Shown here piece by piece: positions 1 through 64,000 of a stretch of DNA of 64,000 nucleotides. Numbering within the stretch: the stretch's first letter is position 1; each line of letters begins with the position of its first letter. The notes beneath the pieces were generated by a model. The model ran no database searches and was not told where the DNA came from. It was given only the letters and a program-made list of their open reading frames with translations. This DNA comes from Polytrichum commune (lineage: Eukaryota > Streptophyta > Polytrichopsida > Polytrichales > Polytrichaceae), in NCBI GenBank assembly GCA_950295325.1, contig OX485804.1, positions 42,780,001-42,844,000 on the forward strand, in the 5' to 3' direction. The translations under genes and the position numbers were made by a program.

Positions 1-8
1 TGAGAAGT

Positions 9-746
9 ATGGACGACGAGTTTATCAACTTAGCCAATGATATTGATGTGTGCACGGAATGGTTCATGCAACTACAAACGAATATGACCACTGCTCTAGA
101 TAGATATCAAGGATGCCGCTTGGTTGGAATGGATGCACACATGCTTGGGAGATTGGTGCATGCAACTATCGATATAGGGCTCACCAGCCCACAAGTGGAG
201 TTCCTCCAACAACGTGTACCAGATTTGTACTTGATAGAGAACTCCATGTGGGAAGCCACTCAAGAAATCCTACCTCATTTACATGACCTACTCCATCCTG
301 TCCCAGAAGCAATGGTGAACCATGTATATGACAATACGGAGGAGAACCTCGCAATCATAGCATTGTTGGAAGCATGTCAGTTGGCCCAACCATATGATGA
401 GGAAAGAGGCCTGATGGAGCCCCCAATGGGAGAGCGTACAATTCACGAGGAGTTTAACTACTTAGCAGAGGAGATTGATAAAGTTACGGGTAAGTTTATG
501 AGACTACAAACGACCATGACCACTGCTCTAGAGAGATATACGGAGTGTCTGTTGCTCAGCGATCGCATATACAACCTTGAGATGGTGGTGTTTGCGGCAC
601 AACATATTGGGTTTGACTCTCAACAAATGGCATATATCGAGAGCAGAATCCCAGACTTGGTGTACATGGAGAAAGTTACGTGGGAACAATCTTTAGAAAT
701 CAAACCTCATTTGGAAAACATATTTGAGTCCATGGCCAATCAATAA
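9..746 (+). CDS. Hypothetical protein made of two related ~100-aa repeats
   Basis: Open frame of 245 codons starting 9 bases into the window, so upstream exons may be missing. I do not recognise the family. The protein is an internal duplication. A first block (about residues 4-110, with the pattern EFINLANDID...LQTNMTTALDRY) recurs from about residue 146 (EFNYLAEEID...LQTTMTTALERY). Each block then has a segment ending in VPDLYLIEN or IPDLVYMEK followed by a W and a PHL motif. The sequence is acidic and helix-rich, with no signal peptide, membrane segment or Cys cluster. It lies just outside the LINE. It could be a domain of a transposon-borne protein or a small host gene; nothing here decides. 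The conserved repeat suggests the frame is or was coding. Confidence 0.45.
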   Translation: MDDEFINLANDIDVCTEWFMQLQTNMTTALDRYQGCRLVGMDAHMLGRLVHATIDIGLTSPQVEFLQQRVPDLYLIENSMWEATQEILPHLHDLLHPVPEAMVNHVYDNTEENLAIIALLEACQLAQPYDEERGLMEPPMGERTIHEEFNYLAEEIDKVTGKFMRLQTTMTTALERYTECLLLSDRIYNLEMVVFAAQHIGFDSQQMAYIESRIPDLVYMEKVTWEQSLEIKPHLENIFESMANQ

Positions 747-818
747 TTCATAGTTTACGAATGCCAAGACACAAATGTAGAGTACTTCCAGTTCATCCAA
801 TTAATTTGTGTGATATTT

Positions 819-1035
819 GAGTTATCCTTTAACTCAACCGGAGTTTTAGTAGGGAGTTGACGTCTCTTGGCATGCCAAAATGAATTTGGTACCCAATGAC
901 CTAATATGGAAGGTCCTTCGTTCGAACCTCCACATTGACTCCAAGCATGCACCCACAACTTACCGAACATGGAAAGTTATGCATGCGAAACAACCAACTC
1001 CCTACTAAAACTCCGGTTGAGTTAAAGGATAACTC
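819..1035. mobile_element. Fold-back/MITE-like element with 41-bp perfect terminal inverted repeats
   Basis: Positions 819-859 and 995-1035 are perfect reverse complements over 41 bp, around a 135-bp spacer. The total is 217 bp, with no coding capacity. I found no convincing target-site duplication, so superfamily is not assigned. The spacer contains GTTCGAACC-type sequence but no clear tRNA gene. Confidence 0.7.
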
Positions 1036-1289
1036 TATTATACTTAGCACAATATCAAAAAATTACATATCTCCCAGCATAGACATAGTGTTTCATTCAA
1101 GGACATTCTGGGTGCAATTCCCATATTGTATGACAATTTATGTTTGATTATTAGTCTCAACATGCAAGGCACTTAGTGCGGACCCATCACTTAGGTCCCC
1201 AGTGGCTTCATGTCGTTGGATACCCACATGGCTAATGCAAACAACCATTGGAATCAAAGAGTATTTGTGTCGCATGTGTTTAGGGATTC

Positions 1290-1410
1290 ATGTTCCCTGT
1301 GAGTTCCCAATAAGCTCCCAATGGGTTCCCAATGAGTTCCCCACTTACATCACAAAAGTCCCCAAATTACCCTAAAGTCCCATAATGTTTAATATCGTGT
1401 TTATGTTCTA
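1290..1410 (+). repeat. Dispersed repeat (first copy) rich in GTTCCC/GTCCC words
   Basis: The stretch with repeated AGTTCCCAATG-like words, followed by CTAAAGTCCCATAATGTTTAATAT, is recognisably repeated at about 44,160-44,270. There the same order of words occurs (CCCAATGAGTTCCC, then CTAAAGTCCCATAA). It is non-coding and of unknown class. Confidence 0.45.
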
Positions 1411-1477
1411 AGGTCCCATGGAACAAGAGCTGCACGTTGAGTAATGTTATGTTGCGTGGTACGTGCCAAGGTTTCTA

Positions 1478-1489
1478 GTTAAGAATGGA
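1478..1489. repeat. Target-site duplication of the full-length LINE, 3' side
   Basis: GTTAAGAATGGA here is identical over 12/12 bases to 13455-13466. It immediately follows the TATC-type microsatellite tail of the minus-strand LINE, as expected for target-primed reverse transcription. Confidence 0.85.
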
Positions 1490-1979
1490 TAGATAGATAG
1501 ATAGAAACTCCGGTCCCTTTTAGGGGCCGGCGTGAATGGAGTGTCCGTTCGTAATGCCAACAACCCGATGCCCACAGGACATGGGGAAGCTGGGACAAAA
1601 CTACTCTCCTCTTTCGAGGATGGACACTATAGTAACCGAGAAACAAATAACGTGGGCCGATCATGGCCCACGGCGGTGCATGCCTTTTAGGTATAATTAG
1701 TGTTTTTGTTATGAGAGTGAACGCCAAGTCATGATTCCTCGGTTGGTTGTGGGAGGATGTTTGAGTTAAGACGTTCCGGGTTCGATTTCAGTCGAGTCCG
1801 TATGATCGTCTAAAATGTAACGCGTGACTTGGTGCTGCAAGTGAGTAAAAAACAGGAATTTGTACCAACCAACCGGCACCAATCCCTCATTCTGAGTTGT
1901 AAATAGATACTAAATATTATATAAGTTTTTTTTTTTAAAAATAAAATAAAAAATAAAAAATAAAAAAATTGGGTGGGTT
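1490..1979 (-). other. LINE 3' UTR with microsatellite tail
   Basis: In minus orientation, sequence 1643-1503 aligns with 15190-15332 downstream of the truncated copy. Shared landmarks are ACTATAGTGTC, CTCGAAAG, CATTCACG and a terminal GTTTCT, so this is the family's 3' UTR. After GTTTCT comes (ATCT/TATC)n at 1502-1490. This copy's UTR is about 230 bp longer than that of the truncated copy; the extra sequence is probably an insertion (next entry). Confidence 0.75.
1725..1965 (+). mobile_element. Probable tRNA-derived SINE inserted in the LINE 3' UTR
   Basis: The segment is absent from the truncated LINE copy's 3' UTR. On the plus strand it has a box-A-like TCGGTTGGTTG near 1738 and a box-B-like GGTTCGATTTC near 1779, about 41 bp apart. 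It ends in a T-run and A-rich tail (1926-1965). That is the plan of a tRNA-derived SINE. No target duplication was identified, so the exact ends are approximate. Confidence 0.4.
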
Positions 1980-4900
1980 TTATGGAGGGTCTAAGTTTTG
2001 GGGGAGCGGTTGGTGGTTTTCAATTCTCCTCTTATGGAGGAGGATGGACATGGCATATTGTATTGCAATGGTATTAATGTTTTTAAAGGTATTTTTGATG
2101 GTAACCAGGGGTATTTTGAGATTTTCTTCTAGTATTTTCATAGATGGGATGTGGGCCGTAGCTCGGGCCCCAGCTGTGATGACAATAAGTGGTTCGATTT
2201 TCCATCCTCTGGAAGCAATACTATCAATCAAAGGTTTGTATTTGTTGTTTTTTGTTTCTATTGTTTCTGGGGAAAATCTGTCGTTACAATATGTGAATTC
2301 AATAAATTGTATGGTGAGGTTAGGGTCAATGTCAATGGGAGGGTCATTTTGATATGGTAATCCTTTAACGCAGAGTATATCAGGTCGAAATCTTGCGTTG
2401 CAATGACATCTTTGTGTGTTACATGTACAGGGGAGTAGCCAATTGGGGACTGTATTTTCTTGGGGGTTATTATTGAAGGTACCGGCATTCATGAGAGTAA
2501 AACATCGGGATTTTTCGGACGAGATTAGAAGCTTCCTAATTTCTCCGACTGCTTTGTTATGTCTTTTAATTCGTAGTGAGTGTATATGTTGTTGGTTGCA
2601 TTTCAGTAGAACATGTAGCCAAGTGTCTGGATCGTTTGAATTGCATATAGGGCATGTGATAGAGGGGTACCTCTGGTGACCGAAGAACATTTGTTTTCTA
2701 GCATTACCCATGTATGTTCCTGTACGGAATTTAATAAGGCATGATTTTTGTTTGTCTGTGATTAAGGGATTTGTCCAGAATTCGTTGGACAGTTCTTTGT
2801 CAATGTCTCTATTTTCTGTCCATTTACACGTGTTGGGGGTTTGTGTGGCCATGATTGCTATATTGGTTTCCCTATCATATTTTTTAATTTGTTTTTCTAA
2901 GAATCTTACTGGGCCTTTGTCTGGGACGTCTGCCATCGAGGCCCAGACGTCCTTTTGGTAATAGTACGGGATGGCGTGGGCATGTTCGTATGGGTGGATG
3001 GCAATTCTGTGTTCTAATTCTAACCCGGCTTTTGCTAGTTTATCCGCTTTTTCATTACCGTCAATGTTGACGTGTGCTCTGACTTTGTATAGTGTGATTG
3101 GCTGTGTACGGTCTTGGAGGATTTTTACCATGGAGTTGAGTGTGGTTTGGTCGGGGTGACTATTGTGGAGAGTGGGGTGTTTAATTTGTGTATTGAGTAG
3201 GTATAATACGTTTAGACTGTCTGTGAATATGTATGCGGGTTCATTAGGGAATTTTGTATTGATGATTCTTAGTGTTTTGTGTATAGCCATCATTTCTGCA
3301 CGTAGTATGTTTTGATGCCCATGGAGTCTTTTGGCGATATTTAAGCCTTTGGGGCTATAGATACCGTATCCAGCTCTTTCTCTTCTCCATACCCCAGGGG
3401 CAATTTCTTTGGGTTTTATAAAGGATCCGTCCGTGTAGTAGCTAAATTGGGGGTGGAATTTTAGCGGTAAGTTAGTTTGGTAGTTTGGAAGTTGTGGGGT
3501 GGGGATATTATTGTGTAGGGGTGTGTTTGGGTAGTTTGATTTAGCCCATTTTTTACTAGGGTTAACGGTGGTGTTTAGAGGGGTGGGTGGTGCAGTTTGT
3601 GTGTGACTTTGTAGTATTTGGAGGTTATTTGCTGTGTCGCTTATTAATTTCATTTGTTCGTAGGTGCCTATGTTATTGTTTTGGTGATGGATACAAAATA
3701 TTTGTATGGTAGATGGTTCTTTTCTTGTGGTATTGAGCTCGGAGGGTATTGTGGGTTCCTCATACGTGATCGTATCAGCGGCGAAATGGGCAATGACGTG
3801 TGTGTCTGGGAATGGGCCTGTGTGTGGGTTGGAGTTTTGGTACCAATTAGTATCCGGAGATATAAGTATAGTGATTGTATATGGATCATTTTGGGCCGCT
3901 ATGCGCGCCCAGTGAATAGCTTGTTGTAGGTCTGTTGTATTATGAGGGTGTGCGTAACCGAGTCCTTGCCATTTATGGTCAAACGCTTTACCTAGGGATC
4001 CAAATATTATGTCTCGCGAGAATGGTGAGTAGAATTGGGTGAATTGTGTGGGGCATGTAACTAGGGATGAAAAATATGAGTGGTTAATATTGAATGTTGT
4101 AATCAGGAGATCTAATATTTGGGTTGGTATTGTATATTGGGCTCGTTTGAGTGGGTCATTTTTTGGGATACGGTATTTGTACCTTTGGTATAACCAAACA
4201 ATTTCAGTTTCGAACGATTGGGTAGATGGTTCTAGACCGTGTGTGTTGTTTTTTGCCAATTGGAATTGTTTCCATAGCCATGTTAGTCTAGCTTTCGGGA
4301 TGGTAATGAGGTGTCGGCCATTGTCTTCGTATATGTGAGCGACATCGAATTGTGTTTGGATGGTATCAGAGTTTGTTTCGATGTCGTTTTCTGGGTTGCA
4401 TTCATTAATAGAGATATGTGCTAGTGGAATTATTGTGGTTGGTGTGACGTATCTTGTGTCTCTATGTTGTTCTGTGGAGAAGTAGGCATTAATTATGTTT
4501 GAAAAAACTTTGTGTTGTCTTTCTTTGTAGTAATGAATAAGTAGGTCTGTGTTGTGATTACATGTGTTGGCTTCACAGTAGGGGTATAGGTCCCTTTGAG
4601 TTCGCCATTTGTTATATGTGTTGTTATTTGTTGTAGTCCATTGACATAAGTACGACGTGACTGTTCTTTTTATTCCGTTATGGTTATTGGATTGTTTTTG
4701 TTTATGATCGATTATTTTGTGTATGGGGAATTGTCGGGGGTCTTTAAGCATGTTGTTGGGAGGAGGGGGTAGAGGGGGGATGGGGAGGTTAGGGGGGTGT
4801 ACGGGGGCGGTTGGTGGGTGTGGTAGGATATTGTGGTGTCTTATTATATATTTATTTTTTAGGGATCTTAGTGGATGGTGTTGTTGGCATGGTAGGGGAC

Positions 4901-7900
4901 ATTGATTTCCAGGAGGGTGGCAAAATAATTGATTAGCTATGTTAAGTGCACTTTTGATAAGTTTAGAAGGAGTGGAGTGGTAGATTTTGAATTCGTCCGG
5001 GTTCATTAGAGTGGTACCATTAGGCATGGTAATTTGGTCTAGTGTGATTATATTATGTACAAGTAGTTTGTGTAGTAATTTAAGTGAGGTGTTGGAATTT
5101 AGGCCATGAAACATTTGTGCTTCCTGCATCCATGCAGTTTCAAGTGGGGATGGGGTTAGTAGGAAATTGTTTATTGTACTTTTTAGGTGGACTCCGGCTT
5201 TATGTTTGAGCAAGAATAATGTTCTAGTGATGGGTGATCTAACACAGTGGTGGTATTTAATGCGGGTGATTTCCTTAGAGCCCCCATATTTGGCGAGTAT
5301 GAATTGAAGTAGACCAACATATATTTTCCCAATTCTACCTTTATCATTGAGTGCGTTTTGTAGTTGTTCTCCAATGCATCTTAAATAGGCATTTTGTAGT
5401 GAGAATGCTTCGATTCCGAATAGATTGTGTGGGAGTTGTGTAGCGATGTTAGATGTGCATTTGGGTATTCCGCATATCGTTTTGTGAAGTGCTATGATTT
5501 TTTTATCGAGTTTTTTGATAGCTGGTATGGAGTGTGGCACTGCGTAGAAGCTGTATGCTATTCCAGCACGTATGACTGTATCTGCCATGTTTATTTTTTG
5601 TTTCATAGTAGCTGGGCATGTTACAAGGGCTTGACACTGTTTTATTACTTTAGCTGTAGTGGTATTTATTTGTGTTTTCCATTTGAGTGATGGTGCAAGA
5701 TTTATTCCTAGATACGTGTATGGTTCATGTTGGTTTAAGACTGGTATAGGTTGGTTTCTGTAGTTGATATTGGTAGATTGGATTAGGGCTTTAAAGGTTG
5801 TGGGGTGAAGTTTGGATTTGTTTGGGCATCCAGTTATTGCGCATTTGGGTATTCCAAGATCCATTCCTGCCCATTCGCAGAATTTGTCTAGTTTGTTGAG
5901 TTGTGTTTGTAGTGTCTCTAGTTTATTGGCGATTGCTGCTAGGTCATCTGCATATGCTGCTGATGAGATTGTAATTTTAGATGTACCAAAAGTGTATCCA
6001 TTATTCCCTTGTTGTAGCCATCTGAGGAGGGGTTCTAGGAATATGATAAATAGATATGGGCTAAGGGTATCACCTTGTATTGTACCTCTTTGAATGGGGA
6101 TTGGTAAGGTTTTACCGAAGTGTTCACCAGTGAATATTGTTGAGGATTGTGAATATATGTTTCCTATGAGATTTATGGAGTCAGTGGGATATCCCAGATA
6201 TTTCATTATGGCTAAAAGTCTGGCGTGATCAATGGAGCCGAAGGCGTTTTTGAAGTCAATGTAAAGAATATATATATCTTGGTTCGTGAGTCTTGCGTCT
6301 TCAAGCGCTGCGATTAATAATTGGATTTGCTTAGAAGTGCTTCTCTCTGCTCTAAACCCTTCTTGATTATCGTGTAATATTTGGTATTTTTCTCCATACG
6401 CTGATAGGATAGAAGTTAATGTACTCGTGTAGAATTTATATATGGTGTTAGCTAGTGCAATAGGTCTATGGTTTGTTAGTTGTGATGGGTTACCTTTTTT
6501 GTATAGTAAAACTGTTAGACTGGTTTTCCATGATGCAGGGATTTGTTTTTGTTTATAACAATGTTTAAAAAATATGAAGAGTAATTTATGGAAGCGTGGA
6601 GGCATGTTTTTTAGAATTGAATTGGGTATTTTGTCTGGGCCTGGGGCTTTGTTATTACTTAGGTTTTTAAGACAAAAGTCGTATAATTCTTGGTCAAAAT
6701 ACGTGTGTAGAGGAGTTTGGGGTTCTCCTCGTTTGTCAATGATATATCCGTCTAAGTCATGCCATGGATATTGCCGGACTCCACATGTGCAGTGTAATGG
6801 GTGTGTATTTTGATATTGGCATGTGGGAACTGTAGGACGGTTACTGATGGATTGTTGCGTGTATATTTCTGCTGCGATGTCTTCTGGGTTAGTTAATATA
6901 TTGTTTTGTCTATCAATGATGGAGTCCAGGGGTGAGGTTTCAGTGTTCTTGAAGACTTTTCGATTTATCTTTTTGGGGCTTTTTTCATACATTTGACGGT
7001 ATTTTGATACGGCCTTTAGAATGCAGTCTTTGGTGTATTTTATGGTGATTTTCCTGGCTTCTTTATTTGCATTTTTTGCGATGGTTGCTATGGCATCAAT
7101 CCATTCAGTAGGAGGTGCCGTTGTAACAGGTGGATGTGGGATGTTTGTGTGTTGGTGGTTTCGTATATCGTTTAGGATGGGGTGTGCTTGCCAGAGTGGA
7201 TCGTGTTGTGCAATGTATATGGTTTTCCTGATGAGGTGATATGTGTTGAGGTGTCTTTTCCATTTTCTCGCAAGTTTGCGTGGCAAAAACCCACCTTGTT
7301 GTGATGTTCTGTTCGTAAGGTTGGGTAGTGGGTCTGCTTTACAGGTTTCTTCAATCGTTTCTGAAATTTTGTATACAATGTGGTCGAATGTCGTACAGGC
7401 TTCCGCCCATTGATCCGGGCTTAAGTGTTGGTGGTTTTCGAGTAGGGTGGTAAGGGCTTTTATTTGTGCAGAGTTTTCTTCGAAGAATGTTATGTTGAAT
7501 TTTTCGATATTTTCTGGTGGTATTGGATTTAGTATTCTAGTTGGTGACGTGTTTGTGGGGGGTGGGGATCTGGCTATAAGGGTGTTGTGGGGGATATGTA
7601 GTACAACTGGATAATGGTCTGAGTTTAGATTCATGTTTGTGATTGTGGTAGAAATGAATTTGTTGTTGTCTGGTGAGTGAATGTAGAATCCATCTATTAG
7701 ACTTGTTGATGTGTAATTATAGCCTCCTTGTCTGGAGATGCTAGTGTTAGTTGGGATATATTCTAGGTTGAGTGATGCGGTGAAAATTTTCCATTGGTAA
7801 TCTTCTTCTTGTGGAGGGGTGTTAATGTTGTTATTTTGTCTGCCTCTAAGTGCGATATCTCGGTTAAAGTCCCCACATAATAAATACATGTGATTGGGGT

Positions 7901-9710
7901 GTATAGTGATTTCGTTAGTGATTTCGTTCTTAAGTTGTGGAATGAGGCATGTGTCTTCTAAGTGTGTAGGCATATACATGTGTATGATTAGCCAAGGTAT
8001 TAGTGGATGGTTGTTTATTTTAATTATTTGTAGGTATGGAGATATATTTACTGGCGTGGGAATTTTGGTGATATTCCCAGGGAATGCATATTTCTTGTGG
8101 ATAAGTGTGAGTAAGCCTCCTTTTCCAGGGGTATAGGGCATTCTTTGTTGTATGCATCTTGTGAGTGCATGTGTGTTGTTGAAAATCAGTTTAAATTCTG
8201 GAAATAGGTTTTGTATGTATTTTGTAGATTTATTTGCGGTTAGTTTGGTTTCTTGGATATGTATGATTGCTGTGTTGTTTAGCGAGTTGTTTATTAGGCT
8301 TTGTAGGTTTGGTAATGATGTGTTGAGTGATGACGCATTCCATGTTATTATGTTTGTTTCGTGCTCGGTGTCGGTGTTAATTCTTGGGGTTGGTGTGGGA
8401 GTAGCTGGGGGTGGGGGTGGGTGTGAATATTCGTTGATGCTTTCTAGGCATCGGAGTGCTTCGGTGATCAATTGATTTGGGAGGAAGGGAAATTTATTTT
8501 GAAGGGTGATTGGTGTTGGTGTAGTATCTTGGTTGTGGATAAATTCATATATCTCTGTGTGTATTGAATTTTTTGGGTATATTATATCTTGATTGTTTTC
8601 TACAAAAGTTGTGTAGGGGTGAGGTGTTGATATATGCCTTTCGGGGGGGTTGGTGAGGTTGGCCAGTCTGATAATCAGTGTGTTCGTCCATATGTTATTA
8701 AAGTGATAGTTTTGGGGTTGGGCTAGTATGTTATTGCATGTGTCTATTGAGGGGTGGATGGTGATGATTAGAGCGTATAGCATATGGGTTAGTGGTGATT
8801 GCCTTTGTGTTTGGATATATTGATGTAGATGCGGGTAGGTGGTTATTGCTTGAGGGTGTAGTGGGTGTGTGTTTTTTAGTATGGGGGTAAATGTGTTTGC
8901 TATGTGTTGGTATTCAGGTTGTAGTTTTATAGTGTTTGGAATGAAGTAGATGTTGGCTCTTTTTTTGTGTGTAGCAGGGTGTGTATGTAGGATGTTAGGC
9001 ATTGGTCCGGGGTTGGGTTCTATGTCCCCGCATTTTAGCAATTCTAGTTTGTTAATAAAGTAGTATCCGTGGGAATGGAGTGTTTTTGGATTTTTCATGT
9101 GTGTTTTTAGATATATTATGATTGTGAACTTGGTTGTAGTAAAGAGGTTAGGTATAGCGTGTATGATGTTTTCTATTTGTTTGGGTGAGAAGTGTGAGTT
9201 TATATTTTTTATAGATTTTTGGCTTGTTATTGAGTTAGGTCTCCAGTTATTTATGAAGTGGTATATGTTATTATTTGTGTGGCGAGGCCGGTAGGCCGAG
9301 GCCATTGTATCTTTTGGGTGAGGTTGGTATTTTGAATGAGGGTTTAATAGGTGTTTGAAATAGGGTTTGTGATGGTGTTTGATGTTGAGGTGAGGTTTAT
9401 TTAGGGCGAGTAGTTTATATTTACTTCTTGTAAATAGATTAGGTAAGGCAATTATTGTTTTTTGTGTAGTTTTTGGGAGGTAGTGTATAGGTTTAGTATG
9501 TTGGTGGGTAGGCTTTGTGATTGTGTTAATGATGGGGTTGAGGGAGTTGTAATGTATATATCTTGTTAGTTTTATTTTGTGGTGAGGCCGGTAGGCCGAT
9601 GCCGTATTGTGTACTTTGTTGTATTGGTTAGGATATTGTTGTATTGTGAGTAAATAGATTTGTTTTTGTGAGGTGTTGGGGGGGTTTTCTTTGTGAATTT
9701 TAGTATTCAT
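1980..9710 (-). CDS. LINE ORF2 polyprotein: 2A-like site, APE, RT, RNase H, CCHC, restriction-like endonuclease
   Basis: 2,576 aa, uninterrupted. Approximate order: residues 36-236 are two related ~100-aa repeats (each opening ASAYRP), the second ending in the 2A-like motif GDIEPNPGP with the predicted skip between G235 and P236. An APE endonuclease follows at 450-705 (ITWN, QETKL, CGDFNRD, SDHYPV). Reverse transcriptase spans ~1010-1360 (APGPDKIPN, IDFKNAFGSID, QGDTLSPYLF, AYADDLA). A long spacer at 1400-2080 contains a Pro-rich stretch and an unassigned block around 1790-1960. RNase H lies at ~2090-2240 (YTDGS, RAEMMAI, FTDSLN, GNEKADKLAK). A CX2CX9HX4C finger lies at ~2350, and a restriction-like endonuclease at ~2430-2540 (RPDIL, then IEFTY, then KYKPLI). 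Ordinary LINE ORF2s run 1,000-1,300 aa. First in-frame Met used; start otherwise unproven. Confidence 0.9.
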   Translation of the reverse strand: MNTKIHKENPPNTSQKQIYLLTIQQYPNQYNKVHNTASAYRPHHKIKLTRYIHYNSLNPIINTITKPTHQHTKPIHYLPKTTQKTIIALPNLFTRSKYKLLALNKPHLNIKHHHKPYFKHLLNPHSKYQPHPKDTMASAYRPRHTNNNIYHFINNWRPNSITSQKSIKNINSHFSPKQIENIIHAIPNLFTTTKFTIIIYLKTHMKNPKTLHSHGYYFINKLELLKCGDIEPNPGPMPNILHTHPATHKKRANIYFIPNTIKLQPEYQHIANTFTPILKNTHPLHPQAITTYPHLHQYIQTQRQSPLTHMLYALIITIHPSIDTCNNILAQPQNYHFNNIWTNTLIIRLANLTNPPERHISTPHPYTTFVENNQDIIYPKNSIHTEIYEFIHNQDTTPTPITLQNKFPFLPNQLITEALRCLESINEYSHPPPPPATPTPTPRINTDTEHETNIITWNASSLNTSLPNLQSLINNSLNNTAIIHIQETKLTANKSTKYIQNLFPEFKLIFNNTHALTRCIQQRMPYTPGKGGLLTLIHKKYAFPGNITKIPTPVNISPYLQIIKINNHPLIPWLIIHMYMPTHLEDTCLIPQLKNEITNEITIHPNHMYLLCGDFNRDIALRGRQNNNINTPPQEEDYQWKIFTASLNLEYIPTNTSISRQGGYNYTSTSLIDGFYIHSPDNNKFISTTITNMNLNSDHYPVVLHIPHNTLIARSPPPTNTSPTRILNPIPPENIEKFNITFFEENSAQIKALTTLLENHQHLSPDQWAEACTTFDHIVYKISETIEETCKADPLPNLTNRTSQQGGFLPRKLARKWKRHLNTYHLIRKTIYIAQHDPLWQAHPILNDIRNHQHTNIPHPPVTTAPPTEWIDAIATIAKNANKEARKITIKYTKDCILKAVSKYRQMYEKSPKKINRKVFKNTETSPLDSIIDRQNNILTNPEDIAAEIYTQQSISNRPTVPTCQYQNTHPLHCTCGVRQYPWHDLDGYIIDKRGEPQTPLHTYFDQELYDFCLKNLSNNKAPGPDKIPNSILKNMPPRFHKLLFIFFKHCYKQKQIPASWKTSLTVLLYKKGNPSQLTNHRPIALANTIYKFYTSTLTSILSAYGEKYQILHDNQEGFRAERSTSKQIQLLIAALEDARLTNQDIYILYIDFKNAFGSIDHARLLAIMKYLGYPTDSINLIGNIYSQSSTIFTGEHFGKTLPIPIQRGTIQGDTLSPYLFIIFLEPLLRWLQQGNNGYTFGTSKITISSAAYADDLAAIANKLETLQTQLNKLDKFCEWAGMDLGIPKCAITGCPNKSKLHPTTFKALIQSTNINYRNQPIPVLNQHEPYTYLGINLAPSLKWKTQINTTTAKVIKQCQALVTCPATMKQKINMADTVIRAGIAYSFYAVPHSIPAIKKLDKKIIALHKTICGIPKCTSNIATQLPHNLFGIEAFSLQNAYLRCIGEQLQNALNDKGRIGKIYVGLLQFILAKYGGSKEITRIKYHHCVRSPITRTLFLLKHKAGVHLKSTINNFLLTPSPLETAWMQEAQMFHGLNSNTSLKLLHKLLVHNIITLDQITMPNGTTLMNPDEFKIYHSTPSKLIKSALNIANQLFCHPPGNQCPLPCQQHHPLRSLKNKYIIRHHNILPHPPTAPVHPPNLPIPPLPPPPNNMLKDPRQFPIHKIIDHKQKQSNNHNGIKRTVTSYLCQWTTTNNNTYNKWRTQRDLYPYCEANTCNHNTDLLIHYYKERQHKVFSNIINAYFSTEQHRDTRYVTPTTIIPLAHISINECNPENDIETNSDTIQTQFDVAHIYEDNGRHLITIPKARLTWLWKQFQLAKNNTHGLEPSTQSFETEIVWLYQRYKYRIPKNDPLKRAQYTIPTQILDLLITTFNINHSYFSSLVTCPTQFTQFYSPFSRDIIFGSLGKAFDHKWQGLGYAHPHNTTDLQQAIHWARIAAQNDPYTITILISPDTNWYQNSNPHTGPFPDTHVIAHFAADTITYEEPTIPSELNTTRKEPSTIQIFCIHHQNNNIGTYEQMKLISDTANNLQILQSHTQTAPPTPLNTTVNPSKKWAKSNYPNTPLHNNIPTPQLPNYQTNLPLKFHPQFSYYTDGSFIKPKEIAPGVWRRERAGYGIYSPKGLNIAKRLHGHQNILRAEMMAIHKTLRIINTKFPNEPAYIFTDSLNVLYLLNTQIKHPTLHNSHPDQTTLNSMVKILQDRTQPITLYKVRAHVNIDGNEKADKLAKAGLELEHRIAIHPYEHAHAIPYYYQKDVWASMADVPDKGPVRFLEKQIKKYDRETNIAIMATQTPNTCKWTENRDIDKELSNEFWTNPLITDKQKSCLIKFRTGTYMGNARKQMFFGHQRYPSITCPICNSNDPDTWLHVLLKCNQQHIHSLRIKRHNKAVGEIRKLLISSEKSRCFTLMNAGTFNNNPQENTVPNWLLPCTCNTQRCHCNARFRPDILCVKGLPYQNDPPIDIDPNLTIQFIEFTYCNDRFSPETIETKNNKYKPLIDSIASRGWKIEPLIVITAGARATAHIPSMKILEENLKIPLVTIKNTFKNINTIAIQYAMSILLHKRRIENHQPLPQNLDPP
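9003..9029 (-). other. 2A-like ribosome-skipping motif in LINE ORF2
   Basis: The codons spell GDIEPNPGP, matching the D-(V/I)-E-x-N-P-G-P consensus exactly. The predicted skip lies between Gly235 (9006-9008) and Pro236 (9003-9005). Skipping would release a ~235-aa leader from a ~2,341-aa enzymatic protein that begins Pro-Met. 2A-like sequences near the N terminus are known from trypanosome L1Tc and several animal LINEs; activity here is untested. Confidence 0.8.
9010..9606 (-). repeat. ~300-bp tandem duplication at the 5' end of ORF2
   Basis: The words GAGGCCGGTAGGCCGA at about 9284 and 9584 are 300 bp apart and start two diverged repeats. At protein level each repeat runs ASAYRP, then HY/HF-x-PK, then (A)IPNLFT or ALPNLFT, then a YF. 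The second copy ends in the 2A-like motif. Confidence 0.65.
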
Positions 9711-9832
9711 GAATACTATAGGTAGGGTTTTATTTTTAATATATATTAATAATTTAATTATGTTTTTGTTTTTAGTATATAAATATACTATAAGTAATTT
9801 ATAATTGTACGCCGCCGGGATGTTTGTCGAAA

Positions 9833-12034
9833 TTAGTTTGTCAAGTCCATATTGTTTTCAATTTCCGATATGTCCGGATGAGCCGCTTCTATAGCATCCA
9901 AGGTAATGTTCATTTGCCTTTGAAGGAGTTGTATTTGAAGCTTGGAATTCTTGTTTGACTCCGCTTGCACATGGTCGGCATAAACCTTAGCCTCTTGCAC
10001 AATCTCATCTTTAAGGTTCACCATTTCCTTTCGTATTTCATCCGTCCCCTTTTTTACCGCTGCTTCTACCATTTTGTTGAGATCTTTGTTGGTGATGTTT
10101 TGGTGCGGTCCATTCTCCAGAGCTTGGATGGTGTTTGCAAGTGCGGTGTTCACGTCTGAAAATCCAAGTCTAACTAGCTCTTCTTTACTAGGTGCATTTA
10201 TCCCGTCTAGACTTTTTGGATGGGGGGTAAATTCAACATATTTACCAAATATTTTTTCATTTTTCTTAACAAATTTCTTGTAGACAAACGAGTTGAGGCA
10301 TTGGACATTGCATGAGCCCGTATGCTTCCCGTTCTCAAGTCTAAAGTAAAAACCGAGAACATTTAGTTCTCCCATGCATTTTCGGATTCCTTCTTCGATT
10401 TGCATGGTTGTTTTTACCTTATTGAGGTTACGGGCGATTAGAATGAGTGCATTCTTTCGGGCTTTATCATCTTCTGAGAGTTTTTCATTACTTGCAAAGT
10501 TTACATCTACTATTTCATTAAAAAATGAAAGTTTGAGTGCTTTAATTCTTTTGGCTTCCTCTGGAGAGGGTGCTTTAATCCAAGCAAACTCTGCATCCAC
10601 CGATTTTTGCACATTCGTTATTTCAAAGTCAAGGCCCCGTCGAAATCCATCCCCAACTATTTCTACAAACAAATCATACCATTCTTTACCCTTGATTGAC
10701 GGGGTTGTGATTTTGACGGAGAGCATGGATGCAATTGCAATGGTATCAAAGGATTTACACACTTTGCCTATAGCATGTGTAAATTGGCCAAGCTTGAGGA
10801 TGAAAGGTCTCAATCCACAGAGAAGGCCATATCCATCCATTTCAGGATTTTTAAGGTGGAGTTTAATAATTCCACTCCATCTTTTGGTCCCATGAAAACA
10901 AAGGACAGCTATGGGCTCTCCTAGAACTTCCCCGACCTCTATCCTCATTGTTTTTAGTCTATCCTTTGTTAAGTTGAGTATCACATCTCTATCCAATTCT
11001 ATTCTTTCAATTTCAAAATGGATAGATATGTGATAGTCCAAAGCAAATCCATGGTCACCCACTTCCACATCCGAAGGAATCTGGGTGAGATTGTAGTGCA
11101 TTCCCTCCTTACCATCCGTTCGTATAGAAGGCCACTCTTCTTGGGCAACGAACGGAAAGGAGGGAGATGACTCCACCATTTCATGTGCTTCAGACTCACA
11201 CATACATTTTTTGACTAACTCAGTGAAAGAAGGTGTTTGAATGAGAGGCATGTTAGCAAATTTTGCAATTGTGTTCATAGCTTGAAAACCTAGCCAATAG
11301 GGGGGGCGTGTTCTCTCAGTGGGTGCTATTCCTTTAACCTTCTTTTGACTTGACAATACCACAGCAAGCACTGGACGTTTTCCACTTGTAGAATCTATAT
11401 TTTCATTTTCAAACAACTTACGGGATGATGAGGTTGGAGTGATGGTTGCCATTCTGATATAAGCAAAGCAAACAAACGTTTTGTACTTTAGTTTTGAATG
11501 AGGTATACTTCTTATTTTCTTTCCTCTAATTCCTTTCCACAAATTAAGTTGTGGGCCTCCTAGGAATTGAGAGTGAAAGAAGAAGTGATTTGCACGTTCT
11601 AATATCATATGAGTACTAGTATGAGTACAACTTGCATTCATCCTATGATAACACCTTTTCCTATTCATATGAATCTTCATATTAGTATTTACAAATTGGT
11701 TGTAAGTGCTTTTATGTAGATTATGATTTGTCACAACTCTAACATTCCATTCATCTCCTAAGCATTTGAGGCAAATATAACTAAAAGCACAAGCATCTAC
11801 CGTTACTACCACGGATCCATTATTTCTAATGGAACATTCATTTATGTTATGAACATTAAGGTTGTTATACCATACCTTTGGATTTATGATGTTCTTATAT
11901 GTGTTTTTAAAGCAAGAGTTTGTAAGGCATTCCCATGTGGTGTGAGAGTTGACACTATGAGAGTATATCCAGTATGGTGTGGCTAGTACTAGCCACATAA
12001 TGATAACAAGGTAGGTTGCATATGCAACCTTCAT
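9833..12034 (-). CDS. LINE ORF1 protein with RRM-like and coiled-coil regions
   Basis: 733 codons, ending 122 bp before ORF2. About residues 526-606 look like the RRM-type fold common in LINE ORF1 proteins (ALILIARNL, then VLGFYFRLE, then GSCNVQCLN, then KYVEFTPHP). Residues ~645-715 form a charged coiled coil (KKGTDEIRKEMVNLKDE). ORF1 proteins normally bind element RNA as multimers. The N-terminal 194 residues are odd: a hydrophobic, signal-peptide-like start (YATYLVIIMWLVLATPYW) followed by a Cys-rich segment with CX4C and CX5CX2C pairs. A second start, Met195 (ATG at 11450-11452, MATITPTSS), would give a more conventional 539-aa ORF1. Assignment rests on position inside the TSD-bounded element and on the C-terminal features; the family was not identified by search. 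Confidence 0.7.
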   Translation of the reverse strand: MKVAYATYLVIIMWLVLATPYWIYSHSVNSHTTWECLTNSCFKNTYKNIINPKVWYNNLNVHNINECSIRNNGSVVVTVDACAFSYICLKCLGDEWNVRVVTNHNLHKSTYNQFVNTNMKIHMNRKRCYHRMNASCTHTSTHMILERANHFFFHSQFLGGPQLNLWKGIRGKKIRSIPHSKLKYKTFVCFAYIRMATITPTSSSRKLFENENIDSTSGKRPVLAVVLSSQKKVKGIAPTERTRPPYWLGFQAMNTIAKFANMPLIQTPSFTELVKKCMCESEAHEMVESSPSFPFVAQEEWPSIRTDGKEGMHYNLTQIPSDVEVGDHGFALDYHISIHFEIERIELDRDVILNLTKDRLKTMRIEVGEVLGEPIAVLCFHGTKRWSGIIKLHLKNPEMDGYGLLCGLRPFILKLGQFTHAIGKVCKSFDTIAIASMLSVKITTPSIKGKEWYDLFVEIVGDGFRRGLDFEITNVQKSVDAEFAWIKAPSPEEAKRIKALKLSFFNEIVDVNFASNEKLSEDDKARKNALILIARNLNKVKTTMQIEEGIRKCMGELNVLGFYFRLENGKHTGSCNVQCLNSFVYKKFVKKNEKIFGKYVEFTPHPKSLDGINAPSKEELVRLGFSDVNTALANTIQALENGPHQNITNKDLNKMVEAAVKKGTDEIRKEMVNLKDEIVQEAKVYADHVQAESNKNSKLQIQLLQRQMNITLDAIEAAHPDISEIENNMDLTN

Positions 12035-12617
12035 TTTGCTTACTATCCTAACAAACCTATCAATGCTATGATGTGTCTAAGACTATGTGTGTGCCTATGT
12101 GCAAATAATGAGAAAACAAATTAACGTGTAAACTTACCAAGCGGATGAAGGGCAGCAAAACGACAGTCAATGACAGTTCCAGCAGCAACACTTCGCCTTC
12201 AATCTCCTTGATGTCCTAGCACCTTCTTTTCTTCCCTTGGGTAGATTTGTGTCGCACAATGGACCTCTAGCAGCTCCTCTTCAGCAGCTCCTCAGAATTC
12301 CAAGCCGTTTGCTCCAGTTTGGACAGCAACTTCGCACACCAGCTAGCTTACTTGATGTTGGAGTGCGTGTTTGATGTAATAGCTGTGATTACGCTCCAAT
12401 CATGTCTGCAGCCTTACAATTGCTCCAACCTCTCCTCAGGCTTTGGCAGCTACTGTTGCTCTCCGCTGGATCCTCTTCCTCTCCTAGCACCCTTTGGCAG
12501 GCTTCTGTAACTTCGGCCCAGACTCTGTTGTCTGCGCTCCGTACCTCCTGTTGTCTGTGTTCCGGCAGCTTTGATATTGGCAGCTTCCTTATATCATTAG
12601 CTTCCCTCTTTCCACAC

Positions 12618-12800
12618 CTTGGCAACTTCCTTTAATTCGGCAACTTCCTTCAATTCAGTAGCTACCTTCAATTCGGCAGCTTCCCTTAGTTCGGCAGCTT
12701 CCCACAATTCGGCAGCTTCCCACAATTCGGCAGCTTCCCTCAGTTCGGCAACTTCCCTCAATTCCGTAGCTTCCTTCAGTTTGGCAACTTCTCTTGGATT
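12618..12800. repeat. 18-bp minisatellite in the LINE 5' UTR
   Basis: About ten imperfect copies of AATTCGGCAGCTTCCCTC with substitutions such as AACTTCC and GTAGC. The 18-bp period leaves reading frames open and creates a spurious Ser/Ala-rich ORF. Confidence 0.85.
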
Positions 12801-13251
12801 CGGTAGGACTACAGGCTTTGCTTACACTATCTGGGTGGTGGCACCGAATGCAGCTTTCTTCAAGGCCCTGCGGTCTTGCTTATAGTGTCGGGTTCTTGTC
12901 TGTAGTCCTACTGGGACTACTTTGTATTTCTATGGATCTAGTTATGGGATTGGTCTACCGAAGATCATGAAATGGGTGCAGTGTATCAGATCTACTTCTA
13001 TGTCTCTTTTTGTTTTTCTGTGGACTTGCTCTCAGGTAGCTAAGAAGTTATGGATCTAGGCCATGTAACTGATGCGGCATCACTTCTTGATGCTTCGTGA
13101 GATTTTCGGTGTTCGGTGTAGTTTCTTCGGTGACAGATCTGGGGGGCTCCCTTCGGTGATGCGGTCCGGGACGGCGGCGTGTGTTGGTGGTAGGAGGTCG
13201 GGTGGTGTGTGCGGTGGCGGTGGCGGCGGCGACAGCAGCAGCAGCTTCGAC

Positions 13252-13454
13252 TTCGGTACCTGATTGTTGGGGATCTGGCTGTGGGGGCGTTCCGGCAGCG
13301 GGAGTCTTCAGCTTGTGTTTGTTGGGGGAGTCAGATCTTTGGTGTGAGCAGCATCGGCACTTCACGTTCGTACTTGGTTGCAGAGGATCTGCCTGTGGGG
13401 GCGTTCCGGCAGCGGGGAGTCTTCAGCTTGTGTTGTTGGGGGAGTCAGATCTTC
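13252..13454. repeat. ~113-bp tandem duplication at the extreme 5' end of the LINE
   Basis: The block GGATCTGGCTGTGGGGG...GGGAGTCAGATCT (about 13270-13338) recurs at about 13384-13452, roughly 113 bp later. The second copy abuts the 12-bp target-site duplication. This resembles the tandem 5' monomers of other LINEs. Confidence 0.75.
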
Positions 13455-13466
13455 GTTAAGAATGGA
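13455..13466. repeat. Target-site duplication of the full-length LINE, 5' side
   Basis: GTTAAGAATGGA, identical to 1478-1489. It marks the 5' end of the minus-strand LINE. Confidence 0.85.
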
Positions 13467-14471
13467 CACCATAAAGGCGCACGTTGTTACAATGAGATTG
13501 GACTTCATGCTCAAAATATGTTAATTGTCCTAGTGATCACGTTCTATGTGATCACTTGAAGAGACAAAGAATCTTTAGTTTAACCTCCTACAAGTTTTTG
13601 CAGCTTAAGCTCAAATCAAATTGGAAATGACAATCTGAGGCAATTCCTTATAATGCAAAGGCCAAAATTGTTTGTGGAGTTGGAAGTGCCCACCATAGGC
13701 CCGACAAATTATGTGCAAGTTCATGCTTTAGTGCACGTGGAGGCCACAAGAGTTTTAGGGGGATTGAGATCAACTTGTAGGAGTTGCTCATGAGGGCCAA
13801 TCGCTAGATTTTGAGATTGGCCATCACGAGATTTTGAGTGCTAGAAGCAATTGATTCCAAAACATAATTCAATAGAAAAAACAAAAACTCTAGTAGCGGC
13901 CTTTTAATACCATGTATGAACTAATGTAAGTGTAAAAAGAGATATTACCTTAGGCCTCGGGGGGGGGGCAGTGTGTTAAAAAGTTAAGGATATAGGTGCG
14001 AACTACCACTGATTTATAGGGGGGTATTACTTTCAATTCTCTCCTTTTTTTCACATGCTATCATTATAAAATTTTCTACTTTGGGTTAATAGAAAAATGG
14101 CTTGCATTACTTATAATTCCAAATTACCTATTATTCCATACCCTATAGTACTTTAAAGATGTCCAATGCCATTTTTGATACCCTATATTACTCTTAAGTC
14201 CATTTATAAATTTTTGCCCCCATGTTTTTAAAATACCCTATCATTTGTTCGCACGTATATTGCTACTCCAACCAATGACTACACCCCCCGAGCCTTAGGC
14301 ATTAATTAATGTACATATTATACATAAGGGGGGAAGTGTTGTTTTTTTTCTTTAGTAGTGTGTACAAATAAAAAGGCTCTTAAAAATTCTAAAGTCATCT
14401 AGAAAGTCTTGATAGTGTTGGGAGGGGTAACTACTACACATTTGACTATAAGAGCTAGAGATACTAATATG
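13467..14471. other. AT-rich non-coding flank with a dispersed repeat
   Basis: No gene. A segment from about 13,900 to 14,400 (AATACCATGTATGAACT..., AGTGTAAAAAGAG..., and at its end TTTAGTAGTGTGTACA with AAAAGGCTCTTAA) is echoed in shortened form at about 16,467-16,620. Both are probably copies of one non-autonomous element. A G9 run lies near 13,960. Confidence 0.5.
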
Positions 14472-14483
14472 TAGGCCATACAC
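14472..14483. repeat. Target-site duplication of the truncated LINE, 5' side
   Basis: TAGGCCATACAC is repeated exactly at 15337-15348, flanking the truncated LINE. Confidence 0.85.
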
Positions 14484-15082
14484 CTCTACACGTAAAAAGA
14501 CATAACAAAGCAGTATGGGAAATAAGGAAATTACTAATCTCATCTGAAAAATCCCGATGCTACACCCTTATGAACGTTGGCACCTTTAATGACAACCCCC
14601 AAGAAAACACCGTCCCTAACTGGTTATTACCCTGCACATGTGGAACCCAAAGATGCCACTGCAACTCCCGTTTTAAACCCGACATTCTTTGCGTTAAAGG
14701 ACTACCATATCAAAATACACCCCCCACAAATGTAGACCAAACAATTACCATACAATTCATTGAATTCACATACTGTAATGATAGATTTTCACCAGCAACT
14801 CTAGAAGCCAAAACTAACAAATACCAACCACTGATAGAAAGCATTGCTGCCCTAGGTTGGAAAACCGACCCGCTTATTGTTATTACAGCAGGCGCCAGAG
14901 CCGCAACACACATCCCATCAATGAAACTACTGGAAGACAAATTTAAAATACCTATGCCATCCATCCGAAATACCTTCAAAAACATTAATACCATTGCGAT
15001 ACAATACGCCATGTCCATCTTGCTCCACAAAAGAAGACTTGAAAATCACCAACCTCTACCCCAAATACAAGACCCCCCCTAA
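14484..15082 (+). pseudogene. C-terminal fragment of LINE ORF2 (restriction-like endonuclease)
   Basis: The frame runs from a residue pair matching about position 2,374 of the full-length ORF2 (KRHNKAV...EIRKLLISSEKSRC) to the same terminal motif (NHQPLPQ...DPP). It keeps the whole restriction-like endonuclease: a Cys cluster CTCGTQRCHC, RFKPDIL, FIEFTYCNDR and KYQPLI. It has no start of its own; Met at 14570 is simply internal. The frame is still open, so insertion is either recent or the source lineage was under constraint. Confidence 0.85.
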
Positions 15083-15336
15083 ACTCCCTAGATCAAACTA
15101 AACAAAACAAACCCTATATTAAACCATCCCTTGGGTACAGTCTCCCTTTGTGCCACTAACCAATATTGGTTACTGGCTCTTATTTGTTACTGGTTACTTG
15201 TGACTATAGTGTCTACTCTCGAAAGGGGGAAGTAGTTCCTCACTTCTACTCCTATGTCCCGTGGACATAGGTTTAGGGGTGGAACGAACAGACACTTCAT
15301 TCACGTCGGTCCCCCCGAGGATCGAAGTTTCTTCTC
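14484..15336 (+). mobile_element. 5'-truncated relative of the dual-endonuclease LINE
   Basis: 853 bp on the plus strand, bounded by the 12-bp duplication TAGGCCATACAC. It retains only the end of ORF2 and a 3' UTR whose homology to the full-length copy ends at GTTTCT (15327-15332). It is a different subfamily from the full-length element, with roughly four fifths of residues identical. It shows that 5' truncation, typical of target-primed reverse transcription, occurs in this family. Confidence 0.88.
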
Positions 15337-15348
15337 TAGGCCATACAC
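15337..15348. repeat. Target-site duplication of the truncated LINE, 3' side
   Basis: TAGGCCATACAC, identical to 14472-14483. Confidence 0.85.
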
Positions 15349-15934
15349 GTTGACTTTTTATTGTCCACATGATCTATACCTACACATTAATGAATGATGT
15401 ATGTAAATACACCAGAAGTAGAAAACTTGTCATTAAAACCACCCATTGTGACTTGGCCATTGTGACTCATGGCGAGAAAATGCATAGATAAATCATTTTG
15501 GTTATCAATTGAAGGTTTTTGGCTATGGTTTTTGGACAATAGATAGCCGAAACGCTTTGGTGGACAACCAAAATGATTTATTTGTGCATTTTTTTTACCA
15601 TGAGTCGTAGTGGCCAAGTCGCAGCAGATGGTTGCAATGGACAAGGTTTCTTCTAGTGATAAGTGCTCTTAGGTCAATTTGTTGTCACGTCCACAATACA
15701 CCTAAAGTGAGTTGCATGTGTGTTACTTGTCATGATGTAATGGTGGTTCTAAGTTTAACTTGGAGTGATTCTTAGTGCTTCATTTTCTTCCACCCATTAT
15801 GAAAACATTGATTATGTGAGTAGAGCTTATCTTTACGAGTAAGGTTTACATGTCTAAATCTTGTTATATATCTCGATAAAGACACTTATCTAATGAGGGT
15901 TTTGGATCTAAGAACGAACATGTCCACTAGTGCT

Positions 15935-16060
15935 GGGGGGTGGGGGGCACTCTTCATTGGAATACTAAATGACGTGCGTGGGTGACTATGAAATAAAACT
16001 CCCTATGTACGAGAAATTTACAAAGAACAACAAATGTATACATATTGATGGTAACTTAGA
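15935..16060. repeat. Arm of a long inverted repeat (partner 16905-17035)
   Basis: Shared words in opposite orientation include ATGTACGAGAAATTTA, CTATGAAATAAAAC, ATGTATACATATTGATG and CTTCATTGGAA. The partner arm lies about 850 bp away. The Tourist-like MITE lies between the arms. Confidence 0.7.
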
Positions 16061-16096
16061 AAATGGACTCATGTATTTATACTCTAATTATACTAA

Positions 16097-16426
16097 GGGC
16101 CGCTTTACATGAGGGGTTGAGGCCTTCAAAATGTGAAGCCAATTGACTTGGGCCAAGAAGGGAGGAAACTTTGGAATGGCCCAAGGAAGCAAACTGGCTT
16201 ATCATTGTGGTCTGACCCAATTCTCTTCCTTTGGGCTATGTTAGATTTTGTCTTTAGTTCATTGAATTTTATTTTCACCTCATTAGTATATGAATTTGAG
16301 GGAATGGCCTTGACTCCATCATGTAAAGGCCTTAGGCTTGATTTAGTGGATTGGACCAATCACATACAAGGATTTACACATGTCAAAGCCCCCAAATTGA
16401 CCTTGACTCATCATGTAAAGTAGCCC
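16097..16426. mobile_element. Tourist/PIF-Harbinger-type MITE
   Basis: 330 bp. Terminal inverted repeats start GGGCCGCTTTACATGAG on the left; the right end, reverse-complemented, reads GGGCTACTTTACATGATG. A 3-bp TAA lies directly outside each end (16094-16096, 16427-16429). GGGCC-type termini with a TAA-type duplication are characteristic of Tourist-like MITEs. There is no coding capacity. Confidence 0.75.
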
Positions 16427-16669
16427 TAAGCTTTTCAATGTGATGTGATAAATGCCCTTGGGGGTAAACTCTTCATACCATGTACGAATTGATATCAGTG
16501 TAAGGAGGCGTATAATATCAGTCATTAGTGTACACAATCTACATTAAGGGATAGGTATTGTTTTTCTCTAGTGTGTACATTGACAAAAGGCTATTAAGAA
16601 TTTTGAAACGGAGGTGTATTTACAAATCGAGGGGGGGGGGGGGGGACGGGTAAGGTTTAAAGAAAAAAT

Positions 16670-17220
16670 TGACATCGATGTGCTAATTTGATCACCTTAG
16701 CTTCAATGACATGTGTTTTAGGGTCAGGTTAATATGAGTTAAATCCTATGGATGTATAATGTGCTCAATGACTTTTTGATGGGAAAGTGAAAGTGGATTG
16801 TATATGTAATAAAGGATTATGTTTTATGATAAATAAATAAATAAATAATGTAATGAAGACTTTTATCAAATTAGATTGAAAAGCTTAGTACAAAAACATC
16901 AATCTATTTTCTAGGCTATCATCAATATGTATACATTTTGGTTTTTTTCTATGAATTTCTCGTACATAGGGGTTTTATTTCATAGTCAATCATGCATGTC
17001 ATTTAGGTTTTCAATGAAGTGTCCATCCCCGAGTAAATGCCTTCACTACATATATGAACTATTTATCATGAAAAGAACATGCCTTTATTACATATACAAT
17101 CCACTTTCACTTTCCAATGAGAAAGTTGAACATTTTTATATCCTTAGGATTTAAATCATAATATTTTGATCCTAAAACACATGTCATTGAAGCTACAACT
17201 ATGAAACTAGCACAAATCTA
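16670..17220. repeat. Fold-back element with ~200-250-bp imperfect arms
   Basis: Segments on the left (CTTCAATGACATGTGTTTTAGG near 16710; TGAAAGTGGATTGTATATGTAATAAAGG near 16790) recur inverted on the right (near 17170 and 17095). The loop is around 16900. The right arm also pairs with 15935-16060, so two inverted-repeat systems overlap here. Confidence 0.65.
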
Positions 17221-18871
17221 TCATCAAACTTTTCTCTAAGCTACATTGATTGTTCCAATTAGTGAGGGTGGGATAATAGTGCGTGTGGGAAATTGGCAAA
17301 GTTGATACTTAATTTCTTTATGCTATAAAATTAGTGCCACCAAAAGATCTAGAGTTTTAGGAGCCCAAAGTGTTAAAGATCCGGAAACTCTCTTCAATTT
17401 CTTAGTGTTAGGAGATGTCTCAAGAGTGAGTGCTGTAAACTGAAAAGAAGAAGAAGAAGAAGTCTCTTCAAACTCACCAAAACAACGTATGCACTCTACA
17501 AACACCTTAAAACACACATTAATTTTCTTGAAAGATATGATATATGAGCGTGTATTCATGATCAAGATAAATATCAACCCTCACTAATTTGAAGATTTGG
17601 CAAAATAGTGTGTGTTTCGGGAATTAGTACCACACGCACTAAATGGGATAATTAGTGTAGTTATGGCGAACCCAATTAAAGAAAGTGCGTTTTGGGAAGC
17701 TTATGGGGTGAGTCGGGCCACGTGGCTCAGATGAAACAGATGAAAACATGTGCCGACTGCGGAGTCGACAAATTTCTTCATCCATCCACGCATGCTTAGG
17801 AACAAGGGCCCCTATCCACACACTGCCGCTTCCTCCTCTCCTCTCCCCGCAAATCCTCATCCAACAAACGAATTCGTCTCACTCTGCCAGGCACAGGGTG
17901 ATGTGGAATTCGAGAATACAGAAACAATTACACATAATTGGGGCGCCGTGCCACATCTTCACCCGTTAGATTGCCCCTGCCGATCTGAGATGAGCTCTTG
18001 CAAATGAAAGTGAGCAACAAGAGTGAGGCGGATTGAGGTGGAGCGACGAACACCTACGCTGTTTTCCTGTGCTGCAGCTGGAACTAACTTGCGAATTGAA
18101 GGAAGCCGATAAGCAGCTGCGTTGGTGGTTTGTCCCCTGTTGCTGAAGGGTGAGCCCTGAATTTCCAAGCACCATTTTTTCTGTTTGGTTGTGTTGTGAG
18201 GTCGTTGGATTGATTCGGCAGAAAAAACTCTTGCCGTAATTCTTTCCACGACATTTGAAATGCGTGCGTGATCAGGAATATCTGCCCGGTGTATACCTTC
18301 TTGGGTTATTCGTCTAACGGAGAGTGTAGGGATGAGCTGAATTTGCGGGTTACTTGTATACCGGAGAATGTAGGGAAGGGTTGAATTGTGTGATTTTTGA
18401 GAATGCAGAGACGAGTTGAAGTTCTGGGTTTTTTTTTGTTTTTGTTTTTGTTTGGATGGGATTTGGGGGTAATGCGGCTTGATGTGTGTGTGTGTGTGGG
18501 CGGGGGGGGAGGGAAGAATTTGGAAACGGCGTGATACTGGATGTGGTTTTTTTCTGTTGCAAGAACCAATTTTCTGTTCTGTTTCGTTGTAAGTTCTTGG
18601 ATTGATTGGGCAGAAGAACTTCACCTTAATTCTTTCTACGTCGCTTGAAAGGCGTGCATGATTAGGAATCTCTTCCCGGTGTCTGCCTTCATGGCTTACA
18701 CGTGTAGCGAAGAATGTAGGGACGGGTTGAATTTGTGGGTTTCCTGTGTGAGATGGAACTTCGGGGCAATACGGCTTGATTGATTAGGAGGGCAGGGAAG
18801 AGTTTGGAAATGGGCTGATCCTGGTTGTGGGGGAATGTGTGGTTGCGTCTCCGGTAGCAGGGTGGGAGAAG
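17221..18871 (+). other. HCF244 upstream region, with tandem duplication
   Basis: No convincing gene. From about 18,180 to 18,765 an imperfect tandem duplication with a ~390-bp offset is visible. CTTGGATTGATT...GGCAGAA, then GCGTGCNTGATNAGGAAT, then GTAGGGA...TTGAATTTG occur in order in both copies. This should hold the promoter and 5' UTR of HCF244; I cannot place the transcription start. A (TTTTG)n tract lies near 18,430 and a (TG)n tract near 18,483. Confidence 0.5.
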
Positions 18872-21800
18872 ATGGCAACCATGGCTGTGCAGGCAGGGGG
18901 AGCGGTGACAATGCAACACGCTCGCTCGGAAAGGAATGCACTAACCGCATCCTCATCATCTGCTTCTTGTTCATCTTCCTCGACCATGTGTGCAATGTCC
19001 CTGCCACGTTCCTCTGCATTCTTCACTGGGGACAACAGCAACTGCGCATTTCTGACCTCCTCCTCGTCCTCTGGTGATTCTGGTAAACGTTCAACTTTCT
19101 CTGCCATCCACAGTTGCCCTGCTGCAATTTGGCCTGTGAGCCTTAACAACATTATAAAGCCCACTAGTGACCGTCAGAGCCAGGATTTCCATTTAGTCCA
19201 AAGGACTGGGCAGTACAGTCTGCACCTGGGATTATCAAAATATAAATTGGTCCGAGTGCAATCGCCCTCGGAAACTGCACATAGAGACTGAATGAGGAGG
19301 CTTGGAGTTGAGTCAGGCTTTGACCTCACATACTTCCCTCTCCGGTCTTCCCTTCTTTAACTAACTATCCATCTGATTTAATGTGACAGTACAATTGGTA
19401 TGCCGTGTTACTCAGAGTGGTCTTCATGACTAATGTAGCAGCAAGAGTCATATGACACCCTCTCTAGTTGCCACCCTATGAGTCGATGATGAATAGTGTG
19501 GGCCACGCTAAACCAGATGTTCAGTGTAGTTTCCATGGCCTTTGCTGGGTATTATCAATTTTGTTCAATCCGTGATTACCTTCTTGGCTGCCACGACAGA
19601 GCTAAATCGACTTTGATTAGAGCATGGCATAAACCATGGACTCAGAGGGTGAAATGTGACGCTTAAGATAGGTACATCATATTGATGTTCGTTTTGGTTC
19701 TGAAAATTTGCAGAGAGAAGGAGAGGTTTGAAAATTGTGGCAACGAACGCAGCAGCGCAAGCAGCAGCTGTCTCAGGAAGCACCCCGGTTCGAGCTACCA
19801 GCATCCTTGTAGTGGGTGCTACAGGAACTCTTGGCAGGCAGGTGGTTCGGCGGGCACTCGACGAAGGCTACGACGTGCGGTGCCTCGTCCGCCCTCGTCC
19901 CACTCCTGCCGATTTTCTCCGGGATTGGGGAGCCACCATTGTCAATGTACGATCTCGTGAGCTCTCGAAGGAAGTAAACTTTTGGATTTTGTGTTTCGTG
20001 TTTCAGGGTTTGGTCTTATCTCTTGGTTTCCTTGTGTCGAAATTGAGGTCTTAGTACACATGCTATAGAACAATGTGCTTGAGGTCTTCCCATTACTTCT
20101 GGAGACTAGTAGCAGAAACTCGTCAAGACAAGGTTCCACTGTCGCAAAACCGTTGAGGCCAGGGGGATTGTTTTGGAAGGTGGCCTCTTCCGTGCAGAAG
20201 ATTGTTGTGGATGGTCCCTGATCAAATGGCTTGCCACTGTTTGGCTATTGCCGCATGCATAATTTTGTCTTCTATTTTATTAAATTTCTAAATGCTTTCT
20301 TTTGATTGCTTTAGATTGGGTATGTACCAACTCTAAAAGCCTCGGATTAACCATCTCTCTTGATTCTTATTTTATGGTTTACTGGTTACCTTTACCTGTA
20401 AGTGTTGTGTGAATCCGGATACTTACAAGGATATTTCATTGTGGGCGTGTGGGGTAATCTCTCAAAAGGGGGACTTGAGCAAGCCTGAGACACTCCCAGC
20501 TGCGCTTGTCGGAATTCACACTGTGATAGATTGTGCAACAGGACGACCTGAGGAGCCCATCAGAACAGTGAGTCTCTTCAGATTCTATGATTGCCCTTAG
20601 AGCAGTGCATTGGAGATTCCAACGTCAGGATATCACTGGCATCAACATATTTTGATTATCGGCTCTGAAAGTTCCATTGAGCCAATCCAGGTTAAGTTGA
20701 GTATGATGTGGTTACTGAACTGAAGAATGAATGTCTCTTCTCAGCAAGGATCTGATGGCACTGCAGGTAGACTGGGATGGCAAAGTGGCCTTGATACAGT
20801 GCGCTCAAGCCATGGGCATTCAACGCTTTGTTTTCTTTTCTATCCACAACTGCGAGAAGCATCCTGAGGTGCCACTTATGGAAATCAAACGCTGCACTGA
20901 GAAGTACATTGCCGACTCTGGTTTGAATTACACCATCATCCGTCTTTGCGGTTTCATGCAGGTATTCTTCCCATTTCTGCTTTGGAAGCTCAAACCAAGA
21001 ATACCTAAGCTCTGGCATATGTGAAATTGGGTGTCCCGGTACCAGGACCCAATTGTGTAACTAATTTCTTCCAATTATCGTGCAGGGTTTGATAGGACAA
21101 TATGCTGTGCCAGTTCTGGAGGACAAGTCAGTTTGGGGGACTGATGCGCCCACCAGAATTGCTTACATGGATACCCAGGTCTTTATTCTCCTCTCCCATC
21201 TTTCACCACTATGGTGGGATGCTTTTTTTTTTGACTTGAACTGTATCATCCACATTGTAAGCTTATAAAATTGTGAATAACTTGGACAGATTAGGCCGTG
21301 AGAAGAATGATCAATCTGGTTGCTTGGATTGGTGGAAACATTTCCTACTCTTTCTCTTTGTTGAGTACAAGTCAGTTTGTGGGATTGATGCACCCACCAA
21401 AATTACTTATATGGATACTCAGGTCTTTGGTGTACACTCCCATCTCTCACCACTACGAAAGCTGGTGAGATGCTAGTAAAGTTTACTTAACTATGTCATC
21501 CACATTGTAAGTCAATAAAATTGTGAATAAGTTAGACAGATTGGGGCATAGGAACAGTTTCATCCATCTGGTTCCATAACCGGTGTCAACATCGCCTGCT
21601 CTTCTTCGTTATGTAGTGACAGGTTTAGTATCTTTGTGGTCGTGAATTTTCAACTCAAGTCTGTCTGCATGCAGGATGTAGCTCGCCTTACCTTGACAGC
21701 ACTTCGAAATGAGAAAGCTGAAAGGAAAGCTATGACATTGGCTGGGCCCCGTGCTTGGACTACTCAAGAGGTAACTTGTTTTTCCAAGGACCTTGCATTG

Positions 21801-23143
21801 CATTTGATGGGCCACACCATGCAAGTACTTGGCATATAAGTGCTTTCATCAGAGCTGAACAATTTTCTGGAATAATTAATGCAGGTCATCAGCTTGTGCG
21901 AGCGGTTAGCTGGGCAGGATGCTAAGGTGACAACTGTGCCAGTGGGTGTTCTGAAGACTACTCGTTTGCTCACCCGACTTTTCCAGTGGACTACAGACGT
22001 TGCGGATCGATTGGCATTCTCTGAGGTTAGGCTTGCCACCATTTGGCTATTGGCATGCGTTTTCTATTTCATTCTAGTTTTGATTGCTTACTTTTAATTG
22101 CATTGGATTGAGTATGTAACTCTTAAAGCTTCAGATAACTGTCTCTCGTTATTCTTAGCTTGTGTTCTACTGGGTACCTCTGTCTGTAATTGTTGTCCGA
22201 ATCTCAACACTTAGGGCCCCTTTTGCACTAAGCCCGTGACCATGACACTGTGAGGGCCCTTGAAAGTTATTTGAAGACCATACCTTGGAATGTTTTAACT
22301 GAAATTTGCATGGAATTGGGCGTTCACTTGTAGTGGAAAGACATATGTGACTGGTGCTCAACCGAATGCTATTTTATTACCATCCTATCTTGTGGGTCCT
22401 TCTACATAATGGAAAGTTGAAATTGAAATTAGTGTGGTCATGGGCCTTCAAGTGTAGTGTAAAGCTCTATGTGACTGGCGCTCAACTGAATGCTATTTCA
22501 TTACCATCCTATCCTTGTGGGCCCTTCTACATAATTTTTTTTAATTAAGTCGAGGGTTCAAAGATTTAGAAATGTCATGGTCTCCTGGTTTTGTGCGAGA
22601 CCCACCTCTTTGAGGTGAGCGAATTGCAAAATCCAGCAGACCATGAAATGATATCCATTGTCTCCTGATTTAGGATTCTATGTAGGATTCCTTCCTTAGG
22701 CCGTCAACCTCTAGTGTGAATTGAAGTGGGATAGTCTTGGCAGTTCCTATGAATTAGAGATTTTAGATTTCAATGATTACAGCCCTCAAGCTCTAGTATA
22801 AAGTGGCCTCTACAAAGATATTTCTGCGGTCAGGATCTGGTTTTCTGTCAGCAGTTGTGACGTAGAGGGGACTTGTATTCTGACTTTCTATGGAGATGGA
22901 TGCTTTGAAACAGCTCATGCTTCAGCATATTGTGGCTATATCGATCTGACAGTGTCTGCCCTGCAGGTGCTCACAAGTGATGTAGTGTTCTCCGCACCTA
23001 TGACAGAAACATATGCAATGTTGGGAGCTGACCCCAAGGAGACAACAACCTTGGAGTTGTACTTACAGGAGTATTATGCACAGATCCTGAAGAAACTAAA
23101 GGACTTGAAAGCATCATCCAAGCAAGGAGACTACTACCTGTAG
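18872..23143 (+). CDS. HCF244: HCF244-like chloroplast psbA translation / PSII assembly factor
   Basis: Eight exons join in frame: 18872-19082, 19714-19946, 20469-20567, 20767-20961, 21086-21178, 21675-21770, 21885-22025 and 22967-23143, all GT-AG, giving 414 aa. Exon 1 encodes a Ser-rich transit peptide (MATMAVQ...). Exon 2 carries the atypical-SDR Rossmann motif [11 protein letters not shown]. Later exons carry conserved blocks such as [58 protein letters not shown] and GPRAWTTQE. The protein ends [17 protein letters not shown]244 is the plant homologue of cyanobacterial Ycf39; it binds thylakoid partners, supports psbA mRNA translation and helps D1 assembly. Arabidopsis HCF244 is of similar length. 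Met18872 was chosen because it opens a typical transit peptide; an upstream in-frame start at 18827 is possible. Exon 5 has a decayed duplicate in the following intron. Confidence 0.93.
20228..20425 (+). repeat. Intronic segment shared between HCF244 introns 2 and 7 (copy 1)
   Basis: From GGCTTGCCAC through TTTGGCTATTG, TTTGATTGCTT, TTGGGTATGTA, CTCTTAAAGC-like and GTTACCT...CTGTAA, the same words occur in the same order at 22030-22215. Copy 1 lies in intron 2. Confidence 0.7.
21358..21600 (+). pseudogene. Decayed tandem duplicate of HCF244 exon 5 inside the next intron
   Basis: 21362-21422 repeats the 3' half of exon 5 and its donor: it reads [19 protein letters not shown] and then GT, against [19 protein letters not shown] in the true exon. 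Downstream intronic sequence (CACCACTA, CATCCACATTGTAAG, AAATTGTGAATAA, AGACAGATT) is duplicated too, with an offset of about 240 bp. The 5' half of the exon ([12 protein letters not shown]) is missing and the conserved Trp is Cys. It is most likely skipped. Confidence 0.8.
22030..22215 (+). repeat. Intronic segment shared between HCF244 introns 2 and 7 (copy 2)
   Basis: Counterpart of 20228-20425, in intron 7. It begins only a few bases after the exon 7 donor. Confidence 0.7.
22310..22535 (+). repeat. ~115-bp direct repeat in HCF244 intron 7
   Basis: The words TATGTGACTGG, GCTCAAC, GAATGCTATTT, ATTACCATCCTATC and CCTTCTACATAAT occur in order twice (about 22345-22412 and 22468-22533). Each is preceded by a CACTTGTAGTG- or CAAGTGTAGTG-like stretch. 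Confidence 0.75.
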
Positions 23144-23703
23144 ATCACCTTCTTGACCAACTCTTGACCAGAGACTCTTGTGAGACGCCATTAGATTACT
23201 GCTATTCTGGCGTCAGCTTGTACCATGTTGCATCTTGTAGTAGTCTGTATTCTGTACCAATCTCATTCTTTTTGCAACAAGTGATGGAATTTTTGACAGG
23301 TTGGGCCTTGCAAAGGTAAAGCTCTCCTCTGTATTACATACTTAATATGTGCTTTTTTTTGACATGTCTCACACATGCAGAGAGGACACTGCTCTGGTGT
23401 AACCCTCTCAGAATTAGCCAGAATCTGCATTCATGGAGTGGACTTGGGAATGTTGTATTTTACACTTTTTTTCTTTCAATGGTGGCATATGCTTAATGTT
23501 CAAATCTTGCTTGAAGTTATCATGGCATTTTATTTTAGTTTAATTTTTCTAGAATCTCAAGAATAAATTTTCAATCAATCCAGTTGTGTAATTTAATTGA
23601 AACTGGATAAATGTGACGGCGATGATAATGACAACCACATTCGAACATGCATAATAAAGCAACTCTACTTTCTCAATGCTTCGGATTTGACGTCGGTAAA
23701 GCC

Positions 23704-24293
23704 CCGGGTACGCAACTCCCATATTATACGCAGGGGGCATCGTATTAAAAACGGTTAAGAGGATGGCTTTTGTAAAAATTATATCAAATTATATCAAATT
23801 AAAATGATCAAAAAGTTGGGTGAAGACCAAATTACATGAAATGAGATGAAAAAAAAGTTGGGTAAAGACCAAATTAAATAAAATGAGATGAAAAAAAAGT
23901 TGGGTTAAGACCAAATTAAATAAATGAGATGAAAAAAAAGTTGGGTTGCATATTTATTAAGCCTCTCATTAAAATTATAAGCCACAAATAGTTGCCTCCC
24001 ATTACAATTATAATTCATTCACAATGTTAAATTTTTATTAAAAAGTCCCAAAAAGTTGGGTAGTTTGACCTATGGTACATGTATTAAAAAAAATCATATA
24101 ATTAGGTTTTTAATGCAATTATATGCTTCAAAATATATTCATTTCCTATATATAATTACATTTTTTGATTCCTTGTTAGAAGGGCTACAAGGGTTTCCTA
24201 CATTTAAACAAATTGTATCACTCAATATTAGACTAAAATGCATTATAAGTGATTATAATCAGGACCATATAATACGGGAGTTGCGTACCCGGG
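23704..24293. mobile_element. MULE-type MITE with 9-bp target duplication
   Basis: About 590 bp. The left end reads CCGGGTACGCAACTCCC and the right end is its reverse complement with one extra G. GGTAAAGCC lies directly outside both ends (23695-23703 and 24294-24302). A 9-bp duplication is typical of Mutator-like elements. Its left part contains three to four ~45-bp tandem repeats (AAAAAGTTGGGT...GACCAAATTA, about 23,805-23,945). Spurious small ORFs only. Confidence 0.8.
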
Positions 24294-24302
24294 GGTAAAG
24301 CC

Positions 24303-27300
24303 TAATTTTCTTCTTGGCTGGCACATAGAAGTGTGCCCTACTGCTACGTCATTAGCATATATGTAATGATGTTTTTAGCATTGTAAGCAAAGTCTTGACA
24401 TCATTTTTAAATACTTCCAAAAATAAGAATAAAATTGGGATAATGTCCGAACAATGAGTTTGTGTCCACCAAGAGCAAGAGGGGAAGTGTACATGCAAAT
24501 GCACTTCTCATTCATCCAAAGTAAAAGTCATGAAATAATATGCAACCTAAGGGATACTTGCATAACTCACTCAACACTGGGTGTTTGTTCAGTGGGTCCT
24601 TAGAATGTGATAGTTGAATGCTTGGAAAGTTGTCTAGGGAGAAATGAGCTCCCAATCTCCAATTGTTATATTATGATAGTCCACTTCGCTAAGTAATGTT
24701 AAATGCCTTTGTTATTTGGGATTGTAATTAGCATCACAAACCACAAATTAATCAAGATGAAGTTATTTGAGATTGAATTCGACACAAACTTAATGGGTTC
24801 AAGTTTTCGAGGAGGAGGGCCTATATGCCTTTCCCGAAATGCCGCCCTCTCAGGTGGCCACGTCACCGATTTGTTTTAGGGTTAGGGTTTTTATGTTGGA
24901 TGGATGAGTAGTAGGCTCGTATGCAATAATATTGGCCCCACCAAGATGCAATCAAGAGAAGCAACTTGGTGTTAACTTTAGGAGGCTTATGCGCCCTCCC
25001 CACTTGACTTTAGCTAAGACTGGGTCTTAAAGCTAAAACCACCGTTATATCCGGTGGTAGGGTATTAGGGTCCACCACCAGGTTTGGCAAGGATGGTAGC
25101 ATGGGGCCTAATACATGGGCCGGTCTCAACGCTTTTTTAAAAAATAAAAAATAAAAAATTATCAACCTTCTTCACTTTGTTGCTAAATCTAAGGGGAGGG
25201 TCCCAGCCTTTGGCAAACATTAAACACCCCTCTACGAACTTTGGGGGGTATCAGATCCGGGCGGGGGCAACCCTCCCGGGAAATTTTTGAACCCGACCGA
25301 AAATTGTTGCCTGCCCCGCCCAACTTCGGAAAAAACATTGCCCTTGCATTCTTGAAGGCCGCTTGACTACAAATCCCATATTGAGTGCACTCAACCTTCA
25401 AGGCCCAAAATCCAATATATATGTTCACTTTCAGTGAGTAAATAAGCAATTGATTGGGATCTCGTTATCAAAGTGAAACCGTCAATAACGCATGTAATTG
25501 ACTTGGAAGTCAAAAATATTACAAAACCCTCACTACAATTGAGGTTATAATTTTTGTGACTTACAATTTGAATTTGTCTTTGTCATTCTAAAATGGAACT
25601 TAAATTAGTGTGCTGATTTAGTATGTATATTTTATATTAATATTTTAGGTAATGTTGTCTACTTTCATATGTATTCATACGCATTCAAACTAATTAAATG
25701 TGATTGAATGTAATTAATTCTAATTAATCCCAAATAAATCAGAAAGTATGTTTACCAAGTTAAGTAAACATAATTAATTATAAAATGCACTGTAATTAAT
25801 TCCAATGAATTAATTCTAATAATCTGCTGCCACAAGTTGTTTTCGCTGTCCACATCCTAGTCGAAGCGTTGTTCTTGCTCAGAGTAAGCTCTGCATTTCA
25901 GAGTGCAAGTCGGGTCTTGAGAGATTGAGATTCAAAGCTGCACCGAGCTAATTGCTGCACAGTAAGTATGCATAGCTGCAAGTTAATTTCGTGGCAGGCA
26001 TCAAATCCTAGTTCAGCTACATAGTGGTGTAGTGGTATTGTCATTGACGGAGGCGTTTACATGATTCTGTTTGTGCATCGGAATAACATTGCATGCTCTG
26101 AAAATTGCAACCACATCGACGAAGGGTTCTGCAGTGCTTAAAGTACAGGTGTGGGACGACACTAGAGCTCCAAAAGATTTGAGCAAGAAAGGTTCAAGAA
26201 AGTGCTCCAAAGGAGTGGGTAAGAACTTGGAAACCAAATGCAGAGGTAGGTAGTCGTCGAGGAAATTGTCGCCGAAATTACTGGCAGCCGTCTCTGATGC
26301 AAGCAGAGCCACTACTAGTAGTTGTTTGAGGAATTAAGGAGCTGCATCTGTTCGCAGTCCTTTGCAAACAGTTCGAACGACTCAAGCAGAAACTCAGAAA
26401 AGATCCCTAAGAATTTGGAGCTGAACTCACCAGGGTAGCCGCCAAAGGGAGCATTGGGGCTGGAGGGGACTTCGCCAAAACCCCAACCAGAAACGGTAGC
26501 TGCCATGCGATGAGATTGCAAGCAGCAGGCTGGAACTTCGGTGAGATTGCAAGCCGCAACTCCGAAAGCTTAGCTCACCACTACCACAGTGTATTACCTG
26601 CGTTGCCGAAATCCCTACCGGCACAGGCACTGTGCAGCTCACCACTACCTGCACCACTCCGAAATCCCTTCAGAAGGATTGTCGCCGCTGGCGATTTCGG
26701 TGATGTGCATCTGAATTTTCCGTTGGTTCAATAGACCATTACTCGCCTACAAGAAGTCCGCTTTATTGGTAAAGTTAGGATTTGAGGCGAGATAGTAAAG
26801 ACTACAGTGTGTCTAATCCCATGACGATGTCTGTGGGCCTTAGAGATGCTAAAATCCTTCCGCATTCTTAGCAGAGGCAACAAGCCTCGGCATATGAGTG
26901 TAGGATCGGAAATATTAGGATGACATATGAAGCTTGTCAACTCAGCCCGGGACTTAATACTGGCTCAGGTGGGTAAGGCCGGTATTAAGGACCGAGTATT
27001 ATCCTAAAACCCACTTCCCTAAAAGTTAGGTGGAGAGGGGGTTTTATCTCACATACCAATGAACCAACATCAAGACCACAAAGACCATGCAAAAAAAAGT
27101 GGTGACATCGAAAGATGTCTTTGAATCAAGAATGCTCATTTTTCAAGTGATCTCTCTTGTTAAATTGCTCTAGGAAAGCCTTACGTTGTCTTGCTCCAAG
27201 CCATCCTTGCATAGGGCAACACATATTACCCAAAGTTTACCCAAATTTCATTTTGATAATGATTTAAGATATTCAAATAAAGTGCTCAAATCTTATCAGG

Positions 27301-28144
27301 AAAATAGTTAAGGCCTCAACTGGGATTTGCTAATCATCTCATACTAATCACATGGTTAATAAGATGAAATTAGATGTATTTAGCTAAATCAGAAAAGATA
27401 AGCATTTAAGCCCCACCGTCTACCTTAAAGTTACTTATTACATTATTCATGTGAAGGTTCTAAGAAAATATAGACACTAAATATAATTTTATTTAGTGTC
27501 CCCAATTCTATTTTTCTTGCTCAATATTAATTGTAACCACCTGTGTACATTGTAGTGTCACCAACATTAAATGTAAATCCTAATTTTTTTTTGTCACACC
27601 TTGTAATAGACAATTTGGGCATTAGAGATTTACAATGTTGCAAACACTGTCACTTACTAAGTGATATTGCATCCAAATTTCAATTGTACATGACAATATC
27701 CCATTTAATGACAATTTATAGAATTGTTGGAATTTTGAATATACCAAACTTTGTTTCAATAATTGGCATGGAATTCATCCAAATTTCAATGATTTATGAT
27801 AGTACTCAACATAAACTTATTCATAAGATTCAGTCTCATTAGAAAAGTTACCCCAGTGACATAAAATACCATGATATGATTGCTAAATACGATATTTAGT
27901 GTAGCCTTTGTAATCATGTTGAATGAGTAACAATGCTCACTTGTCACCACTCACTTATTTCGGGTTATTTCGTTATATGACCAGAAAATGTTGAATGAAT
28001 TTTGGGAAACGTTAAAGGACCGTATGTCCAATTCGGCCAATTTTTGAGCCCTTTTTTTGGGTAGAATCGGCAGCTGAGGTGGACTGCCGATTCTGCCAGT
28101 CATAATCGGCCAGGCCTGCCGATTCGGCAGGGTCCTTTAATGCC
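24303..28144. other. Intergenic DNA without a supported gene
   Basis: No recognisable gene, RNA or complete mobile element. GC-rich patches at 25,190-25,400 and 26,000-26,730 give short open frames on both strands that look compositional. AT-rich stretches at 25,600-25,830 and 27,240-27,940 contain several TTTAGTGT/ACACTAAAT words that recur elsewhere in the window (for example 50,150-50,420 and 60,950-61,130) and probably mark eroded MITEs. Confidence 0.4.
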
Positions 28145-28261
28145 AGAGAAGCTGCAGGGTAGTGCCGATTCGGCAGTATGGTTCGGCCAGCTGGCTCGCC
28201 CTACGGGCTCGCCCAGTGACCTCACCATACTGCCGAATCGGCACTACCTTGCAGCTTCTCT
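28145..28261. repeat. 38-bp-arm hairpin built on GCCGATTCGGC
   Basis: 28145-28182 and 28224-28261 are reverse complements with a single mismatch over 38 bp, around a 41-nt loop. Each arm contains AGTGCCGATTCGGCAGTATGG or its complement. Further GCCGATTC...GGCAG words lie just upstream (28,085-28,130). A transcript from either strand would form a long near-perfect stem, of the kind seen in plant MIRNA precursors or very short MITEs. Confidence 0.75.
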
Positions 28262-31261
28262 AGTACTTGAAGGTCTTTGAGGAACCCTGTGAAATGAAAA
28301 GAAGATCCGTAGGCAGAAGAGAAGCACCCACGGGTGGAACAGAGAGATTTCAAGAATAGGCAAAATGTCTGGAAAACGCCTGGTTTTGACGAGGTCAGGC
28401 GTTTAAATTAAGGTAGATGGGGTCTTAAGTGGCTCATTTTCTTAATCGGATCCTTAGATTTGGTTGATATGTAGCTAGTTGCTGACACCAAAGAGTTTGA
28501 AACATCATAAAGACATATGTTTAAAGAGATTGGACTACGTCTTCAAATATCAATAACTACTCTACACTCAGTGGTGAACACAATTGGGAGGACCTATGTA
28601 TCCAGTTACGAAATCAATGATTATGCACTTCTGATAACAATGACTAAATCAGGCCTGGGAGACCTGAATTTCAATCCGTTTTTTTCAGATGTTTTGTTGT
28701 AGATTTGCTAATGCAACACGAGTTTTGTTGTGTAAATCTAATCGGTACGTAGAAGCTGGAGAATATGAAAAACACACACAGACCTACCTTACTTCATGCT
28801 TGCTTTGACGGAGGGCTGTGCAGTGAGTGCATCTTGCACATTTGAGAATTGGAGGAAGAACATTCAAGTCACCTTGGAGTTATGGTCGACGTTTCCGCCC
28901 CGTGACAGCAGCAGCTACTGTTCCAGCTTTGTGTGAATGGGTCCTGGATATGTTTACCTTCAGGCTTACATTCGGAGCCGCAGCATGACATCAGCTAATT
29001 ATTTACCCTAGTCTGTCTTATATATGTTGTAGCTAAATTCAAAGTATGTCACAGTTAAGCTTCAGGTCCATTCATCTCACCTTGATTATCACTCACTACC
29101 GATGATACCTAGCTCGGAGTAGCCAATCGAGGAGAGATGTATGGCACTCCCATCGTGTAGGTTTCACGTAGAGAGTGAAGCCGCCACAGTTATAATTGTT
29201 TGACATGTGTGTGTGTGTATGCCGAGTAGATTAATTACTGGTATTAGAGACCTGCTCGAAGACTACAGACATCTGGTCGCTGCATGCACTAGTATGTACT
29301 AGATTAGCATCAAAGGCTCTAGAGCAGAATCAATCAATTTAACCCAATGATGGGGTAACCAACCCGAAATAGCTTGAATCATCAGCTAAATCCGAAAGTT
29401 ATGTTATGTTACAACATTCACGAGAATTGTGGAAGAAAGTGGATATTCTCCCGAATGCTCGCTTAAATGCTTTTGTGGGTAATGCCTGGATATGAGTCAA
29501 CGCCTAAAAATCATTTCGGAAAGCATTTTCCTCTGGAAAAGGGCTTGCTTCCAGATTTAAATCCAATCTGCCTCTTCGGTGACGGACGATTCTAACCCCC
29601 TTTCCATATTTATGTTCTGACGCTGATAATATTTCCACCACAGTCATGCTGGCGGAAAAGTAAGAAACTGACGTACCTGTGCATCTATGATGGTTTTATT
29701 ATTTGTTTCTTCGGTCCCTTGGCTCCATTTGTGATTCATGAGCTCTAACTTAGTACCACCTCCACTTTTAATCATCCCTTTTGCTAAATGTTTCTGGCAA
29801 ATTAGCAAACAAGGGATCCACGTTATGTCCAAAGCAAAGCATTCGCTCAACCGCCACATGGCTCAAGTGCACACTTGAGGAAGGAGAAGTCCTAATGAAG
29901 GTTGATGCTCTCTTATATGCGTCCAAACCCACACATTTACCTTCCATCCTCAAGCATCTGAGTGTCGCGGTGACTTGCCTACTTGGAAGCCCTTTTTCCC
30001 TACTTGCTACGGGCAACTATCCACAAGTGGCGCTTCCTCCCCGTGATAAGTCGTGGGGTTAATTGAACCAATGAGCAATAGGAGATTGTCTTTTTCTCCG
30101 CTTTTAAAAGTGTCCCGCAAATTTTTTCAAAATAAACAATGTATGTCACTTGTACCTTGGGGCCCCTTATTTCCCTGGAAACATACTGCTACCACATTTT
30201 AAGCACAAGAATGATTCGACTAGCTATCATACTGGCTGCTTCAAGGGAGTCTCCGCTCCCATGCTCCGTTCCTGGAGAGTCTGGAGATCAACCACTCTGG
30301 TAAGTTCATATAAAACACCATTCTGGTGCTTTGAAATTCGTCAGAATTGTGTAAATATTCATTTTTGTCGTTGGCTCATTGGCTTCCTGTCTCCAAAAGT
30401 TATTAGAAAATTACAAGCATAGTTTACAATATATGAGAATAAAATTCCTGCATATCGTGTTGGAAAGTCTCACTCGAGGATCCTACCCCGAATATAACGA
30501 ATATTATCCATTTCCCTGTACATCGAAAAGGTACCGCCTAGTTTGTTTGTTTGTTCTTTTTACTTTTTTTGTTTTTTGTTTTTTTCCTTTTGACGATCCC
30601 AGGAGCATATGATGTGCAACTTGAGCGAGAGAAAGACATTCGTCGGCTACTTTCACGATGCACGACACCTGAAATCTGCAAGTGCGCTCATCTAGCTAGG
30701 GACTAACTTATGATCAAATGGTTCAGTGCTCCGATCGATCACGCATAAGTTGGTCCAACTTTTTGGGAAGATTAATGGTTTCAAGGGCTCAACTGCAGCT
30801 GCTACCTCGCATATGCCATTATCCATTTGCCTTTCAATACTCCCGAGAAGCCGCGGTTGATTCAATTTCTTAACATGAACCCATGAACTCTGTATATAAA
30901 TATGCAACACAAACAGAGTCAACCTCCTAAGCAACACTAGGGGGAGGCTTACCCTCCGCAACTGCACAGACTTGCACTTCGTTCCTCAAAGATGCCTCTC
31001 AAAATCGTTGGCTCCCCTATCTATATCAGTGTCCGAAAAGTTTTTGAAGTTATTGAGGTTAATTGCCTACCTCTTTAAAAGGGCATAGGCTATTTCCCTC
31101 ATGGCATAGGTTGCATCCTACAATATCAATTTTTTGTAAGTTGAAAACCTTTTGAGTTTTTAAGTTACCCGCCAATTGCCTTCAAAACTAATTTTTAGTA
31201 GGTTAAAATCCTTCATATCTTTTAATGTTGTAGGCTTTAAATTCAAAATTTGAGTACTAAG
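28262..31261. other. Intergenic DNA without a supported gene
   Basis: Short overlapping open frames occur on both strands at 29,640-30,060 and 30,150-30,970, but none shows a recognisable domain, repeat conservation or plausible splice structure. A T-rich tract lies at 30,540-30,590. Confidence 0.35.
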
Positions 31262-31338
31262 TGGTATCCTTGGCAGGAATTGAACCTGGCTAAGCCCTTC
31301 ACCACGTTTGAAGGCCAAGGATTAACCAACTCCAGCAA
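31262..31338 (-). repeat. tRNA-like sequence, probable SINE head
   Basis: On the minus strand a box-A-like TGGAGTTGGTTAA is followed about 45 bp later by a perfect box-B GGTTCAATTCC, within GCCAGGTTCAATTCCTGCC. A complete cloverleaf could not be drawn. It is more likely the tRNA-derived head of a SINE than a working tRNA gene. Confidence 0.4.
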
Positions 31339-31344
31339 AAACCT

Positions 31345-31535
31345 TGCACACACACACACAGAGTTCAAATCGCTGACCTCGCACACACACACACACAGAG
31401 TTGCTTGATCTGCGACACTTGAATTTCAACGTTGCTTGCACGAGAGATTGAGAGAGTTGCTTGATCTGCGAGACTGCGACACTTGAATTTCAACACAGCG
31501 AGCGAGCGAGAGAGAGAGAGAGAGAGATGCTTCAC
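31345..31535. repeat. CA and GA microsatellites with a short direct repeat
   Basis: (CA)n at about 31,348 and 31,384, and (GA)n at about 31,506. GTTGCTTGATCTGCGA and GACACTTGAATTTCAAC are each present twice between them. Confidence 0.8.
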
Positions 31536-31559
31536 AGAGAGAGAGGAGCTAATGAGAGA

Positions 31560-33161
31560 GGAGTTGTGATAAATGGTATTTGTAAAGATTGGCGGGAAGG
31601 GAGTTAGGGCTATTATTGATATCCGTCTATGTGCCACCCAAGAGCCCCGAGTATTAGCCTAAAGATATGTACTTAGGTCAACTAATTTCCCAATTTGAAG
31701 AAGGATGAATGGCTAAAATCCTCTCTTTTAAAAACTTTGTAGGCAAAATTTCCTACATGTTTTTTATCACATAGGTTGATATCCTATGTTTTTAAATTGT
31801 CCATAGGCTCTTTGTCCTACACTTTCAAAATTTTATAGGCTAAGTCACAAATTTTGTAGGCTGCATTTACACTAGCCTTAGGCTCTTGGCGGACTATGAT
31901 CTATATATCCATCCATGAGCACTACAGTACTTCACTGCAGCCCTCGTCCAATGCTGTGCCAAAAATATCTAACAAAAAATTAAAAAAATTAAAAAATTAA
32001 ACCAAGGGATCCATATCATGGGTCCATGTACAATCCATAGCCCAATTTAACTTGCAATTTTGTGACTGCACTAATAACTTGTGTTTCTCTGCTCCTAGAA
32101 CCCCCCAAATATGGCAGAGTACAGTAATTACTTTGCAGTGTTATCTATGTAATTCTGGAAGGGATTATTTCTAAATTGCATATCAAAGAAACAATCATGG
32201 ATCTGCCATGGGAATCATTCTGTTCACCTCCTCGCAGATGCTGAGATGATCCGGCACACGTGACCAGGTTAAGTCACGGAATGCACGCGTCGCCTACCTA
32301 GCTAGTTCCCTTGATTGTTGATAAATATTAAAGAAGGTTCGATTGAAAATTAAGAGGGTAGCTGATGAAGGTGTTGGGTGTCGACGGTGTGACTGGGGGG
32401 GTGTGGCAATGCGCCTGAGATCTAAGGGAGGCATTAACCTTGCAGGAAAGAGAGGATATGGGAGTATATCCTGTACCGTATAGCCTACTGTACTCTTGTA
32501 TAAAAGATATAGTTTGTTCTTAAGTGCTTCAAGGACCGGACCCGACGTGACTCCCCTTTCAACCTACCAGGTCAGCTCCTGCTACTTGTCCTGCTCCTGT
32601 CTATTTATCTATCTTGGCTGTCGAGCAGGAGAAGTTGGATTAGTTGATTGCAGGTCCTTCGATTTCTTCTCTGTTGATGTTGATTCATTGACCTCAAATT
32701 TTATAGCTAGAATTTAAAGGGCAGAACTTGGACATTGATTCTCAGACCGCGGCATCCATTCTATTCTGGATTGATGAGCATGTGATGAAGTGCCGAATGA
32801 TGCCAATCTGGTTTGAGGAGTACATGGCTGTGTTGAACCTTCACAGACATATATAGATAATTTTGTTGTCTCGACGTTGATCCAATATTCTTGAATTATA
32901 GCATGAATTCGAAGGGCAGTCTTTGGAATCATCAACCAAACCTCAGATCCTACTTATTATCAATTCTACTTTGGAATTGACGAGCATGTGAAGTTCTGTA
33001 TTCCAATGTAATTCTTGGATATCGTAATATTGCTTTGCACATGACCCACTATTTGCTGCACAGGGACCGCTAATTTCATTAGAACCTCCATCTTCTTCAC
33101 CGGTGGTGGTGTGTGATGTTCTTCAATTCTGTCGTGTGATGTGAGTTTGGTGGACATTGTA
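31560..33161 (+). promoter_or_regulatory. Upstream region of the purple acid phosphatase gene
   Basis: No gene seen. TATAAAAG at 32499-32506 is the best TATA-like sequence. It lies 660 bp above the ATG, so if it is used there must be a long leader or a 5' UTR intron. Regulation by phosphate cannot be judged from the sequence. Confidence 0.25.
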
Positions 33162-36100
33162 ATGGCAGGAGTGGAGTCTGTCAAGATGGCTCGATCGGTG
33201 CAGATGGTTCTGGTGGCACTGGCACTCATACTGATCTTGGAGCCATGCTATGCATCGGCTCATAGCATGAAGAACAGGGTGGATCCTCACCAGCCCTTGT
33301 CTCGCATTAATCTGCACCGGCAGCTCACTGCCCTGAACTCGGCAGTCAGTATCAGCGTCCCCAATGACACCCTTGGCATCAACGTACGCACGCCTTCTTT
33401 CACATTTAATCTTTTCTCAACCAAGTCAAAAGGGCTAATGCTGCCATGATCTTGGCAGTTTAAACAATCTCCCTTGAAGTGGATATACATGCATTTCGAT
33501 ACACAGCGAGCCTTTCCGATCGGTATAACTGTCAGGCTTGTCATTAAGAATATTACAGAAAATTCCAGTATGTCCGGCGATTACCTTCCTTAGAATTCTA
33601 CACACAAAAGAGTCGATTATAAAGAAGAGTCGTATAGCAGACAAGAACATCTTGACACACTTGTCAGCCCATTGAGATGACAAATCTAGATTCGCCCATT
33701 GAGATGATAAATTTGGAGAGTTGCCTCTATTGCTATGTTCTGTTGCTCTGTCAATCTTTCTCTCAACTAAGTCAAAGGGGTTGTTACCATGGTCTTGGCA
33801 ACTTAATTTTCACTAAAGTGCATACCCATTCATGCACTTCGATACACATTGAGCCTTAAATTCTATCGGCACTATACATCAGGCTTTTCAAGCGGAACAG
33901 TACAGAAAATTCCAGTTTATTTACTGCGAGAACCTTTCTTAGAATTCTACAGACAAAAGAATCGATTATATAGCAGATTATTGCAGTCAAAACACACTTT
34001 TCAACTTATTGAGTTGACATTTTCTCTATGTGACGACATTTAGTTGGGATATGCCTCTGTTTCCCTGTTCCGCAATTATAATGGGAACTCCAAGCATGCA
34101 AGGAGCAATGCCACAAAAGAGAATTTGAGCTCTGTGGGTTTGTCATAAGAGCGACGATTTCTTATTACCGATCCTGACATCTACGTCTGTAACATTGAGT
34201 GCAGGGGGAGTCATTCGCCTGGGTCACTGTGACTTTCTCAAAGACTGTGGGAGCTGCTGCCTCTGACTGGATCGGAGTATTCTCCCCAGCCAACTTCAAG
34301 TACGAGCAATAACACTTCCATTACTGTTTCAAAAGTTTAACAGGGCGATTAACAAGACTCTAGCCTAGTTTTGATACATTTGTAGTCCGATTGCAGTTTT
34401 AGAGATAACCACTCAACACTGCAGGTGTTAAACGCATCATCCTCCACGGGCGCTCTCAACCACATCACTGGAGATGGCTATAGGCTCTGAAGTACAGTGT
34501 TTTCTTAGTAATATGCTTAACAAGATTCCCTCTGGCTTCAGGTGTGAAGAGACGTCATTTTGTTAATTTGGTGGAATTCCTGGGAGCTGAATTAATCGGT
34601 AATGTAATTTTTTTCTTTCATGTTATAGTGGTTCACAATGCCTGGGAGATTTGAATCTGACGAACGAGGTGGACCAGGCACCCTACATCTGCTCTTCTCC
34701 CATCAAGGTAAGATAAACATGAAACAACTCCCAATCCATTTCCGGGGGGGCCTTGAAACTGTCCTTCAGCTTATTCAATCAGGTTTTCATTTCTTGCTCA
34801 AAGTTTAGCAACAAAAGCCTTGAATCGTCCTGGACATGTGGGCAACCTCCGGATGGAAAAGTACTGATGTTTTATGCGCTGATGGTGCAGTATTTGTGGG
34901 CAAACATGTCTGCCAATTATGTGAGCTCCGGATCGGGCTCCTACAAATTCAGGCTGATCAACCAGCGACAGGATTACGCATTTGGGTTCTTCTCTGGAGG
35001 TCTCGATAAGGTGGGAAAATTTACTGATATAATGTAGGAATTTAATGTCCTCAGATTTGACAACCTGCCAGATTGTTGCCGCTGTTGCCAACTCAACTCC
35101 TCGTTTCTGTGGTTCGTAAACTACGTTGCTTCCAATATTATATGGATATTCTTTCTTGTGAGATCTTGATTGTTGACCTTGATCATATATCCAGCTTCCT
35201 GTATTTGTGAGAGAATATAGTTAGCAAAGTGATTCTGCTCAAAAACATATTTTTTATGATGGATGTTCAAGAGTTTTAATGGATCATTTTGGTGTACAGC
35301 CGGTTCTGGAGGGCCTGAGCAAGGCTATCAGATTTCAAAACCCCAACGCTCCACTGTGGCCCAGGTTGGCTCTTGGAGAAGAATGGGACGAGGTGAGCAG
35401 AACATTATGTATCCTGGAGATTTATGTCTAAGTATCCCTTTGAAAACTGTGTGGGGAATGTGGGGAAGATTTGAAGCATGCAAGATTCAAACAAATTACA
35501 AAAACCTATTGCATAAGACAGTTTACAGAACTAATTAATTGATTCCCAAGATTATTTATTTACACTTGCAATTTGGAAAATTGCAGATCACCGTGACCTG
35601 GACTAGTGGGTACAGCCAAGTAGATGCAAGGCCAGTTGTAGCTTACAAGTGGGAGGAAGACAAGACCTGGACCACCGTCCCCGCCATCACTCGCACTTAC
35701 AAGAAATCTGACATGTGTGGTGGGTTAATTAATTTCTCCTCTGGACTAATCATTTTCGGTTGTAGGAGATCATCTAAATTTCTGTTCAACCAGCGCAATC
35801 TGAGAACATTCAAGTGAAATTTGACTGTGGGTTGATCATTTCAACAGGACCACCTGCAAGTACCATTGGATGGAGAGATCCTGGATACCATCATACAGCT
35901 TTCCTCGAGGGTTTGTGGCCTAGCTCCATGTGAGTTTCCTTTGTCAACCCTGGGGAAGTGTGCCAACAAGCACTAGTAGAAAAAAAGGGTCTTTTTAACA
36001 CGGTCCATATGACATTTGTCACCTAAGATCCATAAAAAATCCACAGTTTAAGTCAAATGTGTGCGAAATAAATGATTTTGTCACAAAATGTGATGTTTTT

Positions 36101-38605
36101 AACATGTCATAAATGACAGTGTGTCAAAGAGGTTGTGTCAGAACCCCCTACTAGTGAACATTCAGTTCCCACCACGTCATCCCTGAGTGTCAGTCAATCT
36201 TGCAAAAAATTGACAGTTTAATTTTGTTTCGAATCTGAAAAACTGCACACCCGTGATATCATTGCAGGTATTCCTACAAGGTGGGCCACAAGTTGAAGAG
36301 TACAGGAGCTTATGTGTGGGGCGACGTGAACACTTTCAAGTCCAATCCCGGCGTTGGTGAAGAGTCTAAGCAAAGTGTGGTAATCTTCGGAGACATGGGA
36401 AAGGTAAGTATCAGCAGCATTCCAATCCTCTCAACTCCCTAAACAATTGATTGTTACATTAACAGGTGAAGGTAATAATTTCTCAATTCCTTAATTTAGT
36501 TATCTTGCTGCATTAACAGCACGAGCGCGATGGATCTACCGAGTACACCGACACCCAACCCGGTGCTTTGAACACCACAGACACCTTGGTGAAGGATCTT
36601 GCCAACATCGACCTTGTTTTCCACAACGGAGATATCGTCTACGCAAATGGATACATCGCACAATGGGATCAGTTTGTAGAGCAGGTTTCCAACATCTCCA
36701 AGCAGGTGCCTTACATGGTTTCTAGGTAATCCATCGCAACCCTGCTTCTCGCAGCTGCCCGGCTAGTACTTAATCTCTCCACATAACCCCGTACTTACAT
36801 ACAGCTCCACTCGGCACTAATGATGAAAGATGCACTGCAATCCGAAGGTTCTAACAATCTTTTCACTCCATGTTATGATCACAACAGCGGTAACCACGAG
36901 CGTGACTGGCCTGGCACCAGCTCTTTCTATCAAAACAAGGATTCTGGCGGTGAATGCGGTGGACCCACTGAGACCACTTACTACATGCCCACTAAGAACA
37001 AGGACAAGTTCTGGTGAGTCCTGCTGCTATAATTTTTGGCAAAACGTTTTGGAGCTGCTTCATATTATGACTTCTAAGTTCTTTTTTAAGTTTCTGTGAC
37101 GATAATGTGACAATAAACACTTAGGTTGTGTGGATGGTGACCCATGCTTTTACTTAATTGTACACCTTGTCTAGTTCAGTATCTACCCCCTCTCTCAGGC
37201 ATATTGCACTGACTCTTTCTGAATTAAAAAACCATTGATATAATAAATGCGTCAGAAGTGATCGAGAGCACCTGTTGTCAAGGGGAGAGTTTCCACACCA
37301 TGCCACTCCTAATTCGGTAGAACAGAAGGCATATTGTGAGAATACCAATCATGCCTCATGAAATATAAATAATGTCAAGGCCTAGGTGTTGTGTACCAGG
37401 TATTGATAAGCTTGGTGGTTATGCAGGTATGAAGTGAACTATGGTATGTTCCACTTCTGTGTGGGCGACTCGGAGGAAGACTGGAGGAAGGGGTCCGAGC
37501 AGTGGCTATGGCTTGACAAGTGTCTGGGAGGCGCGGACCGCCGGTCACAGCCATGGTCGATCTTCATGGCCCATCGGGTGCTTGGATACTCATCTGCTGA
37601 CGAGTACCAAGTCCTGGGCACGTTCGGCGAACCCATGGGACGTGATAATCTGCAAGAATTGTGGCAGAAGCACAAGGTGGACGTTGCCTTCTTTGGCCAT
37701 GTGCACAATTACGAGCGAACTTGCCCCGTCTATGAGGTAATTTACCTATGTTTGAACGATAATCCTCCCACAATAATAGTAATATTTTTCCCACTGTTGT
37801 TATTATCTTATCTTCACTGAATGCGCAATTATCCTTCGATCATGCAAAGAATGATGGAGAGTTTGAGTGTCAACATCATCTGTTTTGGAATGCGATTTAT
37901 AATATATTACAGGAGCCTGAGGGGCACAAATTACCACCCATTCATAAGGGTTAATCTTAAGTGGTGTAGTGGGTGCTCTCCCTACCCAAGCATATTTGAG
38001 AGTACATAATATTGGGTGAAAATATTTTTGGCAAGCCTGACTTCTGATTGAATCTTGGTATATTCATGAGAGAAGGCTTTGTGTCCGAAAATGGGCAACA
38101 ACGAGGTCTCGACTAATGACAGTATGCTCACCATTCATGCATATTGTAATCAAGGACCTTGTTTCTAAAAAACTTGATATTCTTGAAGGTTATACAAAAT
38201 CTTAGAAAGATAACGACGCCCTTAGTACACATGATATGACTCCTAAAAACTAAAAAGCTGTATACGAATGTGTAGAGCAACTGCGTGCCCCTCACCAGCA
38301 GCTTTACCAACGCGTACGCGGGCCACTTCAATGGCACCATCAACATCGTGGCCGGAGGGGCAGGCAGGGAGATTGCAGGCTATGGCGCCACCAACACCAC
38401 CTGGTCCATCTTCAAGGACATAAATTACGGATACACCAAGCTCATCGCCATCGACCACCAGCACTTGTCGTTCGAGTACAGACACAGCTCCGACAACGCT
38501 TTGGTGGACAGCTTCACCATTACCCGCGCTTACCACGATGTGCTTGGCTGCGACACCAGCTCCTCCCCTGAGTGCATGCCCACCACCACTGCCGATCTCG
38601 CCTAA
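33162..38605 (+). CDS. Secreted purple acid phosphatase (PAP1/PAP27-type)
   Basis: Twelve exons join in frame: 33162-33383, 34205-34299, 34629-34707, 34891-35010, 35300-35392, 35587-35719, 35848-35929, 36268-36403, 36520-36725, 36888-37013, 37427-37736 and 38276-38605, giving 643 aa, normal for this large plant PAP class. The N terminus is a signal peptide (MARSVQMVLVALALILIL...). It is followed by the Fn3-like N-terminal domain (DWIGVFSPANF, then KFRLINQR, then TVTWTSGY) and the metallophosphoesterase domain. All five metal-ligand blocks are visible: GDMG, GDIVY, GNHE, the His of FMAHR, and GHVH. The enzyme hydrolyses phosphate or pyrophosphate esters at a dinuclear metal centre, in wall or apoplast. 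Met33162 gives a six-codon longer start than a second Met at 33186. A CACTA-like MITE sits in the intron after exon 7. Confidence 0.93.
33395..34020 (+). repeat. ~340-bp tandem duplication in PAP intron 1
   Basis: AATCTTTTCTCAACCAAGTC...CATGATCTTGGCA...TTCGATACACA...CAGAAAATTCCAGT...TTAGAATTCTACA...AAAGA.TCGATTATA (33,408-33,640) recurs with changes at 33,750-33,970. It is intronic with no coding role apparent. Confidence 0.7.
35971..36156. mobile_element. CACTA-like MITE in a PAP intron
   Basis: 186 bp beginning CACTAGTAG and ending CTACTAGTG. The interior (TCAAATGTGTGCGA, AAAATGTGATGTTTT, GTCAAAG) is shared with 38,796-38,974. CACTAGTAG termini are typical of CMC/CACTA-derived small elements. 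The 3-bp duplication is not exact. Confidence 0.65.
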
Positions 38606-38795
38606 ACTCTCCTCTCCACCGCCTGGAACAAGAAGAATGCCATGACACCATATCTAAGTGTAAGCAGCTGCAATCCTTATGATTCTTTCAAACACTTCTC
38701 AATGTAACTTCTTCATAACAAATGCAAGAGCTCTTGTGTTATTTCATCACAATACGTGGGAGCAACATGCTTGGAAAAAGCGAGCTCGATCGATC

Positions 38796-38974
38796 TGGTA
38801 GGAAAAAGGGGTTTTGTCAACAAATGTTTCACCTAGTAAGATCCATTATGTCGAGATCATTGTATTATATGTCAAATGTGTGCGAGTGAAATCGATCATT
38901 TGTCAGAAAATGTGATGTTTTAAACATGAGTGTCAAAGGGGTTGCGTTAAAAAGACCCCCAGTCCCTACTAGTG
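38796..38974. mobile_element. Second copy of the CACTA-like MITE, downstream of PAP
   Basis: Shares GTCAAATGTGTGCGA, AAAATGTGATGTTTTAAACATG and GTCAAAGGGGTTG with the intronic copy and ends CTACTAGTG. Its left terminus is worn (CTGGTAGGAAAAA). Confidence 0.6.
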
Positions 38975-40737
38975 GAGGCAATGAGAGGATTTCATTCATA
39001 GCATTTATGTGTGAGTTAAAGAGATTTTCACTTTCTTATATTTTTGGATCTACATCGAAACATTTCTGTCTAAACCGTAATCCAACTATACCTTCTAGGT
39101 AGTTTTTTTGAGTTTTAAGAAAGTTCCTAGAAGTTTGTGTCATAATATGCTTATAATACTAAAGCGGATAGGTTCCAAACAATGCGTCAAAAACATTTGT
39201 TAGTAGCTCTGAACCATGCTGTAAACACTCCGTTGACTCAGAGAGTTGCCACCACAGGATTAATCAGCTTCCTCACGAAAATCTGCAATTTCCTGTCTCC
39301 AGGTTTGCTTCAAGAATACCAATCAGGAGATTTCGATCATACATGTGACTCCAAAGGTGTTTCCCGAGCGATATGTTAATATTCTGGTGCATGCATTGAC
39401 TTGGCTGATCAGTGTAACTTAGGGAACAAAACACCCAAAGATTTGGGCCTCAATGTGATTACTCGTGTCCATCAGTTGAATTGAATAATGTCTTCGGCCT
39501 TGAATGAAAAGTGGATTTTTTGCGCTCTTATGAAATGTTGATCTGTGTTGGTCAGAAGTTATGGGGATGGAATTCTATATGATTATACTGTATACATTTC
39601 TGATGTGCATTATCGAGTGATCTTATTGGTCATAGTTAACACTACTAGGATCTGGGTCCAAGGCATGAAAAATGAAGTGGCACAAATGTGACACCACTTT
39701 TCTGTCAGATCTTGACAATAACAACTCAAGAAAATAATCTGGAGTCCTAGTTTGAGGAACCAATCTTCAACCAAATCATGAGTCCAAAACTAAGGGATGT
39801 TTTGGACCTTGATGTAAACCCATCCTCAGTTTAATGTCACTTACCCTATTTTGAGTCTTATCCTAGGTTACATTAATGATTAACAACTTCACCTTAAGTG
39901 TCACCTCAAGACACTTGGGTTCAAGTGCGCTTACAAATATCTTGGCATGAGTATGTTCATTAGTGTTATGAGGTGCATGCCTATGTTACACAATGTTCTA
40001 CAAGTTGACTAAAGTATACGCAAATGACACTTGCCACTAGTATGCTCAAGAATAATATCTTCCTCTTGCATACTAAAATGTAACACATGACACTTACCTT
40101 AATAATCTTCCCCTTGCACACTAAAACTCAAGACTGTCATCTCCTAATGTGCTACTCTAAATGTCATAATAGTATATGTTGAGGTTTTTTCACTTAAAGA
40201 AGTATATGTTGAGGAATGGAATCACATTGGCAATTGTTGGGCATGGTCATCTAGTTTAGACCCTTCACAAATAGTTTACGTGGCACTAAATACTATAAAC
40301 GGTGTAGTACTAATGACAAATCCAATACGGCTTGTGATTTATGATACTGTGAAAATTGGATGACATCAATCCAGAATGAATCTAAACTGCAGAAGCAATG
40401 TAGTGAATGGCAAGTTTTCAAGGAGGACCAATTTATTTGAAGCTGACAGAGCCAAAAATACTCAGGTGCGGCCAATTGCCATGTTACTGCAACAGTAGCA
40501 TTAGGCTCTCCACCTACATACCATATTACTAGTTCAAGCATTTCCAGAGTACTACCAATCAAAGTCGAACCAACTGAGTGAATTTGACAGGTCTGCGCCT
40601 TCCTACAGAGTATGAAACTGTGAAACTGTAATATGAGATTGCATCAAGCCCATAGATATTGAAATATATATGCAGCTAAAAGCAGACCGAATAGTGTCGC
40701 ACACTTGCTTTTCAATCTACTGCCGGCTTAAAGATGA
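38975..40737. other. PAP-germin pseudogene interval without a supported gene
   Basis: Nothing coding is recognised. A possible CACTA-type terminus (CACTACTAGGATCTGGGTCC) begins at 39,642 without an identified partner end. Confidence 0.35.
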
Positions 40738-41235
40738 TCAGCTTGCCACTGTGAAGTATTTTCTTAGCTCGTCGAGTTTCAAAGGGCTCAAAGGGAATGA
40801 TTTCTGAAGAACCACAGTTGGGATGTCAGCTCCAAATATCGACGACCCTGAATTCTCACGCCCGGGGTTCTGGCAGTTAAATGACACGCTCGCGACGGCC
40901 GGCCCCTTCCCGACATTCAATTGGAAATATTGCAAGAGTCCTCTCGGGAACACTGTGGCGTCGCCTGGCATGAGTTTAATGTGCTTGTCCACAGCTTCCT
41001 GCTCTGGTCCAAGAATCCCACCAGAATGGTCCCGCTCTGGCACACTAGGACTTCAGAGGCTCGGAGATGTCAATGGGGTGGGTCGATTGCACCCACCCCA
41101 AAGTTGATCCAGGCCAACGCAAGGTCTTGGGTGTTGAGGCCTGGGAACGTACGTAGTTACATTCGCCATCATGATCGCCGTCCCGTAAGGTGAGGTGTTA
41201 GGATCACCGGCCGTGGCCAGACACAAGGGCGATTT
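40738..41235 (-). pseudogene. Germin-like protein pseudogene (cupin), C-terminal part
   Basis: The last ~100 codons are in one frame and clearly germin-like: MPGDATVFPRGLLQYFQLNVGKGPA...SFNCQNPG, then FGADIPTVVLQKSF. Upstream, other frames hold the preceding germin blocks: GLNTQDLALAWINFGVGAIDPPH, then a TGA where the metal-binding H-T-H motif needs a residue, then HLRASEVLV..GTILVGFLDQ. At least one frameshift lies near LWT/DKHIKLMPG and another before GLNT. The N-terminal signal peptide and Cys pair are not found. Germins are secreted manganese oxalate oxidases or superoxide dismutases; this copy cannot make one. Flanking sequence gives no intact neighbour copy. Confidence 0.85.
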
Positions 41236-41620
41236 ACAACATTCCCTCTTGGCACGATTCCCTGTTGTGTGTGGGGAAAAAAGAGAGGTAAGAATTCCCT
41301 TCAAAAGGAAGGAATTATGTCAAACTGGGAATGTTCATAGTGGGAAAACCATCCCTTTTCCCATGCGGGAATTTTCCAAATGCTCCTTGTGAGAATGCTA
41401 GACTTGAAATCACCGTTCACAACCGTGCCAGGGTCTTTGCATGGCATTCCATTCACCCTCACGTTGCTGGTCGGTCATGTCCGCAATGCAAAAATCCTAC
41501 AGAGGGTCAGGACCCGAAGCGGAGGCTATGCCTATCCATGTTGCAGCAGCAACTATATATTTATTTATATAACCAAGCCCACTTGGGATTCAAATAAACT
41601 GCACATTTCCATTGAACGGA

Positions 41621-42690
41621 ATTGTCGCAACCCTTGCTAGCCCCCCTTAATAATCTTACCAATTTTCGTTTCTAGTAAAGGTTACGAGCGCTAACCCTTT
41701 GCATTCCGCCATGCTAATGGTTAGCTCCTCCTACCCTGGACCTTATAGTCATAGGAGGGAACCAACCCTCCTACTTTGCTTTCGGGACTCACCCCTTAAT
41801 CGATAACCCATTTCTTCGATGTCGACTTCCATCCATGGAAGTCCAATCCTATGTTGATCATCGCGTTGCCGGAGCAACACTACAACAACCCGAAGCGTAC
41901 TAGGCAACTATGGCCTCACATTGGGCCAATGCCCATGGAGGCCGTGCCTTTCGGCCTCGGGTGGGTGAGGCCACACTACCTCACCCATATAAGCCTCTAG
42001 GACTCTACGCGGGGCCCCTACCCCACCGTCAACCAACCTCTTGTCTCTCCACCAAGAGTTGGGGCCAAGTAGACATTTTCCCTTAGCCGCTGGGCCTAGA
42101 AGCCCCCAGCAGCTTCAGACCATCATAGCTTCCTTGTATGATGTCTAATGCTAACAAGCAACCACTCCATCTTCATCTACGCTTCACGTAGATGCCAATG
42201 CACTCCTCACTTGCCCCATTCGGGCAAGTCTTGGGGAAGTTATGCCTGTTTGAACCTTGGCAGCCCTGGGAATCACTCCCAGGCACTGCTGTATCAGGGC
42301 GCTGTCCCGGGACAGCGCCCCACTCAAATGGCCATAACTCCTAGCTCACACCTCCGATTGAGGTGTTCTTGAGCATTCTAGAATCACCACGCCATGAGCT
42401 ACGCATAGCTCATGGCCTTACCCTTGTGCCTCCTAGTCTCCGTGGGTGGGAGGCGTTCCCAACGCCCGGGGCCCTCACCCACACTAGAATCACTTGGGCC
42501 TCTCACCAACGGCGCCACAAGTCCCGGGTGTCACTCCGGGGTCCCCCTTGTGCCCATGGTGTTTTGGGCACTCCTCATGGAGAGGTGCGCGACAAGAATG
42601 ATGTGTTGCGCCGTTGTAGGTGTTGATGATAGGAGTGCTTCAAAGGTTGGAGCTTTGAACGGATGAATATGATTGAGGGAGTATTGAGGA
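41621..42690. repeat. GC-rich, hairpin-dense repeat, possibly an LTR
   Basis: Unlike its AT-rich surroundings, this ~1-kb stretch is GC-rich and full of short perfect dyads. They include a 24-bp palindrome at 42297-42320 (GGGCGCTGTCCC-GGGACAGCGCCC), CCTGGGAATCACTCCCAGG, CTTGCCCCATTCGGGCAAG, and ATGAGCTACGCATAGCTCAT. It starts with TGTCGCAACCC, a Gypsy-LTR-like opening, but no paired LTR, primer-binding site or target duplication was found. Two small open frames inside look compositional. Confidence 0.35.
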
Positions 42691-44859
42691 TTGGTATAGT
42701 AGGTCATGTTTTTATACCTGTTTTGGACCTGCTAGCTTGATGTTAAGTTGTTGACAGTAGATCTAGTTCACCTCATCATGGTTCAACCATTTGCTTAACA
42801 TTCGTATAATTGCAAATTGGCCGCACCCGTGAACTCCACGTGTCATCCGGAAGTTACCATTTTTAACGCCAAAAAAAAACACTTGCATTTGGATATATGT
42901 GTTATCATGGGCTTCAACTTGTACCCTTTTCCTAAAGTAAATTTCGATGTGACCAAAAAGGATAGAGGAAGAAGACACTACTAGGAAACGTGTCTCCATA
43001 TGACTACAAAAATCTGTGAAAGATGGGGGATGACAAGTGCTAAAGGTGGGCATGATGGGGGAAACTAGAAGGAGGTGTGAGGCATGAAGATGAGGTGGCA
43101 ACATGGCATGGGCAATAGGAAAAAGTAGGGTAGTTTTATTTTATTTTATTTATTTGTCATTTTCTTAAAGTGCTCCATGGGGTCATGGTAGTGGGTTATG
43201 GGGGGCTTATGAACATGGACATGAACATATGCATAGGCATATGATTGCATGGATGCATGGGTGTATGGGGTTGGGTTCATTTGGGATATTGTTGGATAAT
43301 GTGCATGGTTGCAATGGGCTACAACATCATGGGTTCAGGGTAATTGTTGGACATGGGAAGACAAAGGAGCGTGGCAAAGGCAAGTTGCACTAGAGAGAGG
43401 GATAAATTATTGCATGCAATCGTGCCTCCAAGATATAAGCTCTACTAAAATAGTATGCATCCCAAAGATTTTTGATGGGTTGATTTGTCAATAGAATCAA
43501 CTTTAAAAATCCCAAATTAGTCTAGTAGTCCAAGGCATTTGAGACACATTGGCCACAACCTAAAGGGGGTCAAGTTTTTAAGTTGGATAAATAAGAGGTA
43601 TGCTTGTATGCAATCATTCTCTCTCCAACTAGATCTCACAAGATATAACAAGGTGTTAAGTAGACAACAAACAATAATAGCTTTCAATCCTGAATTACTC
43701 TAGTCCAAGCCATTTGAGATGAATCAACCACAACCTAAAGGGTGTCAAGTTTTTACATTGGATGGATGGGTGATACACTCATATGCAATACATCTCTCTC
43801 CAGTTAAATCTCACAAGAGTTAACAGGCAGACAACGAACAATAATAACTTTCAACATATTCCCACTTTCTTGCTCCCTATAGGTCCCAGATACCTCACTA
43901 GCGACATATTAGAAATAGGGTGAGAGATAATATAGGGTATTGTTTGTTTGTACAAAATCTTTTTTTGAAAAGATTCAATTTGATATAGCATCAATTCTAT
44001 ATGGTATCTTGTAATGCCATGTATTACTTCTTTTTTTAGAACTACATATAGGGTATTATGTTTAGGATGGTACAAGTCTTTTGTTGATGGGTTGCCTTAT
44101 GTTACTAAGCATGTTCAAAGCATGCATGCATGCTCCGGTTGTACTCACCGGTGTGTTACCTATGTGTTCCTTGTGTGTTCCCTATATGTTCCCAATGAGT
44201 TCCCTACTATCTTCATAATAGTCCCAAAATTGTGCTAAAGTCCCATAAAACATCATATTAAACATTATGGGACTTTTGGGAGTCCCAAAATTGCAAAACA
44301 TGTACATTTTGACCAAATTCTATGTGGGAACGTGAATGGGAACGTGCATGGGAACTTGCCAAATATTATGTGCGTGTGTATGGGAACGTAGGAACACGGG
44401 GGGGCGGGGGGGGGGGGGGCACTCAATTGGGAACGTCAATACGAGGAGTATGGACGAGATTGGGGAACTTCTATGGGAACCATGGCACATGGCTGGGCCA
44501 TAACGTTCGCCAATGTACACCACTTACACACGATATTCATGATATTCATAAATAGTTGCCTGCGTACAAATTTTCACAACACATACGTACAGTGTCCCAC
44601 CGCACATGTTTGAAATTGCGGGGAAGTTAGGGTTTAGGGTCCCTACATTGAGGTCTGAAAATCCATACATTAATGGGACCACACCATGCATGATGATATG
44701 ACATTGGTTGAAATTTGCACATATAGCAATTAAGGTCGTATCGACAAAAAAATGAGATGTTTGGTTCCAAACGTACTGCCCTATCACCTACCGCAGATCA
44801 CTAGGGTCTTGACACTGGCTCATCTAATCCCGTATCACCTTCAATTCCAGTGTCTTTGA
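42691..44859. other. Repeat-rich interval without a supported gene
   Basis: CACTACTAGGAAA at 42,977 resembles a CACTA terminus. Two direct repeats (CAAGTTTTTA...GGAT, CTCTCTCCA.CTAGATCTCACAAG) occur at 43,570-43,640 and 43,745-43,815. The GTTCCC-rich dispersed repeat at 44,110-44,280 matches 1,290-1,410. A long G-run with one C lies at 44,399-44,419. Nothing coding is recognised. Confidence 0.4.
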
Positions 44860-47800
44860 TCACCGGGATGCGCGTCCCCCAGATTTACGTCTACCACCTC
44901 CATGTCCACGGCCCCCTCGTTGCCCACTAGACTCCCCGTCGTCCCACCCACCCTCCCTGTTCCCACGCTCGGCTGTTGAACACCGTCGAAGATTATCTTT
45001 GGCAAAACCAATTTGCTCTGCTGGGATAGTAACCTTTAATGGCTCCACATCTTCCTGTGCTGGCAGAGGCTAGGCTGCCAAAATGCAATCGATCGGCTGC
45101 CAGTCGGAAACGGAGTATTTCAAATCTCGTTTCCACTTGAAGTTTGGGTTTGAGTCCCAACCATTCCATTTCTTTGAAAGGTCCCTCGCGGTTGAAGTGG
45201 GAGTGAACCACTGTACAAGTATTTGATGTGGATGATCTCCCGTGACCGCCAAGTTCGGTACAGACACAGCCCGGCATACCCAAATGGGTCTACCTATATC
45301 TTGTTCTTGGGGACGCAATATTAGCATATGCCCCTCGTGCACATTCTCTGCGATGCGGAAAGCTGCTGCAGGACGAAGGTTTGTTGGACCAACATAATGG
45401 TCGTCCGGTTGGTGCTCTTCCTGAAGCTCTCCGTTCTGCAAGAAGGGATGTGCATCTGCTTCGACTCTACTTTGTGGCCAGAATCCCTCGCATAATGGCA
45501 GCCCAACAGTGTATACGTTTCTGAGGGGTGCATCTAATGCCTCCTTCACCCCTATCCAATATTGCAAAATATGCATGTGTGAACCCATATATGCTCATGT
45601 CGTGTCATGGTCACATATTGATTGCCAATAATCAATGAACCCTTGCAATCCCACAAGAACCTCCTCCAGCTTGGCCATACCTCGCGGTGGTGCAGGAAAG
45701 GGGTCCCCGGATGGAATACATGGCTCCCCTTTTATATTTGATTTCCACATCTTCACACCGTCTTTGGGCAACCACTCCCCATGCGTGCTTAGCACTTTGT
45801 ATTGCATAACTGGCCAACCATCATCTCGGACATAGAATTTGAACTGTTGAGCCTTGGTGTGCCCAATGAGTTTCTCCTTACCACTTGGGATATGCTTGCT
45901 GACGAATGTTCTCCAATCTGGAAGTTCCTCTATCATGTGTGGAATGACAGGAACCTTTTCCATGTCCATGTATGATTTCATAAGAAGGGGTATAGTGGGA
46001 TAGTTGTGTTCACGCAGGTCCATACTCCACCTTCCAAATGATGCATTGATGTCATCATGGGTGTGGCCAACCAATAGATAAGATACATGTACCTCCGTGA
46101 ATATTGCTTTCGCCGTGAGCATAGACCAAAATGCCTTTACAAACCTACACTTGTTGTCCTTCCAACAATTATCAAGCTGAACATGCAGAATGGGTGGAAG
46201 AGGAATTGCAGGTGTGGGCTCCGTGGGTGGGGGTCGTAATCCTCCCAAACATACTTCGCTCCCATTGAGAACAGCACAATACAGAGGTGCACGCCCGGAA
46301 CCATGAAAAAGACGCTGGGATGATGATATGGGAGGTTCCTCCAAATCGCGTAAAAGTCTCGCGAATGAGCCCACAGTATGGTTGCAATCTCCAGGGTACA
46401 TGTCCAGTGCATAGTGGGCATATTTCTCATCTCCATGTCCATGGGCCATCATGCCTGTTACAGAAAGTGATAGATTTGTAAACATATCGGTGTCTTTGTT
46501 CTTGGAAGCAAAGCAAGGCGATGCGGTTTTGCCATGGTCCATTTTGTCGTGGATAATCGTCAACACCTTTTGGGGATGCTCAATTGAAAGAGCCCTCATG
46601 CATCGGTAAGCGTTGCGAGCCGATTCTTGTTGTGCTAGGTGTTTTTCCAATTGTTTCGAAAACCCTGTGTGTGCAGCTGAACCTTTCACATGTTGAAGTA
46701 TAATTGCGGACAACGAATCACACTTCCCACAACGCGCAAAATTATCACCAACCCTCTTCTTTATGTAGTGCTTAAAGTAGGTATTTCGAATTTTGCTCAG
46801 AGTTGAAATAGATATTGGGAGCACTCCGCATTTGTCATTCACCTGCCCATATAGTATTAGTATAGCATTAATAATACTTCACATGAACCATGAACCAAAG
46901 TGTATGAAATACGTTCATAATTGCCCCCTCGTGTCTATTAATTATACACAAACCCAACTCGATTGAATGTTTGATCTCCACTGTCAATGCGGGTAATTGG
47001 ACTATACCAATTGCGTACCTCATTGATTGTAACCAAGAACTTCTTCCATTTGGTTCCGCGAGGCAAGACCATTTCTACAACTCGTGTACCATTTGGCAAT
47101 GTGCGAGCCTTGTGAGGCATCATATCTGCTTTGTCTTCCAGTAGTGTCGAAAATGTGGCTGTAGCTTGCTGGGTGGATGTTCGATTCCTTTTCTTATTTA
47201 GGTTCCCATGATCGCGTGGACGCATACCATTCTTGAATTCCGACCGGTTTCTGTAGAACGTCGTTTTCGAGACGGCAAATATGTGTCTCCATGCCTTTTC
47301 GCAGACATTGCGCCCACTCAAGGTAACGACCTTCGTTGAACTTACAGGTAGTACATGTAATTGGCCATGGACTTCGAGTTGCTTAGCATGTCTCATCCGT
47401 GGCGAACAAGTGTAGAACTCCGTTCGTAGCGCAAGTACTTTTTCCCTGGGAAAATATCTAGTGCACTCCCTATCACAACACACGCTAGCAGATAGTTGGT
47501 GGATGCTATTATTATTGAGAATCTGTGATTTCTTTGTCGGTCTGTTCTGCGGCGGCGTGCGTGATGTTACATATGCCCTCTTCCCCTCTTTCTTCCGTCT
47601 TTCTAGCAACGTGTTTTGCACACGCAACCTGCGTGTGCTCACTAGGAGGTGGTGTGCAAGTGTATACCTCTGTTTGGAAAACCCGATCAAGAGGCCATAT
47701 TCGCAAGGAGAACATCCATCCCATGTCCATCATTCCCTCTAATGGCTCCATAATAAGCACACCAACATTGTCTATTCCTAGACATTTGTCTTCCACACAA

Positions 47801-47985
47801 TCCATCGGATTGACGTTGCAGCAGATTCCTTTTGCCACATTTTGTCCACTCACATTTACAAGCATCACAGGACTATGCAGTCATTCCTCCCTTCTCAGCC
47901 CGCTACAGTCTACATCAATATCCTCTATGCCAGCATCAGTGTCGTCTTCCGTGAACACCGCTTCAGATAGTGAAGATCCCTGCAT
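44860..47985 (-). pseudogene. DUF7869-type transposon-associated protein, copy A (broken)
   Basis: Read from ATG 47985 to a stop at 44860. The order matches copy B: acidic N terminus, GICCNVNPMDC, CCDRECTRYFPREK, VCEKAWRHIFAVSKTTFYRN, HDKMDHGKTASPCF, HGHGDEKYAHYALDMYPGD, then LDNCWKDNKCR and LLVGHTHDDINASFGRWS, then GWDSNPNFKWK and a basic Gly/Arg tail. The paired DNC...DNK and GHTHDDI blocks are the signature I associate with DUF7869, common in repeat-borne eukaryotic genes and possibly a transposase or accessory; function is unproven. One GT-AG intron (46843-47018) is convincing. Lesions: TGA at 47881-47883, a frameshift between 47512 and 47690, TGA at 45595-45597, and TAG at 45070-45072. 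It is not translatable as one protein. Confidence 0.75.
46843..47018 (-). other. Intron of copy A absent from copy B
   Basis: Exon sequence ends ...TINE with donor GAG|GTACGC and resumes VNDKCGVLP after acceptor GGGCAG. Copy B runs through this site without a gap (VNAVG-stop-KIGLEP). Length is 176 bp. Confidence 0.7.
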
Positions 47986-48756
47986 CGTATTATCAGGTAA
48001 GTATGTTTGCCCGTACTCGTGTCAGATACCACAATATGAAGTTACATCACATTACAAAGTGGGGCAGTAACTGACCTCCTCGGAGCTCAAATGCTCTACT
48101 TCAGGTTGCTCCATTGCCCTGATAACAACACATAACTTCATTAACCATATTATTGTGCCGCCTACATAAAGCTCTATTACATGAGAAGTATACACGAATA
48201 TGGAAACCCATACCCAAATATTAAAGCACAACACTGGGCGTGGACATTCAGTAGTTTAGGCGAACATTGATCAACAATAACAAATACACATCATATTTTA
48301 TTGACCATGATCAAACAAATACACATCATATTTTAGTATGCCTTCATCATGGAACAAAGATAATGATGACACTTTCGTTGTTCAAGTGGGTAACATTTAT
48401 AGAGGGGTCCCCACGAAATTATGTGCCTATTTTCGGAATTCAATGGGGCTTTATCAATACTGATTACACTGCGACCTTGACAGTAGCAATTAAAGGAGCC
48501 CAATTGAATACAAGGATATTAGACACTATGCTATACGCGGAGGTTAGTATCATTGGAACCTATTCAGAGCACCGATTATAGGGTTATGACAATTATGCGT
48601 TTATCCGTCTTGTAGATTGAAGATGTGTTCGAGGATGTAAATACCGGTGGCCGCCCTTCACAACACTTCATTATGTTAAAGGATGAGCTACACCTACACC
48701 TACACCTACACCTACACCTATTAATGGATTAAATGATTTCCTCTCGACCGTGGAGA
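47986..48756. other. Upstream flank of copy A with a hexamer repeat
   Basis: No supported gene. About six copies of CACCTA lie at 48,684-48,719, followed at 48,738 by a half-palindrome CCTCTCGACCG that introduces the palindrome array. Confidence 0.5.
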
Positions 48757-49136
48757 TTCCTCTCGGCCGAGAGGAAACTTCTCTCCATGGTCTTAACACC
48801 CCGCGGGCGCGTGACTGGGACTAGCGGACCATGTCCAATTGCTGATCACATGGAACCATTCTCCACTTCAGTCTTCAAAGTTCTCATTTGGATTTAGATT
48901 GGAGAGCAGTTTGGCACCGTAACTCGGCTTTCGGTTCATCCCGCGTCGCCAGTTCTGATAACAAAAATTGGCCCAATTGGAGCTCTCATTCGGTGCCAGG
49001 GTATAGGGTGTCGGGTTTCCTCTCGGCCGAGAGGAAACTTGGTGCCAAGGTGAAGGGTGTGAGTTTTCCTCTCGGCCGAGAGAAAAACTTAGTGCGAAGG
49101 TGAAGGGTGCCAGTTTTCCTCTCGGCCGAGAGGAAA
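48757..49136. repeat. Palindromic array 1: TTTCCTCTCG-GC-CGAGAGGAAA
   Basis: Perfect or near-perfect palindromes lie at 48757-48776, 49016-49037, 49065-49086 and 49115-49136. The last three form a tandem repeat of 49-50 bp with spacer words TTGGTGCCAAGGTGAAGGGTG. The core of each is TCG-GC-CGA. The array lies 770 bp upstream of copy A, on its 5' side. Confidence 0.9.
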
Positions 49137-51485
49137 CTTGGTGCCAGTGAATATGAGAGGAAAACAGGGCTATGTCAGTTGGGCCGTACAACTGTACGGC
49201 TGCCACGTGGATGAAGTTGTACGGACAACTGATCGTAGGATCAACGGCAACAGAAAACATACACTACTTGGACCGGCACCTGTAAAAGAGAGCATGTGTT
49301 GGGTTCTGAATGCGTGTAGTGTCGACAATGAGAGGTATGGAAATGCCTCAAGAGTGAGAGTCGGAGACGGTTGTGGGTATGGGCCTTATATAGTAGATGG
49401 GAGATTGGTGGTTTTGAAATAGACGGGATCCTCTCTTGTACGGAGAATCAGCAGTTGAGGAGGTGTAGAGAGAATGATTGTTTGGCGAGTAGATGTGCTT
49501 TCTAGTTGATAGTACATATAATGTACATTCTACACTACCTTCCATTGAATGCCACTGATCTCAAAATTTCGAATTTAGTGTACATATATCCTCTCCAATG
49601 TGTTCATTGATTGTTGATCGTGGTCTAGTGTGATGAACTCTCAATTCCACTGTAGTCCAATCTCCTATAAACATGTGCCATTATGGTATTTGTTCTTTCA
49701 CAATCACCGAACCACGCACCGACCAGTGGGCCATGGTGGCAGCATGCAATATTTAGTAAATGTCAAAAAAATTACCCTAAACCCTTAACCAAAAAAACGG
49801 CAAGATGAACCATCATTAATATCCATGGGCCCACTATATAATTGCACTCAAAACAATGTGCCATTGATATATGAATTTAAGACATTAAAAGGTAGAGTGG
49901 AAAAAAAGGCTAACCCCAAACCCTAAACCGTCTTGGAGTGTGAAACTAAACATTGTTGTAACTTAATATCATGTCACACTTGTCTGTAGCAAACATGATC
50001 CAGTGGGTGACTTGTGGCGAATTCCAAAAATCTGGGGTCAATTGCCATTTCGTAGATGCTTCCATGTTAAGTTCTTTGTTTGTTAAAATTATGAAAACAA
50101 TCACTACACTGATTACCCAAATTGGTGAGGGATGGCTAATAGTGTTGTTGGGAAAGTACACTAAATAGGATGTTGAGTGTTTAATACACTAAATGAGAAC
50201 GAATACACTCAATATCAATAACCATTAGTGTTAGTAAAGATATGGGAAAAATTGGGATATAATAAGGGATGTGGTAGTCGGGAAGAAAGCGGTACATTTA
50301 TGTCCAGCACTAATGGTTAAAGAATTGAAAATTAGTTTTCAGCAAGGTAGGGTGGTGGTAGCAAACCCCAAATATAATCAAACACTAAATATCTTATTTA
50401 GTGTAGTGAAGGTGATACTAAAGTTCTTTATGCTAGGGATTTAGTGGCAGCAAAAGACCTAGGAAGCATTGGTCATCGTGAGTAATATTTATAACATCAT
50501 TATTCATTTAAAGTATTGGCACTATTCGTTGACAAGCAATGTGTTTGCATACGAAATGTTTAATCACACTACTAGCACCTTAGAGCATGCACTAATTTTC
50601 TCAAAATGAGCATGTATTTGTGAATTCAAAGATGTATGTGGAGTTTTAGAATGAGTCTTCGTATTATTATAAGATAGCTATGTCCAATTTTGGTTTCTTA
50701 TCTTAATCAAACACCTAGTATATGTCAGTGATATGTGGTTTGATATGGCTCCAAGAATGGATAATAAAAAGGAGCTTTATTTTAAGGTATGAGGAGCCAA
50801 AAAGCTCGCGATGGGACTAGAGGTACATGTTGTCAAAAAGGCTAATTGCGTGGAGTAATAAAGCACAAGGGCGTCTACGAGATAGCGGCTGATATCAACT
50901 TTATGATCCACTCGGAAAAAGACTTGAGAGTACTATGATCTAAAATAGGGACAACGGTCAAGATCATCATATGGTCTCCAAAAATGATTAAGAAATGGCT
51001 ATATCATGACTTGGATAAGGTAACCACTTGTTTCATATCCAACGATAAGTGGGTGCAGAGGTAAAAAATGTCCATATAAGAAATGCTTAACTTAGCTCAC
51101 TTACTTATTGACTTTATTAGTTTTTTCGGTAGCTATGATCTCATAATTGACATGATTAAGTATGCCTCCTTGATGCCTTTGACCTTGAAATGTGAGTGTA
51201 TCTAATCCAGTATAACACCACAATGGGCCCACAATATATGTGTGAAATAGTGGAAGGGCAAGATTTAAATGAGATGCATGAAAATGGGAAAATGTTTAAT
51301 GCACAGCCACATTTTAAGAACTAAAAAGAAAAGAGGATGTGGACCCAAGCAATGGGAATCATTACTAACCAACTAGATGATGGTCTCCATAACATTATTT
51401 AGTTGTTATTGAGTGTTCCGTTATAATAATAGTAGGGCTCGGGGCAATCACACCCCCCTTCCATTTCGTTATCGCGTGCGTTTAC
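49137..51485. other. Intergenic DNA without a supported gene
   Basis: Short open frames only. AATACACTAAAT/ACACTCAATAT inverted words at about 50,155-50,230 resemble those at 60,992-61,124 and probably belong to a small fold-back family. CCCTAAACCC-type words occur near 49,785 and 49,915. Confidence 0.35.
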
Positions 51486-51905
51486 CGGGTACGCAACTCC
51501 CGTATTATGTGGCCCTGATTATAATCACTTACAATGCGTTTTATTCCAATATTGAGTGATGCAATTTGTTTTAATGTAGGAACCCCTTGTGGCCCTTCTA
51601 ACAAAGGATCCAAAAATGTAATTATATGTAGGAAACAAATATGTTTTGAAGCATATGATTGCATTGAAAACCTGATTATTTGGTTTTTTTGATACATGTA
51701 CCATAGGTCAAACTACCCAACTTTTTGGAATTTTTGATAAAATTTCAACATTGTGAACGACTTATAATTTTCATGGCAGGCAACTAGTCGTGGTTTATAA
51801 TTCTAATTGGAGGCAACTATTCGGGTGGATTTTTAAAACTATGTGTAGGCAGTTTTTTTCTCATCTCATTTTATTTAATTTGGTCTTCAAAAAAATGAGG
51901 GGTTG
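51486..51905 (-). mobile_element. Truncated second copy of the MULE-type MITE
   Basis: In minus orientation it matches 23,860-24,290: terminal GGGTACGCAACTCCCGTATTAT, then GATTATAATCACTTA.AATG, AGGGC...ACAAAGGATCC-like, ATTATATG and CATGTACCATAGGTCAAACTACCCAACTTTTTGG. The opposite terminal repeat is missing. Confidence 0.75.
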
Positions 51906-53320
51906 ATATAAAACTATTCCCAGTAGGCAATGTTCAGAAGGCATAATTTCAAGCATCACATCCGATTTAATGAATTCTTCAAAACCAAGTCCAGCCTCCA
52001 TGTAACAGGTGAGGCTATATTTACAACGTTACAATATTACACCATGATTATAGACACATGGATGCATTAATGATCAAAGTCGGTTCAACATTTTGCCATT
52101 ACCATTTTGTAGATGTGATTTTTCCACTCACAACGTGAACTTTGGCCTAAATATTATGAGTTGCATGGCATGGATTTTAAAAGAGACATGTGCCCAACTT
52201 GGAGGTCATCTCATCATAATCAAAGTGTTGTAAGGTCAAGGTTTTGTGTGCCAAATAAAACTATGTGTTACAACTTAATGTATTTCAAGTACCTTCTCTT
52301 CCATATTTATCATATGTTCTTAAAGCAAATATGTTTTGTGTGTTTATTATAGTCAAATTTCATGAAACAGTTTGGCACGCATATGGAAGATTTACTCATC
52401 ACTAGTAATGCTTCTTATTTGAATGAAATACTAATGTTTTATAAAGATGGGTTGAGATAATTTGAATGAATTGCTCATGTTGTATAAAGGCAATAATTTG
52501 AAGGGTTGCTTGTATTTCATAGGGAAGGGTAACTCTAAATTTTCCCTTTCAAAATGAAGGGTTACCTCAAAAACTGCCTTTCATGTATGTATTGAAGTGT
52601 TTGTTGAAAGTGCACATTACCATGTTTATCATTTAAGCGACGTTTAAAACTATAAAACAAGTAAGACCAAAGAACACACATGGTTAAAAGATAGAACTAT
52701 TTCATTAATGAAACATGGATGTTTGAGTACAATAAAACGGTAATGACATCTCAACATATTGATATCAATGATAATCTCGAGGACAACAAGAAAGCAGTAG
52801 TATAAAGATGTAAGAAACTCACAATCTAAATCACGTTTGAAATCTTTTATGAATCATTCATCCACCTCTCCCAAATATCTTCAAAATCAAGAGACTCCAT
52901 AGGAATCTTCGCCATACTCCATTTTGAAGGGTTTAATAAAAATCACCCCTTCTTTTTTGAAGGGTTGCAAAATTTTTTTGAAGGGAGTGTGAAGTTCTGG
53001 ACCCCAAGAAAAGGGTAATAGCCATTCAAATTTTGTCCCTGCTTTATATCATGGTGCTTGCATAATAATTTATCTATCACTTAACAGACGAGGAATTGCC
53101 AAAGCGCAAGAAAATAAAATTGTAAGACAAGATCCATGTTCAGGGGTCTCTTTTGAGGTATGAAGCCCGCCTTTACATAAATATATATAGGTTTGCCTAG
53201 GTGCCCCCCCCCGGTCCAAACGTACTCTATCGACACATGTCGATTGGAGCTCCCCTACACGGGCTATTAGTCGGTATAGAGGGTCATCATGGGTAGGTGA
53301 GATGATCTTGGCCGTTTATA
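51906..53320. other. AT-rich intergenic DNA without a supported gene
   Basis: No gene recognised. GAAGGGTTGC/GAAGGGTTAC words are repeated on both sides of 52,500-52,990. A 16-bp palindrome (ATCGACAC-ATGTCGAT with minor change) lies near 53,229 and a C-run at 53,206. Confidence 0.3.
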
Positions 53321-53621
53321 ATGACGGCTCAATGTAGGCCGTCGATGCGGGCCACTATCCGAGGCCCCCTGGTGGAGTCCCTTCGGAATCATTGCGCCTT
53401 TTCATTTCTGGCCGCACCTCCTCCCTCCCCTCCTCCCTCCCTCCCTCACTCCAACTCTCTCCCTCTCTTTTCCTCGCATTTCCTCACATTTCCTCGCATT
53501 GCCTCACATTTCCTCGCCTCATTGCATTTCCACGCAATCTCCCACTACTCCAGGTTTGGGCGCGGAGGTGCATATCCAGCGGCTTCGGAAATCTTCGGCG
53601 CGCCTCACAACTTCTGGTGAG
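53321..53621 (+). promoter_or_regulatory. CT-rich leader-like segment ending at a strong donor site
   Basis: A pyrimidine-rich tract (CCTCCCTCC..., then repeated ATTTCCTCGC/ATTTCCTCAC) is followed by a GC-rich stretch and CTTCTG|GTGAGT at 53,621. This looks like a 5' leader and first donor, as at 62,722-63,351. No downstream exon was found, and the satellite at 53,891 follows. A dead promoter is possible. Confidence 0.3.
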
Positions 53622-53890
53622 TATTCCACCACTACACCAGATTTTGCTTAAAACTTCATGTTTGAATGTTGGTATGGAGCGATTTGATGCACATTCTTTG
53701 AGTCATTATGAGTATGTTTGTATGTGCTTTGAATCTGTTGGTCTTGTGCGATTTCTATTAACATCTGAAAATAACTGGTGTGCATCTCTCAAGTCAGATT
53801 TGTGCTCTCTCCACTTAGAATATGTGTTTGAGTTATCTATCAGGGTTGAATGTGTTGAGTTGTTGGTTGGGGTGCAGAAATTTCAGGGTT

Positions 53891-54335
53891 GAATGTGTTG
53901 GGTTGAATGCTTTAGGTTGCTGAAATTTCTTGCTTGAATGTGTTGGGTTGAATGCTTTAGATTGCTGAAATTTCTTGCTTGAATGTGTTGGGTTGAATGC
54001 TTTAGGTTGCTGAAATTTCTTGCTTGAATGTGTTGGGTTGAATGCTTTAGATTGCTGAAATTTCTTGCTTGAATGTGTTGGGTTGAATGCTTTAGGTTGC
54101 TGAAATTTCTTGCTTGAATGTGTTGGGTTGAATGCTTTAGATTGCTGAAATTTCTTGCTTGAATGTGTTGGGTTGAATGCTTTAGGTTGCTGAAATTTCA
54201 TGGTTGAATGTGTTGGGTTGAATGCTTTAGGTTGCTGAGATTTTTGGCTTGAATGTGTTGGGTTGAATGCTTTAGGTTGCTGAAATTTCTTGCTTGAATG
54301 TGTTGGGTTGAATGTGTTGGGTTCATTGTGTTGGG
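53891..54335. repeat. 45-bp minisatellite with 90-bp higher-order structure
   Basis: About ten copies of a 45-bp unit (GAATGTGTTGGGTTGAATGC, TTTAGGTTGCTGAAATTTCT, TGCTT). For the first seven units the sixth base block alternates strictly between AGGTTG and AGATTG, so the real period is 90 bp there. A 15-codon period makes an artificial minus-strand ORF. Confidence 0.95.
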
Positions 54336-55158
54336 TTGAATGTGCTTGGTTGCTGAAATGTCAGGGTTGAATGTCTAGGATTCAAAGATGTGTGATTGCT
54401 AATTTGATCTTTTGAATCAACTGAACTCAAGTAAGCTGCAATGAGATGTGTTGACCACAACTGTTCTTTTGTGCCAAAGACTATTTTCACACTAACCCTC
54501 TGTCCTTAGTAAAAGATTTTCTTGGGTGGTAGGTGGTTTCTCTAAACTTTGGGAGGCGATGCTGATTGCATAGTCTGCTTGCAATAGTGAGAGTGCACTT
54601 TCTGCAGATACAGTGAGAACTCGGATATAAGGTGGTTATTTAGTTACGTTTGAATGCATCTTACTCCCTCATATCGGAATAAGTAAACATAGTATCTTCA
54701 ATGTTCTGTTCCTCAACTTCCTCAAATAATGGTGGATCTAGCTGAATATCAATGTAGCAATTGTAGCTGTAGTGGCATTCATCAATGTAAACACTAAACT
54801 CTAGAAACTAAACTAAGCAAATGTTCTTCTTTTCAATCTCCAGTGATTATATTGTATTTGCTGTTGCCGAACTAGTTCCAAAGTTTGTCTTTCTTCTGCG
54901 TTAATTGTTTGTGTGATAATCATGCAGTCTCATTGAAAAATCACATCTTATTGCAAGAAATTGAGCCATTGCAGTCTGATAGTGCCATTGACACAATAGT
55001 TATGTTTTGGCATGTGCATTGATATCAATTGCATGAATTCACAGTCGATATTTAATGCTTGATTCAAGTCAATGTTACAAAACTCAAAATAGTGTCACAA
55101 AATAGTGTGGAGAACTTATCCCTCACACAAACCCTCCCTCACAAGCACCAGGATGGGA
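54336..55158. other. Spacer without a supported gene
   Basis: AT-rich unique-looking sequence. I see no gene, RNA or repeat in it. Confidence 0.3.
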
Positions 55159-55380
55159 GGGAAAACTTCCTCTCGGGCGAGAGGAAGTTTTCCCCTGATG
55201 GTTCGCATTTTAAGAGCCCTCACCACCCTCACACTCACACTTGAGGAGAGGGAAAACTTCCTCTCGCTCGAGAGGAAGTTTTCCCTGGTGGTTCGCATTT
55301 TAAGAGCCCCCCCACCCTCACACTCACACTCACACTTGAGGAGAGGGAAAACTTCCTCTCGCTCAAGAGGAAGTTCTCCC
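55159..55380. repeat. Palindromic array 2: GGGAAAACTTCCTCTCG-NN-CGAGAGGAAGTTTTCCC
   Basis: Three 36-bp palindromes at 55159-55194, 55250-55285 and 55345-55380, spaced 91-95 bp apart, with centre GG, CT and CT (the last has two arm changes). The arms are 17 bp and the core is TCG-NN-CGA. Spacers carry TGGTTCGCATTTTAAGAGCCC and (CACTCA)n. The array lies 0.7 kb from the 3' end of copy B. Confidence 0.92.
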
Positions 55381-55383
55381 CTC

Positions 55384-56051
55384 ACTAGTAGAAAACATGG
55401 TAAAAAAAAACCATAGTCATTTTCCCATTGCGGTTCTTTTGACCGCTATTTTCCAAGGTTTTTATTTTCTGGACCAATCTCCAATTTTCGGTCATTGTCG
55501 TACGAGTTTCCAACTACTGTTAACACTATATTCGTTAAATTGAGACTTTCTCTAGTCTCAAATTAATATATGGATCAAAGAACTTGAAGAGGCCCGAAAC
55601 TATATTGTCAACAATCTCAATTATATTATATGTTCTAATATCCCAAATCTATGATGTGCGGACATAAGCACATATGGTAGAGCACTCGACACCAACTTCA
55701 TCAACAAAAACACATTGGGTAGAGCACTCCAAACAAGTTTCACCCAAAAAACATATAAACTAATTTCTATTATTAGCATGCACAATAGAATATAGACATT
55801 GCAACATACAAAGTGCATGTAATAAATGCATATTTCTTCATTCGACAATATAGTCCTAAACATAATAATAAGATGAACTTCATTTTTTTTTGAAATATAG
55901 TAAATGGATATTCATCCAACTCCAAACAATATAGTATTCGTAAGTTCTACCCAAACTCTGCCCCAATTTTGAAGAGCACACATATGTGTAATTTATATTG
56001 CTATAATTACGTATTAAACTATAATCATGCTAACACAATCCTACCAACTTC
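55384..56051. other. Interval with a CACTA-like terminus
   Basis: CACTAGTAGAAAAC at 55,384 is a CACTA-type 5' terminus directly abutting palindromic array 2. No matching end was found. The rest is AT-rich without a supported gene. Confidence 0.4.
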
Positions 56052-59000
56052 TCATTTAACGTGGGTTGCTTCTTGTGCAATCCGAGCAAGGTTGTCTTTT
56101 GCAAAAGTTATGTACTTTTGAGGGATGGACACTGATCCACTATGGTTTTTCCGTGGTTTCCATGCTATGAATATGGAATCTGTATCTACCCAAGATGGAC
56201 CGTGCTCAGAATCCACCTTCCACCGAAAGTTAGGGTTTGTATCCCAGCCTGTATAATGCCAAATCACATCTTCATTCCTTGCTGTCGGTCGATAGTACTC
56301 CACTTGTATCTGTCGAAAATGAGGGCTGGAAGTTACAAAATTGGGTTTGGACAAAGCTCTTGCCACCCACACTGGCTTTGCATATGTCTCGTCTCCAGGA
56401 CGTAAAATGAGCATATAACCTTCATGACAATCCACTGCAATGTGGAAAGATGGTAGGGGACGACTACTAGCCGGCCCCACGTAATGGTCGTCCACATCAA
56501 ACTCCTCTCGAACCTCTCCATTTCCCAAAAGACTAGGCTCCGAAGCTTGTACATCGACTCGTGTTTGTGGCCAAAATCCATGCCTCAAAGTATGAGGGCT
56601 ATCTTGGTGGAGGTCTGCCAAGGCGGCACGAACACGTGTCCAATAATGTATCCAACTCCCATAACGATGCCAACATGATCCGCCAACATCCGCTATTTTC
56701 AAACTCTCCCAATATTGTATGAAGCCTGATATACCTTTCAAAATATCCTCCAAATTCTTCATGGCTATTGGCTTGCAAGGCCTAGGCTCCCCATCCGGTA
56801 ACATGGTCTTTCCATCCGCATCCACGCGCCACACAAGAAGACCCTCAGGCGGGCTCCAGTCTTGTGTCGTGCACAACAACTTGTATTGCATGGCCGGGAC
56901 ACCATCGTCACGCATATAGAAGCGGAATTGTTGTGCCTTCATATGCCCGATCAATCGGTGAGCTCCACTTCGAATATAAGGTTCTATAAATGCCTTGAAG
57001 TCTGGCACCTCCTCAATCATATGGGGGATGACCGGAACGTTATCCAAATCCATGTACGACTTCATCAATAACGGGATTGTAAGAAAATCCTCCTCCCGCA
57101 ACTTCATGCTCCACCGCCCAAAAGATGCATCAATATCATCGTGCGTGTGGCCTACCAATAGGAAGGACACAAAAACCTCCTTGAAAATGCCTTTCGCAAC
57201 CAACAACGACCAATATGCAAAAACATATCTACTTTTATTGTCCTTGGCACAATTGTCCAATTGGACACGCAAAGTGGGAGGCAACTTTTTGGCAATCACG
57301 GGATCATTGGGTGGCTCTGGCAACGAATGAAAGCATACATCTTTTCCATCCAACAACGCTTCATATAGAGGTGTTGAACCCGTGTTTTCAAATAACAATC
57401 CTGAAGAATAGGCTGGCGGTTTCTCTAAATCACGTAAAAGCCTTGCAAATGACCCTATTGTGTGGTTTGAATCCGCTGGATACAAATCAAGAGCATAATG
57501 AGCAAACTTGGCATCACCGTGTCCATGTGCAATCATTCCTGTAATGCCAACCCAACGTGATTAGATATAATTAAACCATTTTGAGTGAATCCATGTTCTC
57601 AAGTACATCACGGAATAAAAAACCACAACATTTAGGGTATGTCATGACATTGTTTCGAAGTTCACCTGTAACCGATACAGGCAACTTAAAAAACCCATCC
57701 GTGGCCTTGATTCGATTTGCAAAACATGGGGAGGCTGTTTTGGCATGGTCCATTTTGTCATGGATGACCGTAAGAACCTCCAAGGGCCTGGAGATGGACA
57801 AAGCTCTATTTGTGTAATAATCATTACGGTGTGCCTCTTGCATGTTTACGTGCTTGAAATAGTTCAATTGATGCGCTGCATATGACTCGGTACCCATCGT
57901 GTGTGCATCCCGGAGGCGCTTCAACTTCTCGCAATTAGAACACCTGGCAAATTTGTCCCCTCGTCTTTTTGTAATGTATTCGCTAAAGTTTTGTTTCTTA
58001 ATTGCACTCAATTTTGACAATGAAATTGGCTCCAACCCAATCTTCTAGCCAACTGCATTCACGTCCAACAATATGTCTTTCCATTTTGTGCCTGTGGGAA
58101 GAACTTTCTCCACAACCTTTTCACCGGTTGTGAGCGTGCGTGTTTTGTGCGGCATTGCATCGGCAAGGGGGACAATGATGGTTGCTAGAGTGGCCGTTGC
58201 TTGCCTTGTTGCTTCCTAGGCTTCTTTAAACCCACATTACCATGGTGACGGGACCGGCGGCCTTCCTTGGCATAAGCAGCTTGTCGATAAAAGTCCGCTT
58301 TCGACACACCGTGAATGGTGTACCATGCCTTACAACACACGTCCATGCTTTCAATGGTGATGACCTTGCGACCCATCCCATTCACATGTATCGCCCTATG
58401 GACATCAAGTTTTCTTGTGGATCTTAGACGGAAATCTCCAAGCCACATTTCTTCGCGGATGGCCTTCAATTTATCCCTTGGAAACAATTGGCAACAACGA
58501 TGCACACAACAATCCTTTGTGGCAACTTCTCTAATGGACTCCTCCCCGAGCAACCTTTGACGTTTACAATCAGTTGCAGACGGAGCAGGACGTGCCAATG
58601 TATCGTACTTTCTTTGACCCTTGCGCGGCCGCATGTTTGCTTGCACCTCCTTTTCGATTTGCATGTGTCGTTGCTCATGTTCACACAAGCTAACTCCATC
58701 AATTGTGACATTCCTCAACGGCCACCTGCGGAGGGAGAACCTATGAGTGGGATCCACCTCGGAATGAACGACCGACTCCAATATGACAACCCCAACGTCC
58801 TCGGTGCCAAGCGGGTTTTCATCAATGCAATCTTGCGGATGGGTGTTACGGCAAATCCCCTCCGCCACAACAACTCCACTATCGTTAAGAAGTATCACCT
58901 CCAAATTCACCCACGAAGCCCTTGAAAGTCCCGTACATTCAACAATGGGACACTGCGGTACGGAAGACGAAGGTAAATCCAAATGATCTTCATCCGCACT

Positions 59001-59108
59001 GTCAGCCATAGTAGCCTCCCCGACAATGTCTAAGTCATCATCAGATGCAGATGGCCAAGTGGCCATGTCATCAGATGACCAATCCCCAATTTCACTAAAC
59101 CCATCCAT
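56052..59108 (-). pseudogene. DUF7869-type transposon-associated protein, copy B (broken)
   Basis: Read from ATG 59108 to TAA at 56052. It is co-linear with copy A. The N terminus is acidic (SDDMATWPSASDDDLDIV). Then come GICRNTHPQDC, CCVHRCCQLFPRDK, VCCKAWYTIHGVSKADFYR, CEKLKRLRD, HDKMDHAKTASPCF, HGHGDAKFAHYALDLYPAD, LDNCAKDNKSR, LLVGHTHDDIDASFGRWS, and a C-terminal GWDTNPNFRWK with FAKDNLARI. It is much less damaged than A: one frameshift near 58,190 (within KQQGKQRP/RQATAT) and a TAG at 58045-58047. A GT-AG intron (57539-57665, 127 bp) interrupts VTG|MIAHG; copy A has no gap there. Function is unknown; the conserved DNC and GHTHDDI acidic/His residues could be catalytic. Arrays 2 and 3 lie on its 3' and 5' sides. 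Confidence 0.78.
57539..57665 (-). other. Intron of copy B absent from copy A
   Basis: Donor TTACAG|GTGAAC, acceptor GCATTACAG|GAATG. Removing it restores VTG-MIAHGHGD, matching the uninterrupted VTG-MMAHGHGD of copy A. Confidence 0.75.
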
Positions 59109-59299
59109 TCTGCCTACACACATGAACATTGAACATTGTCAAAAAATTACAAAAATTGTAGGTTCAAATCGAAGACCACAAAAACCATCATATATAAACA
59201 AAATTGCAAATACTCAGTGCTCATACAAGTTCATATGACTAATATGCCATTGGGTTCGTAAAGGTTTTGGATGGCCAGTGGCCACACTGTCATCCAGAT

Positions 59300-60361
59300 C
59301 CCATCCACACTTAGAGGCTGGGTTTGGGTCGAGCGACCCAAACCTTTTGGGAGGATGGGTTTAAGGTCACGACAAGGAGCACCCATACTTAGGGGGCTGG
59401 GTTTGGGTCGAGTGACCCAAACCTTTTGGCAGGATGGGTTTAAGGTCACGATAATGAGCACCCATACTTAGGGGGTTGGGTTTGGGTCGAGCGACCCAAA
59501 CTTTTTGGCAGGATGGGTTTAGAGTCACTCCAGAGAGCACCCACACTTAGAGGGCTGGGTTTGGGTCGATCGACCCAAACCTTCTGGCAGGATGGGTTCA
59601 GGCTCACTAAAGACAACACCCACACTTAGAGGGCTGGGTTTGGGTCGAGCGACCCAAACCTCGAGGCAGGATGAGTTCAGGCTCACTACACACAGCATCC
59701 ACACTTTGGGGCTGGGTTTGGGTCGACCGACCCAAACCTTTTGGCAGGATGGGTTCAGGCTCACAACAGTGAGCACCCACACTGTAGGGTTGGGTTTGGG
59801 TCGACCAACCCAAACCTTTTGGCAGGATGGGTTCAGGCTCACAACAGTGAGCACCCACACTGTAGGGCTGGGTTTGGGTCGACCGACCCAAACCTTTTGG
59901 CAGGATGGGTTCAGGCTCACAACAGTGAGCACCCACACTGTAGGGTTGGGTTTGGGTCGACCGACCCAAACCTTTTGGCAGGATGGGTTCAGGCTCACAA
60001 CAGTGAGCACCCACACTGTAGGGCTGGGTTTGGGTCGACCGACCCAAACCTTTTGGCAGGATGGGTTCAGGCTCACAACAGTGAGCACCCACACTGTAGG
60101 GCTGGGTTTGGGTCGACCGACCCAAACCTTTTGGCAGGATGGGTTCAGGCTCACAACAGTGAGCACCCACACTGTAGGGCTGGGTTTGGGTCGATCGACC
60201 CAAACCTTGAGGCAGGATGGGTTCAGGCTCACATCAGTGAGCACCCACACTGTAGGGCTGGGTTTGGGTCGATCGACCCAAACCTTGAGGCAGGATGGGT
60301 TCAGGCTCACAACAGAGAGCACCCACACTGTAAGGCTGGGTTTGGGTCGACTGACCCAAAC
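59300..60361. repeat. Palindromic array 3: 78-bp satellite with GTTTGGGTCG-NN-CGACCCAAAC
   Basis: Fourteen tandem units, palindromes starting at 59322, 59401, 59480, 59559, 59638, 59716, 59794, 59872, 59950, 60028, 60106, 60184, 60262 and 60340 (79-bp then exactly 78-bp spacing). The central dinucleotide varies (AG, AT, AC); a few arms have one change. Each unit also has a small dyad CTCAC-AACA-GTGAG in its spacer. A period divisible by three keeps long frames open on both strands; those ORFs are artefacts. The array starts 190 bp upstream of copy B. Confidence 0.97.
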
Positions 60362-62509
60362 AATTCCGCAAAATCCGCCTATTTATTCGGGTGATTCTCT
60401 ATTAATCTATATATAACCTATTTGGAACAACTGAACTCGTAGATATTTGTTGTAATTAGCTGCTCATGAATGGAAACGTACACAAACCGTGTATTACAGC
60501 TCCAACTTAGAGAGCTTGCAGCAATCTCAGGATTGGGACATGAAAGAAAGAACCAGCATTTGGGGGGGTTGGGCTCTTTATACTACCCGCCTCCGCTTTG
60601 GGCATCCTCTTTGGATGCCTTTCCCGCCTGGTCTCCTTTGGACGTTAATTCAAACCTTCTGACTCAATTTCCCGCTTCTTGTCAATAATAGACAATATAT
60701 ATTTAGCTTGGCTCTTCGTTGCCCCAACCATCAAATGAATAATTCAACATATATTATTTAAAGTTGTTACCACCCTAACTTGGTCAACACTATTCTTCAA
60801 CTCTTTCATAATTAGTTTTATACATGAATACACCACCACCTTCCCTATTGCCATCTCCTTTCTCCTTTTATCATTGTTGTATTTTTTTCTCACATCCTTA
60901 CTAATACTAAATTCCTATATGTAACTTCCATATATCACCACAGTGGATATTTAGTGTTTGAGTTTACATTTAATGTTACTTACTCTCATAGGGTTAGTAA
61001 TAGGAAGTGTATGCGTTCGTTTTAAGTGTATCAAACACTAACTATCATATAACTAAAAAGGATATAAAGATTTTGATACACTACATATGAACGCATACAC
61101 TGAATACCAATAACCCTGTGACAATATGTAAGATTATATCTATTAAGGGGTTTTACTCTACTTGTAGTCAAACATTATGGTATATTTCAAACAATATATT
61201 GACAAAAGATGTGCATGTATTACAAAACTTCATATACTAAAAGTCACTAAAAGTCACTAAATATAATAGTTAATGCAATTACTTACACTCTCACATGAGG
61301 ACTTATATTTTGAAAACAAATAATTAATGCCATGACAAACTTGAATAATTTGGCCAACTTTCAATTTCCGCTAGTTAAAAGAACATTTGTTGTGTTGTAA
61401 TGTGTGCACCCAATATTGCTTCATCCTCAAGGCTCCAAGTGTGACAATAACCTAGTACCTATGTGGAAGTCATTAATGGAACCATAAACCACAAATGACA
61501 TTTGGCACATTCAATGTTTCAATGATGTTTGAACCTATCGTGAAGTCCCTTGAACTCTAGCAATGTGTGTGAGCAAAACATGCAAAGTTCAAAAGGTATG
61601 TCCTCATATCATTCACAACATGAAATCTACCTTAAATTAATATATAATATTTCACTATTCCAAATAACATGTTAACATGAACAACATCCTATCTATTATA
61701 ATCTAGTTCTTATGCTCTTCTTACCAGGTGACAAGGTTATAGGTTAATATTGTATCACCTACTTGTGAGCACAATATCATTTATTTCCTTTAGTGCGTTC
61801 ATTCGTGAAAAACCACACATCCATCTTTCACGTTTGTGAATTAGGATGTTGTGATGACATTATACATTTGTATTGGAAACTACAAGCACCAAGGCCCATG
61901 TCATTTGACCTATGTGCCATCCAGTTATGGTTTGTGTTGTTTAGGGTTTAGGGTTTAGGGTTTAGGGTTTAGGCATCATCAAACATCAAATTGAATGTTT
62001 AAATGACTTCATATGATATGTGAACTCCATGGGGTTGCAGTAGATACATTTGTAATCATTTGTTTCTCCCATGTACTTCAAATGTGAACTTCTAAGTACA
62101 TATATTAATGTTCAGTCTAATGCTACTTGTTAGGGTATCCATTATAGACTAGAGCATTGTCCTCTACCAACAACCATCATATAAATTACAATACATAATC
62201 CTAAACTGTTAACCATGTGAATGGTTACCATATTTATATTATTGCACCGTGTAATTGCCTTTGTGGATTGCAATATAATTATGACTTACTCCTCTTAGAC
62301 TTTGTAACACTCTCATATGATTCCATAAATTACATTATTCATACACCAAAACGATAATGGCTACATTCTACGATGTTATCAATTCCAACGGGTGATCATT
62401 CAATTGAACACCATTAAAATATGAGTTGGCGATGGTGTTAATTTTGTGGAATACCTTAGTCCACGTAGGTTTTTGAGTGGTATTGAATTGCCGCTAATGA
62501 ATAGCGGGT
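60362..62509. other. AT-rich interval without a supported gene
   Basis: An imperfect ~50-bp fold-back (GGTTAGTAATAGGAAGTGTATGCG and its inverse) lies at 60,992-61,124. No genes or RNAs recognised. Confidence 0.4.
61940..61973. repeat. Interstitial telomere-type repeat (TTTAGGG)
   Basis: Nearly five uninterrupted copies of TTTAGGG, the telomere unit of most land plants, embedded in AT-rich DNA. It is too short to be a chromosome end. Confidence 0.9.
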
Positions 62510-63351
62510 TAGAAGGCCGGGGCCGGGCGGCCAAGAGAGGCGCCGGCCCTCCTATGTCCCGCACCTAGGGGCAAGGACAACCAGGAAGGCAATCTGCCTA
62601 GGGTGGCAGGTGTCAACACCACAAGCCTCGCGGGCAACCACCTTAACCAAGGAGGTGTCGACACCTGGCAGGGTGTTGGCCCGCGAGGCTTCTGAGCCGT
62701 TGATGGGCCCGGCGCAATCTAATGGCCCGGATTCGAGGGTTTAGGGTGACCCCTTCTGCTCTCTCCTTCTCTCCCCTCCTCTTTTTTCTTTCTTTCTTTT
62801 TCTTCCTCTCTTCCTCCGCGCCAAGCGCCGCTCTTGGAAACGCCGCCGCCGCTTTCCATAGCGCCGCGCCAAGCGCTTCCTTTCGCACCTTTTGCTTTTG
62901 TCTTGGTCGCGCCGCTTCCTTTCATTCTTCTTTCTCCTTCATTCCTGTCCTCCTCTCTGATGTTTCTCCTCCTCTTCTCTCATTCTATTCCTCTTGTTAT
63001 TGTCTTCCTCTTGTTATTCTCTCTTCTTGGTCCAGAGTGTTAGCTTTGAGTGAGTTCGGAGCGGTTTATTGTGTTGAACTCCTTACTTGTTTTGTAAATT
63101 TCATGCATGGAGTGATTTTAGGCCGAGTAGAAGTGAGCACGGTCGAGTGTGATAGAAAGGTAGAGGTCTTTCAAATTAGGCCTGAGTTTGCAAGAATCAG
63201 GGGGTTTGTGAGAAAGTTTTAGGGTGCTTGAGAGATTCATTGTGTTTCTGAGGTCTTTGTGAGAGTTGTTCTTTAGTGCCACAACAGAGTTTCTGAGTCT
63301 GGTTGTAAGAAGCAGATTGTGAGAGCAGCTTTCAAGAGTTTGAAAGACAAG
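62510..63351 (+). promoter_or_regulatory. GC-rich island and leader-like segment with donor site
   Basis: GC-rich at 62,510-62,700, including an inverted repeat (AAGCCTCGCGGGC at 62,621 and GCCCGCGAGGCTT at 62,677) around GGTGTCGACACC. A pyrimidine-rich leader follows, then an open stretch to ACAAG|GTAAGC at 63,351. A 166-codon plus-strand frame (62722-63222) is Ser/Phe-rich and looks compositional. This may be the promoter and first exon of a gene to the right of the window, or a transposon end. Confidence 0.3.
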
Positions 63352-63469
63352 GTAAGCAATTTGCATCAGTGCACACAATTTGCATCATTCCCTTTAGGTT
63401 CCTGTTACATATACAATGCATAAGCATTGTATATGTTGCCGAAGCATTAAACATGCATATGGAAACACA

Positions 63470-64000
63470 GTAGTTTGGGGAGACGACCCAAACTCATATT
63501 AAAATATAATAAATATTTGAATTGCAGCCTAAAATGAACTAAATGTTTGGGTCGTTCGACCCAAACATTGCAGCGTCTTGTTTGGGTCGAGCGACCCAAA
63601 CATTGCAGCCTCATTATGTTTGGGTCGCTCGACCCAAACATTACAGGGAGAAGAACTAAACCACATTGTAAAATATAAAAGAACTTTGAAAATTAAGTAA
63701 ATGTTTGGGTCGTTCGACCCAAACATTGCAGTCTGAAATGAATGGGTTGAGCTTCCTAAATTTGCAGCCTCATCATGTTTGGGTCGCTCGACCCAAACAT
63801 TACAGGGAGAAGAACAAACCACATTGTAAAATATAAAAGAACTTTGAAAATTAAGTAAATGTTTGGGTCGTTCGACCCAAACATTGCAGTCTGAAATGAA
63901 TGGGTTGAGCTTCCTAAATTTGCAGCCTCATCATGTTTGGGTCGTTCGACCCAAACATTACAGGGAGAAGAACAAACCACATTGTAAAATATAAAAGAAC
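63470..64000. repeat. Palindromic array 4: ATGTTTGGGTCG-NN-CGACCCAAACAT, continues off the window
   Basis: Seven palindromes start at 63542, 63580, 63618, 63703, 63777, 63861 and 63935, plus one degenerate at about 63,476. From 63,618 on they form a 158-bp tandem repeat with two palindromes each. The centres are TT, AG or CT. It is the same palindrome as array 3 with extra AT flanks, but the spacers differ completely (GCAGCCTCATCAT, ACAGGGAGAAGAAC, AATATAAAAGAAC). Confidence 0.95.

Follow-up and report, generated by a model that had tools for sequence, protein, structure and literature searches.

Results

Organisation of the element

The window, i.e. the whole stretch of 64,000 nucleotides analysed, contains a 12-kb non-LTR retrotransposon on its minus strand, with two open reading frames and a 12-bp target-site duplication at both ends (Table 1). 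Because the direct repeat GTTAAGAATGGA lies immediately outside both ends, the element spans exactly 1490-13454, as the initial annotation had claimed. ORF1 matched no Pfam family above its cut-off; in L046, L008 is preceded by a homologous ORF1, 39.6% identical over 371 aa (E 1.6e-80). ORF2 encodes an APE-type endonuclease (APE), a reverse transcriptase (RT), a PCIF1-like domain, an RNase H, a CCHC finger, and a C-terminal restriction-like endonuclease (RLE). The two reading frames overlap in another copy, L004 (ATGACTAG), and, judged by frame, in the window. A land-plant host, as had been proposed, is supported: in the PDB, the best matches of plastid PsaA and PsaB are entries that we take to be those of Physcomitrium patens photosystem I, which points to a moss or a close bryophyte, and a search with rbcL places the plastid among streptophytes.

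Table 1. Features of the element and its surroundings, in window coordinates
Feature	Position	Strand	Remarks
Target-site duplication, 5' side of element	13455..13466	.	GTTAAGAATGGA, identical to the 12 bp at 1478-1489
Two tandem copies of a ~114-bp unit, 5' end of element	13256..13453	-	Repeat families D2, D4, D8
5' UTR as present in window copy, if ORF1 starts at internal ATG (11452)	11453..13454	-	
ORF1	9833..12034	-	733 codons from first ATG; 539 from internal ATG at 11452
ORF2	1980..9710	-	Open, 2,576 codons (2,576 aa)
ORF2 leader, aa 1-215	9066..9710	-	Poorly constrained
2A-like ribosome-skipping motif LELLKCGDIEPNPG/P, aa 222-236	9003..9047	-	Motif search and conservation
APE-type endonuclease domain, aa 451-705	7596..8360	-	Pfam and active-site alignment
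Reverse transcriptase, aa 991-1460	5331..6740	-	AYADD at 5943-5957; RVT_1 2e-29 (Pfam)
PCIF1 methyltransferase-like domain, aa 1690-2010	3681..4643	-	NPPF position reads HPHN within 3939-3959
RNase H, aa 2085-2235	3006..3458	-	Pfam RNase_H 5e-13
CX2CX9HX4C finger, aa 2353-2371	2598..2654	-	Motif and alignment
Restriction-like endonuclease domain, aa 2401-2576	1983..2510	-	PD 2443-2444, E 2471, K 2487, KY 2490-2491
3' UTR	1490..1979	-	Ends with inverted repeat rich in GC (by eye) and (CTAT)n tail, 1490-1504
Target-site duplication, 3' side of element	1478..1489	.	12-bp direct repeat GTTAAGAATGGA
Second, divergent C-terminal fragment of same family, opposite orientation	14486..15083	+	78% over 598 nt

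The description of the element as apparently intact holds for ORF1 and ORF2, which are both open, and may not hold at the 5' end: a twin copy, C5, whose 8,741 compared bp are 99.5% identical, continues for about 0.5 kb beyond it, so the window copy may be slightly 5'-truncated. These are the two copies with both ends found, and their target-site duplications measure 11-12 bp. Such a duplication was found in 2 of the 11 copies examined (the window copy and one of ten others) and in none of the remaining nine, whose 5' ends we take to fall outside the sequence pieces examined. At the 3' side, a CTAT-type repeat tail closes all 20 ends read, i.e. those of the window copy and of the 19 next best of the 40 copies listed. 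Beyond the tail the sequence differs, and the flanks are unrelated by eye, which indicates insertion at unrelated sites. R2-like site specificity (28S rDNA) was rejected, since these 20 ends share no common flank.

In this genome, members of the family are abundant and diverse, and some open copies are near-identical. The family comprises two deep lineages that have the domain order in common and whose RLEs are about 47% identical. Of the 17 other lineage-1 loci scanned, 14 show the order APE, RT, PCIF1-like domain, RNase H, RLE, as do all five lineage-2 loci; in the pieces read, L016, L018, and L020 gave no APE match, L020 gave no RT match either, and L016 contains the RT end only.

Conservation of the enzymes

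Every enzyme of ORF2 is under purifying selection. Between two open subfamilies, represented by the window copy and L003, dN/dS is 0.04-0.11 for each enzyme (APE 0.084, RT 0.065, PCIF1-like domain 0.084, RNase H 0.042, RLE 0.091), with both nucleases at 0.08-0.11. The motifs quoted in the initial annotation for the APE, the RT, the finger, and the RLE are all present in ORF2 (TWNAS at aa 456, QETKL at 486, CGDFNRD at 612, SDHYPV at 697, AYADD at 1252, FRPDIL at 2441, IEFTY at 2470, KYKPLI at 2490), and Pfam recovers the full RT and the RNase H that it had described.

An N-terminal APE and a C-terminal RLE do occur in a single reading frame. The APE of the window copy scores below the Pfam cut-offs for Exo_endo_phos and Exo_endo_phos_2 (21.5 vs 27.4 and 19.6 vs 24.5, respectively), and the scores of the related copies L008 and L050 exceed them. 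Six active-site positions of the APE (N19, E48, D175, N177, D259, H260) are invariant in all 11 rows of an alignment drawn from both lineages. For the RLE, a structure model (mean pLDDT 65.1) adopts a restriction-like fold, and the proposed comparison with R2 endonucleases returned R2 throughout the best matches: the top six in a Foldseek search of the PDB and the top seven rows of VIA-align (Z 8.9-10.1). Sequence profiles gave no significant match in the PDB (one unrelated chain at E 0.82 for profile A1; R2Bm alone at E 1.7 for profile A5), so the assignment rests on the motifs and on this moderate-confidence model. The active-site residues P144, D145, E172, K188, and K191 (PD..E..K..KY) are invariant in 10/10 aligned rows. 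A chance reading of the motifs is ruled out by this conservation across two lineages.

A 2A-like junction and a PCIF1-like domain

Two features had been overlooked in the first reading: a 2A-like motif where the leader meets the enzyme, and the PCIF1-like domain. The motif reads GDIEPNPGP in the window copy, of the D[V/I]ExNPGP type. A block that overlaps it (aa 216-233) has a dN/dS of 0.096, against 0.91 and 0.52 in the preceding leader (aa 1-110 and 111-215, respectively). It is present at the junction in 15 of the 18 lineage-1 loci and in 5/5 lineage-2 loci. Among those 15, the canonical E is retained in nine and replaced by K in three and by H in three; the constancy of NPGP in these counts is by construction, since NPGP formed part of the search pattern. 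Three loci (L015, L019, L052) have more than one such motif in one frame, with a stop between the first two in L015; the motif of L051 is in a different frame from the enzyme. Mononucleotide shuffling of the window, repeated 200 times, produced a single match to D[VI]xxNPGP.

The PCIF1-like domain was recognised by its match to Pfam PCIF1_WW (5e-8 in the window copy, up to 1e-12 in other copies), which likens it to PCIF1 (CAPAM), the cap-adjacent adenosine methyltransferase. A profile of the domain has PCIF1 as its sole, weak matches in the PDB (E 0.054 and 0.15); a structure model reached a pLDDT of 38.7 and was not used. PCIF1 carries the catalytic motif NPPF, whereas a pattern search of the 18 lineage-1 loci found HP[HPY][NT] at this position in 16 (L017 and L019 gave no match), and all five lineage-2 rows read [YFH]P[TK]D. 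An active methyltransferase was rejected on the absence of NPPF, and the sequence suggests that this PCIF1-derived domain has probably lost its methyltransferase function. Among the matches listed from the openly licensed literature, no paper deals with PCIF1 in transposons.

Relatives of the reverse transcriptase

The RT trees took in human L1, moss L1s, and R2. Human and moss L1s lie together, separated from the RT of the element by a branch (100/98), and a tree in which it joins the moss L1s while human L1 and R2 stay outside was rejected (p-AU 0.0055). The RT does not group with L1 in these trees, a placement that would have counted against the initial annotation. Against the PDB, the RT profile scores highest with R2 of turtle (117 bits) and finch (109), followed by human L1 (80) and Bombyx R2 (74). 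The stem of its clade is long (1.79, 1.74, and 1.01 changes per column in three trees). Its sister clade (100/99) consists of two contigs titled as bacterial MAGs, L065 and L066, which are probably misbinned eukaryotic DNA. Since L065 has an APE match (5e-12), L066 has a PCIF1_WW match below the cut-off (9e-6), and the two belong to this common RT clade, the arrangement does not look restricted to mosses. No relative was found in the viral contigs scanned with RT or RLE queries, and the genome contigs scanned with profile A3 yielded nothing useful.

Discussion

The element belongs to a known kind, the Dualen-like LINEs, and is set apart from the Dualen elements of the cited passages by its land-plant host, its 2A-like junction, and its PCIF1-like domain. 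We consider the element very likely to be an autonomous, Dualen-like moss LINE. A number of arguments support the affinity first suggested in the initial annotation; it rests on the architecture, the RNase H, and the microsatellite-like 3' tail. First, the passages cited here describe Dualen/RandI as single elements with both an APE and a PD-(D/E)XK-type endonuclease (PMC3636483, PMC4640811); the moss element likewise has an N-terminal APE and a C-terminal RLE in the same ORF. Second, RNase H is listed for Dualen/RandI in the cited part of PMC4640811. Third, the tails of RandI are given there as non-poly(A) repeats, (ATT)n or (CTATTT)n (PMC3747384, cited passage), whereas those of the moss family are (CTAT)n. 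The host differs as well: these elements are described from green algae and, per some reports, cryptophytes, and the cited portion of a 2015 survey lists them for green algae only (PMC4438587). No Dualen element of a land plant appeared among the openly licensed papers listed as matches, which does not imply its absence from print.

Other known systems share parts of this arrangement. R2-clade LINEs also have a CCHC finger followed by an RLE of the same fold, and the RTs of turtle and finch R2 are the closest PDB chains; according to a published abstract, however, they insert specifically in rDNA, whereas the moss family sits at unrelated sites. R2 is not known to carry an APE, an RNase H, or a PCIF1 domain. 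Motifs of the D[V/I]ExNPGP type are described in ORFs of trypanosome and sea urchin non-LTR retrotransposons in the cited passage of PMC4981915; the moss motif differs in lying between leader and enzyme of a dual-endonuclease plant element and in the frequent replacement of its E.

The mechanism that we propose would involve 1) translation of ORF1, followed by that of ORF2 through re-initiation or frameshifting at the overlapping junction; 2) ribosome skipping at the 2A-like motif, which would free the large enzyme from a disposable leader and let it start with Pro-Met; 3) recognition by this enzyme of the 3' hairpin and CTAT-repeat end of the element RNA, with the PCIF1-derived domain perhaps binding this (capped) RNA; 4) nicking of the target by one endonuclease, with cDNA synthesis primed on the nick; and 5) removal of the RNA by RNase H and cutting of the second strand by the other endonuclease. 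Our guess is that the APE would make the first nick, in keeping with the absence of site specificity, and that the RLE with the CCHC finger would cut the second strand or a branched junction. A wider reading can be offered tentatively: an ancient clade of dual-endonuclease LINEs may have persisted into land plants, with the APE and the RLE taking one strand each, the 2A releasing the enzyme, and a PCIF1 domain, taken over from the host's cap-methylation machinery and no longer catalytic, tethering the enzyme to its own RNA. In an abundant moss family with both nucleases under strong purifying selection, the need for two endonucleases becomes testable in land plants, and so does their division of labour, because selection seems to have kept both cutters. 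Two further modules open to testing are the 2A junction and the PCIF1-like domain that the element has captured.

It is unlikely that the moss elements form a separate, non-Dualen clade that arose by an independent fusion of an APE LINE with an RLE element. The lack of a Dualen reference in the RT trees and the long stem would suit such an origin, as would the 2A and PCIF1-like parts, which the cited passages do not name for Dualen. Against it stand the APE plus RLE, the RNase H, and the non-poly(A) repeat tails that those passages list for Dualen/RandI (PMC3636483, PMC4640811, PMC3747384), and the clade shared with L065 and L066, with an APE in one and a weak PCIF1_WW match in the other. The position of Dualen, which has both endonucleases, has been used in the cited part of PMC4640811 as an argument that the APE LINEs originated when the RLE was replaced.

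It seems quite unlikely that the 2A-like motif simply reflects conservation of the protein and is no translational signal: it occupies the same junction in both lineages, directly downstream of a poorly constrained leader, it is repeated in one frame in three loci, and shuffled sequence yielded it once in 200 trials, even though K or H replaces E in 6 of 15 lineage-1 junction motifs and the motif of L051 is out of frame. Very unlikely, in our view, is a role for one endonuclease only, with the other a passenger or structural remnant. Other LINEs manage with a single endonuclease, according to the cited passage, and the PCIF1-like domain has been kept despite the loss of its catalytic motif, but the catalytic residues stay invariant in both nucleases across sequences of about 46% identity, and dN/dS between the window copy and L003 is 0.08-0.11. 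One last alternative, a plain L1 with a misread C-terminus, is scarcely credible: plant L1s of the same genome (L042-L044, by eye) also have an N-terminal APE followed by an RT, and plant L1 can carry RNase H (PMC4640811, cited passage), but their RT belongs to a different clade, the moss element has an RLE fold and a tail that is not poly(A), and L1 membership is rejected by the RT trees (100/98; p-AU 0.0055).

A LINE with two endonuclease domains

The direct repeat GTTAAGAATGGA abuts the element on both sides and so defines its ends, which agree with those of the initial annotation; this had described a 12-kb, apparently intact Dualen-like LINE of a land plant, with both an N-terminal endonuclease (APE) and a C-terminal restriction-like endonuclease (RLE) in ORF2. 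Both ORFs are open, and the ORF2 motifs that it quoted are all present. In Pfam, ORF2 matches RVT_1 (2e-29), RNase_H (5e-13), and PCIF1_WW (5e-8). Two APE families remain under their cut-offs on this copy and exceed them on two related ones, L008 and L050, where PCIF1_WW is above its cut-off of 31.1 in the former (47.3) and below it in the latter (26.9). The APE profile also matches bacterial exonuclease III (E 9e-4, profile positions 14-55). Sequence profiles of the RLE matched nothing significantly in the PDB (one unrelated chain at E 0.82 and, in the second profile, only R2Bm at E 1.7). The structure model of this domain (pLDDT 65.1, pTM 0.62) supports its assignment: R2 retrotransposon structures are the best six matches in Foldseek (E 1.4e-4 to 6e-3) and the best seven rows in VIA-align (Z 8.9-10.1), in which bunyavirus endonucleases come next (Z up to 8.0).

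Coordinates of the features (window positions unless a contig or locus is named)
Feature	Position	Strand	Remark
Direct repeats	1478-1489; 13455-13466		GTTAAGAATGGA
LINE	1490-13454	-	
ORF2	1980-9710	-	2,576 aa
ORF1	9833-12034	-	
C-terminal fragment of the LINE family	14486-15083	+	divergent, opposite orientation, 78% over 598 nt
Exons resembling a plastid HCF244/NmrA-type protein	19704-20054	+	by eye
Exons resembling a purple acid phosphatase	37410-37820	+	by eye
Two related multi-frame coding regions	45070-47729; 56052-59138	-	e.g. common LLVGHTHDDI.ASFGRWS
Long tandem-repeat array	59523-60416	both	GRPTQTFWQDGFRLTT units, several open frames
Near-identical twin	C5:35125263-35137752		12,490 bp inside its own pair of 12-bp repeats
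Several same-frame 2A-like motifs in leader	L015:334-960; L019:445-920; L052:155-720		
RT, Cys/His-rich stretch, PCIF1-like domain	L066:1-4875		in this order

The family in the genome and its conservation

The C-terminal 236 aa, searched against the genome, have 5,455 first-look candidates by a rough count; the 150 that were scored are all 87-100% identical, and five of them sit in frames of at least 2,600 codons. The twin on contig C5 is 99.5% identical to the window copy over the 8,741 bp compared and is longer at its 5' end by about 0.5 kb. Many other copies match the window copy only to about 12164 or 12237 and then diverge, a pattern that would fit an exchange of 5' regions among subfamilies (12164-13454 compared).

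PCIF1_WW had 697 candidates, and the 150 scored were all above the cut-off; one of them, L008, is a divergent element whose frame spans 2,919 codons. We scanned 17 loci of lineage 1 (that of the window copy) by tblastn, i.e. 14 from this list plus L003, L004, and L005. The PCIF1-like domain, RNase H, and RLE matched in all 17, the RT in 16 (none in L020, just an end in L016), and the APE in 14 (none in the pieces read of L016, L018, and L020). In the 14 divergent loci the longer matches show 56-79% identity, and several of these loci have stops or frameshifts. A search with PF14529 (401 candidates, 150 scored) led to lineage 2, a second deep lineage of the family, in which the five loci read all keep the domain order of the window copy and are identical to it at 53-61% in the RT, 46-48% in the APE and in the RLE, 42-46% in RNase H, and 37-40% in the PCIF1-like domain; L052 and L054 have a stop within the RLE. 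The same genome holds a distinct L1 family with long open frames (L042-L045; 141 zf-RVT matches among the 150 scored).

Between the window copy and L003, dN/dS is 0.084 in the APE, 0.065 in the RT, 0.042 in RNase H, and 0.091 in the RLE. Residues N19, E48, D175, N177, D259, and H260 of the APE are invariant in 11 aligned rows, and P144, D145, E172, K188, and K191 of the RLE in 10 (alignment numbering), both lineages being represented.

A 2A-like motif and a PCIF1-like domain

The leader of ORF2 has a dN/dS of 0.91 (aa 1-110) and 0.52 (aa 111-215); the value is 0.096 in the block of aa 216-233, which takes in residues 1-12 of a 15-residue 2A-like motif, and 0.05-0.15 beyond it, one linker at 0.36 excepted. 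The motif, D-x-x-x-NPGP, stands where leader meets enzyme in 15 of the 18 lineage-1 loci, window copy counted (it was not found in L016, L018, and L020), and in all five lineage-2 loci, in L051 out of the enzyme's frame. Since NPGP was part of the search pattern, its constancy in these counts is by construction; the canonical E is present in nine of the 15 lineage-1 motifs, with K in three and H in three. When the window was shuffled 200 times by mononucleotides, D[VI]xxNPGP turned up a single time over the six frames. Because the leader evolves almost freely up to a conserved skipping motif, beyond which the enzyme too is conserved, the motif is best read as a release device, at which ribosome skipping would free the large enzyme from its leader. 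Three motifs share one frame in L015 (with a stop between the first two), and two do so in L019 and in L052, as if the leader-plus-2A module had been duplicated. A degenerate upstream motif was seen in L012.

The PCIF1-like domain is under strong constraint (dN/dS 0.084, window copy and L003). The tetrad aligned to the NPPF of PCIF1 is HP[HPY][NT] in 16 of 18 lineage-1 loci (pattern search) and [YFH]P[TK]D in all five lineage-2 rows. Because NPPF is replaced in both lineages, the domain most likely does not act as a PCIF1-type adenine methyltransferase; our guess would be that it binds RNA or the cap.

Relationships of the reverse transcriptase

The RT profile matches turtle R2 (117 bits), finch R2 (109), human L1 (80), and Bombyx R2 (74) in the PDB. 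In unrooted trees with several long stems and without Dualen, RTE, I, and CR1, the two lineages group together (100/99), and the family stands apart from two R2 sequences and from L1 (human and four moss sequences; 100/98), i.e. outside the L1 clade. A tree that joined the family to the moss L1s and separated both from human L1 and R2 was rejected (p-AU 0.0055).

Two RT relatives, 34-36% identical, came up in the genome contigs collection with a profile built from both lineages. The short contigs that carry them (L065 and L066) have titles naming Mollicutes and Clostridiales MAGs and are probably misbinned eukaryotic DNA. In a tree that omitted L043, L019, L052, and L054, the two relatives are sister to the moss family (100/99). 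L065 has an APE upstream of the RT (Pfam 5e-12), L066 a PCIF1_WW match downstream of it (9e-6, under the cut-off), and no RLE was seen on either contig, both of which stop short of the expected RLE position. The Cys/His-rich stretch of L066 resembles a PHD finger by eye, with no PHD match in Pfam.

Insertion and comparison with Dualen/RandI

The 3' ends of the window copy and the next best 19 of 40 copies listed all share a GC-rich inverted repeat (by eye), which is followed by a CTAT-type tail, past which the flanks are unrelated. Target-site duplications of 11-12 bp flank the window copy and its C5 twin; none was found for the other nine of ten copies in the fetched pieces, which probably fall short of their 5' ends.

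In the parts of the literature consulted, Dualen/RandI elements are described as combining an APE with a PD-(D/E)XK-type endonuclease (PMC3636483, PMC4640811), as containing RNase H (PMC4640811), and as ending in tails other than poly(A) (PMC3747384). Their hosts there are Chlamydomonas and relatives (PMC8226300) and cryptophytes, Guillardia excepted (PMC12747079); a 2015 table has them in green algae alone (PMC4438587). The moss family resembles them in APE plus RLE, RNase H, and a non-poly(A) tail, and we file it, with reservation, as Dualen-like by these features rather than by RT affinity. It differs in its 2A junction and PCIF1-like domain, and for these counts as a new variant, although Dualen itself may have one of them.

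The host and other features of the window

Contig C8 (146,561 bp) of the same genome carries rbcL, psaA, and psaB. The best PDB matches of its PsaA (1723.9 bits; 9lut, 1698.0) and PsaB (1704.6 bits; the next protein, 9lut, 1667.2) are entries that we take to be Physcomitrium patens photosystem I, and about 12 of 734 positions differ in the PsaB alignment (by eye); a further PsaB match, at 1630.3 bits, is presumably from an angiosperm. The host is therefore a moss or close bryophyte, in keeping with the land-plant host first proposed. Elsewhere in the window (table), the two related multi-frame coding regions have, by eye, the look of a further transposon family or of what is left of one.
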